Below are positions 1-53,646 of a DNA stretch of 53,646 nt, piece after piece; within the stretch, counting starts at the first letter, position 1; the number at the start of each line of letters is the position of its first letter. The DNA comes from Nitrospirota bacterium (lineage in GTDB: Bacteria; Nitrospirota; Thermodesulfovibrionia; UBA6902). Location: the NCBI GenBank assembly GCA_016222905.1, contig JACRPZ010000053.1, forward strand, positions 1-53,646. Reading direction: 5' to 3'. The notes beneath the pieces were generated by a model that made no database searches, was not told the origin of the DNA, and saw only the letters and a program-made list of their open reading frames with translations. The position numbers were made by a program, and so were the translations under genes.

Positions 1-72
1 GCAAGAGTTATACAGATTGAACGCTCAAAAACGATCTCCAAAGAAGAAAAAGGCTGCCTGATGAACTATACC

Positions 73-136
73 TTTTGTATAGATTTTTACATGAGGCAAC
101 GTATATCATTTTGTATCGATTCTTATGTGAGGCAAC
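73..136. repeat. Imperfect direct repeat, two 28-bp units
   Basis: Units at 73-100 and 109-136 match at 24 of 28 positions; both begin ttttgtat and end tgaggcaac. They lie upstream of any gene that I can support. The forward frame here is open from base 1 to 297 but gives a low-complexity acidic tail opposite a real membrane protein, so I do not call it a gene. The first 60 bases could be the end of something cut by the window edge. With only two units, this is not a CRISPR. Confidence 0.5.
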
Positions 137-180
137 AGGGTAATTATTATTTTATTAGTCATTATATTTATCATCTTTAT

Positions 181-681
181 TTATATCCATGCAGTGCTTA
201 TCATAATCTGGAACTTACGGCTTATAATACGGATTGGACGCACTTTAAAGACGAGGAAGAAGAAGATGATGATGAGGATGAATACAATACTGACTGAGTT
301 AAAGTCCAGAAGCGGTTTAAATATTGTGTTTATCTTTTTTATGTATTTGTGGCCTAATATTGCTTTGATTCCCTGCTGTTTTTCAACCGGGGCAAGCCGA
401 ATAGTTTTGGCATCCACATAAGCGCTAATAACCAACCACAACAATGCTAAAATAATTCCGATGATAATTCCAGATGTGATTCCCCAATAAACAATAAAAA
501 ATGAAGCAATTAATGAAGCACCTATTACTCCGGTACTAGTGAACAGAAATATAAAAATTGATTGAATATCTAATTTGCTATTGCAAAGCGAATGGCATCT
601 TGAGCATTCTATTGACGTCCATCGGCTAAGTCTTAAAACCTTATACCATTCAATATAGTTATTACACTTTGGACATTTCAT
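181..681 (-). CDS. Zinc-ribbon membrane protein of unknown function
   Basis: This is a 166-residue protein. The N-terminus has two CxxC knuckles (CPKC at 4-7 and CSRC at about 26-29), which suggests a small zinc ribbon. It is followed by hydrophobic segments at about residues 42-65 and 70-90, which look like a hairpin in the membrane, and another near 130-147. The C-terminus is basic. The ribbon would sit in the cytoplasm. I do not recognise a named family. No clear ribosome binding site precedes the ATG, and the gene stands alone between the window edge and the 5-formyl-THF cyclo-ligase. Cys spacing and membrane segments make it a real gene rather than a chance frame. Confidence 0.6.
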   Translation of the reverse strand: MKCPKCNNYIEWYKVLRLSRWTSIECSRCHSLCNSKLDIQSIFIFLFTSTGVIGASLIASFFIVYWGITSGIIIGIILALLWLVISAYVDAKTIRLAPVEKQQGIKAILGHKYIKKINTIFKPLLDFNSVSIVFILIIIFFFLVFKVRPIRIISRKFQIMISTAWI

Positions 682-843
682 AACTTAATATATACCATTG
701 ATTATATAGTTCTGTATAACACCAAAAGCATAACGGATTAAAAATCATTTTGCAAAGGAATATTGAGAAATCGTCCCTGATTTGTATAGAGCGCTATATT
801 TGTTTAACATTTTGATTTTTCATCTGAATTCAGACATTGAACA

Positions 844-1434
844 TTAATCCTTACAGCGGATCAATCTCTTGTCTGTAACTATCAGATCAACTCTTATGTC
901 ATGCGGTTCTGAGGGGATTTTCTCTGCGATCTGCTCTTCAAAGGCGAGGGCTATTGTTGTTATGCGGCCTTTGGTTTTTGAGAGCCTTTTTGATTTGTGA
1001 CTGAGGAGTTTATCGTAATAGCCTGAACCGTATCCGAGGCGGTTGCCCTTAGGGTCAAAGCCTATTCCCGGAATTATCTCTATATCGATCTCATTCAAAC
1101 TTATGTTCAGCGCTCTGACAGCAACAGGCTCAGGAATGCCCATGTATCCGGGCGAAAGTTCTGAGATGTCATGAACTTCATAGAGCTTCAGTTGTTTGTG
1201 TTCCGTATCAACAACGGGCAGGGCAACTCTTTTATTAAGTTTGAGAGTATTTTGTATCGCCTTTAGTGTCTCTGCTTCAGAGCGGAAGGATGCGTAGAAT
1301 AATATTGTCTTTGCTTCTTTGAAATATTCAAGAGAAAAGAGCCTTTTTCTGATCGCGCTATCTTTAATTTTCTTATTCTCTTTTGTGATGCTGTCCCTTT
1401 TAGCTAACAATAACGCTCTGAGACTCTTCTTCAA
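844..1434 (-). CDS. 5-formyltetrahydrofolate cyclo-ligase
   Basis: This 196-residue enzyme is of normal family length. It would convert 5-formyl-THF plus ATP to 5,10-methenyl-THF, returning a dead-end folate to the C1 pool in the cytoplasm. The N-terminus has the basic helix expected to bind phosphate (LRALLLAKRD). The signature nucleotide/metal segment is near residues 122-145 (GIGFDPKGNRLGYGSGYYD), the best marker of the family. Its ATG overlaps the stop of the upstream CooC-like gene by four bases (ATGA), so the two are translationally coupled. Together with fhs at 8.1 kb, this supports an active folate C1 pathway. The family assignment is firm. Confidence 0.93.
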   Translation of the reverse strand: MKKSLRALLLAKRDSITKENKKIKDSAIRKRLFSLEYFKEAKTILFYASFRSEAETLKAIQNTLKLNKRVALPVVDTEHKQLKLYEVHDISELSPGYMGIPEPVAVRALNISLNEIDIEIIPGIGFDPKGNRLGYGSGYYDKLLSHKSKRLSKTKGRITTIALAFEEQIAEKIPSEPHDIRVDLIVTDKRLIRCKD

Positions 1435-2204
1435 ATAATTTCCTCCAGCCTCTTCTTGATTTCCTTTGCTTCTTCAACCGCTTTTAGGGATGCCGCGTAA
1501 GACGGAAGCCCCTTAATGTCAGCTTCCATTATCTCATCATTGAAACTCATAGCGCCTATAAACTCAATATCACCGATGGCCTTTTTTATAAAGAGTATAT
1601 CATCATTGTTTCTTATCTTATTGGCTGAGACGAAGACCTTCTTTACTCCAAGTTCTTCTGCAAGTTTCTTCACAGTAAGCGCTGTCTGAATGCTTCTCTG
1701 GCCGGGCTCAACAACGATGATAAAGGCGTCAACGCCTTCCGTGGTTCCCCTCGTGAGGTGCTCTATGCCCGCCTCCATGTCTACGATCACAACCTCTTCT
1801 CTCTCGACGATAAGATGCTTCAGCAGCCTTTTCAGAAGGGCGTTCTCCGGGCAGTAGCATCCTGAGGAGGCTGTCTTGGATTTGCCCATTATCAGGAGGG
1901 TGATGCCGTCAATTTTACATCCGAATCCCTCAGGTATATCGTCAACTTTAGGGTTGAGCTTGAATACCCCTCCGATAGTGCCTGCCTTTGCGCCTGTCCT
2001 CTCTTCTATCAATTCAGGTATCTCCGCTATAGGACGTAACTTTTCAAGCTTCTCTTTTGATACGCCCAAGGCAGCGGCAAGGTTTGCGTCAGGGTCTGCA
2101 TCTACAGCTATAACTTTTTTTCCTTCCAAGGCATATAGATGACTCAACAGGGCTGACAATGTTGTTTTGCCCACTCCGCCTTTTCCTGTTATCGCTATCT
2201 TCAT
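1431..2204 (-). CDS. cooC: CooC-type nickel-insertion ATPase (CO dehydrogenase maturation)
   Basis: This is a 257-residue SIMIBI/MinD-like P-loop ATPase of the kind that helps insert nickel into carbon monoxide dehydrogenase. It has a deviant Walker A (GKGGVGKTT at residues 7-15), a switch region with VDADPDAN at about 37-44, and a CxC pair in SGCYCPEN that matches the metal-binding CxC of CooC. A further in-frame start exists at 2288, but that would add 28 residues unlike the family and run into the preceding receptor gene. The ATG at 2204 puts the Walker motif at the proper place. The gene lies 10 bases after a chemoreceptor gene and overlaps the cyclo-ligase gene. No CODH gene is visible in the window, so the client is inferred. 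Confidence 0.85.
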   Translation of the reverse strand: MKIAITGKGGVGKTTLSALLSHLYALEGKKVIAVDADPDANLAAALGVSKEKLEKLRPIAEIPELIEERTGAKAGTIGGVFKLNPKVDDIPEGFGCKIDGITLLIMGKSKTASSGCYCPENALLKRLLKHLIVEREEVVIVDMEAGIEHLTRGTTEGVDAFIIVVEPGQRSIQTALTVKKLAEELGVKKVFVSANKIRNNDDILFIKKAIGDIEFIGAMSFNDEIMEADIKGLPSYAASLKAVEEAKEIKKRLEEII

Positions 2205-2214
2205 AATAATATTT

Positions 2215-4350
2215 TCATTTGAGATCGCCCTGCGCAGGAAGCTTGAATTGTTCCATCTCGGATGAGAGCCTCTTTTCAAGCTCAACAAGGTGTTTTGCCA
2301 TCTTGTCGTGATTATTCATGGTATGGAGGTTGCTGTCTGCAACTTTATTGATGCTATTTAAGGAGCTGACGACATGGGTGATCGCATCGCTCAGGTTATC
2401 AATTGCAGACATTATATTTTCTGAAAAGTTATGCGTATCGCTGATAGTCTTGGAAATGATCTCGCTGCCCTTTGATTGCTCCATCATGCTGTGCTTTAAC
2501 TTCTCGGCAATATCCCTGATTTCCTCCACAGACGTTATTATCAGATCGCTCCCTTTCTTCTGCTCATCCGCTCCTTTATTTATGTTGATAACCTGCTCGG
2601 TATTCTTTAACACGATTTTCGAAATTTCAGCGCACCATGATACCTGTTTTTCCACGGCATCGGAGATATCGCCGGCCATCTTCGCAGAACTGGAGGAAAT
2701 GGTTTCGATTTCCTTAAGGACGTCTTCAGCTCGTATCGCAGACTCAATGCTTAGATCAGCGCCGGCCACAATATCATCCATCATAGTTACGGCTTCCTGG
2801 ACCTCATTCTGCACCGACTGAATTACACTCCCGATCTGTTTCACATGTTCGGTTGTGGTGGTTGAGAGTGTTCTGACCTCCTCGGCGATAACTGAAAAGC
2901 TTTGACCGTGTTCGCCTGCCTGAGATGATATAATGGCCGCATTGATTGAAAGCAGGTTTGTCCGGTCTGCCAGGTCGCGTATTATGTCCAGTATCTGGCC
3001 TACGCTGGCAGACTTTGTCCCCAATGACTGAATGACCCGGCTGTAATTATCTACGAGCGACTTATTTTTTCTGTTTATCTCGATCATCTTTTTGAGAGAT
3101 GAAGTCCCGGCATCTTTTGCTTTTCGGGAAACTTCTTCAGCAAATCTTTTTGATTCCTTGGCGCGGACGCCGACATTTGTAATGGAATTGTTAAGGTCCC
3201 TTGTGCCGACATTTGCCTGCTGGGATGAGGAAGATAGCGAATTAAGAAAATCAAGAGTATTGCCCATGTTTTCATTGATCTGTATAAGGGACGAGGTCAT
3301 CCGTTCAACTTCATCGAACATCTTTTCAATAAAATCCGATATCTCCTTGATTGACGCGGCCATTTCATGAGTAGAGGATGTTGATCCTTCCAAAGAGATC
3401 GTCAATTTTTTCACCTTAGAGTTGATGGAATGAAGCACATCATTCATTTCGCTGACTGATAATGTTACTATGTCAATATTGCTGCTCTGATGCCGCGCGC
3501 CGTCGGATATTTCTACGGTATTCCGCTCCAGTTCGCTTGCGGAGGTCTTTATATCAACCGAAGCCTTGCGGATACCACTTACAAGCTGCCTGAGGTTCTT
3601 GACCATAGTAGAAATGCTCGCTATGAGCGGCCCCATCTCAGGATCATTTGATTCTTTAATATCCTGTCTGAGGTCGCCGGCTGCAACTTCTCTTGAAACT
3701 ACAACGAGATCTTCTATCGGTTTTGTAAGAGTTTTCTGAAGCAGGAAAGCGACAGCAATGGCTGACAGGACACCTGCAATGCCTATTATTATGCTCAGCG
3801 TCATGGCTGTCTTGCCCTGTTTTAATATGGCTGTCTGCAGCAGGCTTATACTGTTCCGGTAGTTGTTCTTCAGGGTGCTGATTGTTGCATTAGTGTCATT
3901 CTCAATATCTATGAGCGTCCTTTCCCATGAGCGGGCGCCTTCGCCGGTCTTCCGTATAAGAATTTCCTGATGGTAGGCCATCATCCCGACCTTGTATTCT
4001 TTTAACTTCTTCGTGAAATTTTGCATCAATTCCGAGTTTTCTTCAGGTTCAATTGAAGGGGTCAGCTGCTCTGAATTATCGAGCATGATGTTAATGTCTT
4101 TTATAAGAGGGGTTACGTCGGTCTTCTCTTCTATCACGAACGAAGAGAGATCTCTGCGGAGTTCGATAAAGTCCGTCAAAAGCGCGTCAATAGTCTGGAG
4201 CTGCGCTCTGCGAGTCTCGATTGTATTAAGTCGGCCTTCAATATAAGAGATGTGAGAGATCCACAGGATACTGATCAGGGCGATAATGCCGACCAGTATC
4301 CCGAATCCTATATAGCGTATCCTGCGGATTGATAGCGATTGAAACCTCAT
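2215..4350 (-). CDS. Methyl-accepting chemotaxis protein
   Basis: This 711-residue receptor has membrane segments at about residues 14-34 and 182-204, enclosing a periplasmic sensor of about 145 residues that is helical and probably a four-helix bundle. A HAMP domain follows (about 205-257) and then a long signalling coiled coil. The hairpin tip near residues 460-490 reads DRTNLLSINAAI followed by SSQAGEHGQSF. This is a variant of the usual AARAGEXGRGF tip and resembles the tips of the two receptors at 34.5 and 37.4 kb. The stop is 10 bases before cooC, and the start is 8 bases after the haem-binding protein gene. This makes a mixed operon in which the periplasmic protein might deliver the signal; that link is inference. 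Confidence 0.92.
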   Translation of the reverse strand: MRFQSLSIRRIRYIGFGILVGIIALISILWISHISYIEGRLNTIETRRAQLQTIDALLTDFIELRRDLSSFVIEEKTDVTPLIKDINIMLDNSEQLTPSIEPEENSELMQNFTKKLKEYKVGMMAYHQEILIRKTGEGARSWERTLIDIENDTNATISTLKNNYRNSISLLQTAILKQGKTAMTLSIIIGIAGVLSAIAVAFLLQKTLTKPIEDLVVVSREVAAGDLRQDIKESNDPEMGPLIASISTMVKNLRQLVSGIRKASVDIKTSASELERNTVEISDGARHQSSNIDIVTLSVSEMNDVLHSINSKVKKLTISLEGSTSSTHEMAASIKEISDFIEKMFDEVERMTSSLIQINENMGNTLDFLNSLSSSSQQANVGTRDLNNSITNVGVRAKESKRFAEEVSRKAKDAGTSSLKKMIEINRKNKSLVDNYSRVIQSLGTKSASVGQILDIIRDLADRTNLLSINAAIISSQAGEHGQSFSVIAEEVRTLSTTTTEHVKQIGSVIQSVQNEVQEAVTMMDDIVAGADLSIESAIRAEDVLKEIETISSSSAKMAGDISDAVEKQVSWCAEISKIVLKNTEQVININKGADEQKKGSDLIITSVEEIRDIAEKLKHSMMEQSKGSEIISKTISDTHNFSENIMSAIDNLSDAITHVVSSLNSINKVADSNLHTMNNHDKMAKHLVELEKRLSSEMEQFKLPAQGDLK

Positions 4351-4358
4351 AGCTGTTT

Positions 4359-5240
4359 TTATTTAAATACGAGGTAGAGATTCTCTGAAATTCTTCCCTG
4401 CCCGTACCAGTGCGGAGCTGTTTTATCAATAGGTTCACCGTACAGCCCGGCAATTGATATGCCAAAGAGATATTTCTTCCCGGAGGAAGGGGAAAACTGA
4501 ATGTCATCCGTATGACCGGTATTAAGCTTTCTTGCAAATTCAATGGTCCAGAAACCTGCTTTCCACAATCCTTTTGCTTTGATATCAGCCCGGCTGCCTG
4601 TTGGTGTAACGGAAATATGCTGGTCTACTACATCGCCCTCATAATCTGTTAATAGCCTCTTCTTCTCTGATGCCTCTCCCTCATCGCCGTTTCGTGTAAG
4701 GTACCGTTTTTTATTGCTCTTGCTTATTACATCTTGCGCCTTTTTGCCGGAGGTGGAAGCAAGCGTGTGAAGTTTGTCATCCGCATAGCCTGAGGGATCT
4801 GAGCGGTTGGCTTTCCAATACCATACATCGGATGTGTATGTGTCATCAGAGAACTCCGAGAGGTCAACCTCTTTGCTCTCCATATTCCAATTGAAGTTGA
4901 ATGTATCTTCCCTTTGAGGCCCCATCGAATATGCCTTAAGTCCCTTGTCCCAAACCCAGGGCTTTTGAAGCCTGTCCTCGGTTTTATCCGGATATGTCAC
5001 GAGAAAGTAAATCTGTTCATCGGTGTAAAGAGCCTTCAGGGTCACATCTCCGCCGGTCCTGACGTCCTTGACGGTAACGGCGTTTGCGAACTTCCAGACG
5101 CTGTCTGACGCGGCACCGTCTATAACTGGAGGGGAGGTGACTTTGACTGCAGTGATGGTTTGGGCAGACATGGCCCTCCCCGTGATAATAAGTATAGATA
5201 CAAAGACTGAGAAGACAGACAGAAGAAAATATTTCTTCAT
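4359..5240 (-). CDS. Exported EB_dh/DOMON-type haem-binding protein
   Basis: This 293-residue protein has a signal peptide (hydrophobic 5-21, cleavage near AMSA/Q at 23-26). The mature part opens with VTSPPVIDGAASDSVWKFA, a typical start of the ethylbenzene-dehydrogenase gamma-subunit-like haem b domain. Later features include a beta-rich core and FWTIEFARKL. Family members are periplasmic haem b electron-transfer subunits or related sensory/binding domains. There is no CxxCH, so no covalent haem is expected. A strong ribosome binding site (aaggaggt) precedes the ATG. No molybdopterin catalytic subunit is nearby. Its gene is followed after 8 bases by a chemoreceptor gene, so a sensory rather than respiratory role is possible, but unproven. 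Confidence 0.78.
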   Translation of the reverse strand: MKKYFLLSVFSVFVSILIITGRAMSAQTITAVKVTSPPVIDGAASDSVWKFANAVTVKDVRTGGDVTLKALYTDEQIYFLVTYPDKTEDRLQKPWVWDKGLKAYSMGPQREDTFNFNWNMESKEVDLSEFSDDTYTSDVWYWKANRSDPSGYADDKLHTLASTSGKKAQDVISKSNKKRYLTRNGDEGEASEKKRLLTDYEGDVVDQHISVTPTGSRADIKAKGLWKAGFWTIEFARKLNTGHTDDIQFSPSSGKKYLFGISIAGLYGEPIDKTAPHWYGQGRISENLYLVFK

Positions 5241-5347
5241 TTTAATACCTCCTTAAAGGTTGGATTTATTAACTCTGATGATGAGTTTAGTATAGTATTT
5301 TTTTAGGGAGATTGCATCTAAAATAATTGCGGAATAATTGCGGAAGG

Positions 5348-6172
5348 TTATCTGATATTTGAGAGGAGCGCTTTACGCATCAGATCTACCGGAGGCTTGA
5401 ACCCTGTCCAGAGCTCAAACGCCAAAACCCCCTGCCATAGAAGCATGCCTAAGCCATCGAGGGTTACGGCGCCTCTGTTATCAGCCTCTTGCAGGAGCTT
5501 TGTCTTTTTATATATGAGATCGCATACAACTGTATCGGGTGTGATGAAATCAGGATTTAATGGCAGGGGATCCTCCTGCTTGAGTCCAAGAGGGGTAGCG
5601 TTGATTATAATATTAGGCGTTCCGATATCTTTTGTGTCATCAAGCCGAAAGACATTATTCCTGATTTTTTTAAGGTCGCTTATCAGCCTCTCAGCCTTTG
5701 GCTTGTCAACGTCATACAAAAAAAGCTTTGAAGCCTTTTCACTGAGATAATAACTTATAGCCCTTGATGCGCCGCCTGCGCCGATCACCAGGATCTCTTT
5801 ATTGTCAAGCAGCACTCCTTTTTCTGTCAGGGAGCTGATAAAGCCTCTGCCGTCAGTGTTATGCCCTGTTAATGTCCCTTCATTATTAACGACAGTATTA
5901 ACAGCTCCGATGAATGACGCCTCTTCACTGACCCGGTCAAGAAGCGGTATGACTTTTTCCTTATGAGGGATGGTTATGTTTACGCCGATAAGGTTCAAGG
6001 CCCTTACAGCGCGGACAGCGTTCGGAAGTTCCTCAGGAGAGACATTGAATGGTACATAGCAAATATCAAGGCCGAGGGACTTGAACGCTGCATTATGCAT
6101 TGCAGGCGACAGGGTATGCTCGACAGGATATCCGAATAAGCCGGTTATTTTAGTCTTTCCACTTACATCCAT
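5348..6172 (-). CDS. aroE: Shikimate dehydrogenase
   Basis: This 274-residue enzyme reduces 3-dehydroshikimate to shikimate with NADPH in aromatic amino acid synthesis. The substrate-binding N-terminus is clear (GYPVEHTLSPAMHNAAF near 15-31; catalytic Lys in NITIPHKE near 64-71). The NADP-binding Rossmann motif GAGGASRAI lies near 132-140, and the C-terminal GMLLWQGVLAFELWTG is typical. Length is normal. It begins inside the last 23 bases of the upstream radical SAM gene, which suggests coupled translation. The pgsA-DUF512-aroE order looks like a housekeeping operon of unrelated functions. Confidence 0.95.
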   Translation of the reverse strand: MDVSGKTKITGLFGYPVEHTLSPAMHNAAFKSLGLDICYVPFNVSPEELPNAVRAVRALNLIGVNITIPHKEKVIPLLDRVSEEASFIGAVNTVVNNEGTLTGHNTDGRGFISSLTEKGVLLDNKEILVIGAGGASRAISYYLSEKASKLFLYDVDKPKAERLISDLKKIRNNVFRLDDTKDIGTPNIIINATPLGLKQEDPLPLNPDFITPDTVVCDLIYKKTKLLQEADNRGAVTLDGLGMLLWQGVLAFELWTGFKPPVDLMRKALLSNIR

Positions 6173-7451
6173 GTGTTGCTCCTTTCAGCAAGCCTTCAGG
6201 GATTGATTCAATAGTCAGAACTTTCATGCCGAGACTCTCTTCAATATCCTGAAGAGTGACATTATCAAGAAATAAATTTGAGCTCTCCTTTAAAGCAACG
6301 TCGGGTACGAGCAGGCAGTCAGCTTTTGTCCTGCCCACGATCGTTTTTAAAATGTCCTTTCCGGTAAGCAGTCCGGCTACAGTGACGGTCTTACCGAAAA
6401 AACTGTTCTCGACTTCAAAGAGGTCCACGTTCAAGCCCTCTATTTTATTAAGCCTTTCAACGAATTCTTTAAGAAAAGGCATGAATGATGTTCCTGTAAA
6501 GGTCGCCACCGCAGCGGGCGGATCAATCTTTCCTGGAAGCTTGAGCTTCTTTGCCTGATTAATAAAGAGCGGAGTCAGCCCGACGCCGTTTTCAAGCTGA
6601 GGCAGATCTCCGTATGTCTTGAGCGGAGGGAAGGGGAGCCCGGCCTTTATGTAAAATTCATCCGCAAGATAGACCAGCGGATCGCCGTGTCTCCGCTTCA
6701 GCCTGCTCTGGATTTTGTGCACCTCGTCAATGATCTTTATCGCATCGTCTTTTTCTACAGGTTTAACGCTGCCCTTTTTGTATTTTGTCAGCCCTACAGG
6801 TACGACAGCGATGGATGCAATATATGGATAGAACTTCTCAAGGTCTTTAATAGTTTTGGAAAGCTCCTCTCCGTCATTTAAACCGGGACATATTACTATC
6901 TGTGTGTGAAGCTTGATCTTTTTAGATGCAAACTCGGAAATCTCTTTTAAAATATCAGGGGCTTTTTGGTTGCCTAACATCTTCCTTCTCAAGCTGTCGT
7001 TGGTCGTATGTACTGAGATATAAAGCGGGCTGAGTCTCTGCCCGAAGATCCGTTTTTTATCGTCCGATGAAAGGTTTGTGAGGGTAATGTAATTGCCGTA
7101 CAGGAAAGAGGAGCGGTAATCGTCATCTCTTAAGTAGAGTGTCTTGCGCATCTTCTGAGGAAGCTGCTTTACAAAACAGAAGACGCACTTGTTCTTGCAG
7201 GACTTGACTCTAAAGGGTTTGATCTTAATTCCAAGGTCGGTCCGCTCCCTCAGATTTCTCTTTATCTTTATAGAATGTATCTCACCTTCGCGCTGTATTT
7301 TGAAGTTGAGGACATTGTCTTTCAGATAGTACATGTAATCAATAACATCCTTGACAGGATAGCCGTTCATCTCGACAATGACATCACCCTTTTGAAAGCC
7401 TGTCTCGTGAGCAATGCTGTTTTCAGTAATTTGGCTGATGGTAGCGTTCAT
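6150..7451 (-). CDS. DUF512 radical SAM protein with N-terminal PDZ-like domain
   Basis: This 433-residue protein has three recognisable parts: a PDZ-like segment (residues 1-60, GFQKGDVIVEMNGYPV), a Cys cluster KSCKNKCVFCFVKQLP near 83-98 that matches the CxxxCxxC iron-sulphur ligands of the family, and the C-terminal DUF512 region with TGTSFMPFL and KTVTVAGLLTGKD. Family members are conserved in many anaerobes. The reaction is unknown. The start ATG at 7451 gives the standard N-terminus (MNATISQITENSIA). It follows pgsA by seven bases and overlaps aroE. Assignment to the family is confident, but function is open. Confidence 0.9.
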   Translation of the reverse strand: MNATISQITENSIAHETGFQKGDVIVEMNGYPVKDVIDYMYYLKDNVLNFKIQREGEIHSIKIKRNLRERTDLGIKIKPFRVKSCKNKCVFCFVKQLPQKMRKTLYLRDDDYRSSFLYGNYITLTNLSSDDKKRIFGQRLSPLYISVHTTNDSLRRKMLGNQKAPDILKEISEFASKKIKLHTQIVICPGLNDGEELSKTIKDLEKFYPYIASIAVVPVGLTKYKKGSVKPVEKDDAIKIIDEVHKIQSRLKRRHGDPLVYLADEFYIKAGLPFPPLKTYGDLPQLENGVGLTPLFINQAKKLKLPGKIDPPAAVATFTGTSFMPFLKEFVERLNKIEGLNVDLFEVENSFFGKTVTVAGLLTGKDILKTIVGRTKADCLLVPDVALKESSNLFLDNVTLQDIEESLGMKVLTIESIPEGLLKGATHGCKWKD

Positions 7452-7458
7452 ATAGTTT

Positions 7459-8004
7459 TTAAGCGTTTTCCGAATGGGCGAGCTTCATGCCCCTGAATAC
7501 ATACTGAAGCCCTGATACAGCGCATAGAAATGCGGTCAGCATATATAGCGGCACTGGAATAATAAATTCATTCTTAATATTTATTGCGATAAGAGCAATT
7601 CCGATCAGTAAGAACTGAGCTGCGTTTGAAGCCTTTCCGAATATGGTAGGCTCGATCTTCGGGCTATGACCAAGAAAATAGAGGATCAGGCATCCGGTTA
7701 TTACTATTAAGTCCCTGCTTATCACAACAATGGTTATCCATGCAGGAACAATCCCGTATATGCTCATTAAGACAAAAGATGTGACAAGGGTGAATTTGTC
7801 CGCAATAGGGTCGAGCACGCTTCCAAGGGCAGTTGTCTGGCTGGTAAGCCGCGCAGCAAGCCCGTCGAGTATGTCTGTGATGCCTCCGGCTATAAATATA
7901 ATGAGGGCATAGCCATACCTGCTGTACATAAATGCGGCCACAAAGAAAGGCAGCAGAAGTATCCTCGTTAATGTAAGAATATTAGGAAGATTATTTATTC
8001 TCAA
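7459..8004 (-). CDS. pgsA: CDP-diacylglycerol-glycerol-3-phosphate 3-phosphatidyltransferase
   Basis: This 181-residue integral membrane enzyme makes phosphatidylglycerol phosphate from CDP-diacylglycerol and glycerol 3-phosphate. The N-terminus (NLPNILTLTRILLLPFF) is characteristic of PgsA. The CDP-alcohol phosphotransferase motif is complete near residues 45-68: DGLAAR, then G, then DPIAD, supplying the metal-binding aspartates. Four or more hydrophobic segments are visible. It is the first gene of the pgsA-DUF512-aroE unit. Within the superfamily, PgsA is favoured over phosphatidylserine or cardiolipin synthases by the N-terminus and length. Confidence 0.92.
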   Translation of the reverse strand: MRINNLPNILTLTRILLLPFFVAAFMYSRYGYALIIFIAGGITDILDGLAARLTSQTTALGSVLDPIADKFTLVTSFVLMSIYGIVPAWITIVVISRDLIVITGCLILYFLGHSPKIEPTIFGKASNAAQFLLIGIALIAINIKNEFIIPVPLYMLTAFLCAVSGLQYVFRGMKLAHSENA

Positions 8005-8085
8005 GCAACGCTCCGGCCAAGCAGGAATTTATCCTTAATCAGTATGATGTTATAGTTTAATTTCTAAAGCGAATCTTTAATAACT

Positions 8086-8120
8086 GAACAACCCCTTCAG
8101 GCGATCCGAAGGGGTTGTTC
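8086..8120 (-). terminator. Hairpin terminator downstream of fhs
   Basis: A perfect 13-bp inverted repeat (gaacaaccccttc at 8086-8098 and its complement at 8108-8120) has a 9-base loop. It lies 26 bases beyond the fhs stop and before the pgsA start. The run after the stem on the minus strand is AT-rich but not a clean U tract, so it may also stabilise the transcript end. Confidence 0.6.
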
Positions 8121-8146
8121 CAAGCTTATATATCTTTCCTGTTAAT

Positions 8147-9910
8147 TTAAAACAATCCACTTACCTTGCCTGTATTGACGTCAACATCAACCCTTCTGTA
8201 TGCGGGGTTCGAGCTTGTGCCGGGCATGAGGCTGATCGTTCCCGCGCAGGGGCAGAGGAATTTTGCGCCGGAGTAGATCAATACATCTCTTATTGGCAGC
8301 GTCCATCCTTTAGGAACTCCCTTGACGGCCGGATCATGGCTGAGGCTGAGATGGGTCTTGACCATCATGGTGGCGTAGTCAGCATACTGTGGATCGTCTT
8401 CCAGCATCTTGGCCTTGGCCTCAGCTTCAGGCAGCCAGGAGACTCCGTCTGCGCCGTACACTTCTTTGGCGATCTTCGCGACCCTGTCACGCAGCTTCAT
8501 CTCAAGCGGATAGAGGAATTTGAAATCGTTCTTCTCATTGCAGGCATCAATGACCGCATCGGCAAGTTCCAGTGCTCCCTCGCCGCCTTTGAGCCAGTGT
8601 TGAGATTCCGCGCAGCGGGCGCCTGCTGCTTCGGCGGCCTTCTTTACTGCGGCCACTTCGGCATTCGTATCGGTGTAAAACCGGTTTATGCAGACAACAG
8701 GGTTTATTCCTGATTTCCGGATAACATTGATCATGTGGACCATGTTGGCGCAGCCCTTTTCAACCAGGCCAACATTCTCTTTGGTGTACTCTTCGGGCAG
8801 GGGCTTGCCGGCCACTACCTTGGGGCCGCCGCCATGCATCTTAAGGGCGCGGACCGTGGTGGTGAGCACGGAAACGTGCGGTTTCAGGCCGCTGAAACGG
8901 GACTTGACGTTCCAGAATTTTTCAAAGCCGATGTCCGCTGCAAAGCCGGATTCGGTCACATGGTAATCGAACAGCTTCAGGCCGACCCTGTCGGCGATGA
9001 TCGAGGACTGCCCCACGGCTATGTTGGCAAAAGGACCCGCATGCACAAGGCAGGGGTTGTATTCAGCCGTGCACATGAGTGTCGGGTTTATCGTATTGCG
9101 CATAAAGGCGGCCATTGCATTGCCTACTTCCAGATCACCGGTGGTAACCGGTTTGCCGCTCTTGTCAAAGGCAACGGTGATATTGTTCAGGCGCTGTTTC
9201 AGGTCAGCAAGGTCTTTTGCTATGGACAGGATGGCCATGCACTCAGATCCCACGGCGATACCGAATTTGGACTGCATCATGAATCCGTCCGTCCGTCCGC
9301 CGATGCCGATGATGATATTGCGGAGGCTCTGGGCGCAGAAGTCTATGATCCATCCCATCTCCACGCGTGTGGGGTCTATATTTAGACGCCTCATCTTCGT
9401 GAGACGCTCTAATTGCTCGTCGTTATAGTTGCGCTCGTGCTGCATCCGTGAGGTCATAGCCACCATGGCAAGGTTGTGCGAGTTCATGATGTCGTTGATG
9501 TCGCCGGTGAGCCCAAGTGAAAACTCGGTCATGGGGATCAGCAATGAGTTGCCGCCGCCTGCCGCAGTGCCCTTCACATTCATAGTGGGACCGCCTGAAG
9601 GCTGCCGCAGTGCCCCTCCAACGTTGACTCCTCTTTTGCCCAGGCCTTCCATCAAACCACAGGAGGTGGTGCTTTTGCCTTCTCCCAGCGGGGTAGGGGT
9701 AATGGCCGTCACCTCGATGTACTTGCCGTCGGGTTTATTTTTGAGACGTTCGTTGACCTTGAGAAAGTCGATCTTGGACAGGCGGCCCATGGGCAGCATC
9801 TCGTCCTTGTGCAGGCCCAATTTCTCGCGCCACTCTTCAGGTGTGGGCATATTTTTTTCAGCTTCTTCAGAAATCTGCCAGTCGGCTAACTTCGTCGCAT
9901 CAAACGGCAT
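8147..9910 (-). CDS. fhs: Formate-tetrahydrofolate ligase
   Basis: This 587-residue enzyme joins formate to THF using ATP, the entry step of the methyl branch of the reductive acetyl-CoA pathway and a purine/serine C1 source. The P-loop is [13 protein letters not shown] near residues 70-82. Also present are [15 protein letters not shown] and [12 protein letters not shown], both strongly conserved in the family, and the C-terminal [17 protein letters not shown]. It is about 30 residues longer than the ~557-residue form. A good ribosome binding site (ggagg) precedes the ATG. By eye, its GC content is clearly higher than the flanking genes, a hint of transfer. It appears monocistronic with its own hairpin terminator. 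Confidence 0.96.
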
Positions 9911-10122
9911 GGTTAAATCCTCCTTATTGTCAGCAGTTTATAAAGCAGAGATGAACAGCTATGGAGTAAAACTTTAGCATAGGGCGGATGGGGGTGTCAA
10001 ACAGGTTAAGAGGGTATTTAAAAAATAAATAAGGCGTTCAAATCAGGCAGTTATTGACACTGACAAAAGCCTTTTGTAATACAAATAAACTATCCTGCGG
10101 CAAGACCCTACTTAAATATTTT

Positions 10123-11019
10123 TCAGCTATTATTTTGCTTCCATGTCCATTCACGGATCTCAGGCATGTCCTGGCCATACTTTTTAATATACTGCTTATG
10201 CTCAATGAGCTTATCACGCATCAACTGTTTGGTGTAAGCTGCGACAGAGTCGAGATCCGGTACGCGGTCTATCACATCAGCAACAAGATGAAAACGGTCC
10301 AGGTCGTTGCAGACAACCATGTCAAAAGGAGTTGAAGTGGTGCCTTCTTCTTTGTATCCTCTGACATGGAGGTTCTTGTGATTGGTCCTTCTGTAGGTGA
10401 GCCTGTGAATAAGCCATGGATAGCCATGATACGCGAATATTATCGGTTTGTCCTTTGTAAAGAGAGTGTCAAAGTCTTTATCCGGGAGACCGTGCGGATG
10501 CTCTTCTTTTGGCTGAAGGGTCATAAGGTCAACAACATTGACGACCCGCACTTTCAGATCAGGCACCTGCTGGCGGAGAATGTCCACTGCGGCAAGAGTT
10601 TCAAGTGTAGGAACATCTCCGGCACATGCCATTACAACATCAGGTTCCGAGCCCCTGTCGTTGCTTGCCCATTCCCAGATGCCGATCCCGAATGTGCAGT
10701 GCTTGATAGCGGCATCCATATCAAGCCATTGCGGGGCAGGCTGTTTGCCTGCGACTATAACATTTATGAAGTCTCGGCTGCGCAGGCATTTGTCTGTCAC
10801 AAACAGCAGGGTGTTTGCGTCAGGCGGAAGGTAAACGCGGATGATATCCGCCTTCTTGTTTACCACATGATCGATAAAGCCGGGGTCCTGGTGGCTGAAG
10901 CCGTTATGGTCCTGCCTCCATACATGCGAGGTCAAAAGATAGTTAAGAGAGGCGATCGGACGGCGCCATGGAATCTCCTTTGACGCGACCTTCAGCCACT
11001 TGGCGTGCTGGTTGAACAT
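10123..11019 (-). CDS. xfp: Phosphoketolase, C-terminal part (downstream of a frameshift)
   Basis: This is the C-terminal 298 residues of a xylulose 5-phosphate/fructose 6-phosphate phosphoketolase, starting at the first ATG ([20 protein letters not shown]). Homology begins earlier: reading this frame from 11085 gives [16 protein letters not shown] and then [11 protein letters not shown], the canonical continuation of the upstream fragment. The two parts join with one missing base in a Gly codon at 11086-11087. Together they give 469+1+320 = 790 residues, the usual family length. Later conserved stretches include [11 protein letters not shown] and [12 protein letters not shown]. Expressed alone it would not be an enzyme. 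It is either a real inactivating deletion or a sequence/assembly error. Confidence 0.85.
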
Positions 11020-12494
11020 TGAGTCGATGATATGAATAAAGGCCTCATAGCATGAAAAAAGACCGTGGCGTCCGGTAAGCAGATACCTTCAAGCCAGCCC
11101 TGGCACGTATGCTCGCTAAGGATCTCCATCACTCGTCCGTCCGGAGAGAGATGGTCATCTTCAGGCATCGTCTCAGACATCCAAGTCTTGTTTGTTACTT
11201 CAAAAAGCGCTCCGAGCCGGTTAGATGCTGTCTCGTCCGGGCCGAATACCCTGAAGTTACTGCTCTTCATGTTAAGCTTCATTATATCCCGCAGAAAATA
11301 TCCCATAACACGGGTAGGCTCTCCCTCAACCTGTCCCGGTGCATCAACTTTTAACGCGTAATCCCGGAAGTCCGGCATCTTAAGGGCTTTGAGCAAAGCC
11401 CCGCCGTTGGCATGCGGATTTGCACCCATGCGGCGCTCACCTTTTGGAGCCAGTTCTGCCAGCTGGGGCTTAAACATGCCTTTTTCGTCAAAGAGCTCTT
11501 CAGGCCTGTAACTCTTCATCCAGTCTTCAAGAAGTTTAATGTGGTCCGGCCTGTCAGTCATTTCAGAAAAAGGAACCTGATGCGACCTCCATGAACCCTC
11601 GGTCTTTTTGCCGTCCACTACCTTCGGACCGGTCCAACCTTTTGGCGTTCGCATGATGATCATAGGCCACATCGGCCTTTTGGTCACACCATTTAAACGG
11701 GCATCGTTCTGTATCGATTTGATCTCGGCAATAATAGTATTCATGGTTGAAGCCATCAACTGGTGCATTGCCAAAGGTTCAGCCCCTTCTACAAAATAAG
11801 GTTTATAGCCGTATCCTATGAAAAGATTTTCAAGCTCCTCGCGGCTGATCCTTGCAAGAAGTGTGGGATTGGCTATCTTGTATCCATTCAGATGCAGTAT
11901 CGGCAATACTGCTCCGTCGCGGGCGGGATTTAGAAATTTGTTTGAATGCCAGGCAGCGGCAAGCGGGCCTGTCTCTGCCTCCCCGTCGCCTACAACACAG
12001 GCAGCGATAAGTCCGGGGTTGTCAAATACCGCACCGTATGCATGAGAAACAGCATACCCGAGTTCTCCTCCTTCATGAATCGAACCGGGGGTCTCAGGGG
12101 CTACATGGCTGGGAATTCCACCCGGAAATGAGAACTGCTTAAAGAGCTTCTTCATTCCATCGGCATCCTGGGAGATATGCGGATAAACCTCGCTGTATGT
12201 GCCTTCAAGATAAGTGTTGGCAACTATAGCAGGGCCGCCGTGTCCCGGTCCGGCAATGTAGATAATACTCAGATCCTGCTCTTTTATAACTCTGTTGAGA
12301 TGAACGTAAATAAAATTGAGCCCCGGGGTCGTGCCCCAGTGGCCAAGCAGCCTCGGCTTGATATGCTCTATTTTAAGAGGCTCCTTCAGAATGGGATTAT
12401 CATAAAGGTATATCTGCCCCACTGAAAGATAATTTGCCGCGCGCCAGTAAGCGTTCATTAACTGTAATTGCTCTTCAGATAAAGCCTCACTCAT
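10992..12494 (-). CDS. xfp: Phosphoketolase, N-terminal part (frameshifted at about 11086)
   Basis: This is the thiamine-diphosphate-dependent N-terminal portion of phosphoketolase, which splits xylulose 5-phosphate or fructose 6-phosphate with phosphate to acetyl phosphate. Visible signatures are [29 protein letters not shown], the TPP/metal motif [13 protein letters not shown] near residues 165-177, and HLNGYKI. True homology ends at Glu469; the last 31 residues ([12 protein letters not shown] onward) are out of frame, because one base is missing in the next Gly codon. ackA lies 78 bases upstream on the same strand, and acetyl phosphate is the substrate of acetate kinase, so the pair makes a short energy-yielding pathway. 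Confidence 0.88.
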
Positions 12495-12522
12495 CTTACC
12501 CTCCTATATCGGACATCTATGG

Positions 12523-12568
12523 TTCGACAAGCTCACCATGACAATGCTGTCACCCTGAGCCTGTCGAA
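12523..12568. repeat. Imperfect palindromic interspersed repeat
   Basis: Two 21-base arms at 12523-12543 and 12548-12568 are inverted copies with a few mismatches. Both are versions of ttcgacaggctcagggtgac. It fills the gap between ackA and the phosphoketolase gene. A partial copy of the same family lies at about 28624-28645 inside a gene relic. Such elements are dispersed in many genomes and may act as a transcript hairpin here. Confidence 0.75.
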
Positions 12569-12572
12569 GGGA

Positions 12573-13685
12573 CTATAACCCTTTTGTAACAACTGCCATA
12601 GCCTCTTTAACAAGAACTGCGGCTTCATCAACGGGAATCACCCATGCTTCAATTCTGCTTGATGATGAACTGATACGACCTTCTATACCAATTGTATCAT
12701 TGTTAATGCGGCAGTCAAGTTCAATCCCGCACCACTTCATATCTTTAAGAACGAGTTCCCTTATAAACGGTGCACTCTCTCCAACTCCGCCGCCAAAGAG
12801 AATTGCATCAGCCCCATTGAGAACAGAAAGGTATGAACCTATATATTTTCTTGCGCGATAGCAGTAAAGATCAATTGCGAGCCGAGCTTCAGGCAAGCCG
12901 CTTTCCAGCAGTACGCGCATATCAGCGCTGATGCCTGATAACCCCAAGAGGCCTGAAGATTCGTTCAGCATCTTATGAATTTCATCAGCGGTTAGATCGC
13001 CTGACTTTTGAAGAAATAATAATATTTCAGGATCAATATCTCCCGAGCGTGTTGCCATGACCAGTCCCTCAAGCGGTGAAAAGCCCATAGAGGTATCCAC
13101 TGCTTTGCCATCTTTTGCCGCTGTAATAGAACAGCCTGCGCCAAGCTGAAGTGATATAACCTTGCCCCCGGATTTGATGTCAGGCCTGATCTCCTGCCAT
13201 CTTTGCAACATGGCGCTGTGCGCGAGGCCGTGGAAACCGTAACGTCGTATCCCGTGCTGTATGCAAATATCACGCGGCAATGCATACGTCTTTGCAACTT
13301 CCGGCATCTGAGAATAAAAAGCTGTATCAAAGACAGCAACTTGAGGAACGCTGTTTCCAAATAGTTCGCGGCATATGCGTATCCATTTCAGGGCCGTGGG
13401 ATTGTGCAATGGTGCCATAATTGAAAGTCGGTCGATCTCATTCTCAACTTCACTGTTTATCAGGCATGGCTGAATGAGTGTTGTGCCTCCATGAACAACA
13501 CGGTGGGCAATGGATTGAATATCTTTTGTCCCGCAGTCTTCAATAAAAGAACGCAATAAAGACTCCGGCGCATTCTCATCAAGCTTTAAATGTTTGTCAG
13601 CCAGCTTATTCAACCCGCTGCCAGTCATCAAAAACGCGGCAAGGCGGATAGAGGAGCTTCCTGTGTTTACCGTGAGGATCTTCAA
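12573..13685 (-). CDS. ackA: Acetate kinase
   Basis: This 370-residue enzyme interconverts acetyl phosphate + ADP and acetate + ATP. The N-terminal phosphate-binding segment is ILTVNTGSSSIRLAAF. Further signatures are AHRVVHGG near 61-68, the RRYGFHGLAH segment near 148-157, EGLVMATRSGDIDPEI near 205-220, and LFGGGVGESAPFIRE near 297-311. It is about 30 residues shorter than typical (~400) through small internal deletions, but catalytic segments are intact. It is followed by the phosphoketolase gene after a palindromic repeat. Butyrate kinase is excluded by the motifs. No pta gene is seen; phosphoketolase would supply the acetyl phosphate. Confidence 0.93.
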   Translation of the reverse strand: MKILTVNTGSSSIRLAAFLMTGSGLNKLADKHLKLDENAPESLLRSFIEDCGTKDIQSIAHRVVHGGTTLIQPCLINSEVENEIDRLSIMAPLHNPTALKWIRICRELFGNSVPQVAVFDTAFYSQMPEVAKTYALPRDICIQHGIRRYGFHGLAHSAMLQRWQEIRPDIKSGGKVISLQLGAGCSITAAKDGKAVDTSMGFSPLEGLVMATRSGDIDPEILLFLQKSGDLTADEIHKMLNESSGLLGLSGISADMRVLLESGLPEARLAIDLYCYRARKYIGSYLSVLNGADAILFGGGVGESAPFIRELVLKDMKWCGIELDCRINNDTIGIEGRISSSSSRIEAWVIPVDEAAVLVKEAMAVVTKGL

Positions 13686-14134
13686 TTTGTCATTATAGTG
13701 AAAAAATAAAGCGTTAGCATTACTCTTTATATGTAAGTTTTTTATAATAAGGACGAATCATTGGGGATCCGGCCTGTGTAATTCAATTTACAGGCACTTT
13801 AAGTATATCACCGTACATATTTTAGTCAATCCTGAGAATTTATCCGATGGAGGGAAAATTGAATTAAAAAATAAATAAACGCCCTGAATTTTTCCTTGCT
13901 GCTCCATACAAATGCCGGGCAATTTGAGTTATAATTTGTCTATGTATTTTTAGTGTATATGGAGATGAATCGTTACGCCAAATAAACAATTTCTATTTTA
14001 TTGAACCGGATAATAATTCTTGTTATTATCCGGATAACTATATTATAACTGGGTGGACGTTCTTCTTCCTGTTAGCGGAAAAAACGTACCATTCAGAAAA
14101 TCCTGTATAATTTGTTTAAAGCGAAGGTGCGCTT
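13686..14134. other. Intergenic region, no gene
   Basis: This 449-base AT-rich gap separates ackA (minus) from the HNH gene (plus) and must hold both promoters. A small inverted repeat (gcctgt at 13772-13777, acaggc at 13790-13795) lies about 90 bases upstream of ackA. A TATAAT at 14106-14111 precedes the HNH gene by 23 bases, without a convincing -35. I see no frame that looks coding. Confidence 0.6.
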
Positions 14135-15295
14135 ATGATTAACACTTACTTACAATATGGTGTGCCAAGTTGCATCGCAAATGACCTGAGTGAAAAGGGC
14201 GTGCCCGTAACTACGTTCAGGACAACAAGTGCTAATAATCTGGAATCAAAATACGGAATTGACCCTCGTATCATACAGATTGTGAAACCATTAATTACAA
14301 GACAGCCGATAGACGAGGCTGTGGTCACTACACTTTTAGAGCGAAGCAATTTCACCTGCTGTTGCTGTAAAGGAGTTAAGAGCAATAGTTATATTATTCA
14401 TCATATCGAGGAATACTCCGAATCGCAGGACAATAGTTATTCAAATTTAGTTGTCCTCTGCCCAGCTTGCCACGACTTAGCGCATCGCGGTCCAGGATTG
14501 ACAAACGTATTGACTACCGAACAGATTCTACGCAATAAAGAAAACTGGGATAAGCAGGTAGAAAAGCAAAATGCAGAAGCTGCGGCGAGGAGCGGCAAGA
14601 TTAATGACGCAGATTATTTGAACATTCCTCGGATTGCAGAGCTATCCAACTCTCTGATAGATCAATTACCACAAACCTCCTTGAGCGATGTCCTTTTGAT
14701 CAAGGATATTCTTTCGTCCTATGGTCAACATATAGACGAGAAGGGACTGGGTGTTGGCCTCAGCGATGGAGGCCACTCTATAAGGGTGCAGCATCATTTT
14801 CTTCGTGTGTTCCAATCTCTTCTGCACAGATTAAACTTTGTGAACCTTGACGATCTTCTCAATAAAGGCAGTTTATCAAGGCCAGACTTTATTGGTACAT
14901 TTTGTTTCTACATTGGCGGCCTAATCGGGAAAGGAATTACGTGGCCTTACACTCCTGGGAACTTGATGAGTCGGCTATATTTACGTCGGAAGGGATTTTA
15001 CTGTGAATGGCTTATAGACCCCAAATATATAACTTCAAGTACATCATCAGATCGACTTTCAGGACGCTCTGTCTTCTTAGTTTATGGCAGGATCAAAAGT
15101 GTAGGCAAAAAAACATTAAATAATAAGAAGCACATTGCAATTGATATTCGCCCGTATGCGATTGGCACGCCGACGGCAACAATAAATCGCACACCGAACA
15201 TTGCATATATTAAAGCTGCTGAGTATATGCTTGATTATGATGGTGAAGAAGATAGCAATGAAACTTCAGCCGCTTCAATTATAGTATCTCCCTAA
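14135..15295 (+). CDS. HNH endonuclease domain protein
   Basis: This is a 386-residue protein. Residues about 75-125 form a zinc-bound HNH fold: CCCC cluster near 77-80, IIHHIEEY near 90-97 (the catalytic His pair), NLVVLCPACHDLAH near 108-121. The C-terminal 230 residues are not recognised; they are helix-rich and then beta-like, with no nuclease or helicase motif that I can name. It could be a standalone mobile or anti-phage nuclease. It has no partner gene; the next gene is convergent. It lies in an accessory stretch with TA genes. Confidence 0.75.
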   Translation: MINTYLQYGVPSCIANDLSEKGVPVTTFRTTSANNLESKYGIDPRIIQIVKPLITRQPIDEAVVTTLLERSNFTCCCCKGVKSNSYIIHHIEEYSESQDNSYSNLVVLCPACHDLAHRGPGLTNVLTTEQILRNKENWDKQVEKQNAEAAARSGKINDADYLNIPRIAELSNSLIDQLPQTSLSDVLLIKDILSSYGQHIDEKGLGVGLSDGGHSIRVQHHFLRVFQSLLHRLNFVNLDDLLNKGSLSRPDFIGTFCFYIGGLIGKGITWPYTPGNLMSRLYLRRKGFYCEWLIDPKYITSSTSSDRLSGRSVFLVYGRIKSVGKKTLNNKKHIAIDIRPYAIGTPTATINRTPNIAYIKAAEYMLDYDGEEDSNETSAASIIVSP

Positions 15296-15341
15296 TGGAC
15301 CGCTATCTTTTTTTTATGGCTCTTTTGCAACCGAACGATTG

Positions 15342-16058
15342 CTACCATTGGTACCCACAAGTGTTACATTTAAAAGTTTTACTAACTTTACCTATTGCAA
15401 AAATTCCTACAAGAGCCACCTTACCTGCTTTGCTTTTGAGTGATATTTTTTCAACAACTGTAGATTGGCATGTAGGACACATTGGGAGTCCATGATTTAT
15501 TGGTAAAGATGGTTTTGATGTAGATATACTTTCAAGTCCTTTTGTCGTTTTACTTATTGGGCATCCGCAGTTGGGACATGCGATTGCCCTTCTGGATACT
15601 TCCTTGTTACAGTCAGGGCAATTTATAAGTTTAGGCAGTTCATGTGTTCCTTCATCGGTGGGTGTTTCTGACTCCTTTAAGGACATCTCACCATCAGAGT
15701 CAATTTTGGACTTATTATCGTTTGAAATATTATTGTTTATTGCGGCAACTATATTTTCCCAGCAACCATATTTTGCTACTAACATACTATATTCTCTGCG
15801 GATATGCTCACTATTATCAACTGCTTGTTTAACTCCTTCCTCTCCGGTTAAGTCAAAACCTAAATAATGCGCCATTACTATAGCTCTATAAGAAAATGCA
15901 TATCCACTGAAAAAACTCTTTTTCCCAAGTGGATACCATTCTCCCCATGATTGAAAGATTTTGCATTTATCTTTAAATAATCCAGGCCGGTCGTCATTAG
16001 TAGCAGATAAAATTTCAATATTTCCTATCTCTGTTTTAAGCACACATACTAAAGCCAT
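15342..16058 (-). CDS. Zinc-ribbon protein of unknown function
   Basis: This is a 238-residue soluble protein. The N-terminal ~110 residues are unassigned and include WGEWYPLGKKSFFSGYAFSY. A linker rich in Asp/Glu/Lys follows, then two zinc ribbons: CPDCNKEVSRRAIACPNCG near 145-163 and CPTC...CNTCGY near 192-236. The double ribbon suggests a nucleic-acid- or protein-binding role. It is convergent with the HNH gene, with a 46-base gap. I cannot give a function. Confidence 0.7.
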   Translation of the reverse strand: MALVCVLKTEIGNIEILSATNDDRPGLFKDKCKIFQSWGEWYPLGKKSFFSGYAFSYRAIVMAHYLGFDLTGEEGVKQAVDNSEHIRREYSMLVAKYGCWENIVAAINNNISNDNKSKIDSDGEMSLKESETPTDEGTHELPKLINCPDCNKEVSRRAIACPNCGCPISKTTKGLESISTSKPSLPINHGLPMCPTCQSTVVEKISLKSKAGKVALVGIFAIGKVSKTFKCNTCGYQW

Positions 16059-16305
16059 TTTTTGACCCTTTGTTTTTATCCAAAATTAAGCTTATACTCA
16101 AATAATAAATAATTTTATCAACTGTCCTGAATACTGTCAAGTATTTGAGAGCAACTGTGTAGAGAACATTCAAGGGGGTTTTTATTTTTCTTGACCCTGT
16201 AAAAAATTCCTGATATTATCTGTGTAATTAAATGATAACTATTATAGGCTCAAACAGGGATATTGCGACATAAAGCAAACAACAAACCCAAGGAGACGGA
16301 ATATT

Positions 16306-16647
16306 ATGAATGAACAGGTTCAAACACTACGAAGAACAAAGTTCTGTACGAATTGTGGCGGAGAAATTGATTATCGAGCTGAAATATGTCCTAAGTGCGG
16401 TGTAAGGCAACCATTATCGGTTGATGTCACTGGCTCTGGTAAAAGCAAAATTACTGCAGGATTATTTGGCATATTATTAGGAGGCATAGGCATTCACAAA
16501 TTCTATCTTGGTAGCGTAGGGTGGGGTATCGTCTATTTGATCTTCTGTTGGACATTTATTCCTGTAATCGTAGGGTTAATAGAAGGAATTGTATATCTCA
16601 CAATGTCGGATTACGACTTTGCTGTCAAATATGGGAACAAAAGATGA
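16306..16647 (+). CDS. Zinc-ribbon TM2-domain membrane protein
   Basis: This is a 113-residue protein. A zinc ribbon at residues 13-33 (FCTNCGGEIDYRAEICPKCG) is followed by a TM2 domain at about 44-105: two hydrophobic segments separated by a short GIHKFYLG turn, which is the hallmark of the family. A ribosome binding site (aaggag) lies about 10 bases before the ATG. TM2 proteins are widespread small membrane proteins with no settled function in bacteria. It is monocistronic. Confidence 0.85.
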   Translation: MNEQVQTLRRTKFCTNCGGEIDYRAEICPKCGVRQPLSVDVTGSGKSKITAGLFGILLGGIGIHKFYLGSVGWGIVYLIFCWTFIPVIVGLIEGIVYLTMSDYDFAVKYGNKR

Positions 16648-17104
16648 TCCCTTTACTCAATGTGCTTATATCAAACAGTAAAATAGTAAGGTGCAATAAT
16701 GGCAATAAATCAAGACTGTGAATTTTACGATATGACGAAATTGAAAGGAATGTAATTCCTCCCAAGCCACCATTGCCATAACATAACTGTTTGCACCCAG
16801 ATAATAAGCCATATGCTGTTACTCATAAGCCATGCAATATCAATAACGATTATTGTCCATACAATCCAAATAATCTCTGACTAAAATCAAACGTATGGGG
16901 GAGAGTAGATATTTCATTTTACTGTTTTCCCTTCATGATTCTGCATATTGCCGAGTAGCGCATCTTCAAATAACCTGATACCTTTTTCGACTGTAGCCAT
17001 ACTCCTCTAACGCATGGCAGACCTGCCACTAAGCAGCTATAATAATTTTCAATTTTATTGTACAATATGGTACATATGGTACAATTTAAAGTGAGGTCAT
17101 AAAA
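16648..17104. other. Intergenic region with decayed look
   Basis: This 457-base gap holds no gene that I can support. A short minus-strand frame (16914-17000, 28 codons) has a plausible ribosome binding site (gaggagt) but resembles no known family. The last 50 bases hold the operator/promoter of the antitoxin gene. Confidence 0.5.
17057..17085 (+). promoter_or_regulatory. Palindromic operator upstream of antitoxin gene
   Basis: The inverted repeat attgtac...gtacaat spans 17057-17085, with a third GTAC at its centre (GTAC at 17060, 17070 and 17079). It lies 20 bases before the antitoxin start and overlaps tacaat elements that could be the -10 box. This is the expected layout for autorepression by an antitoxin or TA complex. 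Confidence 0.55.
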
Positions 17105-17374
17105 ATGAGAAACATACTCTCCATAACAGAAGCGAGGAAGAAGCTTCCAAGCATAGTGAAGTCTCTTAAAAACTCTCCTGACACAGTGTATCAGATAACC
17201 GTGCATGATGAGGTTGTCGCCGAGATAAAGACTCCTCCGAAAATCAAACCGGGCGAAGCGGCGGCTAAACTCCTTGCAATGAGGAAAAAACTGAAACCCA
17301 AGAATAAAGGATATAGATTACCCATATCTGAGAACATCAAAGAACATCTGTATGTCGCCGAGGGCAAGGATTGA
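17105..17374 (+). CDS. Phd/YefM-like antitoxin
   Basis: This 89-residue protein starts RNILSITEARKKLPSIVKSL, the usual N-terminal DNA-binding half of Phd/YefM antitoxins, followed by VYQITVHDEVVAEIK. The Lys-rich C-terminal tail would bind the toxin. Its stop TGA overlaps the toxin's TTG start in a TTGA tetramer, giving coupled translation. A palindrome just upstream fits autoregulation. Confidence 0.8.
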   Translation: MRNILSITEARKKLPSIVKSLKNSPDTVYQITVHDEVVAEIKTPPKIKPGEAAAKLLAMRKKLKPKNKGYRLPISENIKEHLYVAEGKD

Positions 17375-17790
17375 ACCTTCCGCAGAATAAAGTCTTTTGC
17401 GATACGTCATTCTTTTTTGCATCCTTATATCCGGCCGACTCCAATTTTGAAAAGGCCGGAGAACTTCTTACATATTGCAGTGATAATGCGGTCACCTTTT
17501 ATACAACATGGGATGTTGTAAGCGAAACCGTGACTCTACTCAGATACCGTGCTGATTATAATGCTGCTGTGGAGTTTTTGAATAAGGTCAAGCCAAATCT
17601 TCTTATTGTAAATTATAATGAATCCGTTAGAACCGCCGCAGAGGAGGTCTTTAAGAAACTCTCAAAAGACAAACGAATTTCTTATTGCGATGCTGTTTCT
17701 TACATTGTGATCATCCATCTGCTTGATAATATCCCCTCTCTTTCATTTGATAAAGACTTCCGCAGCCTTGGTTTAACGGTTTACCCGTAG
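17371..17790 (+). CDS. PIN-domain toxin (VapC-like ribonuclease)
   Basis: This is a 139-residue PIN protein. The first acidic residue lies in KVFCDTSFFFASLY near 7-20. A middle Glu lies in DVVSETVTLLRY near 48-59, and the late acidic pair lies in ISYCDAVSYIV near 105-115 and SFDKDF near 126-131. This is the metal site pattern of PIN ribonucleases. TTG start overlaps the antitoxin stop. It probably cleaves RNA when released from the antitoxin. Confidence 0.85.
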   Translation: MNLPQNKVFCDTSFFFASLYPADSNFEKAGELLTYCSDNAVTFYTTWDVVSETVTLLRYRADYNAAVEFLNKVKPNLLIVNYNESVRTAAEEVFKKLSKDKRISYCDAVSYIVIIHLLDNIPSLSFDKDFRSLGLTVYP

Positions 17791-17795
17791 CTTAT

Positions 17796-17892
17796 CCCCC
17801 TTCATCCCCTGCTTAAAGCACCTACTTTTGGCTTTTTCAAAGGGGGAATTTCCACCCATCCCCTTAATTCCCTCTCCTCAAGGGCGGGGAAC
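17796..17892. repeat. Composite C/G-rich interspersed repeats
   Basis: Two short palindromic-type elements stand side by side between the PIN toxin and purC: one with an aaagggggaa core at about 17839-17848, one with ccctctcctcaagggcgggg at about 17871-17890. The second is the same family as the unit inserted in the P-type ATPase gene at about 20789-20811. Confidence 0.65.
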
Positions 17893-17981
17893 TTTAATAT
17901 ATGCATGGCAAAGCTCTTTTTAAATGTGTATAGTATCTGATATATCAAAGCGTTCGTATGAAATAAAGAGGAGGGCAGTAG

Positions 17982-18872
17982 ATGGAGAAAGTAATTCTTG
18001 AGACGGAGATGCCTGATATCGGAACCCCCAGACGCGGGAAGGTGAGGGACATTTATGACCTTGGAGAGAATCTGCTTCTCGTGGTATCGGACAGGATCTC
18101 AGCGTTTGATGTAATCCTGCCAAACGGCATTCCGGGGAAGGGGAGGATACTCACACAAATATCAAGATATTGGTTCAAACAGATGGAGGATATCATTAAG
18201 AATCACATTATAGCTGCTGATGTAAAAGATTTCCCGGCGTCTCTTCAGAAGTATTCGGACATTCTTGAAGGCAGGAGCATGCTTGTCAAAAAAGCCAAAC
18301 CCATGCCTGTTGAATGTATTGTGAGGGGATATCTTTCAGGCTCAGGATGGCAGGAATATAAAAAGACTGGAAATGTCTGCGGCATAAAACTTAAGGATGG
18401 GCTTCTTGAGTCCGCAAGGCTCGATGAACCGATCTTCACTCCAAGCACAAAGGCGGAAGAGGGGCATGATATTAATATTTCATTTGATGAAATGAAGAAT
18501 ATCATAGGCAGTGAAACAGCGGAGAGGCTCAAAGAGATAAGCATAAAAATTTACTCAAATGCAAGGGCTATGGCAGAGGAGAAAAAGATAATCATCGCAG
18601 ACACTAAATTCGAATTCGGAATGTACAACGGAGAAATTATTTTAATTGATGAACTTCTTACGCCTGATTCATCCCGCTTCTGGTCTATGGAGAATTATGC
18701 GCCGGGCAGGGGGCAGGATAGTTATGACAAGCAGATCGTGCGGGACTATCTGCTCACCCTTGACTGGGACAAGACTTATCCGGGGCCTTCGCTTCCCGGT
18801 TATATAATTGAGAAGGCTGCCGGACGGTACAGGGAGATTTTCGATATACTGTCATCCGGGAGAGAGGGTTGA
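17982..18872 (+). CDS. purC: Phosphoribosylaminoimidazole-succinocarboxamide synthase
   Basis: This 296-residue SAICAR synthetase joins CAIR and aspartate with ATP in purine synthesis. Recognisable segments are [21 protein letters not shown] near 12-32, [18 protein letters not shown] near 32-49, [17 protein letters not shown] near 108-124, IADTKFEFG near 206-214 and LTPDSSRFW near 227-235. This is the longer form of the enzyme, common in many bacteria. A ribosome binding site gaggaggg lies 7 bases before the ATG. Purines made here use formyl-THF, the product of fhs, so the window holds both ends of that link. Confidence 0.96.
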
Positions 18873-18898
18873 CATGTTATCTATGTTTTAGCTATAAA
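18869..18898 (+). promoter_or_regulatory. Sigma70-like promoter for the riboswitch transcript
   Basis: TTGACA (18869-18874) and TATAAA (18893-18898) are separated by 18 bases. The promoter overlaps the purC stop codon and would start transcription at about 18905, exactly at the 5' edge of the riboswitch. Confidence 0.75.
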
Positions 18899-18905
18899 TA
18901 AACAC

Positions 18906-19013
18906 GTAAAGGGGAGTAGCTGAGTCAGCGGCTATCGTCAACACGTTCCGCCCAAATGAATTGTGCGGGACCGGTACCGCTGGTTAGGTAAAACTAACAA
19001 GCAAGACCTTTAC
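18906..19013 (+). promoter_or_regulatory. yybP-ykoY family (manganese) riboswitch
   Basis: The element begins gtaaaggggagtagc (18906-18920) and ends gcaagacctttac (19001-19013), the two conserved ends of the yybP-ykoY Mn2+ aptamer. The P1 helix is gtaagg-type: gtaaagg at 18906-18912 pairs with cctttac at 19007-19013. The 3' arm of P1 is also the 5' arm of the terminator at 19004-19052. Metal-bound P1 would therefore prevent termination, giving an ON switch. The downstream P-type ATPase fits known regulons of this aptamer. Confidence 0.9.
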
Positions 19014-19052
19014 CGCGATGATAATAAAGATTGTTGCGGTAAAGGTCTTTTT
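19004..19052 (+). terminator. Riboswitch-controlled intrinsic terminator
   Basis: A perfect 13-bp stem (agacctttaccgc at 19004-19016; gcggtaaaggtct at 19036-19048) is followed by a T run. It competes with riboswitch P1 for cctttac. It lies 30 bases before the zinc-ribbon protein gene. Confidence 0.9.
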
Positions 19053-19081
19053 AATTTAAAACAAAAAAGGAGGTAACACTA

Positions 19082-19381
19082 ATGAGGCCGAGTGAAAGAG
19101 AAGCAGAATTTGTCGCAAGGATGGAATTTGAAAAGAGAAAAAAGATTGAGGAGGAGAAACACAAGAAGCTTAAAGCAGAGGAGAAGAAGAGACTGAAAGA
19201 CCTTCATAATATGAGGTGCCCCAAGTGCGGAATGGAATTGATAGAGATAGACTATAAAGAGGTAAAGGTTGATAAATGCTCTGAATGTGACGGCATATGG
19301 CTTGATGCCGGTGAACTTGAAGCTGTATCAAAGCTTGAAAAGACAGGGCTTGATAAACTGTTCGGTGTCTTTAAGAAGTAA
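19082..19381 (+). CDS. TFIIB-type zinc-ribbon protein
   Basis: This is a 99-residue protein. The first 40 residues are a charged Lys/Glu helix. Residues about 43-77 are a zinc ribbon of the zf-TFIIB type (RCPKCGMELIEI, then VDKCSECDGIWLDAGELE). Such proteins are usually of unknown function. A strong ribosome binding site (aaaggaggt) lies 7 bases before the ATG. It is the first gene after the Mn2+ riboswitch and precedes the cation ATPase by 77 bases, so it is likely manganese-regulated and may serve metal handling; that role is inference. Confidence 0.85.
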   Translation: MRPSEREAEFVARMEFEKRKKIEEEKHKKLKAEEKKRLKDLHNMRCPKCGMELIEIDYKEVKVDKCSECDGIWLDAGELEAVSKLEKTGLDKLFGVFKK

Positions 19382-19458
19382 TTAAAAAAAGCCGGGTTAG
19401 GATATGAGTTGATTTGTTTCATATATATTGAATCCGGCAACTCTGATAACGGAGGCTT

Positions 19459-22179
19459 ATGCACTGGCATCAAAAGGATATTAATAATGTCATTGAAGAA
19501 CTGAAATCATCATTGCAGGGCATTTCTTCAGAGGATGCTGTCAGGCGTCTCGAAGAATACGGCCCTAACGAATTAAAGGAGAAAGCGAAGAAGACCCCGC
19601 TACTGATGTTTTTTGACCAGTTCAAGGATTTCATGATAATGGTGCTTATCGCTGCCGCCGTTATTTCAGGGTTCATCGGTGAGTTGTCCGACACCATAGC
19701 AATAATTGTAATTGTCGTCATCAATGCGGTTATCGGCTTTATACAGGAATACAGGGCTGAAAAGGCGATGGCCGCACTTAAAAAGATGGCTGCTCCTTTT
19801 GCAACGGCAATAAGGAACGGTGTGCCTGAGACCGTTCCCGCTTCCCTGCTTGTTCCCGGTGATGTTGTCATACTTGAGGCCGGCAAGATAATGCCTGCTG
19901 ATATGAGGCTTATAGAGTCCGCGCAACTGAAGGTGGAAGAGGCTGCACTCACAGGTGAATCTGAGGCAGTTCTGAAACATACACACGCGCTTCATGATGA
20001 GCATCTGCCGTTGGGCGACAGAAAGAATTTAACATACAAGGGCACCTTCGCGACCTATGGCCGCGGATCAGGCATCATCGTCGCGACAGGCATGAATACA
20101 GAGCTTGGCAAGATCGCGACAATGCTGCAGGAAGAGGAAGAGGTGAAGACCCCGCTTCAGAAAAGGCTTGCCAGCTTCGGCCAGAAACTCGCCATCGCCG
20201 TGCTTGCCATATGCGCCATAGTTTTCGGCATCGGCGTGATGCGAGGGGAGGATCCTATGCTGATGCTCCTTACCGCTATCTCCCTTGCTGTTGCCGCGAT
20301 CCCTGAAGCGCTGCCGGCGGTCATAACGATATCCCTTGCATTAGGCGCAAAAAAGCTGGTACAGCAGAATGCCCTCATAAGGAAGCTCCCTGCCGTTGAA
20401 ACGCTCGGCTCAGTCACCTACATATGCTCAGACAAGACAGGCACTCTCACGCTCAATAAAATGACGGTGGAGGAGATGTATGTTCATAACGAAATAGTTA
20501 AAAGTGAAAAGTTAAAAGTGGAAAGTGAAGAAGCTGCAAAACTCTTAACTCTCAACTCTCAACTCTCAACTCTTTTTACCGCTCTCGCTCTCAGCAATGA
20601 CGCTTTTTTTGATAAGGACGGCAAACTTATGGGTGACCCTACTGAGACTGCGCTTTTTGATATCGCCGACAAGAATGGATTTAATAAGCAGGAACTTGAG
20701 AAGGGGTACCCCCGCGTTGCTGAGATCCCGTTTGATTCTGACAGGAAATGCATGACGACATTTCATAAAATTTCCCCTCACCCTAACCCTCTCCCTCAAG
20801 GGGCGAGGGAAACTCAAAATACCCCTACCTTGAGGGGAGGGGATACAGGGGAGGGTGAGTCTAAATTTATCTCTTTTACCAAAGGTGCTATTGAAGTCCT
20901 CATTGATAAATCAGATAACATCATGACGGCTGACGGCTTGCAGCCGATTAATAAAGAAGAGATCATAAAAATCGGTGACAGGATGGCTGCTGACGGTCTG
21001 CGTGTTCTTTGCGTTGCCATGAGAAGGTGGGACAGCCTTCCTGATGATATCTCTTTTGAAAACGTTGAGACAGGACTTACCATTATAGGGCTCACCGGCA
21101 TGATGGACCCTCCAAGAGAAGAGGCAAAAGAAGCTGTAGCGATGTGCATAAAAGCGGGAATAAAACCCGTGATGATAACCGGAGACCATCCCATTACAGC
21201 GAAGGAGATAGCAAAGAGGCTCGATATCATTGATGATGACCCAAGGACGATAATTACCGGAAGAGAGCTTGATAATCTGACAATGGAGGAATTTGAGGAA
21301 AGGGTAGAGCATATAAGAGTTTACGCGAGGGTGGCGCCTGAGCAGAAGCTTAAGATAGTAAAGGCGCTTCAGGATAAAGGGCAGTTTGTCGCGATGACCG
21401 GTGACGGGGTTAATGACGCACCTGCATTAAAGCGGTCTGACATCGGCGTTGCCATGGGAATTACAGGGACCGATGTTTCCAAAGAGGCCTCGGATATGAT
21501 ACTGCTTGACGACAATTTCGCTACCATAGTGAAGGCTGTAAAGGAAGGCAGGAAGATATATGACAACATCAGGAAATTCGTAAAATATCTCCTTACAACC
21601 AACTCGGGAGAGATATGGACCCTCTTCCTCGCTCCGCTGGTCGGGCTGCCGATCCCGCTTTTGCCGATACATATACTCTGGATAAATCTGGTTACGGACA
21701 GCCTTCCCGCCCTTGCACTTTCAGCAGAACCTGCTGAAGGAGATGTTATGAGCAGGCCCCCGCGGCATCCGAAGGAAAGTATATTCGCTTATGGATTGGG
21801 GATTCACGCTATATGGGTCGGCCTCTTGATGGGCGGAGTTGTCCTGTTTGTCCAGGCATGGTCAATCAATACGGGGCACGCTCACTGGCAGACGATGGTA
21901 TTTACCGTACTCTGCCTGACACAGCTCGGCCATGTCCTTGCCATAAGGTCGGAGAAACAGTCCCTGTTCACCATAGGCTTGTTCACTAACAAATACCTGC
22001 TCGGAGCAGTTGTATTGACCTTTATGCTTCAGATGGCAACCATATATATTCCGGTATTTAACTCTGTATTTAAAACAGAGCCGTTGACTATAAATGAACT
22101 GGCGTTAACGCTCGCATTATCGTCTATAGTTTTCATTGCGGTTGAGATAGAGAAGTGGTGGAAGAGGAGAATGGGATAG
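19459..22179 (+). CDS. P-type cation-transporting ATPase (probable Mn2+/Ca2+ exporter)
   Basis: This 906-residue P2A-like pump has the N-terminal cation-ATPase segment, TGES at 165-168, the M4 motif AAIPEALPAVITISLALG near 276-293, phosphorylation Asp325 in CSDKTGTLT, TGDGVNDAPALK at 647-658, and WINLVTDSLPALAL in M6. The closest known classes are SERCA-like Ca2+ and bacterial Mn2+ pumps; the upstream Mn2+ riboswitch argues for Mn2+ efflux. The nucleotide-binding domain carries two odd low-complexity insertions, at residues about 347-371 and 438-467. These are interspersed DNA repeats read in frame. All catalytic motifs are intact, so it is probably functional. Confidence 0.92.
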   Translation: MHWHQKDINNVIEELKSSLQGISSEDAVRRLEEYGPNELKEKAKKTPLLMFFDQFKDFMIMVLIAAAVISGFIGELSDTIAIIVIVVINAVIGFIQEYRAEKAMAALKKMAAPFATAIRNGVPETVPASLLVPGDVVILEAGKIMPADMRLIESAQLKVEEAALTGESEAVLKHTHALHDEHLPLGDRKNLTYKGTFATYGRGSGIIVATGMNTELGKIATMLQEEEEVKTPLQKRLASFGQKLAIAVLAICAIVFGIGVMRGEDPMLMLLTAISLAVAAIPEALPAVITISLALGAKKLVQQNALIRKLPAVETLGSVTYICSDKTGTLTLNKMTVEEMYVHNEIVKSEKLKVESEEAAKLLTLNSQLSTLFTALALSNDAFFDKDGKLMGDPTETALFDIADKNGFNKQELEKGYPRVAEIPFDSDRKCMTTFHKISPHPNPLPQGARETQNTPTLRGGDTGEGESKFISFTKGAIEVLIDKSDNIMTADGLQPINKEEIIKIGDRMAADGLRVLCVAMRRWDSLPDDISFENVETGLTIIGLTGMMDPPREEAKEAVAMCIKAGIKPVMITGDHPITAKEIAKRLDIIDDDPRTIITGRELDNLTMEEFEERVEHIRVYARVAPEQKLKIVKALQDKGQFVAMTGDGVNDAPALKRSDIGVAMGITGTDVSKEASDMILLDDNFATIVKAVKEGRKIYDNIRKFVKYLLTTNSGEIWTLFLAPLVGLPIPLLPIHILWINLVTDSLPALALSAEPAEGDVMSRPPRHPKESIFAYGLGIHAIWVGLLMGGVVLFVQAWSINTGHAHWQTMVFTVLCLTQLGHVLAIRSEKQSLFTIGLFTNKYLLGAVVLTFMLQMATIYIPVFNSVFKTEPLTINELALTLALSSIVFIAVEIEKWWKRRMG
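20497..20572. repeat. In-frame repeat insertion in the ATPase gene (first)
   Basis: The left arm is runs of gttaaaagt/gaaaagt and the right arm is repeated aactctc units, roughly inverted to each other (agttaaaagtg against caactctt-type). It encodes about 25 residues (KSEKLKVESEE, then LLTLNSQLSTL) within the nucleotide-binding domain. Related gagttaagagttcagagtt units occur in both transglutaminase-like genes. Confidence 0.6.
20771..20861. repeat. In-frame palindromic repeat insertion in the ATPase gene (second)
   Basis: This is a C-rich arm (ctcaccct at 20777) and a G-rich arm ending agggtgag (to 20860), with the inner arms ctccctcaagggg and accttgaggggaggg. It encodes residues like SPHPNPLPQGARE, which have no place in a P-type ATPase. 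A related unit lies between genes at about 17871-17890. Confidence 0.8.
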
Positions 22180-22183
22180 ATTA

Positions 22184-24160
22184 ATGAAGGCTGATGTTCT
22201 CTTCCCCATAAATGCCGGTGCATTTACTTACCTTGTTCCTGAAGAGTTTGAATCAAGAATTAAAATCGGCGCGCGTGTTCTTGCCCCTTTCAGAAGAGGG
22301 AAAAAAATAGGCATAGTTCAGAGCGTGCAACGCAGAGCGCAGATCTCAGACTCCAGGAAAATAATTCTGAAATCGATAGAGGGGCTTCTGGATGATGAGC
22401 CGTTCCTTCCTGAAAATTTATTAAATATAATTCAGTGGACGGGCCAGTACTACTTATCAAATTCCGGCCTGGCTTTGAAGAACGCTGTGCCGTCAGCCTT
22501 CTTTACCGGCAAGAAAGCCGGCAGATCGAGGATTAATTATGATGAGAAGATAAAAAAGGCAAAGACGCTGGATTTGACTGGCGAACAAATCAATGCCCTC
22601 TCCGAAATAAACAGCACAGATAAAGGTGTATTCCTTCTGCATGGCGTAACAGGCAGCGGCAAGACCGAGGTCTACATCAGAGCGATTAAATCCCTTCATG
22701 AAGGAAGGGAGGCGATAGTCCTTGTTCCTGAGATCGCAATCACCGCACAGATGATCGAGAGGTTCAGGAGTAATTTTGGAGACAGCGTTGTTTTTTTTCA
22801 CAGCGGTTTGTCTATAGGGGAAAGGATCACCCAGTGGCGGAAGATGAGAAACGGGGAGATCAAAGTAGTTATCGGTGTCAGGAGCGCTGTCTTTGCGCCG
22901 TTTGAGAATATAGGGCTTATTGTTGTGGATGAAGAGCAGGAGGCTTCATACAAACAGTTTGAAGGGCTCAGGTACAGCGCCAGGGATGTAGCGCTTGCAA
23001 GAGGGCAGCTTGAAGGTTTTAAATTAATCCTCGGTTCCGCAACACCTTCTATGGAGGCTTATTACAATGCTAAGAATGGGAAATTCAGATACCTCGAACT
23101 GACGCAAAGGGTAGAGCAAAGGCCTTTGCCTGATGTGGAAATTATAGACATGACAAAGGAGGAGAAGCAGACATTCTCCATGTCAAGTAAACTTCTGAAA
23201 GCATTAAAAGATAATGTTGGCAGTGGGCATCAATCTCTCATAATGCTAAACAGGCGGGGCTACTCACCTTTCTTTATGTGCACCGACTGCGGGCATACAT
23301 ATAAATGCCCGGCTTGCAGCATTACCCTTATTTATCATAAAGACACGAATACACTTAATTGTCATTACTGTGGTTCGTTTCTTTATCCTGAAGTACAATG
23401 CCCGAACTGCAAAGGAACGAAAATAAAACATTTAGGCGCCGGCACACAGAGGGTTGAAGAAGAGATTATTTCACTAATCCCTGAGATGTCGTTTAAAAGA
23501 ATGGATAGAGATACCACGCAGAAGAAGCTCTCGCATTACAGGATTATCAAACAGATGGAAGAGAAGAAGATTGATATGCTCTTGGGCACGCAGATGGTTG
23601 CAAAGGGACATGACTTCCCTGACGTAACATTATCAGCTGTCATATCGGCTGATATCGCCCTCAACATGCCTGACTTCAGAACAGCGGAGAGGGCTTTCCA
23701 GCTCTTCACGCAGCTTGCAGGCAGGGCAGGGCGGGGCGATGCGCACGGCAAGGCGTACATACAGACCTATGAACCGGAACATTATGTTTTTGACTATGTG
23801 CGTGATCATGATTACAAGGGGTTTTATGATAAGGAGATAGAACTAAGAAAGGAACTCTCATATCCTCCGTTCAGCAAGCTGGTGCGCATAGTCTTTAACT
23901 TTAAGACGAAAGAGAGCGCAAAGAATATCATGAAGGATATTTCAAAGAAGATGAAAACCGCCGAAGGGAGCGGAGTTGAGATTCTCGGGCCTGCCCCTGC
24001 TCCGATTGCAAAGATCAGGAATCTTTGGAGGTGGCATCTAATACTGAAGGGCAAAAACTCAAAGGTACTCAGAAAAAAGTCAACTGAGATATTAGAGATG
24101 CTGAAGGATATCAAGGACGTGAGGACAGATGTTGATGTAAATCCGATAAGTATGCTGTAA
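22184..24160 (+). CDS. priA: Primosomal protein N', replication restart helicase
   Basis: This 658-residue helicase restarts collapsed replication forks. The N-terminal 3'-DNA-binding domain opens ADVLFPINAGAFTYLVPEEF. Walker A is GVTGSGKTEVYI near 154-165, and the DEEQ box is VVDEEQEASYKQFEG near 246-260. The zinc cluster is CTDCG...CPACS...CHYCG...CPNC near 366-407. Helicase motifs LGTQMVAKGHDFPDV and LAGRAGRGDAHG follow. Its length is slightly shorter than E. coli PriA (732). It starts 4 bases after the ATPase stop; functional linkage to that gene is unlikely. Confidence 0.95.
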   Translation: MKADVLFPINAGAFTYLVPEEFESRIKIGARVLAPFRRGKKIGIVQSVQRRAQISDSRKIILKSIEGLLDDEPFLPENLLNIIQWTGQYYLSNSGLALKNAVPSAFFTGKKAGRSRINYDEKIKKAKTLDLTGEQINALSEINSTDKGVFLLHGVTGSGKTEVYIRAIKSLHEGREAIVLVPEIAITAQMIERFRSNFGDSVVFFHSGLSIGERITQWRKMRNGEIKVVIGVRSAVFAPFENIGLIVVDEEQEASYKQFEGLRYSARDVALARGQLEGFKLILGSATPSMEAYYNAKNGKFRYLELTQRVEQRPLPDVEIIDMTKEEKQTFSMSSKLLKALKDNVGSGHQSLIMLNRRGYSPFFMCTDCGHTYKCPACSITLIYHKDTNTLNCHYCGSFLYPEVQCPNCKGTKIKHLGAGTQRVEEEIISLIPEMSFKRMDRDTTQKKLSHYRIIKQMEEKKIDMLLGTQMVAKGHDFPDVTLSAVISADIALNMPDFRTAERAFQLFTQLAGRAGRGDAHGKAYIQTYEPEHYVFDYVRDHDYKGFYDKEIELRKELSYPPFSKLVRIVFNFKTKESAKNIMKDISKKMKTAEGSGVEILGPAPAPIAKIRNLWRWHLILKGKNSKVLRKKSTEILEMLKDIKDVRTDVDVNPISML

Positions 24161-24170
24161 GCAGCTCTTT

Positions 24171-24220
24171 TTGTCACCATTGTCACTGATGGGGTATAAT
24201 TGTACAGTAATTCATGAATT
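24171..24220 (+). promoter_or_regulatory. Promoter and operator of a TA operon
   Basis: TTGTCA (24171-24176) and TATAAT (24195-24200) are separated by 18 bases. The perfect 12-bp palindrome aattcatgaatt (24209-24220) lies just after the likely transcription start, a natural repressor site. An aaggaggt ribosome binding site follows at 24225-24232. Confidence 0.65.
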
Positions 24221-24236
24221 GTTCAAGGAGGTAAAA

Positions 24237-24434
24237 ATGGGTGTCGGCGTCATGGTTGATTTAAAGGTGGAAGACATAGCTGCTTCGATTAAGAAAATGA
24301 CAAAGTCAGACAAAGAAGCACTGCTCCTCATTTTGTCAGGAGAAGGCAAGGAAGTTGCCAGAAGATTAAAAGAAGTAAAATCTAAAAAAGTAAAAACCCT
24401 TACAAGAGAGGAGACGTTCAAGGATGTCCTATAA
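24237..24434 (+). CDS. Antitoxin (RelE/ParE partner)
   Basis: This is a small protein of 65 residues when started at ATG 24237, which has a perfect ribosome binding site (aaggaggt) five bases upstream. A longer open frame from 24171 would lie across the promoter. The charged helix-rich sequence (VEDIAASIKKMTKSDKEALL) ends TREETFKDVL, an AT-type C-terminal tail common in RelE partners. The stop overlaps the toxin start by 11 bases. The family is not clear; position and size make it the antitoxin. Confidence 0.72.
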   Translation: MGVGVMVDLKVEDIAASIKKMTKSDKEALLLILSGEGKEVARRLKEVKSKKVKTLTREETFKDVL

Positions 24435-24714
24435 GGATGAATATCATCCGAAGGTCAAATCCGATCTAAAGAAACTTGATAAACCCGTCGTACGTGAAAT
24501 CTACGACGTGCATATAGATAAAATTCTGCTTCATCCTTTCGTAAACGAAAATCTTCACGGTGAGCTTGAGGGATCATCAAGCTATCATTTCAGAAAAAAC
24601 AAAGTAGATTACAGAATAGCCTATTCCGTTGATGACTCCAGGAAAGTTGTTTACTTCCTGATGATGGCAAAGAGAGAAAATTTCTACGAGATATTGAAGA
24701 GGCGGCTGCTGTAA
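24424..24714 (+). CDS. RelE/ParE-type toxin
   Basis: This 96-residue protein has YHPKVKSDLKKLDKPVVREIY near the N-terminus and a core SSSYHFRKNKVDYRIAYSVDD, the common core of RelE/ParE toxins. The end MMAKRENFYEILKRR is the typical C-terminal strand and helix. It probably acts as a ribosome-dependent mRNA endonuclease or a gyrase poison. The start overlaps the antitoxin gene. Confidence 0.85.
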   Translation: MSYKDEYHPKVKSDLKKLDKPVVREIYDVHIDKILLHPFVNENLHGELEGSSSYHFRKNKVDYRIAYSVDDSRKVVYFLMMAKRENFYEILKRRLL

Positions 24715-24746
24715 AATTCGTTAAAGTGAACAATAGGTGCTTAAGT

Positions 24747-24775
24747 TTGACAAGTGATTATCAGAATGTCACAAT
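24747..24775 (+). promoter_or_regulatory. Promoter of the second RelE-type TA pair
   Basis: TTGACA (24747-24752) and CACAAT (24770-24775) are 17 bases apart. The antitoxin start is 39 bases further. Confidence 0.5.
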
Positions 24776-24813
24776 AGTCTTAATTATGGTCAACCTTAAT
24801 GGAGGTCATTGAA

Positions 24814-25074
24814 ATGAAAACCTTATCGCTTTCTGAGGTAAAGATGAAATTAAGCATGCTTGTCGAGTCTGTTTATAAAACCGACGAGGAGATAGTCATA
24901 ACAAAAAACGGCTCGCCTGCCGCTGTCCTGATAAGTCCTGATGAGTTTGAGAGCCTGAAAGAGACCATTGCCGTCCGTTCGGATGCGTCTCTCATGAACG
25001 AGATTAAAAAAGGTTTGAAAAATCTGAGAGCAAGGAAGGCAAAACTGTATACACTGGAAGAACTGTTTAAATAA
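24814..25074 (+). CDS. Phd/YefM family antitoxin
   Basis: This is 86 residues from ATG 24814, chosen because ggaggt at 24802-24807 is correctly spaced and the protein then begins MKTLSLSEVKMKLSMLVESV like the family. An earlier ATG at 24799 lies before that site. The core VITKNGSPAAVLISPDEFESL is diagnostic for Phd/YefM antitoxins. The toxin gene follows after 12 bases. Confidence 0.9.
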   Translation: MKTLSLSEVKMKLSMLVESVYKTDEEIVITKNGSPAAVLISPDEFESLKETIAVRSDASLMNEIKKGLKNLRARKAKLYTLEELFK

Positions 25075-25086
25075 ACATTCTCAGCC

Positions 25087-25377
25087 ATGACACATTCAAT
25101 CCGTAAGCTGAAAGTTCCCGATGATATTGCGCATTTCATCCGTACCATGCATCCCGATCTAAAAAAGAAGATCAGAGCAGGCCTCGGCATAATCCTGACA
25201 AATACAGCCGGCGGCAAAGCGCTTAAGGATGAACTCGCTGGACTGCGGAGTTTTCGTGTCAGCAGGTTCAGGATTATTTACAGAGAAGGCAGGAATGTAA
25301 TTGAGATAGTCGCCATCGGCCCCCGTGAGCGGATATACGAAGAAACATACAGGCTTTTAAAAAAAGAGAGGAAGTAA
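25087..25377 (+). CDS. RelE-type toxin
   Basis: This 96-residue toxin has LKKKIRAGLGIILTN, ELAGLRSFRVSRFRIIYREG and VIEIVAIGPRERIYEET, the sequence of features expected for RelE/StbE toxins. The basic/Arg-rich centre is consistent with an mRNA-cleaving active site. No strong ribosome binding site precedes the ATG, so translation may depend on the antitoxin gene upstream. Confidence 0.9.
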   Translation: MTHSIRKLKVPDDIAHFIRTMHPDLKKKIRAGLGIILTNTAGGKALKDELAGLRSFRVSRFRIIYREGRNVIEIVAIGPRERIYEETYRLLKKERK

Positions 25378-25423
25378 TTTATATTCCTATCTCATTGATA
25401 GCGAAGCAACCTCCTCTCTTCTC

Positions 25424-25446
25424 GTCATTCCGGCTTGTCCGGAATC
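25424..25446. repeat. Palindromic interspersed repeat, partial unit
   Basis: The sequence gtcattccggcttgtccggaatc is a short inverted repeat (attccgg/ccggaat). It is the intergenic relative of the longer unit read in frame in the first transglutaminase-like gene at 46713-46793. Confidence 0.7.
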
Positions 25447-25521
25447 TTTCTTTTGAAAAATTCTCTCACAAATCTCTCCTGTATTGTATAATCAATAAAT
25501 TCTATATAATGTCGACAAGCG

Positions 25522-27777
25522 ATGCAGACAATATCAAAGAAACAACTGTTCGGACAATTCGACTTCAGGAGACTTGATAGTGATCCTGACTTCAAAGAGG
25601 ACAGCGTCCGGGAAGTTATTATTCTTCCAATTCTCAAAGAGCTTGGCTACAGGCAAAAAGATATTGTCCGCAGCAAAAGACTTCAACATCCTTTTTTGAA
25701 AATACGCAACAAGAAACGGCCTATTAATCTCATTCCAGACTACGTATTGAAGGTTGAGGAAAACTATGCGTGGGTTTTAGACGCCAAAGCTCCGGATCAG
25801 AAATTAACCGACTCCGACAATCTTGAGCAGGTTTACAGCTATGCGTCACATCCAGAAATACGCAGCACCTATTTTGCGCTTTGCAATGGGCGGGAGTTTG
25901 CGCTTTTTAGACGAGAACAAGACAATAAGCCTGTTTTGAATTTTGCCCTGAATGAGATTGAACATTACTGGGACAAGATGAAAATGTTTTTGTCGCCTGA
26001 CAGTTTTCAGGCAGGCAAGCAATTTTCTTACGACACTACAAACGCAACGGCAAAACCAACAGGCTTCGATTACAGCAACAGACCTCTGCTTGAGGAAATT
26101 CCGGTAAAGAAGCAGCAAGCTAAAAGACACTTCGGCGTTCACGGCTACTTTACAAAGCAGACATGGAATGTGGTTGCGGAATACATCAAGAACTATTCAA
26201 AGCCTGGCGATCTGGTTCTCGATCCTTTCGGCGGTTCCGGCATTACTGCTGTTGAAGCATTGATGAATGACAGAAGAGCAATTCATATTGACCTGAATCC
26301 CATGTCGGTTTTTATGGTGCAGTCTTTAATCGCTTCGGTGAAGCCCGCTGAATTTAGCGAAGCATTCCAGAGGGTGAAAACCGCATATGAAAAAGATGCC
26401 CCGGAAACAGAAGATGAAATTATGAAGGCGCTCAAAAAATATCCTTATCCGAAAGGCTTTCGCCTGCCGAAAGGTTCTGACGTTGCCATAGTAGAAGGGT
26501 TATTCACTGATAAACAGCTTGCGCAACTTGCCTTTCTTAAATCACTCATAAAAAAAGAAAGAGACGAGAACATAAAAAAGTCTTTGCTACTTATGTTTTC
26601 AGGGCTTCTTACAAAAGCCAATTTAACCTATCACACTACGCCCAATAAGCCGCGAGAAGGGCAAGGCGATGCGGCTGCATTCAGATACTATCGTTACAGA
26701 ATAGCACCTGAACCAGTTGACATTGATTTGATGAAGTATTTTGAGCTTCGCTATAAAAAAATAAGTGAAGCTAAGAAAGAAATCCAATTCAAGATAAATG
26801 AGGCGACTGTCGGCAATGCAGAAATTGTCAAAGGCACAGCTACCGATCTGAAATGGATACCGAAAGAAAGTGTTGACTACATCTACACCGACCCGCCCTA
26901 TGGCAAGAAGATTCCTTATCTTGATTTGTCCGTAATGTGGAATGCATGGCTGGACCTTGAAGTAACTAAAGAAGATTACGAGATGGAAGCGATTGAAGGC
27001 GGCGAGCACGAAAAGACAAAAGACGATTACAACAGATTAATAGCGGACAGCATCAGGGAGATGTATCGTGTTCTGAAGTTTGATCGTTGGCTGTCATTCG
27101 TCTTTGCGCACAAAGACCCTGAGTTCTGGCATCTGATAATTGATACAGCCGAAAGCTGTGGCTTTGAATACGTTGGCGCAGTGCCGCAAAAGAACGGACA
27201 GACAAGTTTTAAGAAACGGCAGAATCCGTTCACCGTTCTATCCGGTCAGCTTATAATCAATTTCCGCAAGGTTCGCAATCCGCGTGCAATAATGAAGGCG
27301 CATCTCGGAATGAACATCGCAGAAATCGTGATGCAGACCATTGAAGGAATTATTGCAAAGAACAACGGCGCAACGCTTGAGCAAATAAATGACGAGTTGA
27401 TCATAAAAGGGTTGGAGCTGGGCTTTCTTGATTTGCTCAAAAAAGAATATACCGATCTTACGCCGCTACTGCTTGAAAACTTTGACTTTAATCAGGACAC
27501 GGAACAGTTCACCTTAAGCAGTAATGGCAAGTTCAAAACTCATGTTGATGTAAGGCTTCGCGTTCGTTACTATCTCGTCAGTTACCTACGCAGAAAGGCA
27601 AGGGAAAATTATAACCCGCCTTTTGATGAAATCGTGTTTCACATTCTGCCATTATTAAAAAATGGGAAGACCCCGGAAAGCCAAACTATACTTAACATTC
27701 TGAAAGACATCGGGGAGCATGTAGGTCAAGATAAATGGCGGCTGCTAAGAGACGACCAGCAGGATTTGTTCTTTTAA
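25522..27777 (+). CDS. HsdR_N-like nuclease fused to DNA methyltransferase
   Basis: This 751-residue protein joins two activities. Residues about 20-130 resemble the N-terminal nuclease domain of type I restriction R subunits: VREVIILPILKELGY, then Pro72-Asp73 and Asp87-Ala-Lys89, a complete PD-(D/E)xK core. Residues about 205-540 form a methyltransferase: AdoMet motif DPFGGSGITAVEA from 234 and catalytic DPPYGKK from 457. Between them is a long inserted helical region. The order motif I then DPPY suggests an N6-adenine or N4-cytosine enzyme. There is no helicase and no separate specificity subunit. It could be a one-gene restriction-modification enzyme. No good ribosome binding site is seen at the ATG. 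TA pairs flank it on both sides. Confidence 0.82.
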   Translation: MQTISKKQLFGQFDFRRLDSDPDFKEDSVREVIILPILKELGYRQKDIVRSKRLQHPFLKIRNKKRPINLIPDYVLKVEENYAWVLDAKAPDQKLTDSDNLEQVYSYASHPEIRSTYFALCNGREFALFRREQDNKPVLNFALNEIEHYWDKMKMFLSPDSFQAGKQFSYDTTNATAKPTGFDYSNRPLLEEIPVKKQQAKRHFGVHGYFTKQTWNVVAEYIKNYSKPGDLVLDPFGGSGITAVEALMNDRRAIHIDLNPMSVFMVQSLIASVKPAEFSEAFQRVKTAYEKDAPETEDEIMKALKKYPYPKGFRLPKGSDVAIVEGLFTDKQLAQLAFLKSLIKKERDENIKKSLLLMFSGLLTKANLTYHTTPNKPREGQGDAAAFRYYRYRIAPEPVDIDLMKYFELRYKKISEAKKEIQFKINEATVGNAEIVKGTATDLKWIPKESVDYIYTDPPYGKKIPYLDLSVMWNAWLDLEVTKEDYEMEAIEGGEHEKTKDDYNRLIADSIREMYRVLKFDRWLSFVFAHKDPEFWHLIIDTAESCGFEYVGAVPQKNGQTSFKKRQNPFTVLSGQLIINFRKVRNPRAIMKAHLGMNIAEIVMQTIEGIIAKNNGATLEQINDELIIKGLELGFLDLLKKEYTDLTPLLLENFDFNQDTEQFTLSSNGKFKTHVDVRLRVRYYLVSYLRRKARENYNPPFDEIVFHILPLLKNGKTPESQTILNILKDIGEHVGQDKWRLLRDDQQDLFF

Positions 27778-27797
27778 GTAGAGAGCAAATCGAGACA

Positions 27798-27851
27798 AGC
27801 ATCAAGTACGACATCAAACACCGCATGGGGCGGGGTAGTGATGATGATTAG
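27798..27851 (+). pseudogene. Relic of a DNA methyltransferase C-terminus
   Basis: The frame reads SIKYDIKHRMGRGSDDD and then stops. This closely resembles the usual last residues (NYDIKYRMGR) of Eco57I-type restriction/methylation proteins, as remembered. No upstream frame leads into it. It lies between the nuclease-methyltransferase gene and the next TA pair. Confidence 0.5.
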
Positions 27852-27905
27852 AAAAAGTTCATATTTTGATATAGAATTAGAAATATACGAAAGGAGGTTT
27901 TGCGT

Positions 27906-28136
27906 ATGAAAACTACCGCCAGACGATTCATAGGGAAGGTAATGCCTGACGGGCATCTTTCATTGCCTGAGGATGCAGCAAAAGAAATAGGAAGCGTCTT
28001 TGATGTGCTTTTAATGCCTGTCGAAGAACCTGATGTATACGGATATGCGGCATCACTTGCAAAAGAAAAGGGGTTCTCCGATTTAACAGAAAATGACATT
28101 GAGAAAATTATCCATGAATCACGAGGTATCAGTTGA
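27906..28136 (+). CDS. Antitoxin of a PIN-type TA pair
   Basis: This is 76 residues from ATG 27906, which sits 8 bases after aggagg (27892-27897). A TTG six bases earlier is also open. The N-terminal half (RRFIGKVMPDGHLSLPEDAAKEIG) reads like a small AbrB-type swapped-hairpin DNA-binding domain. The C-terminal half is acidic/helical. The stop overlaps the toxin TTG start as TTGA. Confidence 0.75.
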   Translation: MKTTARRFIGKVMPDGHLSLPEDAAKEIGSVFDVLLMPVEEPDVYGYAASLAKEKGFSDLTENDIEKIIHESRGIS

Positions 28137-28561
28137 GGCGTGTTGTACTGGATACCAATGTTACCATCTCTGCTTTTTTCTGGGGTGGGCATCCACGAAC
28201 TATCTACAACCTGATACAGGATAGAAATCTCATAATGCTTATAAGTAAGGATATTGAGAATGAATTTATTCGGGTGATGGGTTACTCAAAGTTTGCTGTC
28301 TCTTCAAAAGAAATCCTCCCATTTATCAGAAACTTAAGAAGCAGTGCTGAATTTACAAAAACGAGCAGCAAAATTTCAGCGATTACTGCGGACCCCACAG
28401 ACAATATATTTCTTGAATGCGCAGTGGATGGCAGGGCGGATTATATTATATCTGGCGACAGACATTTGCTTGATTTAGGAACATATAACGGCATTGCGAT
28501 ATTAAAAGCAAAAGACTTCCTTATAAAAGAAGGATATCTGCCTGAGAATACCCCATCATAG
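28133..28561 (+). CDS. PIN-domain toxin (COG1569-like)
   Basis: This is a 142-residue PIN protein: VVLDTNVTISAFFWGG near 4-19 carries the first Asp, followed by DIENEFIRVM with the Glu, TADPTDNIFLECAVD and YIISGDRHLLDLG with the late acidic residues. These are the standard marks of the COG1569 PIN subfamily. TTG start is coupled to the antitoxin stop. Its last codons overlap the start of a methyltransferase tail relic in another frame. Confidence 0.88.
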   Translation: MRRVVLDTNVTISAFFWGGHPRTIYNLIQDRNLIMLISKDIENEFIRVMGYSKFAVSSKEILPFIRNLRSSAEFTKTSSKISAITADPTDNIFLECAVDGRADYIISGDRHLLDLGTYNGIAILKAKDFLIKEGYLPENTPS

Positions 28562-28715
28562 ACGAAATAGACCTTGCATTTGCTTGGCATTACGGTTTTA
28601 CCGACGAAGAACTGGATTTCATCCCTTCGGCAGGCTCAGAACAAGCATCAACTTCGACATCTCGAAGCGAGTCTCGCATAGAGTCGTATTGACAAATACC
28701 GTATGGGCGGGGGAG
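28552..28715 (+). pseudogene. Second methyltransferase C-terminal relic, split by a repeat
   Basis: From 28552 the frame reads PIIDEIDLAFAW then HYGFTDEELDFI, which matches the usual penultimate segment of Eco57I-type methyltransferases. A palindromic-repeat fragment (cttcggcaggctcag, about 28624-28638) then breaks it. After about 60 bases, IDKYRMGGG appears in another frame, matching the expected ending. This is a decayed tail without its gene body, lying between two TA pairs. Confidence 0.5.
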
Positions 28716-28790
28716 TGAGTTGGAAGATTGAGAATATCAGAGGAGAGGAGTATTATATTTATATAAATCATCCGCAAGGAGGACATAGCG

Positions 28791-29021
28791 ATGGATGCTG
28801 TTAAAGGAATATACCATGACGGAATAATTGAGCTGATTGAAAAACCGGATATTCAGGGGACTTCTGAAGTGCTTATTGTCTTTCCTCAGGTAAAGAAAAA
28901 AGCAGCTTCAATCGGCGGTCTTTTTAAGGGATATGCAATTGATTACAAAGCGGCAGAAGAAGAATTAAAAACACTCAGTCAAGTCAGTGAGAAGCATATT
29001 CTGGACGAATTTGAGAATTAA
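28791..29021 (+). CDS. Antitoxin of a PIN-type TA pair (AF2212-like)
   Basis: This 76-residue protein begins AVKGIYHDGIIELIEKPDIQG, the beta-hairpin start of AF2212-type antitoxins, followed by an acidic helical tail. A ribosome binding site aaggagg lies about 8 bases before the ATG. The PIN gene follows after 3 bases. Confidence 0.78.
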   Translation: MDAVKGIYHDGIIELIEKPDIQGTSEVLIVFPQVKKKAASIGGLFKGYAIDYKAAEEELKTLSQVSEKHILDEFEN

Positions 29022-29024
29022 CCT

Positions 29025-29404
29025 GTGAACAAATTTGTAATAGATACTCAGGCTCTCATAAAATTCTTAAACGGCAAAAAGGTGATAAGCGATTCTGTAG
29101 AATCCATCCTGAAAGATGCTGATGCCGGCAAAAATATAATTATTATCCCATCTGTCGTATTGTTTGAAATATGCTACCTGCAAGAAAAAGGCAGGATCCC
29201 CATTGCGTTGAAGGATATTGAAGAAATTATCGAAAACTCTTTCAATTATGTTGAAGAAAAATTATCTTTGAATATTATTAAAGCCGCCTTGTACCGGAAC
29301 TGCATGACAGATTGATCGCCGGGACCGCTAAATATCTTAATTTGCCGCTCATTACTAATGACCCTGTAATTTTGAACAGCGCATTTGTGCATTGTGTAAA
29401 GTAA
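29025..29404 (+). pseudogene. PIN-domain toxin gene with a frameshift
   Basis: The GTG-started frame encodes a PIN N-terminus (FVIDTQALIKFLNG, then VVLFEICYLQEKGR) and stops at 29315. In the +1 frame from 29294 the expected remainder follows: PELHDRLIAGTAKYLNLPL then ITNDPVI, ending at 29404. One base is missing near 29292. The late acidic residues of the PIN site (HDRLIA, TNDP) are therefore lost from the primary frame, so the toxin is probably dead while its antitoxin remains intact. A sequencing error is possible. Confidence 0.8.
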
Positions 29405-29429
29405 TTCTTTCACAATAACCTGTTCTTCT

Positions 29430-30362
29430 TCACTGCTTATTCTTCAGGACAGTTTTTATCTCCTCAATATCATGCCTCATCTGTTCAGCCAGTTCTTCAA
29501 CGCCTGAGAACTTCTTTTCATCGCGGATCCTCTTAATGAAGCTCACTTTAAGAGTCTCTCCAAGAACGTTTTCATCAAAATCGAGGATGTGAACTTCAAA
29601 GCTTATATTTTTATTCTTGAAGGTGGGGTTGCAGCCTATGTTCGCGGCCCCGCCGTATATCTTCCTGCCCATTCTGACCCTGACAGCATAGACCCCGTCT
29701 TTGGGCAGCAGTTCGTTTGATGTGGAGATATTTGCTGTTGGAATATTGAGGAGCCTCTTCCCCCTGTTTTCGCCTTCTATAACCACCCCCTCAACCGAAT
29801 AATATCTGCCGAGGAAGAGTGGCGCATCTTCAACCTTTCCCTTTGCAATAAGGCTTCTAACTCTGGAGCTGCTTAATGTCATATTATGAAATACAATATC
29901 CGGCACTATAGTTACTTTGAAGCCGTATTCCCTTCCGAGTTTCTTAAGTAGTTCAGGAGAGCCTTTCCTGCCCTTGCCGAAAAGATAATTGGCGCCTATG
30001 AATATCTCTTTTACCCCGATGGTATTAAAGAGGACATCCCTGACAAAATCCTCTGCCTTGATATGCGAGAATTCCCTCGTGAAGTTGGCGCATATCAGTA
30101 CATCGACATTGAAATTCTTTATAAGCTCGGCTTTTTTGCCGAATGGAGTCAGGCGGCTGGGCGCTCTTTCAGGCGCAACCACTCTCAGCGGGTGAGGCTC
30201 AAATGTAAAGACGATTGAGGTACCTTTCATCTCATTTGCCCTCTTGACGAGCATATTGAATATCGCCTGATGCCCGAGGTGAACGCCGTCGAAATTGCCG
30301 ATAGTTAAAACCGGATAGTGAAATTTTTCTTTGATATTCTCAATGCCGTCTATTATTTTCAT
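29430..30362 (-). CDS. ribF: Bifunctional riboflavin kinase/FAD synthetase
   Basis: This is 310 residues from the ATG at 30362, which has ggagg correctly spaced; an upstream open frame to 30545 is unlike the family. The N-terminal FAD synthetase domain shows LTIGNFDGVHLGHQAIF near 19-35 and TFEPHPLRVV. The C-terminal riboflavin kinase domain shows NRGKRLLNIPTANI and DGVYAVRV, with GGAANIGCNPTF. It makes FMN and FAD. It is divergent from the chemosensory operon and convergent with the broken PIN gene. Confidence 0.95.
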   Translation of the reverse strand: MKIIDGIENIKEKFHYPVLTIGNFDGVHLGHQAIFNMLVKRANEMKGTSIVFTFEPHPLRVVAPERAPSRLTPFGKKAELIKNFNVDVLICANFTREFSHIKAEDFVRDVLFNTIGVKEIFIGANYLFGKGRKGSPELLKKLGREYGFKVTIVPDIVFHNMTLSSSRVRSLIAKGKVEDAPLFLGRYYSVEGVVIEGENRGKRLLNIPTANISTSNELLPKDGVYAVRVRMGRKIYGGAANIGCNPTFKNKNISFEVHILDFDENVLGETLKVSFIKRIRDEKKFSGVEELAEQMRHDIEEIKTVLKNKQ

Positions 30363-30705
30363 ATTAAAACCTCCGCCTGAGCACCTGCATAAATTAAGGT
30401 TGAACAATAATATTGCTAATCCATTTACTTTGTCAATTTTCCGTTTGTTTATGAGAGGCATTGCATGCCAGCTTTTCTCTTTAATATTCAGGCATTCCAC
30501 GCATTCACATTGGTTGACGCTTGTATTGTATTCTGATATACTCAATTCAGTGAATCACGACTGGAGAGAAAACCCGGGAAGCGCTCACTTTTACTCTTTT
30601 TTAACAAGAGGTAAAGGCGTGATAGGGCTTGCTCTTTCTCTTACTGAACATCGGTTAAATCATCCCTTTATATATTATAAATTTCATTAAGCAAAAGGAG
30701 GTTTT
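30363..30705. other. Divergent regulatory region between ribF and cheY
   Basis: This 343-base gap has no gene. It holds the strong cheY promoter (30514-30542) and a leader of about 150 bases. In the leader, agtga near 30550 can pair with tcact near 30583, followed by a T-rich run (ttttactctttttt), an arrangement like a weak attenuator. The ribF promoter must lie near 30380-30450 but is not obvious. Confidence 0.5.
30514..30542 (+). promoter_or_regulatory. Sigma70-like promoter of the chemosensory operon
   Basis: TTGACG (30514-30519) and TATACT (30537-30542) are separated by 17 bases, close to consensus. It lies 164 bases before the cheY start. This is not a flagellar-sigma (sigma28) promoter, so the operon may be expressed independently of flagellar genes. 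Confidence 0.75.
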
Positions 30706-31074
30706 GTGCTATCTGCCCTTATTGTTGATGATTCAGAGACTACAAGGTCATTTATAAGATCGCTGGTTGAGGATGTGGCAGAGATTGATGTGCTGGAAGC
30801 CTCTTCCGGATTTGAGGCATTCAGGGTGCTGCCAGCGCACTCTATTGATATAATCTTTGTTGATATTAATATGCCGGATATCAACGGCATTGAGCTTATT
30901 AATTTCCTGAAGACTAATGATCTATACAAAAAGATACCCGTTATTATCATATCAACAGAACGAAGCAAGGAAGATATGTCAAAGGGCATGGCCCTGGGCG
31001 CGTTTGCATATTTAACAAAGCCTGTTAATCCTGATGAGCTTCGTGAAATTACCAAAAAAGCTTTGAACCTATGA
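30706..31074 (+). CDS. cheY: CheY-like response regulator
   Basis: This is a 122-residue single receiver domain. The acidic pocket is Asp8-Asp9, the phosphoacceptor is Asp53 in FVDINMPDING, the switch residue is in IISTERS near 81-87, and the conserved Lys is in YLTKPV (Lys105). GTG start follows aggagg by four bases. As the first gene of the operon it is the likely phosphorylation target of CheA. The last four bases overlap the cheA start. Confidence 0.92.
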   Translation: MLSALIVDDSETTRSFIRSLVEDVAEIDVLEASSGFEAFRVLPAHSIDIIFVDINMPDINGIELINFLKTNDLYKKIPVIIISTERSKEDMSKGMALGAFAYLTKPVNPDELREITKKALNL

Positions 31075-33059
31075 AACCTTCAAAGAAAGACTTCATTGCC
31101 GAGGCTGAAGAGATTATAGAAGAGTTAGGCTCTTTAGTACTGGAGCTTCAGGAGGAATTCAGCCCTGAGACTCTGAACTCTGTCTTTCGCTCGGTACATA
31201 CGATGAAGGGGCTTTCCGGGCTTTTCGGAATAAAGGAAGTAACAGACCTAAGCCACTCTCTTGAATCCCTGCTTGATGACCTGCGGCTTGGCAAGATTGA
31301 GATTACAGGCGAGATCATTGATTTTATCCTTTCTAACATAGACATACTGAAAAACCTCATAGACCAGGTTGCAGAGGATCACGATATAGATGATGTAAGC
31401 AATGATGTCAGGGAGATTGAAAAGTTCAGGGGGGTGGCTGGAGCCAAAGAAAAGGAATCTTCCCTTTCAACTACAGGTATAAGCGAGTCAATACTGAAGG
31501 TGCTGTCAGAGTATGAAGAGCACCGTCTCAAGGCTAATCTCGGTGATGGCCATGGAATATACCTGCTGAAGACAGTTTTCTCACTTTCTGATTTTGCCCC
31601 TCAGCTTGAAGAGTTGATTAAAAGGCTGAAAGATACAGGGGAACTTATCGCAACACTTCCTACATCCCAAGGGGTTCCTGACGGCTCTATCGGTTTCAAT
31701 CTGCTCTTGGGCGCCTCCTATCCGCTTGAAAATATCAAAAGCAGAACTCTCTTGTCCGATGTTGAGCAGTTGATCTCTCCGAAATTATCTCAGGCAGTTA
31801 CGCCGGAATCCAAAACTTCAAAGGCTAAAGAGACATCATTAAAGAGTGCGGCAACCACTGTCAGGGTAAATATAGATAAACTTGACGGTATTTTGAATAC
31901 CATTAACGAGCTTATGCTTTTAAGAAGCGCTCTGGTCAGGATAAGTCAGGAATTGACAGAGTCGTATGGTTATGCACCACTGGCTGTTGACCTGTACAAG
32001 ATTTCACAGAGCATTGATGTAAAGCTCAGACATCTTCAGCATAGCGTTCTGGATCTGAGGATGGTGCCTTTCAGTCATATATTCAAGAAACTTGCGCAGG
32101 TTGTAAGGAGATATACGCGTGAAGCCGGCAAGGAGATTAACCTGAATATATTCGGAGAGGACACGGAAATTGACAAGCAGATAGCAGAGGAGATAATAGA
32201 CCCGCTTGTTCATCTTGTGAGGAACTCGATTGATCACGGCATTGAATCAAAGAATGAAAGAACAGCGCTCGGGAAAGATCCGCAGGGCAATCTGACGCTT
32301 AAGGCTTTTTCAAGAGGTAACAGCGTTGTTATTGAGATTCAGGATGACGGAGCAGGCATTGACCCTGACAAGGTTCTGCAAAAGGCTGTTGAGAAGAAGA
32401 TAATCTCAAAAGAACAGGTCCTCGACCGCAATGAGATTATTAACCTCATCTTTGCCCCAGGCTTAAGCACCAAGGACGGAGTAAGCGAGATATCCGGCAG
32501 GGGCGTAGGCATGGATATTGTCAAGGAGAAGATCACATCTCTGGGCGGTTTTGTCGGCATTGAGACAGAGAAGGGCGCGGGTTCCAAATTCATACTCACC
32601 CTTCCAATCACGCTCGCTATTGTTAAAGCGCTTATAACAGAGGTATCAAAAAGACGTTTTGCTGTTCCTTTAACCTCAATAGAGGAGACATTTATCTTTA
32701 CCAAAGAGAGTGTTCAGACCATTGAAGGGAGAGAGGTGATTGAATTACGGAATGAGATGCTGCCTCTTCTTAGGACATCTGAAGCCTTTGATCTTGAAGA
32801 AGACGTAAGGGATGAATATTACGGTGTGGTTGTCGGCGTCGGGCAGAAACGCGTTGGGTTAGTTATGGACGAGCTTATTGAACAGACCGAGATCGTTATT
32901 AAACCGTTAGGCGAACACCTGAAGAATATCCCATGCATCTCAGGGGCTGCGGAGACAGGGAAGTATGAGATTGTATTTGTAATGGATATAGATGCAATGA
33001 TGGATGAGGCATTTTCAAAGAGAAAAAACAACGGCTCAAAGGGGAAAAAAGATGTATGA
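31071..33059 (+). CDS. cheA: Chemotaxis histidine kinase CheA
   Basis: This is 662 residues. The Hpt domain carries the phosphorylated His43 in SVHTMKGLSG. Residues about 130-250 form a spacer of unknown type in place of a clear CheY-binding P2. The dimerisation helices follow (INELMLLRSALVRISQ), then the ATPase domain with HLVRNSIDHGIES (N box), DDGAGIDP (G1) and GRGVGMDIV (G2). The C-terminal CheW-like domain starts near 520 (LPITLAIVKALITEV). All catalytic boxes are intact. It overlaps cheY by four bases and the AAA ATPase gene by eight. Confidence 0.96.
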   Translation: MKPSKKDFIAEAEEIIEELGSLVLELQEEFSPETLNSVFRSVHTMKGLSGLFGIKEVTDLSHSLESLLDDLRLGKIEITGEIIDFILSNIDILKNLIDQVAEDHDIDDVSNDVREIEKFRGVAGAKEKESSLSTTGISESILKVLSEYEEHRLKANLGDGHGIYLLKTVFSLSDFAPQLEELIKRLKDTGELIATLPTSQGVPDGSIGFNLLLGASYPLENIKSRTLLSDVEQLISPKLSQAVTPESKTSKAKETSLKSAATTVRVNIDKLDGILNTINELMLLRSALVRISQELTESYGYAPLAVDLYKISQSIDVKLRHLQHSVLDLRMVPFSHIFKKLAQVVRRYTREAGKEINLNIFGEDTEIDKQIAEEIIDPLVHLVRNSIDHGIESKNERTALGKDPQGNLTLKAFSRGNSVVIEIQDDGAGIDPDKVLQKAVEKKIISKEQVLDRNEIINLIFAPGLSTKDGVSEISGRGVGMDIVKEKITSLGGFVGIETEKGAGSKFILTLPITLAIVKALITEVSKRRFAVPLTSIEETFIFTKESVQTIEGREVIELRNEMLPLLRTSEAFDLEEDVRDEYYGVVVGVGQKRVGLVMDELIEQTEIVIKPLGEHLKNIPCISGAAETGKYEIVFVMDIDAMMDEAFSKRKNNGSKGKKDV

Positions 33060-33861
33060 GACTTACTACGGCTTAAACAGCAAGCCTTTCAGCAAAACTC
33101 CGGATCCCCGCTTCCTTTTTTACAGCAAAGCGCACGAAGAGGCTCTCGCGAGGCTTCAGCACGGGGTGGAGGAGAAAGAGATAATCCTTTTGACCGGTGA
33201 GGTCGGGTCAGGTAAAACAACTCTTTCACGCGCCCTGCTGGATTCTCTTGGAGAGAAGCACAGGGTCATACTCATCCTGAATCCCCGCCTTACCCCTGCG
33301 CAATTCATCAGAACGATAGCCAGAAGGTTTGATATTGACCATAACCAGCAAAAAGATGACCTGTTAGAGGCGATTCACGGAAAGGTTTATGAGGATTATA
33401 CAAAAGGCATTACGCCTGTAATAATAATAGACGAGGCTCAGCTTGTGCCGGACAGAAATACTTTTGAAGAGATCCGGCTTTTGACAAATTTTCAGCTTGA
33501 TGACCAGAACCTGCTTAGCCTTGTCCTGATCGGACAGCCCGATCTTTTGACAAGACTAAAGAGAAAGACTTATCTTCCGCTGCGGCAGCGCATAGGACTC
33601 TTTTATCACCTCTCGCCGCTTTCAGCCGAAGAGTCAAGACAGTATATTGAGCACAGGCTGAGACTTTCCGGCAGAACGGATACTATCTTCACTGAAGAGG
33701 CATTAGAATTAATATGCAAGTTTTCCGGGGGAGTCCCCAGAAATATTAATAACATTGCTTCCAATTCACTCATGGAGGGTTTTGGGAACGCAGCTCAATT
33801 GATAGATAAAGAGATTATTGCCGACATAGCGCATGAATTGGGAATGAACGGGGTAAAGTAG
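33052..33861 (+). CDS. ExeA/GspA-like AAA ATPase in the che operon
   Basis: This is 269 residues from ATG 33052; an earlier ATG at 33004 lies inside cheA in another frame. The opening YYGLNSKPFSKTPDPRFLF is the signature of ExeA/GspA-type AAA ATPases. Walker A is GEVGSGKTT at 49-57, Walker B is VIIIDEAQ near 122-130, and an Arg-rich sensor region follows. There is no peptidoglycan-binding or membrane segment, unlike full ExeA. Overlaps on both sides (8 bases with cheA, 1 base with cheW) place it firmly in the operon. Its role in chemosensory signalling is unknown. Confidence 0.88.
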   Translation: MYETYYGLNSKPFSKTPDPRFLFYSKAHEEALARLQHGVEEKEIILLTGEVGSGKTTLSRALLDSLGEKHRVILILNPRLTPAQFIRTIARRFDIDHNQQKDDLLEAIHGKVYEDYTKGITPVIIIDEAQLVPDRNTFEEIRLLTNFQLDDQNLLSLVLIGQPDLLTRLKRKTYLPLRQRIGLFYHLSPLSAEESRQYIEHRLRLSGRTDTIFTEEALELICKFSGGVPRNINNIASNSLMEGFGNAAQLIDKEIIADIAHELGMNGVK

Positions 33862-34517
33862 TGGATATATCAAAGATCAGGAAGATGTTAAAAGATACAA
33901 AGGCGGAAAATGGCGGAGAGGGCAAAGCAGAGATATTGGAGGACAAACCCGCGCCTGCCGTTGAGGATGAGGGCAGAGTAAAAAAAGAGGCTGTTGAGAT
34001 CAAAGTCCCTGAGATTGTTGAAAAGACAGAAATTGGTAAAATTGATACAATAACAGTCTCAGCAGAAGAAGAAAATGCAGTAACTGCTCCTGTAAAGGAA
34101 CTTGAGCTTCTGGCATTTAATGTTGCCAGCGAGGAATATGCTGTAAAATTATCGGATATGCAGGAAATTATCAGAAGCCAGACAATAACCCCGATACCGA
34201 GGTCCCCTGAATATTTAAAAGGGGTAACTTTTCTCAGGGGTCAAATCCTGCCTGTTATTGACCTTGGCAAGAGATTAGGTATTGAATGGGAGAGCGGGCT
34301 GCTCCAGAAGATCATAGTGCTTTCAGCTTCAAAAGCTCCCTTGGGGATTCTTATAGGCTCAGGCATTGACGTGCTGAGATGCCGGGAGAATGAAGTTTTA
34401 CCGCCGCCGTCAACATTAGATGAGATTGAGATAGGCCTTATTGAAGGCGTTGTTAATATCAAGAACAGATTTATATCAGTTTTAAATATAAATAACTTAT
34501 TGAAAGCGGAAAGATAA
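33861..34517 (+). CDS. cheW: CheW-domain adaptor protein with acidic N-terminal extension
   Basis: This is 218 residues. The first ~75 residues are charged and low in complexity, probably a flexible arm. A CheW domain follows ([21 protein letters not shown] onward is the start; [21 protein letters not shown] near 110-130; [12 protein letters not shown]). It would couple receptors to CheA. The GTG start shares one base with the ATPase stop, and the stop shares one base with the receptor start. The long arm sets it apart from the second, 160-residue CheW of the operon. Confidence 0.9.
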
Positions 34518-37378
34518 TGAACGCTAAACTTGAAGTTAAAATTGTCGGTCTCGTTATAATCGTACTGGTTATATCTTCTATCATGGCCGGTTTGTTGAGC
34601 ACGCGGTTTATCAGGGATGATATTGAAAACATTGTCTCCAAGTATTCAATGATGACCATGAGCTATATCAAAAATGTTGTTGAAGAGACAATGCTGGACG
34701 GCAATGTTGATGTAATGAAGGACATGCTGACTGAAAAGAGCAAGACCGAAGGGATTGAATATATCAAGATACTTGACACTTCAGGACGCGAAGCCCTCCC
34801 TTCCGTAAAAGAAAGCAATGTTGATGATGTGACAATTGTCAACCAGATCAGAAAGAATATGACTCAATCCGTTGTAAAAGAAGAAAATGCAATAATTTTT
34901 TATACTCCGTTAATAAAGACCAAGCGCTGCATTAAATGTCATGAAAGCCAGGAAACGCTGCTTGGCGTCATGAAGGTCTCCATATCAATCAAGGATGCCA
35001 AAGAGCAGATAATACACAGGAACAAGTTCGTTATCTTCAGCCTGCTGTTGGGAAGCATAATCTTTGGCCTGATCCTGTGGCTGATCTTCAGACAGACTGT
35101 ACTGAATCCTGTTCTCAAAATTGAAAACATGACAAAGAAACTCTCCATTGGCGACCTGTCTTTAAAGGACGATATTAAAACAAAAGATGAGATGGGCCGT
35201 TTGAGTAAAAACCTTATAAAGGCGGTCAAGGGTCTTGGAAACATTATTAACAGGGCAACAACCGTTTCAAAGAGGGTCGCCAACGTTACGTTTGAGATTG
35301 AGCATGAATCCAAGAAGGTTGCTGACGGAGCAAAGATGGAGCAGGAGGCAATTGATAATGTTCTGCAATCTGTAGAACGGTTTAATAAATCATTAGGGGA
35401 GATCGCTGAAATCATAAGGGACCTTTCCATATCAGCCGAGCACAGCGCAACAGGGATCAACGAGATGCGCTCCAGCACGGCTGTGATAAGCGACAATACC
35501 GCTGAACTGTTGGGCGCTGTTGATGCCACATCTTCAGCTATTCAGCAGATGACGGCAAGCATAAGAGAAGTTGCTGTCAAGTCAGGGGAGCTGTCCCTAT
35601 CCGCAGAAGGGGCTGTATCGGCCATTGCAGAGATCAATACATCAACAAAAGAGATAGCTTTAAACACTGCCGAGTCGGCAAAGCTTTCAGAAGAGATATC
35701 GTCTGATGCGTCAAAATTCGGGGTGGCTGCCGTTCAAAAGATTGCTGACGAGATGGAGACAATAAGAGTTACTGTTCAGAGGACATCCGAATTCATTGAT
35801 CATTTAAGCAAAAGGTCTGAGGATATAGGCAAAATCCTTAATGTAATAGATGAGATAACCGACCAGACAACTCTTCTGGCTCTAAACGCCGCTATTTTAG
35901 CCGCACAGGCTGGTGAGCATGGCAAAGGCTTTACCGTAGTTGCCGATCAAATCAAGGACCTTGCTGAAAAGACAGCGCTTTCTACAAAAGAAATAGGGGA
36001 GCTTATTGAAGCTGTCCAGTCAGAAGTAAGGTCGGTCTCTTCAGCCATATCAGATGGAATAAAAACTGTAGATGAAGGGTCCAAGCTGACAAGGGAAGCA
36101 AGCAGCAGTTTTAAGAAGATCACGAGCAGATTAAAGCGTTCATCTGAATTGACAATGACCATTGAGCGGGCTGCATCAGAACAGTCAAAAGGCCTCAGCT
36201 TTGTCGCTGAGGCGATGGAGACTGTGAAGAACAAGATATCAAGGATCGCCGCGAGCTCTGCCGAGCAGTCTGAGGGTGCGTCACAGATAGTCTCCTCAAC
36301 TGAAAAGATCTCGGATATAACCGCGAATGTCAAGGGTGCGATCCTGGAGCAGGCAAGGGAAGGGAAGAATCTCTTTGAAGCGGCGGAAGACCTTTCCGTG
36401 AAGACACAGGAGATAGCGGCTACCATCAAGGAGGCAAAATCCAACAGCGACAATATCCTCTCTTCCATAGAGAAGATAAGCGCTCTCCCTGCTGAGAACA
36501 GGAAGATCGTATCCGATATGAACATGAACATAAGAAAGCTTATGAAGGATGCCGAAGTTCTTACAGCGCAGATGGGAAGCTTTAAAATCTCGGATGAGAC
36601 TTATGATACGTCAACCATAAAAATGGGCATTATTCCTCTTGAATCGCCCGCGGAGATGTTTAAAAAATTTTTACCGTTGTCCCGCTATCTTTCAGAAAAA
36701 ATTAGCAAAGATATTGAACTCAAAGCTGAAGTTGATTATGAATCCACTATCAGAGATATAGGCGAAGGCGTTACGGGAATCTGTTATATGACTCCGTCTA
36801 CGTATATTAAGGCAAGGGAGCAATACGGCGTTGAGGTTCTGGTAAAGGCGTTAAAGAGCGGAAAGCCTTACCAGCGCATTGCCATTATCGCAAAAGAAGA
36901 GAGCGATATTAACAGCGTATCACAACTGAAGGGCGCCTCTTTTGCTTTTGGGGATATACTTTCAACAGCCAGTTATATTGTCCCTATGTCCATGCTCCAG
37001 GAAGAAGGTATTGCCCTTAAGGATCTTGACTTCTATGATTTTCTCGGACATCATGATGATGTTGCAAAGGCTGTCCTGAGGGGAGATTTTGACGCCGGCG
37101 GTGTGATGGAATCAACAGCCGAGAAGTTCAGGAGCAAGGGGATTAAGATACTGAAGTTCTCAGGCAACATGCCGGAGTTTAATATATGTGTTAATAAGGA
37201 TATAGCGCAGAACATTAAAGAGGAGATTAAGAAGGCGTTGCTGTCTCTTGACTATAAAAACCTTGATGACATGCAAGTGCTGCAGGCGATATCGCCACTC
37301 TACACAGGTTTTGCAGAGGCAGCGTATGAAGATTATGAAGAGATAAGGAGGTTAATGAATAGACTCGGTATTCTGTAA
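34517..37378 (+). CDS. Chemoreceptor with periplasmic CxxCH sensor and C-terminal PhnD-like domain
   Basis: This is a 953-residue protein. Order: TM1 (8-28); periplasmic sensor (29-168) with one c-type haem motif Cys138-Ile-Lys-Cys141-His142; TM2 (170-192); HAMP (193-245); signalling coiled coil with the tip [21 protein letters not shown] near 450-470; and from about residue 700 a PhnD-like type 2 periplasmic-binding fold ([43 protein letters not shown]). By topology the binding fold lies in the cytoplasm, which is unusual. The haem sensor resembles single-haem chemoreceptor domains known in Geobacter. It may sense redox state outside and an anion or phosphonate-like ligand inside; that is inference. 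The start overlaps cheW by one base. Confidence 0.9.
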
Positions 37379-37415
37379 ATATCAGCAGGACTTTTTACCG
37401 TGTTTATAGCAGATT

Positions 37416-39116
37416 ATGAAAAAGAGGATATCTTGTGCTGCAAAGACAGCCATCACATTATTTGTTGTCATGACAGGGATACAGGCGCTTGGACTGATTT
37501 TTTATTTCTCCTTCATTAGAGGCGGTTCGTCTGATAACATACTTCCTTTCATTCTGCTTTATCAGCTTTTTCTATTGATCGCTGTTATCTCCTCGGCGGT
37601 AATCCTTATTAATAAAAACATTGGAAAACCCTTAGCTGAAATAAAGAAATCCCTTGACAAGGCGGACAAAGGCGGGCTTACGTTACATATGGATAATGCC
37701 GGATGTCTTGAAATTGCGGGACTGAACGATTCAATCAACTCTTTGGCCGGGCAATTCAGAGAGATTATAGGGCAGTTCTTCTTAAACATCACAAACCTGA
37801 CAATGGAGCTCAGGCAGACAGAAAAGGTTATGCGCGGTATTCTTAAGGAGGTCAATACACAGCTCTCAGGGACGGAAGCCGTAATATTATCGTTCAGGGA
37901 CACTGATGAGCAGAAAAAGATGATTATAGAAACAACTCGGAATCTTTCCGAATTCTCCGAGGATAATGTTTCATCAATCACTGAGATAAACGCCTCAGTC
38001 AATGAGATCACGGACCGGACAAAAGAACTTTTCCGGTCATCAAACAGCGCGTACTTTGCAGTCGCTGAAATGTCGGAGGCTGCCAAAACTCTGAGTGTAA
38101 ATGCCGAGACCCTATCTGTCACGACCGAGCAGACCACTGCATCGGTTGAAGAAATGGCAGGGAATCTTAAAGAGATAGAGAAGGGCACAAGGGAGTCGGC
38201 AGATCTTACAGTCAAGTTAAGAGAACTTGCTTCAGGGGTAGGCATGATCAGCGTTGCCGACGCCATGGAAGGCATGGAGAGTATTGCAGTATCTGTTTCA
38301 AAAAGCCGTGATCTTATGAAAGGATTAAAGACAAAGTCCTTGGATATAGAGATGGTCATTTCCGTAATAGCTGACATAAATAAGAAGACCAATCTTTTAA
38401 GCCTAAATGCTGCAATTCTTGCGTCACAGGCCGGGGAGCATGGCAAGGGTTTTTCAGTAGTTGCGGATGAGATAAAGATGCTGGCGGACGAAACAGCGGC
38501 CTCTGCCAAAAACATAATAGCTATTATTGAAAGCACTCAGAAGGACATTGCCGCCGCATTGAAGGTCACTGAGGAGAGCCTTGAGATAGTGGATTCAGGC
38601 AATTCGCTTGTTGTGAATACAGGTGAGGCATTTAGAGAGGTGATAGATATTGCGCGAAGCTCTTCTGATACGGCCAGGAAGATTCAGCACGCAACAGAAG
38701 AGCAGGTTGCCGGGGTTACGCAGATAAGCAGGACAATGGAGTTGCTCTGGGGTATAGTTGACAATTTTGCAAAGGCCACTAACAGGCAGGAGAAGGGCTC
38801 TGAATCTCTCATGCATCTCTCGGAGGAGATCAAAAGAATATCCGAAGATATTAAAAGGGGAATGGAAGAGCAGAATAAGGGTATAAATATGATATCTAAA
38901 AATCTGGAATTAGAAAATGATAAGATCAGACATATTTCCGATGCCGCATCCAATCAGATGGGCGCTGATAAGGAACTGCTTCTCGGCATGGAGAATATAA
39001 AAAAGACGGGAAAAAACCTGCATAATGCTTCCGAGGAGATGAGGGCATCATTTAAAAGATGTCTTGAGGAGGCAGAGACCTTACTAAACAGAATGAAAGG
39101 TTTCGGTCTTGAGTAA
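37416..39116 (+). CDS. Methyl-accepting chemotaxis protein with minimal sensor
   Basis: This is 566 residues. Two membrane segments (about 11-34 and 42-65) are joined by a loop of only some eight residues, so there is no periplasmic sensor. A HAMP-like stretch follows directly and then the signalling coiled coil, with the tip [22 protein letters not shown] near 325-346. It may sense membrane or cytoplasmic cues, or act as a helper in mixed arrays with the haem receptor next to it. The last 8 bases overlap the second cheW. Confidence 0.92.
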   Translation: MKKRISCAAKTAITLFVVMTGIQALGLIFYFSFIRGGSSDNILPFILLYQLFLLIAVISSAVILINKNIGKPLAEIKKSLDKADKGGLTLHMDNAGCLEIAGLNDSINSLAGQFREIIGQFFLNITNLTMELRQTEKVMRGILKEVNTQLSGTEAVILSFRDTDEQKKMIIETTRNLSEFSEDNVSSITEINASVNEITDRTKELFRSSNSAYFAVAEMSEAAKTLSVNAETLSVTTEQTTASVEEMAGNLKEIEKGTRESADLTVKLRELASGVGMISVADAMEGMESIAVSVSKSRDLMKGLKTKSLDIEMVISVIADINKKTNLLSLNAAILASQAGEHGKGFSVVADEIKMLADETAASAKNIIAIIESTQKDIAAALKVTEESLEIVDSGNSLVVNTGEAFREVIDIARSSSDTARKIQHATEEQVAGVTQISRTMELLWGIVDNFAKATNRQEKGSESLMHLSEEIKRISEDIKRGMEEQNKGINMISKNLELENDKIRHISDAASNQMGADKELLLGMENIKKTGKNLHNASEEMRASFKRCLEEAETLLNRMKGFGLE

Positions 39117-39591
39117 ATATCTGGTTTTCAGCATCGCTGGAGAAGAGTGCGGGATTGAACTGAGTAAGGTTTCAGAGATTATAAGACCTCAAAAGACGAC
39201 CCCCTTTCCCGGTGTTCCAAAATATATTAACGGAATTATCAATCTGAGGGGCGTTGTAATGCCCCTGATGGATCTGCGGAAGCGCCTCGGCGTTAAGTCT
39301 TTTCCCAGGAAAGAAAGGATCATTATTGTTTCCATTCATAATGAAAAGATAGGACTGATAGTTGATTCCGTGAATGAGATAACGAATATTGATGATAATA
39401 ATATTGCCTCGCCGCCCGCAATCTTCAGGGGCATTAAACCGGAATATCTCAGGGGAATCGGCAAGATATCGGAAAGACTTATTATTCTTCTGAATCTTGA
39501 TAATTTATTGACCTCCGAAGAGATATTATTGATTGGAGACATAAGCGAGGCAGGCCAGCTTGAGGAAAAAGGAGGTAATGAGGCTGACTAA
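39109..39591 (+). CDS. cheW: CheW adaptor protein (second copy)
   Basis: This is a 160-residue plain CheW: YLVFSIAGEECGIELSKVSEI, TPFPGVPKYINGIINLRG, VVMPLMDLRKRLG and GLIVDSVNEI all match the family. It starts at TTG (39109) inside the receptor gene and ends 14 bases inside the HEAT-repeat gene. Two CheW proteins of different length suggest two receptor-coupling modes. Confidence 0.93.
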   Translation: MSKYLVFSIAGEECGIELSKVSEIIRPQKTTPFPGVPKYINGIINLRGVVMPLMDLRKRLGVKSFPRKERIIIVSIHNEKIGLIVDSVNEITNIDDNNIASPPAIFRGIKPEYLRGIGKISERLIILLNLDNLLTSEEILLIGDISEAGQLEEKGGNEAD

Positions 39592-41590
39592 TAAAAATAC
39601 GAAAATTACAAAAGAGTTAAAGATCAAGGAACTGCTTAAGAGCAGGGAAGTTGAGGTCAGGAGAGACGCGGTATACAGCCTTAAAAAACTAAAAGACAAG
39701 GCGTTGACGGTAAATCTGCTTATTCAATGCTTTCAGGACATAGACTGGAGGGTCAGGAAGAGCGCAACAGATATTCTCATAGGAATAAAAGATCTATCAG
39801 TTATAAAGAAACTGATAGATACGTTATACAGCGAAAACGCAAACACGAGAAATTCCGCGATAGAGGTGTTAACTGCATTCGGCTCTGATGCCATTGACAG
39901 CCTTACCGATGGGTTTAAGGCTGCCAATCCGGATGTAAAGAAATTCATAATAGACATAATCGGCAACATAAGGGACGCAAGGGTAACGCAGTTTCTATTA
40001 AAGGAAATTTTTGACAAAGCCAATGATGATAATGTCAAAGCAGCAGCCATAGAGCATCTTAGTAAAATAAAGAGCAAGGATGTTGTTGATAACCTCCTCT
40101 CTGTTCTGAAAGGCGATGACCTCTTTCTCTGTTACTATGCCATTAATGCGCTTGGAAAGATTGGCGATGATAGATCCATAAGCGCGCTTATTTCCGCTCT
40201 TCCCAGGAAAGAACTGCGAAAACCCGCAATCAAAGCTCTTGGGCAGATAGCCGGCAATGTCTCGCTCTCTTCGATAACTCCGTTTTTGAAGGATGAGTCA
40301 AAGGGCGTATGCGAAGAGACGATTGTTGCCATAGAGAATTTCCACATAAATGGCCTTCCTGAAGAAGTAATTGTAACCGAAATAAAAAAATCTGCCGGAG
40401 ATGATGCTTTGAATATATTGTTGCCGTTTGCAGATAGCCACAAAAAAGAGGTTAAAAAGGCCGCTATTCTCCTTCTCTGTCTCTTGAAAGAAAAGAGCGC
40501 AATCTCTGCAATTCTTGAGATCTCTTCAGAGATGGAGCCACAGAAAAATATTATCCGGGCGCTTGTTTATATCGGGAAAGCGATTCCGGATGCCCTGATG
40601 CCTTATTTAAGTTCCGGCGATGTTTATCAAAGAAGAATATTATGTGATGTAGCCGGAAGAACAGGTTTGCCGGTATTTTTCAAACCTCTCGTAAAGATGC
40701 TCAAAGATAAGGACAGCCACTCAAGGGCAAAAGCCGCACAGGCCCTCTCAATCATAGGCAATATAGAAGCAGCAAAATATATAAAAACGCTGCTTTCAGA
40801 TGAGTATGAAGATATTCAGGAATCTGCTATTGCGGCTATGGCGGTCTTAAAGGACGGGGTTGATATTAGCGAGTTAATCGGGTTACTGTCTGATAAAAAC
40901 CCGGTTCTTAGAAGAAGTTCAGCCAAACTGCTTGGTCTGATCGGCGAGAAAAAAGCTGTTGAGCCGCTCGGGGTTGCGCTTAAGGATAGTGACCTCAGGG
41001 TCAGAAATGCTGTAATTGACGCGATCGGCGCTATTGACGGGAAGGAGGTCCTGAAATATCTTCTCCTCGCGCTTACAGACGAACACTTTGATGTCCGCAG
41101 GTCTGCTGCAATAGCGATCAGCAGAATGAAGACAAAAAAAGCCTTTGAGGCGCTTCTTCTGCTTCTTCGTGACACAGATGTATGGGTCCGGGCGACTGCC
41201 GTAAAAGGGTTGGGGCAGACCAAACATAACACAGCCGTTAAACATCTGATAGCTGCTTTGAATGATAAATCCGGAATAGTGCGGAATGCCGCCATAGAGG
41301 CGCTTGCCGGCTTCAGAGAAAAGAGGGTTAAAAACGCGCTTCTTCTTCTCCTGAAGGATAAAGATCCGGAGATACGGAGCACGACTGTCAATTCTTTAGC
41401 TGTGTTTGAAGGGGTGGCAAAGGACCTGCTGCCGGTTTTAAAGGACAAAGATTGGGCTGTAAGGAAGCAGGTTGTTGACGTTCTTGGAAAATTTTTCAGG
41501 GATGAAAGCTCTTCATATCTGCAGGAGGCCGCTGATACTGACAGCGACCCTGAAGTAAGAAAGGCTGCGGAAAGGTATTTCAGTGTTTGA
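39578..41590 (+). CDS. HEAT-repeat scaffold protein in the che operon
   Basis: This is about 670 residues made almost entirely of HEAT/PBS-lyase-type helical repeats of ~31 residues (for example DWRVRKSATDILIGIKD, NPVLRRSSAKLLGLIGEKKA, DVWVRATAVKGLGQTK). Roughly twenty repeats can be counted. There is no catalytic motif or signal peptide. The start chosen is ATG 39578 just after aaaggagg, although spacing is only two bases; TTG 39560 is an alternative. The gene overlaps cheW and cheR. HEAT proteins also occur in some myxobacterial chemosensory clusters, as I recall, and probably scaffold array or output proteins. Confidence 0.88.
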   Translation: MRLTNKNTKITKELKIKELLKSREVEVRRDAVYSLKKLKDKALTVNLLIQCFQDIDWRVRKSATDILIGIKDLSVIKKLIDTLYSENANTRNSAIEVLTAFGSDAIDSLTDGFKAANPDVKKFIIDIIGNIRDARVTQFLLKEIFDKANDDNVKAAAIEHLSKIKSKDVVDNLLSVLKGDDLFLCYYAINALGKIGDDRSISALISALPRKELRKPAIKALGQIAGNVSLSSITPFLKDESKGVCEETIVAIENFHINGLPEEVIVTEIKKSAGDDALNILLPFADSHKKEVKKAAILLLCLLKEKSAISAILEISSEMEPQKNIIRALVYIGKAIPDALMPYLSSGDVYQRRILCDVAGRTGLPVFFKPLVKMLKDKDSHSRAKAAQALSIIGNIEAAKYIKTLLSDEYEDIQESAIAAMAVLKDGVDISELIGLLSDKNPVLRRSSAKLLGLIGEKKAVEPLGVALKDSDLRVRNAVIDAIGAIDGKEVLKYLLLALTDEHFDVRRSAAIAISRMKTKKAFEALLLLLRDTDVWVRATAVKGLGQTKHNTAVKHLIAALNDKSGIVRNAAIEALAGFREKRVKNALLLLLKDKDPEIRSTTVNSLAVFEGVAKDLLPVLKDKDWAVRKQVVDVLGKFFRDESSSYLQEAADTDSDPEVRKAAERYFSV

Positions 41591-42443
41591 GGAAGAGATC
41601 ATCCCGCTTTCTGAAGACGCCTTCCGGTTGATAAGAGATTATCTTTCGGATTACTGCGGCCTTTATTTTGACGAAAAGTCAAAACCCATCTTCGAGCGCA
41701 GGCTCAACAGACGCCTGAAGCTTAATCATTTAAAAGATTTCAGGGAATACTACCGTCTCCTCTTGTATGATCTAAAGCGTGACGAAGAGCTTCAGGCCAT
41801 TGTAGATATCCTTACCGTCAATGAGACTTACTTCTTCAGGGGAGAAGCCCAGATGGCAGCATTTCGAGACGAGATACTTCCTGAAATCAAGGAAAAGAAT
41901 AAAGGCACCAGGACCATCAACATATGGTCTGCGCCATGCTCCACAGGGGAAGAGCCGTACACCCTTGCAATGCTTATCCTTGAAGACGGCGGCTTTTCAG
42001 GTTGGGATATCAATATACTTGGAAGCGACATAAGCCAGAGAGTCATCACATCAGCAAGAAGAGGGATTTATAAGGAGACCTCTTTCCGGGCCACTGAAGA
42101 ATACTTCCTGAAAAAATACTTCAAAAATGAAGATGGCGGAGGGACGCGAATCGCGGATGTTGCCAAAAACCTGGTGAATCTTAATCTTTTGAATCTCTTT
42201 GATTCCTATAAAACAAGACTTGTTAATCCAATGGACGTTATTTTCTGCCGTAATCTGCTGATATATTTCAGTCAGACAGCAAGGGAGAAGGTCGTGACAA
42301 ATCTTTATAATTCGCTTAAAGAAGGTGGTTATCTTTTGTTAGGCGCTTCAGAATCACTGATGAATATAACCACACTGTTTAAGTTAAAACATTTAAAGAA
42401 TGACATCGTTTATCAAAAACCGGTGAGGTTTAGAAAGATATAG
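41583..42443 (+). CDS. cheR: Chemotaxis protein methyltransferase CheR
   Basis: This is 286 residues. It methylates receptor glutamates with AdoMet. The N-terminal helical domain opens FRLIRDYLSDYCGLYFDEK. The Rossmann part has VNETYFFRG near 80-88, INIWSAPCSTGEEPYTLAM near 115-133 (AdoMet site) and PMDVIFCRNLLIYFS near 217-231. The GTG start overlaps the HEAT gene by eight bases. The receptors encoded upstream are its likely targets. Confidence 0.95.
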   Translation: MFEEEIIPLSEDAFRLIRDYLSDYCGLYFDEKSKPIFERRLNRRLKLNHLKDFREYYRLLLYDLKRDEELQAIVDILTVNETYFFRGEAQMAAFRDEILPEIKEKNKGTRTINIWSAPCSTGEEPYTLAMLILEDGGFSGWDINILGSDISQRVITSARRGIYKETSFRATEEYFLKKYFKNEDGGGTRIADVAKNLVNLNLLNLFDSYKTRLVNPMDVIFCRNLLIYFSQTAREKVVTNLYNSLKEGGYLLLGASESLMNITTLFKLKHLKNDIVYQKPVRFRKI

Positions 42444-42456
42444 GGTATTAATAAAC

Positions 42457-43518
42457 ATGAAAAGGAACAGATTGCCGTTAAAAGTACTGATTGTTGACGA
42501 TTCAGCATTCAGCCGTCAGACAATCAAAACGATCCTGGAAAAATCGCCTGATATAGAGGTTGTCGGCATTGCATTTGACGGCAAGGACGGAATTAATAAG
42601 ATTCTAAGGCTGAAACCTGATGCCGTCTCTCTGGACATTGAGATGCCGGGGATGAGCGGTTTTGCGCTTTTGCAATGGATAATGAAGGAAAATCCCATAC
42701 CGGTGATAGTTGTCAGCGCGCATAAAGATGATTCAACGGTATTTAAGGCGCTGGAACTTGGCGCTGTAGATTTTATCAGCAAGCCTACAGGCCTGGCTTC
42801 CCGTGAACTGGAGAGCATAGAAGAAGATGTTCTGAAAAAATTTTCATCATTGGCGTATCTCAGGATGGATAAGATTCAAGGTAATATATCATTACTGGAA
42901 AGAGAAAAAACAGAGAGCAATTACTGTAAAATTAAGAATAGCAAGGTTGAAATAATCGCCATAGGCGCATCTACGGGCGGGCCAACGGCGATCCAGTCCA
43001 TAGTTACTCAGCTTCCCGAAGATCTTCCGGTGTCGGTAATTATCAGCCAGCATATGCCTGCGGGATTTACAAAGCAGTTTACCGAAAGATTGGACAAAAT
43101 CTCGGCAGTAAGCGTGAAGGAGGCAGAGGACAGTGAACCTTTAAGGAAAGGGCACGTCTTTGTTTGCCCGGGCGATCATCATTTCATGCTCCACAAATCA
43201 TGGTCCAGGACCCTTGTGCATCTGAAAAAATCTGTTCCCGGAGATCACTATGTCCCATCCATTGATACTATGATGAAGAGCGCAGCCAAACATTTCGGGA
43301 CCAAAGTAATGGGGATAATTTTGACAGGCATGGGTAATGACGGCAAGGCAGGCATGAGGGAGATAAAAGCGGCAGGAGGGATCACAATAGCCGAGTCTGA
43401 AGTGAGCGCTGTCATATATGGAATGCCGAGGGAGGTAATTCTTGCTGGAGATGCCGATAAGATATTGAGCCTTGAAGATATTCCGGCAGAGATTATCAGA
43501 TCTCTTGACAGAGAGTAA
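42457..43518 (+). CDS. cheB: Chemotaxis response regulator glutamate methylesterase CheB
   Basis: This is 353 residues. The receiver domain (1-125) has the acidic VDD pocket and phosphoacceptor Asp in AVSLDIEMPGMSG. The esterase domain (from about 165) has the catalytic Ser in IGASTGGPT, His in ISQHMPAGF and Asp in LTGMGNDG. It removes methyl groups added by CheR. It closes the operon; the convergent rlmN ends 20 bases beyond, with no clear hairpin between them. No cheC, cheD, cheX or cheZ is present, so a CheY phosphatase is not apparent. Confidence 0.95.
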   Translation: MKRNRLPLKVLIVDDSAFSRQTIKTILEKSPDIEVVGIAFDGKDGINKILRLKPDAVSLDIEMPGMSGFALLQWIMKENPIPVIVVSAHKDDSTVFKALELGAVDFISKPTGLASRELESIEEDVLKKFSSLAYLRMDKIQGNISLLEREKTESNYCKIKNSKVEIIAIGASTGGPTAIQSIVTQLPEDLPVSVIISQHMPAGFTKQFTERLDKISAVSVKEAEDSEPLRKGHVFVCPGDHHFMLHKSWSRTLVHLKKSVPGDHYVPSIDTMMKSAAKHFGTKVMGIILTGMGNDGKAGMREIKAAGGITIAESEVSAVIYGMPREVILAGDADKILSLEDIPAEIIRSLDRE

Positions 43519-43537
43519 CCCGACTTAAAACAATAAA

Positions 43538-44635
43538 TTATTTTCCTCCTGTATAATCTGCCTTCAACTGTCCGCATGCCGCGGAGATGTCCGTTCCCCT
43601 GCTCTTCCTTATAACAGCCATCAGCCCTCTATTCAGCAAAATTTCTTTAAATGCAAGAATATCAGATTCCGAGGGCCTGCTGAAATGAGAAGATCGTGCG
43701 CTGCTTTTAGGGGCATGATTATTTATAGCTATATGCGGAGGATTGTAAGGTATCAGATTTACCTTTGATCTTATCCCTTTCAAAAGATTTACGAGCCTGA
43801 AAGCGTCCTCCTCAGAGTCATTGATGCCGGAGATCAATACATATTCAAATGTTATCCTGCTGCGCGGAGGCAATGGAAACTGCCGGCAGGCCTTTATGAG
43901 ATCCTTAAGCGGATATTTTTTATTGATAGGCATTATCATGCTTCTTGTTTCATCGGTTGTCGCATTAAGCGATATCGCAAGGTTTACGCCGAGGCCTGTT
44001 TCGGCAAGAGCGAGGATCTTAGGTATAATGCCTGAGGTTGAGAGGGTGATCCTTCTTTTGGAAAATTTCATAAGGCCTGTTATCTTCCGCAGGGCGCTGA
44101 CAATCTCATTAAAATTATTCAGAGGCTCGCCCATTCCCATCAGAACGATATTGGTAATATGATGGCCGCTTTTTTCGTTTTTTGATAAATCTCTGTCCCT
44201 GATTATCCTCATTACACTAATGACCTGATCGAGGACCTCATATGATTTAAGATTTCTTTTAAATCCTGCGTTGCCTGTCAGACAGAACCCGCATGACATT
44301 GCGCACCCGGCCTGAGATGATATGCATAGCGTGAGCCGTTCATTATCAGGGATAAGGACACTCTCAATCAGCTCTCCGTCTTCGAGCTCAAAGAGAAACT
44401 TTTGTGTGCCGTCTTTTGATTCCAGCGTCTTCAACAGGGTCAGATTTCCGATAACAGCGGTCTCCTTCAACTGCTCCCTTGTATCTTTTGAGAGGTTTGT
44501 CATTTCATCGAAAGATTCTGCATATCTCCTGTAGATCCAGTTAATTATCTGCTCTGTCCTGTATGGCTTCAAGCCGAGACTTTCAATAAAAGCAGACAGT
44601 TCCTCTTTTGATAATTCCTTAATATTTATTTTCAT
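43538..44635 (-). CDS. rlmN: 23S rRNA/tRNA adenine-C2 methyltransferase RlmN
   Basis: This is about 365 residues. It is a radical SAM enzyme that methylates A2503 of 23S rRNA and A37 of some tRNAs. The iron-sulphur cluster cysteines are in GCAMSCGFCLTG (CxxxCxxC). The substrate-carrying Cys is near the C-terminus in ISAACGQL. LMGMGEPLNN and PYNPPH are also typical. I place the start at ATG 44635 by homology (MKINIKELSKEELSAF); ATG 44650 and TTG 44689 are open alternatives, none with a good ribosome binding site. Confidence 0.94.
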   Translation of the reverse strand: MKINIKELSKEELSAFIESLGLKPYRTEQIINWIYRRYAESFDEMTNLSKDTREQLKETAVIGNLTLLKTLESKDGTQKFLFELEDGELIESVLIPDNERLTLCISSQAGCAMSCGFCLTGNAGFKRNLKSYEVLDQVISVMRIIRDRDLSKNEKSGHHITNIVLMGMGEPLNNFNEIVSALRKITGLMKFSKRRITLSTSGIIPKILALAETGLGVNLAISLNATTDETRSMIMPINKKYPLKDLIKACRQFPLPPRSRITFEYVLISGINDSEEDAFRLVNLLKGIRSKVNLIPYNPPHIAINNHAPKSSARSSHFSRPSESDILAFKEILLNRGLMAVIRKSRGTDISAACGQLKADYTGGK

Positions 44636-44769
44636 ATCGTTATGTTTCATATCACGATTGAGATTACCCTTTTCATATACAATTTTCAATATGAGCGGAA
44701 GGGTTTTATTGATTTTACCTCAAGATGTGTAATATTATGTATAACTTAAATTGATACGGGAGAATGATA

Positions 44770-44964
44770 ATGGAATGTAAAATGGAGAAGGGCAACCCTT
44801 ACTGCAACTGCACATATGAACCCTGCAGCAGGAAGAGTAAGTGCTGCGAATGCCTCCATTATCACAGACAGAAGGACCAGCTCCCGGCCTGTTTTTTCGG
44901 CGCTGAAGCGGAGCGCACATACGACCGATCGATAGATTATTTTATTAAGATGCGCATGAAGTGA
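44770..44964 (+). CDS. Small Cys-rich protein, DUF6485-like
   Basis: This is 64 residues with eight cysteines: CKMEKGNPYCNCTYEPCSRK then CCECLHYHRQ and PACFF. The pattern suggests a small metal-binding protein; DUF6485 is the family I recall. ATG 44770 is six bases after gggaga; an in-frame ATG at 44764 adds two residues. The stop codon ends directly before the first base of tRNA-Leu, so both may lie on one transcript. Confidence 0.78.
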   Translation: MECKMEKGNPYCNCTYEPCSRKSKCCECLHYHRQKDQLPACFFGAEAERTYDRSIDYFIKMRMK

Positions 44965-45051
44965 GCCGGCGTGGTGGAACTGGCAGACGCGCCGGACTCA
45001 AAATCCGGTGAGTGCAAGCTCGTGTGGGTTCGACTCCCACCGCCGGCACCA
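44965..45051 (+). tRNA. tRNA-Leu (anticodon CAA)
   Basis: The acceptor stem is gccggc (44965-44970) pairing with gccggc-type 45042-45047, with discriminator A and an encoded CCA at 45049-45051. The anticodon stem-loop ccgga-ctcaaaa-tccgg gives CAA (44999-45001), reading UUG codons. A long variable arm (gagtgcaagctc) and gttcgac T loop confirm a class II Leu tRNA. Length is 87 bases. A recombinase relic follows at 45099. Confidence 0.97.
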
Positions 45052-45443
45052 TATTTTTCAATGGGTTATGCCCTGTTTGACCCATTGTGTCAATTCCTTT
45101 AAGTTAGCGATTGTGTCCATGAGATACCGATTCGGTCTATCTTGGGCCTCCTGATGATGAATCGGTCTGTCTCATTCACAATGTTAAATCGGTCAAAGAC
45201 TGTCATTGTCATATTGCCTGATATCCTAATTCCAAGGGGACAAATTATTTTTCAAATGTGAAAATTATCTTTACTAAATACATGTCAAATGTGTAGACCT
45301 TACCCCTATTCTTCTTCCCTATTCTTCCTATTCTTAGCAATGGTTAAACCGAATCTTTCGAAAATGTCCTCAAAAGAATTTAACAAAGTTCGGAGGCATA
45401 TTGTATAATGATGTTTAATAAAATGAGCATCAGGAGGTGATTT
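45052..45443. other. Intergenic region with recombinase relic
   Basis: This is 392 bases between tRNA-Leu and hicB. The first half holds the relic of a tyrosine recombinase on the minus strand (45099-45242). The second half is AT-rich with cttcttcc/attcttc runs near 45309-45340. A TATAAT at 45404-45409 is a probable -10 box for hicBA, without a clear -35. Confidence 0.6.
45099..45242 (-). pseudogene. Relic of a tyrosine recombinase (integrase) C-terminus
   Basis: On the minus strand one frame reads ISGNMTMTVFDRFNIVNETD, then about 20 further residues, and stops at 45099. This matches the end of phage-type integrases (ISGHKTMSVFDRYNIV), including the catalytic Tyr position, here replaced by Phe (DRF for DRY). 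The frame is lost upstream of about 45242, so only the last ~48 codons remain. Its place 48 bases after a tRNA gene is typical for an integrated element. Confidence 0.72.
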
Positions 45444-45686
45444 ATGTTAGCTGAATATATTCAGAAGGCGCTTGAGAATGCGGAATATAAAAAGATAGAG
45501 GATGGGACATGGTTCGCCGAGATTTCAGGCTTTGAGGGGGTCTGGGCCAATGGGAAGACAGTTGAAGAATGCAGAAAAGAGCTTATGGAGGTTTTAGAAG
45601 AATGGCTGATTCTCAAAATACGAGACAACGACCCTATTCCTCAGTTAAAAGGGGCAGAGATAGGCATCAAAGAGGTAGCGGCATAA
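45444..45686 (+). CDS. hicB: HicB-like antitoxin
   Basis: This is an 80-residue HicB-type partial RNase H fold: YKKIEDGTWFAEISGFEGVWANG, then TVEECRKELMEVLEEWL, which is the standard sequence. There is no C-terminal DNA-binding extension, so regulation may be weak or complex-based. A strong ribosome binding site (aggaggtg) lies before the ATG. The hicA gene starts one base after its stop. The order antitoxin-toxin is one of the two found in this family. Confidence 0.9.
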   Translation: MLAEYIQKALENAEYKKIEDGTWFAEISGFEGVWANGKTVEECRKELMEVLEEWLILKIRDNDPIPQLKGAEIGIKEVAA

Positions 45687-45687
45687 G

Positions 45688-45903
45688 ATGCCGGCCATAA
45701 TTACAAGAAAAGAACTAATCAGGAAATTTAAAGCGCTAGGATATGCAGGTCCCTTTTCAGGCGGCAGGCACCAGTTTATGATAAAAGGCGGAAAGAAGAT
45801 ACGCATTCCTAATCCTCATGGAAGCGGTGATATACATATAAGTCTGGTTAAGGAAATATTAAGACAGGCTGGCATAAGCATTGACGAATGGGATAAAGTT
45901 TAA
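45688..45903 (+). CDS. hicA: HicA-like mRNA interferase toxin
   Basis: This is a 71-residue double-stranded-RNA-binding-like toxin: RKELIRKFKALGYAGPFSGG, with the catalytic His in GGRHQFMIKGG and the end HISLVKEILRQAGISIDEW, all typical for HicA. It cleaves mRNA when free. The gene lies just upstream of the conserved leader of the first transglutaminase-like gene. Confidence 0.92.
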   Translation: MPAIITRKELIRKFKALGYAGPFSGGRHQFMIKGGKKIRIPNPHGSGDIHISLVKEILRQAGISIDEWDKV

Positions 45904-45912
45904 TGACACTGA

Positions 45913-45973
45913 TGTAAAACGGTAAACCTTTAATTATTGATTGGAGGAATACATTGAACTGGTTACACTCCCG
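45913..45973 (+). repeat. 61-bp identical leader, copy 1
   Basis: It begins tgtaaaacggtaaac and ends in the seventh codon of the first transglutaminase-like gene. It includes the ggagg ribosome binding site and TTG start. It is identical base for base to 50781-50841, although the coding sequences diverge right after it. Confidence 0.9.
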
Positions 45974-48900
45974 TATTTTTAAAGTCGTCTCAATTGTTGT
46001 TCTTGCCTTTTTTACATGGTCATCGGGTGGAATGTTTGAAATTGCTCACGCAATTTCAAACAGTTCGGAGTCGGGAGTTAAGAGTTCAGAGTTAAAGAAA
46101 GAAAAGGCAGAGGAGAAATTACAGAAGACGCTGGAAGAGATAGAACAAATAGTAGAAGAAGTACAGCAGAGCAAGAGCGCGGAAGAGCAGAAGTCTAACA
46201 AAGAGAAACTCAAAACTAAGAAGACGGAAATATGGAATATTGATGTTGAGATAAAGAAGCAGTTTAAAGAGACAGAAGATAAGATAAAAGACCTGCCGGG
46301 AGAAATACTGCAAAGGCATAAGGATTTTGTAAAGCATTATGATGATAATCTGAAAGAACTTAATGCGGATCTTGATGCGATAGACAAGGCAAAGACCGAA
46401 GCTGAGACAAACGCAAAGATAGAGAAGACAAAGGCATTTCTTGAAAAAGTAAAACCACCTAAGAAGCATACCCCGTTAGACCCAAATAATTTACCTCATA
46501 GGACAGCAGAACCGGAATGGATAGAGCCGAGAACGAGGCCGGAGCAATTCATCGAGGAATTGAGCGCAGAAGCGCAGAAGAGCAATAGCGAAAAAGCATT
46601 CCCCACTTTAGCAAAGGGGGGCAAGGGGGGATTTGATAAACCAATTCTTGTTGCATCGAATGGCTCTTTAAAGGGAATCCTATCTAATAATTCAAACTAT
46701 ACCTCCAATGCTGTCATTCCGGCAGGTCTTAAGCCGGAATCCCGTTCCTTTAGAAAAGGTTCTGGATACCCGATAGAGACGTTCGGGTATGACAAAGAAA
46801 GCATAGGTACTTCCGCATCTTCAAACTTATTACTTGCACTTGCAACTCCTCCGATTTCTGCTGATCTTGCACAAACTATAGAAGTTCAGTTCACGCCTGA
46901 AATAACAGCAAAAGCCGAAGAACTGCAACACAATCCTGTAAAAATCTACAACTATGTTAGAAACAACATAGAATTTGTTCCAACCTATGGCTCAATTCAA
47001 GGGGCCAATATGTGCTTACAGACAAAACTCTGCAATGCCTTTGATACATCAAGTCTTTTAATTGCATTGCTCCGTGCCTCAAATATCCCTGCCAAATATG
47101 TTCAAGGAACAGTGGAGATTCCTATAGAGAAAGTCAAAAATTGGGTTGGGAACTTTATTGATTCCAATTCGGCATTATCCTTCATTGCATCTGGAGGAAT
47201 ACCGGTCGGCGGGATTACAGAAGGCGGACAGATAAAATATGTCCAGATGGAGCATGTGTGGGTTGAGGCATATGTGCCTTACGGCCCTTATTCTGGAAGA
47301 CCCTCTAAACTTAACGTTCCAAAAACATGGATACCGTTAGACAGCAACTTCAAACAATACCATTATTCTGAAGGCGTTAACCTTCAAACCGAGGTTCCTT
47401 TTGATGCGGAGGCATTCATTAATCAGATACAGTCAACGGCAACAATCAATGAACCGGAAAGCTATGTAACCAATGTAGACGCCAACTACATTCAAACAAC
47501 CTTGACCGATTATCAAGCCCAGATTCAGAGCTATATCAATCAGAATATGCCCAACGCAATCGTGGGAGATATTCTTGGAAAGAAGGAAATCATAAAACAA
47601 GAATTAGGAATCCTGCCTGCTACCCTTCCCTACAAGACGGTTGTTACAGGAATAAAATATTCAGAGATTCCAGACAGCTTAAGGCATAAGATTACATTCG
47701 GCGTGTCATTGAATCATCTTTTATATGAAGCAAGTCCATTAACAGTAACCAAGTCTTTGCCGGAACTTGCAGGCAAAAAAATAACTCTCAATTATTCTCC
47801 AGCGACAGCATCGGATGAATCTGTAATTAACAAGTATCTTCCAAAACCTCATGCAGATGGAACACCAATAGATCCATCAGAATTACCTACATCATTACCC
47901 GCATATCTTATCAATGTTAAACCGGAATTGAGAGTTGATGGGTTGGTAATTGCAACGGGCGGTTCACTTACGATGGGACTCACAGAAAATTTTACAATGT
48001 CATTTTCTTACCCTAAGCAATCAAAAAAAGTAATTTCTAATCTGATCGAGGCTGGCGAATATTTAGGGATCGCGCTTGACCTTGGAAGAATATCTAAGGA
48101 ACAGATGACGGCATTAAAAACAAAACTTGAAGCAACAAAAGCAAAACTTGAAGCAAAAGATTTTACCAACATCACCAAGGATGACATACTCGGCGATCTT
48201 CTTTACACAACAGCACTTTCATATTTTGCTGAACTTGATGCAATGAATTATATGCAAGCAAAGACGATGGGAGTAAATATAATAAGACTTCCTTCAGAAA
48301 ACATATTTTCCTTTGAACTGGCTGTGGCAACATCTTTTTACGATATACCTATATCAGTAAGCGCCGGTGGATTAGCAATGGATGTTGATCATAACGTGCA
48401 TGTGGTAAAGGCACTAAATGGAGATAATGATAAAAAGAAGCAGTTTATGCTGGATTCTGGAATGAACTCATCTGCTTTAGAACATTCCGTTCCTGAGCAA
48501 ATATTCAGTACACCGGAAAACCCAGCGCAGGGGATTTCAGCATTGAAAGCCTTAAAGATAGCTAATGATCAAGGAATACCGATTTATACCATCAACAAGA
48601 CAAATATCAATACAATCCTTCCTCAATTGCAAATAGATGCAGATGCTAAGTCTGATATTCGTAACGCAGTTAATGCGGGTAAAGAGGTAACTGTTTCAAA
48701 GACAAATATATCATTCAATGGTTGGAATGGATGTGGATATATAGTCATTGATCCTGTTACTGGTGCAGGGGCTTACATGATTAGCGGGGGGATGAATGGG
48801 GCACTAATAATTATAGCAATTATTACAATTTGTTTAATGTACGCATTATTGCCTGCAATAATAGAGGGTGGCGTTATATCTCTTTTCGGCATCTCCTTTA

Positions 48901-49121
48901 TTGGCGGAGGAACAGTAACCGAAGCTTTTTTGGCATCAGCTATTTTAATTGTAACGCAATTATTTTTTGTGCTTATGATAAATAAAGACTTCAGCGCATG
49001 GCTTCAAGAGGAATGTAATAATATCTCCATTTTCTTTTCGCAAATTATTAGAGGGACGATTGGTCAAAATAATCCTTTGGCGCTTCTTGTGAAACTATTA
49101 GGGCAACTTTGTGATGGATAA
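45954..49121 (+). CDS. Secreted transglutaminase-like protein with C-terminal membrane module
   Basis: This is 1055 residues from TTG 45954 (ggagg eight bases upstream). It has a signal peptide (about 1-33, cleavage after AHA), then coiled coil (about 40-170) and a Pro-rich hinge (PPKKHTPLDPNNLPHRTAEP). A transglutaminase-type core follows with Cys360 in KLCNAFDTSS, His434 in EHVWVEAYV and Asp463 in WIPLDSNFK: a full triad. The beta-rich middle extends to about 900. IVIDPVTGAGAYMISGG (about 928-944) then leads into two hydrophobic segments (about 946-972 and 980-1003) and a short tail. Repeats are read in frame near residues 39-48, 217-229 and 254-280. The tail differs from its paralogue at 50.8 kb. 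Confidence 0.82.
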   Translation: MNWLHSRIFKVVSIVVLAFFTWSSGGMFEIAHAISNSSESGVKSSELKKEKAEEKLQKTLEEIEQIVEEVQQSKSAEEQKSNKEKLKTKKTEIWNIDVEIKKQFKETEDKIKDLPGEILQRHKDFVKHYDDNLKELNADLDAIDKAKTEAETNAKIEKTKAFLEKVKPPKKHTPLDPNNLPHRTAEPEWIEPRTRPEQFIEELSAEAQKSNSEKAFPTLAKGGKGGFDKPILVASNGSLKGILSNNSNYTSNAVIPAGLKPESRSFRKGSGYPIETFGYDKESIGTSASSNLLLALATPPISADLAQTIEVQFTPEITAKAEELQHNPVKIYNYVRNNIEFVPTYGSIQGANMCLQTKLCNAFDTSSLLIALLRASNIPAKYVQGTVEIPIEKVKNWVGNFIDSNSALSFIASGGIPVGGITEGGQIKYVQMEHVWVEAYVPYGPYSGRPSKLNVPKTWIPLDSNFKQYHYSEGVNLQTEVPFDAEAFINQIQSTATINEPESYVTNVDANYIQTTLTDYQAQIQSYINQNMPNAIVGDILGKKEIIKQELGILPATLPYKTVVTGIKYSEIPDSLRHKITFGVSLNHLLYEASPLTVTKSLPELAGKKITLNYSPATASDESVINKYLPKPHADGTPIDPSELPTSLPAYLINVKPELRVDGLVIATGGSLTMGLTENFTMSFSYPKQSKKVISNLIEAGEYLGIALDLGRISKEQMTALKTKLEATKAKLEAKDFTNITKDDILGDLLYTTALSYFAELDAMNYMQAKTMGVNIIRLPSENIFSFELAVATSFYDIPISVSAGGLAMDVDHNVHVVKALNGDNDKKKQFMLDSGMNSSALEHSVPEQIFSTPENPAQGISALKALKIANDQGIPIYTINKTNINTILPQLQIDADAKSDIRNAVNAGKEVTVSKTNISFNGWNGCGYIVIDPVTGAGAYMISGGMNGALIIIAIITICLMYALLPAIIEGGVISLFGISFIGGGTVTEAFLASAILIVTQLFFVLMINKDFSAWLQEECNNISIFFSQIIRGTIGQNNPLALLVKLLGQLCDG
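46600..46641. repeat. G-rich repeat read in frame in the first transglutaminase-like gene
   Basis: The unit ccccactttagcaaagg followed by gggcaagggg encodes FPTLAKGGKGGFDKP. The same unit lies at 51509-51549 in the paralogue. Similar C/G-rich units occur between genes at about 17796-17850. Confidence 0.75.
46713..46793. repeat. Palindromic repeat read in frame in the first transglutaminase-like gene
   Basis: It starts gtcattccggcagg and ends gttcgggtatgac, so its ends are inverted (gtcattcc/gggtatgac); inner arms include ccggc/gccgg and ataccc/gggtat. An intergenic relative lies at 25424-25446. It encodes AVIPAGLKPESRS and SGYPIETFGYDKES. Confidence 0.8.
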
Positions 49122-49144
49122 TTTATATAAGGAGAATAAAAGTC

Positions 49145-49603
49145 GTGAAAAAAGGATGTGATTTCTGGACATCAGAAAATATTTCAACTTTTCTCATAAC
49201 GTATTGGTTGATATATTCTTTGTTTTATCTAATGGCCATATTTCTTACCATGTTTATAAAAAATCCTTTTGCATTTTTAATTATTGGGTTTATCCCTTGT
49301 CCACTAATTTGGATATACAGGGCTATTCATAATCCTTACTACAACCTCGAAGAGTGCATCAAAACATATGATATGGAGTTTTATGAATCGTTTTTAGATC
49401 GTCTAACATCCATTAAGCATCCCCAAAAAAGGACAGCTTTCTTAGTGTTAGAACTAATAAACTCTTATAAAAAAATTAAAGACCAAAAAATTATTACGTT
49501 TGCAAAAAATATACGAAGGGTAAATCAGACTGGAACAATAGGATTTTCCATATGGTTTTTAACATTCATGTTTTTTGTGTTTTTTATGTTTGCAATAAGG
49601 TAA
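49145..49603 (+). CDS. Small membrane protein, candidate immunity partner
   Basis: This is 152 residues from GTG 49145 with aaggag upstream. Three hydrophobic segments are visible: about 17-38, 42-60 and 130-150. The middle part is charged and helical (FYESFLDRLTSIKHPQKR). I recognise no family. It starts 23 bases after the first transglutaminase-like gene, whose C-terminus is a membrane module, so it could be an immunity or assembly partner of that protein. The paralogue at 50.8 kb is truncated and has no such follower in the window. Confidence 0.7.
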   Translation: MKKGCDFWTSENISTFLITYWLIYSLFYLMAIFLTMFIKNPFAFLIIGFIPCPLIWIYRAIHNPYYNLEECIKTYDMEFYESFLDRLTSIKHPQKRTAFLVLELINSYKKIKDQKIITFAKNIRRVNQTGTIGFSIWFLTFMFFVFFMFAIR

Positions 49604-49648
49604 AAAAAGCAAGAATCTAAAATGGCTTCATAAATTCAATAATAGCCG

Positions 49649-49677
49649 TTGACACATATGATTAACCAAAGCATAAA
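49649..49677 (+). promoter_or_regulatory. Possible promoter before the toroid-repeat gene
   Basis: TTGACA (49649-49654) and CATAAA (49672-49677) are 17 bases apart. The start codon at 49690 would lie only some six bases after the transcription start, so the transcript would be nearly leaderless. Confidence 0.4.
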
Positions 49678-49689
49678 ATGGTGATTATC

Positions 49690-50706
49690 ATGAGAAGGAA
49701 TTATATTTTTTTTATCGCTGTCTTTGTTTTGATGCTGTTGTACGGCGTAACTTTCGCTCAGACATTGCCTATAACCAACGGCCTTGCTTATCTTCAATCT
49801 ACACAATCTCCTGAAGGCTATTGGGGCGATGCTGCGGAAGTTCCTTATAATGCCGTTGTTGATACTTGTACTGTAGTTGAAACCCTGAACTATCTCAATG
49901 AGACAGGGGCAGAATATAACACAGCCATCCAATGGATTAATACAACAGAAGTTTCTAATAACGATTACCTCTTTACAAAGATGTTGGTCTTGTCTCAGGC
50001 AGGGATTGATGTATCAACAATCAAAGATTATTTGCTGGGGATAAAAAACGATGATATCGGATGGGGTGTAACAGAAGGATTTACAAGCGATGTTAAGAGA
50101 ACCGCCCTTGCACTTCAAGCTCTCCGAGTAGTCAACTATCCTGATCAAAATTTAATCTATTCTGCAATCAACTATCTTAAAAGCAATCAGAACGCTGATG
50201 GCGGATGGGGACTAAAAAATGGGATGGACAGTGAAGTTTATTATACCGCCTTAGCTATCATTACCTTTTCAAAATTCAAAGCAACCTACGATTTACAGAC
50301 AGAGATAAACAAAGCTGTTTCCTATCTATTTGCTCATCAAAATCCAGTCGGCAGTTTCGGAGAAGGCACGGTATACGAAACGGCTTTATCTTTCATCGCG
50401 TTAATAGAAAGCGGTGCAGTAGGCGCAGAGAACTATACACTTTTACAAAACACAATCGCTTACTTGACCTCAACCCAACTCCCCAACGGTTCATGGAACG
50501 ACGACCCGTATTCAACCGCCCTTGCTTTAAGGGCATTGTATATTGCTTCAAGCGAACAAACTCAGCCGACGGATACGGCCGGGAGCGGTTCTTTAGAGAA
50601 AATCACCCGATCTTATAGCTGCCCGACCCCAAAAATACATAAAAACCCTGATAGAAAATACGTATTTTTACGGATTGTTTTTTTAGCGGGGAACTGTTAT
50701 GGTTAA
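49690..50706 (+). CDS. Exported alpha/alpha-toroid (prenyltransferase/squalene-cyclase-type) repeat protein
   Basis: This is about 338 residues from ATG 49690 (49678 is an alternative). A signal peptide (about 1-25, ending TFAQT) precedes QW-type repeats: YLQSTQSPEGYWGD, YLKSNQNADGGWG, YLFAHQNPVGSFGEG and YLTSTQLPNGSWND, each followed by a TALALxAL helix. This is the fold of terpene cyclases and complement/alpha2-macroglobulin TED domains. No DxDD cyclase motif is seen, so it is probably a binding domain. The final ~45 residues (GSGSLEKITRSYSCPTP onward) do not fit and may be a shifted or joined tail. It lies between the two transglutaminase-like paralogues. Confidence 0.78.
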   Translation: MRRNYIFFIAVFVLMLLYGVTFAQTLPITNGLAYLQSTQSPEGYWGDAAEVPYNAVVDTCTVVETLNYLNETGAEYNTAIQWINTTEVSNNDYLFTKMLVLSQAGIDVSTIKDYLLGIKNDDIGWGVTEGFTSDVKRTALALQALRVVNYPDQNLIYSAINYLKSNQNADGGWGLKNGMDSEVYYTALAIITFSKFKATYDLQTEINKAVSYLFAHQNPVGSFGEGTVYETALSFIALIESGAVGAENYTLLQNTIAYLTSTQLPNGSWNDDPYSTALALRALYIASSEQTQPTDTAGSGSLEKITRSYSCPTPKIHKNPDRKYVFLRIVFLAGNCYG

Positions 50707-50780
50707 CGGCGTACTGATAAGTGTCCATGTATGACTTATTTTGGACATCTGTGATTGTGACACAATACTTTTTGGCTTGG

Positions 50781-50841
50781 TGTAAAACGGTAAACCTTTA
50801 ATTATTGATTGGAGGAATACATTGAACTGGTTACACTCCCG
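50781..50841 (+). repeat. 61-bp identical leader, copy 2
   Basis: This is the exact copy of 45913-45973. It includes the ribosome binding site and first seven codons of the second transglutaminase-like gene. The upstream flank (to 50780) is unrelated to that of copy 1. Confidence 0.9.
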
Positions 50842-53539
50842 CATATTTAAGGTCATATCTTTTGCAGTTCTCTTTTTCTTCACATGGACATCAGGTGGGT
50901 TGTTTCAAGTTGCTTATGCGATTAAGGACAGTTCGGCGTCGGGAGTTGAGAGTTCGGAGTTAAAGACACAGAAACCTGAAGAGAAACTACAAAAAACATT
51001 AGAAGAAATAGAACAAATCCTCACTGATACAGCCACGGACACAAAGACTAAAAAAAATAAACTTGGAACTAAGAAATTAGAACTTGGAACTATAGATACT
51101 GATATAAAGAAGCAGTTTAAGGAGACGGAAGATAAGGTAAAAGACCTGCCGGATGAAATACTACAAAGGCATAAAGATTTTGTAAAGCATTACGATGATA
51201 ATCTGAATGAACTTAATACGGATCTTAACGCGATAGATAAGGCAAAGACAGAAGCTGAGACAAACGCAGAGATTGAGAAGACAAAGGCATTTCTTGAGAA
51301 AGTAAAACCTCCGAAGAAGCATACCCCGTTAGACCCTAATAATTTACCGCATAGGACAGCAGAGCCGGTGTTTGTGGAGCCGAGGCTGAACCCGGAAGAG
51401 TTCGAGAAAGACAGTAGTCAGGAGTCAGTAGCCAGAAGCCAGAATAATATAAAAATCTCCCCTAACCCCTCTTTGCAAAAGAGGGGAACAGAAGTTGCGT
51501 TAAAATCTTACCCCACTTTAGAAAAGGGGGGCAAGGGGGGATTTGATAAGCCGTTACTTGTTGCGTCGAATGGATCACTTGATGGAATTCTAAAACATAC
51601 TTCAAATCCTGTAATTCCCCTGGAAAAGGGAATCCAGGCTTCTGGATACCCGATAGAGACATTCGGGTATGACAAAGAAAGCATAGGCACTTCCGCATCT
51701 CCAAACTTATTACTTGCCCTTGCTACTCCTCCAACGTCTGCTGACCTTGCACAAACCATCGAAGTACAGTTCACTCCAGAAATAACAGCAAAGGCAGAAG
51801 AACTGCAACACAATCCGGTAAAAATATACAACTGGGTTCGCAATAATATCGAATTTGTTCCTATACATGGCTCGATTCAAGGAGCCAATATGTGCCTCCA
51901 GACAAAACTGTGCAATGCCTTTGATACATCAAGTCTTTTAATTGCGTTATTAAGAGTATCAGGCATATCTGCAAAGTATGTTCAAGGAACGGTGGAGATA
52001 CCAACGGAAAAAGTAAAGAATTGGGTTGGAGGGTTTACGGATACCATGTCCGCCTTAAACCTTCTGGCATCAGCAGGCATACCGACAGCCGGACAGGTAG
52101 TTGGCGGAGAGATAAAGTATGTAAGAATTGAGCATGTGTGGGTAGAGGCTTATGTTGATTACATCCCGTCAAGAGGTGAGATTCATAAACAGGGTGATAC
52201 GTGGATACCGCTTGATGCCAGTTTTAAGCAGTACAACTACACGCAAGGTATAGACATCAAATCAGCAGTTCCTTTTGATGCTCAGTCGTTCGTAAACCAG
52301 ATTCAATCAACAGCCACAATCAATGAGTCAGAGGGATATATAACAAGCGTAAACTCATCATTTATTAATCAGACCATGGCTGATTACCAGACACAGGTGC
52401 AGAACTACATAACTCAGACTTACCCGAATGCCACAGTTGGCGATGTGCTTGGAAAGAAGGAAATAATCAAGCAGGAATTTCCACACTTCCTTGGCACATT
52501 GCCATACCATGTGATAGTTAAAGGAGCGCATTATTCCAGCATACCTGACAACCTGCGTCATAGAATTACATTTAACGTTACAAAAGACATCTATGATGAA
52601 CTTTTAGGTACACCATTAAACACAACAAAGAGCCTTCCTGCGCTTGCAGGCAAGAAAATAACGCTTAGTTTTTCTCCTGCAACGCTGGCAGATGAAGCGA
52701 TAATTAACAAGTATCTTCCAAAACCTCATGCAGATGGAACGCCGATAGATCCGTCTGAACTTCCAACTTCCTTATCGGCATATCTGATAAATGTCAAACC
52801 TGAAATAAGAGTGGACGGGCAGGTTATTGCAACGGGTTCAGCAGTAGGCTTGGGAATTAATGAGACCTTTACGATGTCGTTCAGCGGGCCGGGAGCCAAT
52901 GCCAGAGATGTAATAACGAATGATATTAAATCAGGCAATTATTATGGGATTGCATTTGATCTTGGAAGAATATCGCAGGAACAGATGGAGGCTTTAAAGA
53001 CAAAACTTGCATCAACAAAGGCAAAGTTAGAAGCGCAGAATTTTACAGGCTTGACCAAGGACGATATTCTCGGCGATCTGCTCTATACAACTGCCTTAAG
53101 CTATCATGCGGAATTTGGAGTTATGAATCAAGTATCTGCAAATACAATGGGATTAGTAGCAATAACATATCCATCAGAGACAATATTCTCCTCTGAACTT
53201 AAATCGAACTATTATTATGGAATTCCCGTCTCTGTAAGTCCAAACGGTCTTGCAATGGATGCAGACAGGCTTATAACATTGGTTAAATCGCTGGATGGAG
53301 ATGCAGAGAAGCCGAAACAATTTATGCTCAATGCAGGAACAAACGGGTCTGCATTAGAGCACTCTGTACCAGAGCAGTTGTGGTCAACTACTGAGAATCC
53401 AGGTGAAGGTATTAGCGCAGTTAAGGCCATCAAGATTGCAAATGATCAGGGGATCCCAATATATACCATCAATAAGTCAAACATAAATACAATCCTTCCA
53501 CAACTGCAAATTGAGACTGCTGAAAAAGACTGGCATTAA
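50822..53539 (+). CDS. Secreted transglutaminase-like protein, paralogue truncated at the C-terminus
   Basis: This is 905 residues from TTG 50822. It has the same plan as the gene at 45954: signal peptide (about 1-33), coiled coil, hinge PPKKHTPLDPNNLPHRTAEP, and a transglutaminase core with Cys364, His438 and Asp465 (KLCNAFDTSS, EHVWVEAYV, WIPLDASFK). Similarity runs to NTILPQLQIETAEK; then DWH and a stop replace the last ~150 residues of the first copy, including the DPVTGAGAYMISGG linker and membrane module. A transposase gene starts 40 bases later, so an insertion sequence has probably cut it. An extra repeat unit at 51459-51487 is absent from copy 1. Confidence 0.82.
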   Translation: MNWLHSRIFKVISFAVLFFFTWTSGGLFQVAYAIKDSSASGVESSELKTQKPEEKLQKTLEEIEQILTDTATDTKTKKNKLGTKKLELGTIDTDIKKQFKETEDKVKDLPDEILQRHKDFVKHYDDNLNELNTDLNAIDKAKTEAETNAEIEKTKAFLEKVKPPKKHTPLDPNNLPHRTAEPVFVEPRLNPEEFEKDSSQESVARSQNNIKISPNPSLQKRGTEVALKSYPTLEKGGKGGFDKPLLVASNGSLDGILKHTSNPVIPLEKGIQASGYPIETFGYDKESIGTSASPNLLLALATPPTSADLAQTIEVQFTPEITAKAEELQHNPVKIYNWVRNNIEFVPIHGSIQGANMCLQTKLCNAFDTSSLLIALLRVSGISAKYVQGTVEIPTEKVKNWVGGFTDTMSALNLLASAGIPTAGQVVGGEIKYVRIEHVWVEAYVDYIPSRGEIHKQGDTWIPLDASFKQYNYTQGIDIKSAVPFDAQSFVNQIQSTATINESEGYITSVNSSFINQTMADYQTQVQNYITQTYPNATVGDVLGKKEIIKQEFPHFLGTLPYHVIVKGAHYSSIPDNLRHRITFNVTKDIYDELLGTPLNTTKSLPALAGKKITLSFSPATLADEAIINKYLPKPHADGTPIDPSELPTSLSAYLINVKPEIRVDGQVIATGSAVGLGINETFTMSFSGPGANARDVITNDIKSGNYYGIAFDLGRISQEQMEALKTKLASTKAKLEAQNFTGLTKDDILGDLLYTTALSYHAEFGVMNQVSANTMGLVAITYPSETIFSSELKSNYYYGIPVSVSPNGLAMDADRLITLVKSLDGDAEKPKQFMLNAGTNGSALEHSVPEQLWSTTENPGEGISAVKAIKIANDQGIPIYTINKSNINTILPQLQIETAEKDWH
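51416..51549. repeat. Cluster of in-frame repeats in the second transglutaminase-like gene
   Basis: Three units stand in series: gtcaggagtcagtagccag type (51419-51440), cccctaacccctcttt with aaaagagggga (51459-51487, a hairpin) and the G-rich unit (51509-51549) shared with copy 1. The first two are missing in the paralogue, yet the frame is kept. Confidence 0.78.
51611..51673. repeat. Palindromic repeat read in frame in the second transglutaminase-like gene
   Basis: It begins gtaattcccctgg and ends attcgggtatgac. It is the counterpart of 46713-46793 but shorter inside; the outer parts match and the inner part differs. Confidence 0.78.
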
Positions 53540-53578
53540 GTTTGCATAAATAAAGCAAACATAAAGTCAGGAGGGACG

Positions 53579-53646
53579 ATGATAAAGAAGGATTACGGGC
53601 AGGTCAGTTTCTACAGCTATATATACGACGCGGTAATACCGAAAGA
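53579..53646 (+). CDS. Transposase, N-terminal fragment (runs off the window)
   Basis: Twenty-two codons are visible: IKKDYGQVSFYSYIYDAVIPK, then the edge. This is close to the N-terminus of IS1182/IS5-group transposases (SFY..LYD..IPKDH). An excellent ribosome binding site (aggaggg) lies before the ATG 53579. The left end of the element probably lies near 53530, where the second transglutaminase-like gene loses similarity to its paralogue. A gtttgc/gcaaac inverted repeat (53540-53560) lies between. Confidence 0.65.
   Translation, partial: MIKKDYGQVSFYSYIYDAVIPK

Follow-up and report, generated by a model that had tools for sequence, protein, structure and literature searches.

The window analysed here, a 53,646-nucleotide stretch of a Nitrospirota genome, contains a chemosensory (che) gene cluster on its forward (+) strand. 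By Pfam assignment it comprises a CheY-type response regulator (30706..31074), a CheA kinase (31071..33059), two CheW proteins (33861..34517 and 39109..39591), a CheR methyltransferase (41583..42443) and a CheB methylesterase (42457..43518), to which are added two further conserved cluster members, an ExeA-like AAA_22 ATPase (33004..33861, true start possibly 33052) and a 676-residue HEAT-repeat protein (39560..41590; Pfam and cluster comparison). Two MCP-type chemoreceptor genes lie between the cheW genes. The downstream one (37416..39116; Pfam and cluster comparison) has no binding domain. The upstream one (34517..37378; ORF and Pfam), whose ATG start shares the last base of the preceding cheW stop codon, encodes a 953-residue MCP-PBP receptor, which is our subject here. 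Across Nitrospirota the conserved order is CheY-CheA-AAA-CheW-[MCP-PBP]-MCP-CheW-HEAT-CheR-CheB-CheY, with members occasionally missing, and the AAA_22 ATPase and HEAT protein are near-constant members of this cluster.

From its N-terminus, the receptor is predicted to consist of a first membrane segment (TM1, residues 9-27; 34541..34597; Kyte-Doolittle mean 2.94 over 19 residues), a periplasmic sensor (residues 30-168; 34604..35020), a second membrane segment assigned by hydrophobicity (TM2, residues 172-190; 35030..35086), a HAMP domain (about residues 191-245; 35087..35251), an MCP signalling hairpin with its tip near E467 (residues 246-689; 35252..36583; from Pfam and arm lengths), a short hydrophilic linker with neither membrane segment nor signal peptide (residues 690-698; 36584..36610) and a two-lobed binding domain of the PhnD/PtxB type (residues 699-953; 36611..37375; from PF12974, a PDB search and a model). 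The sensor scores 32.9 bits against PF21563 (Mcp40H-20_sensor; cut-off 27), with the match covering residues 51-158. A first-pass annotation of this DNA had described a CxxCH motif between two membrane segments, followed by HAMP and the signalling coiled coil, and the analysis bears this out, for HAMP with a sub-threshold match: a CIKCH motif at residues 138-142 lies between segments 9-27 and 172-190, HAMP scores 23.6 bits, just below the cut-off of 25 that most scanned relatives exceed, and MCPsignal (PF00015) matches residues 418-571 with E=1.2e-40. The MCP tip is itself conserved, with a mean top-residue frequency of 0.84 over region 431-510. The two hydrophobic segments are the only ones in the receptor. 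No membrane segment, which would have moved the C-terminal domain outside, was found after residue 190 of the window receptor, no consistent one was found across 63 related receptors, and no signal peptide precedes the binding domain. Since nothing past TM2 spans the membrane, the binding domain is placed in the cytoplasm, in agreement with the earlier annotation; in this predicted topology residues 30-168 are outside and everything after residue 190 is inside.

The periplasmic region resembles a family of sensors that carry haem c. Its CIKCH motif (34928..34942, +) is invariant in 40 aligned haem-type sequences, and Met59 (34691..34693, +), at least 90% conserved among haem-type relatives, aligns with the helix Met of structure 3b47 and is a candidate distal haem ligand. 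Among solved structures the nearest is GSU0582 (3b47, E=0.022), followed by the sister entry 3b42 (E=0.3); as single-sequence E-values both are weak. In the alignment with 3b47 the CxxCH motifs coincide, and CxxCH, flanks and PF21563 agree. PF21563 and sCache_4 were matched, and PF11845 (DUF3365/Tll0287-like), the family-defining profile, was not among the matches at E up to 0.01. In a full-length model the sensor region is mixed alpha/beta. The window's genome encodes cytochrome c assembly proteins, so that covalent haem attachment is possible. The earlier suggestion that the outside input is redox fits a c-haem-type sensor family, and redox is favoured for GSU0935 of Geobacter, with Met60 as a switchable ligand (PMC8396549), but signalling members of the sCache_heme family have NO-sensor properties (PMC12889525), and this sensor family may therefore respond to NO as well as to redox.

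The fold of the C-terminal domain was approached by several routes that agree. The PhnD-like character first noted over about 250 C-terminal residues is borne out by a match of residues 703-940 to the full length of PF12974 (1-242/242, E=1.5e-52), which is well outside chance expectation. A sequence search of the PDB returned PtxB (5o2j, E=4.4e-30, on residues 697-952), and a 47-member domain profile searched against the PDB returned PtxB at 2e-50, then HtxB, ArrX, PhnD and AioX. AlphaFold, given the 47-member alignment, modelled the domain with a pLDDT of 95.7 and a pTM of 0.90, and both Foldseek and VIA-align placed PtxB first at a TM of about 0.85 (Z 31.2, rmsd 2.2 Å over 252 residues), the structural match that the annotation's reading calls for. 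In the full-length model, with a mean pLDDT of 69, the binding domain is the best part, mostly at 80-90. The modelled region is thus predicted to have the type 2 fold seen in PhnD and PtxB, with both lobes complete. It scores above the cut-off of TIGR01098 (130.2 bits, cut-off 112) and far below that of the PhnD equivalog TIGR03431 (115.5 bits, cut-off 261.1). Hallmarks of an ABC-type binding protein are absent, in that there is no signal peptide and the neighbours are che genes with no permease or ATPase of that type.

Placement of the binding domain in three dimensions differs from what a linear domain diagram suggests. The distance from E225 to N457 is 232 residues and that from N457 to F689 is again 232, identical in 63/63 receptors, and in all 63 the MCP hairpin is symmetric and antiparallel, without unbalanced gaps. 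The bend near Glu467 brings Phe689 level with approximately residue 245, the end of HAMP. Because the two antiparallel arms are equal, the binding domain sits close to HAMP and the membrane, and at 1.5 Å per residue some 330 Å of bundle separate it from the kinase tip. The first-pass annotation had put it beyond the kinase-control tip, which holds for the order along the chain and not for the folded receptor, where the hairpin returns the domain to the membrane. The stretch from Phe689 to Gly704, by comparison with the invariant arms, varies from 12 to 19 among receptors. MCPs fall into length classes, and an arm of about 222 residues, or 32 heptads, probably puts this receptor in the 64H class.

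We surveyed 396 genomes, all Nitrospirota, and found the fusion, counted where the match reached the end of the binding domain, in 86 of them at 34-52% identity. A scan of genome contigs, which finds close relatives only, returned only Nitrospirae, and a tblastn search against plasmids had ordinary phnD proteins among the matches listed. From the survey 63 distinct fusion receptors were extracted, the window copy included. The same domain order recurs with a CxxCH-type sensor in 45 of the 63 (window copy counted), as the annotation's reading would predict, and elsewhere the outside sensor is sCache_3_2, Cache_3-Cache_2, 4HB, an unassigned loop of approximately 110 residues, or almost nothing. 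In 6/63 receptors HAMP begins at residue 55-70, after a short loop between two hydrophobic segments, which leaves the inner domain as the one ligand domain that can be recognised in them. Traced on a tree built from the receptor core, sensor type changes at least 11 times across the 63 receptors. That sensor and inner domain evolve as a pair was considered and rejected, since the sensor changes this often while the inner domain stays. The 63 receptors were chosen for their inner domain, so its retention among them is by construction; an independent measure comes from the window's class, where 74 of the 78 genomes with the cluster's HEAT protein (found in 111/396 sampled genomes overall) have the fusion. 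The outside sensor is thus the variable part of this receptor and the inner binding domain the constant part. The idea of a two-input receptor, put forward in the earlier annotation, is supported in this form, with the haem sensor as an exchangeable input rather than a defining one.

The fusion is nearly always found inside this che cluster. In the four exceptions among the 78 genomes (G040, G199, G211 and G288; loci L068-L071), an MCP without the binding domain occupies the same slot, and two of them, G040 and G199, also have no dsrA. Extra fusion copies outside the cluster (L046, L052, L053 and L064) have mixed housekeeping neighbours and no consistent transporter or enzyme pattern. One of these loci (L053, 116-13768) packs two MCP-PBP genes together with two standalone PhnD-like proteins into 14 kb, with no phn-type transporter genes beside them.

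To consider what the inner domain could bind, we compared its pocket with that of PtxB, in which an STS motif and a His bind the ligand oxygens and Tyr208 and Asp22 form a cap (PMC5700983). The predicted oxyanion residues of the window receptor are S816, T817, A818 and H846. In the receptor alignment S816 is kept in 63/63, Ser (in most relatives) or Thr at position 818 in 62/63 and H846 in 60/63, with the window copy alone among the 63 in having Ala at 818. Oxyanion positions are conserved above random domain positions (p about 0.008), although this is a small set and modest evidence. The cap is different: relative to PtxB/PhnD, D22 is replaced by Leu708, Y208 by Phe888 and Y100 by Gln786, and the two hydrophobic cap positions are themselves conserved (Leu in 55/63 and Phe in 61/63). 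Of ten close pairs, nine give a binding-domain dN/dS of 0.05-0.22, and in the tenth saturated dS leaves the ratio undefined. The window's genome also encodes standalone PhnD-like proteins, which are 22-31% identical to the fused domain, have other pocket residues and start with the kind of hydrophobic stretch usual in signal peptides or lipoproteins; as a recent source of the domain they were rejected on the basis of that identity and those pocket residues. Because the motif is kept, the lid is changed and the standalone proteins are distant, the fused domains form, as far as their sequences tell, their own subfamily with a predicted oxyanion site and a different, hydrophobic lid. As a separate observation, cysteines at residues 756 (36782-36784) and 891 (37187-37189), absent from PtxB, are conserved in 52/63 and 50/63 receptors; these cysteines of the cytoplasmic domain could matter for ligand or redox.

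Taken together, the reading we hold to be reasonably probable is that the protein serves a conserved cluster as its core receptor, with a constant inner oxyanion domain, a variable outside sensor and type IV pili as the likely output. Domain order, fold, sequence-based topology, the fixed bundle geometry, the conservation of motif and cluster and the interchange of outside sensors are shown by the analysis, while ligand binding, haem attachment, the direction of signalling and pilus output are what we infer. In the proposed mechanism, the inner PhnD/PtxB-type domain would bind a tetrahedral oxyanion of small size or a metabolite that bears an oxyanion group, and the periplasmic covalent-haem Cache domain would read NO or the redox potential. 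As its two lobes open and close next to HAMP, the inner domain could bias the state of HAMP and the bundle, and this bias would in turn act on CheA at the distant tip, with CheR and CheB adapting the receptor. The way in which the C-terminal domain would signal to HAMP is proposed by analogy, and the full-length model is weak in the coupling region between them (pLDDT about 40-60). Phosphate is present at millimolar levels in the cytoplasm, and a high-affinity phosphate site would therefore always be full.

A more specific form of the favoured reading, whose likelihood is contained within it rather than added to it, is that the inner domain gauges dissimilatory sulfur metabolism by reading sulfite, thiosulfate or a similar sulfur oxyanion in the cytoplasm. 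We regard this as a tentative possibility. The gene dsrA occurs in 82/86 fusion genomes versus 12/28 of those that have the cluster but not the fusion (Fisher p=7e-9, or p=0.018 when only the class is counted), and the four fusion genomes without it are incomplete MAGs (74-93%). This co-occurrence is a weak hint of a sulfur oxyanion, but it is confounded by shared ancestry, and several dsrA-bearing lineages have the cluster without the fusion. Among homologues, ArrX, a close fold relative, was crystallised with sulfate, and PhnD-like domains have been proposed for tetrathionate in TtrS and led to a thiosulfate sensor kinase (PMC5408782), though the nearest sequence relatives bind phosphite. 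The fullest version, a two-compartment receptor in which the inner domain reads a sulfur oxyanion and an exchangeable sensor reads redox or NO, jointly steering type IV pili in non-flagellated Nitrospirota, we consider speculative and on present evidence doubtful.

Alternatively, the C-terminal domain could retain its fold without sensing any small molecule and act as a docking or scaffolding module (for methylation enzymes, AAA/HEAT partners or array localisation). Loss of the cap residues that give specificity and the Ala within the STS motif of the window copy are what such a module might show, and the domain co-occurs with the conserved AAA and HEAT genes. Yet few positions of the domain are as well conserved in the 63 receptors as the oxyanion-binding ones, receptors without an outside sensor retain it, and the four genomes with a domain-less receptor keep the AAA and HEAT genes, which together make docking unlikely. 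Less likely still is that the domain is a PtxB/PhnD-type sensor of phosphite or phosphonate that has only moved into the cytoplasm: PtxB is the best match in both sequence and fold, but its cap Asp and Tyr are replaced by Leu and Phe in nearly all members, PtxB with the Y208F substitution bound phosphite over 1000-fold less tightly, at 295 instead of 0.17 µM (PMC5700983), and phnC/phnE neighbours are absent. That the domain is outside the membrane after all, as PhnD-type domains normally are, or that the fusion is an assembly error is scarcely credible: neither a further membrane segment nor a signal peptide precedes the domain, and 86 genomes share the fusion, with its gene neighbours conserved.

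The likely output follows from what the window's genome encodes. At an estimated completeness of 100%, it has a complete che cluster (CheA, CheR, CheB and two CheW), and neither flagellin nor FlhA was found when it was searched for both, so the output is probably not flagellar. Three PilT-family ATPases score over the cut-off, and with flagellin and FlhA absent, type IV pili are likely to be the output in this genome. More broadly, FlhA is absent in 60/86 fusion genomes (29/39 at completeness 97% or more), and in the window's class it is absent in 51/76 fusion genomes versus 20/91 others (Fisher p=4e-9, not phylogeny-corrected). FlhA is present in the remaining 26/86, and a pilus output is therefore not proven.

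Compared with known systems, the receptor combines familiar parts in an unfamiliar place. Substrate-binding proteins are textbook extracytoplasmic parts. PtxB, PhnD and HtxB (PF12974) share the two-lobe fold and the STS...H motif with the receptor domain, at about 30% identity to PtxB, whereas the receptor domain is cytoplasmic, fused to an MCP, without signal peptide or ABC partner, and capped by Leu/Phe in place of Asp/Tyr. GSU0582 and GSU0935 of Geobacter sulfurreducens are likewise MCPs with a single-CxxCH Cache-type periplasmic sensor and a Met in the distal-ligand region (PMC8396549, PMC12889525), but they are described by their sensor domain and not by a C-terminal binding domain, and here the haem sensor is one interchangeable front end. 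The sensor kinases TtrS and ThsS also use a PF12974-type domain as a signalling input (PMC5408782), in their case in the periplasm and ahead of a histidine kinase, whereas here it follows an MCP domain inside the cell. According to a 2020 survey, chemoreceptors that carry their ligand domain at the C-terminus comprise at least 17 Pfam types and are poorly characterised; they include CZB chemoreceptors, whose ligand domain also comes after the MCP signalling domain (PMC7390727). CZB is a small zinc-binding domain, unlike the full two-lobe binding protein and fixed bundle length seen here. In Aer, a cytoplasmic PAS input domain lies next to HAMP; this PAS domain is N-terminal and flavin-based, its likeness to our receptor is by position only, and the coupling model is a proposed one. 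A full-text literature search found no paper linking PF12974 to a chemoreceptor. Since the C-terminal category is already known (PMC7390727), we call the PF12974 fusion an apparently new, conserved variant of it.

This arrangement, in which the inner domain is kept beside HAMP as the outside sensor is swapped or dropped, suggests the level of an internal metabolite as the main input, and in Nitrospirota with the fusion an internal chemical, together with outside conditions, may guide how the cells behave on surfaces. Relatives with a haem sensor, another sensor or none, and the few without the inner domain, provide a natural test of C-terminal sensing.

Other genes of the same genome may be recorded here. 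A 691-residue receptor on another contig (L011, G000:C86) is 30% identical to residues 19-692 and has no binding domain, and its contig also has a PilT gene (7452-8486). Within the window, about 26 kb from the cluster, a 711-residue MCP with HAMP and MCPsignal lies on the reverse strand (2218-4350, -), and its pre-HAMP residues have no Pfam match at the threshold applied. At the far end of the window (45954-53539) are two large transglutaminase-core proteins of 1055 and 905 residues, and between them a 342-residue protein that resembles the prenyltransferase/squalene-cyclase/TED toroid.
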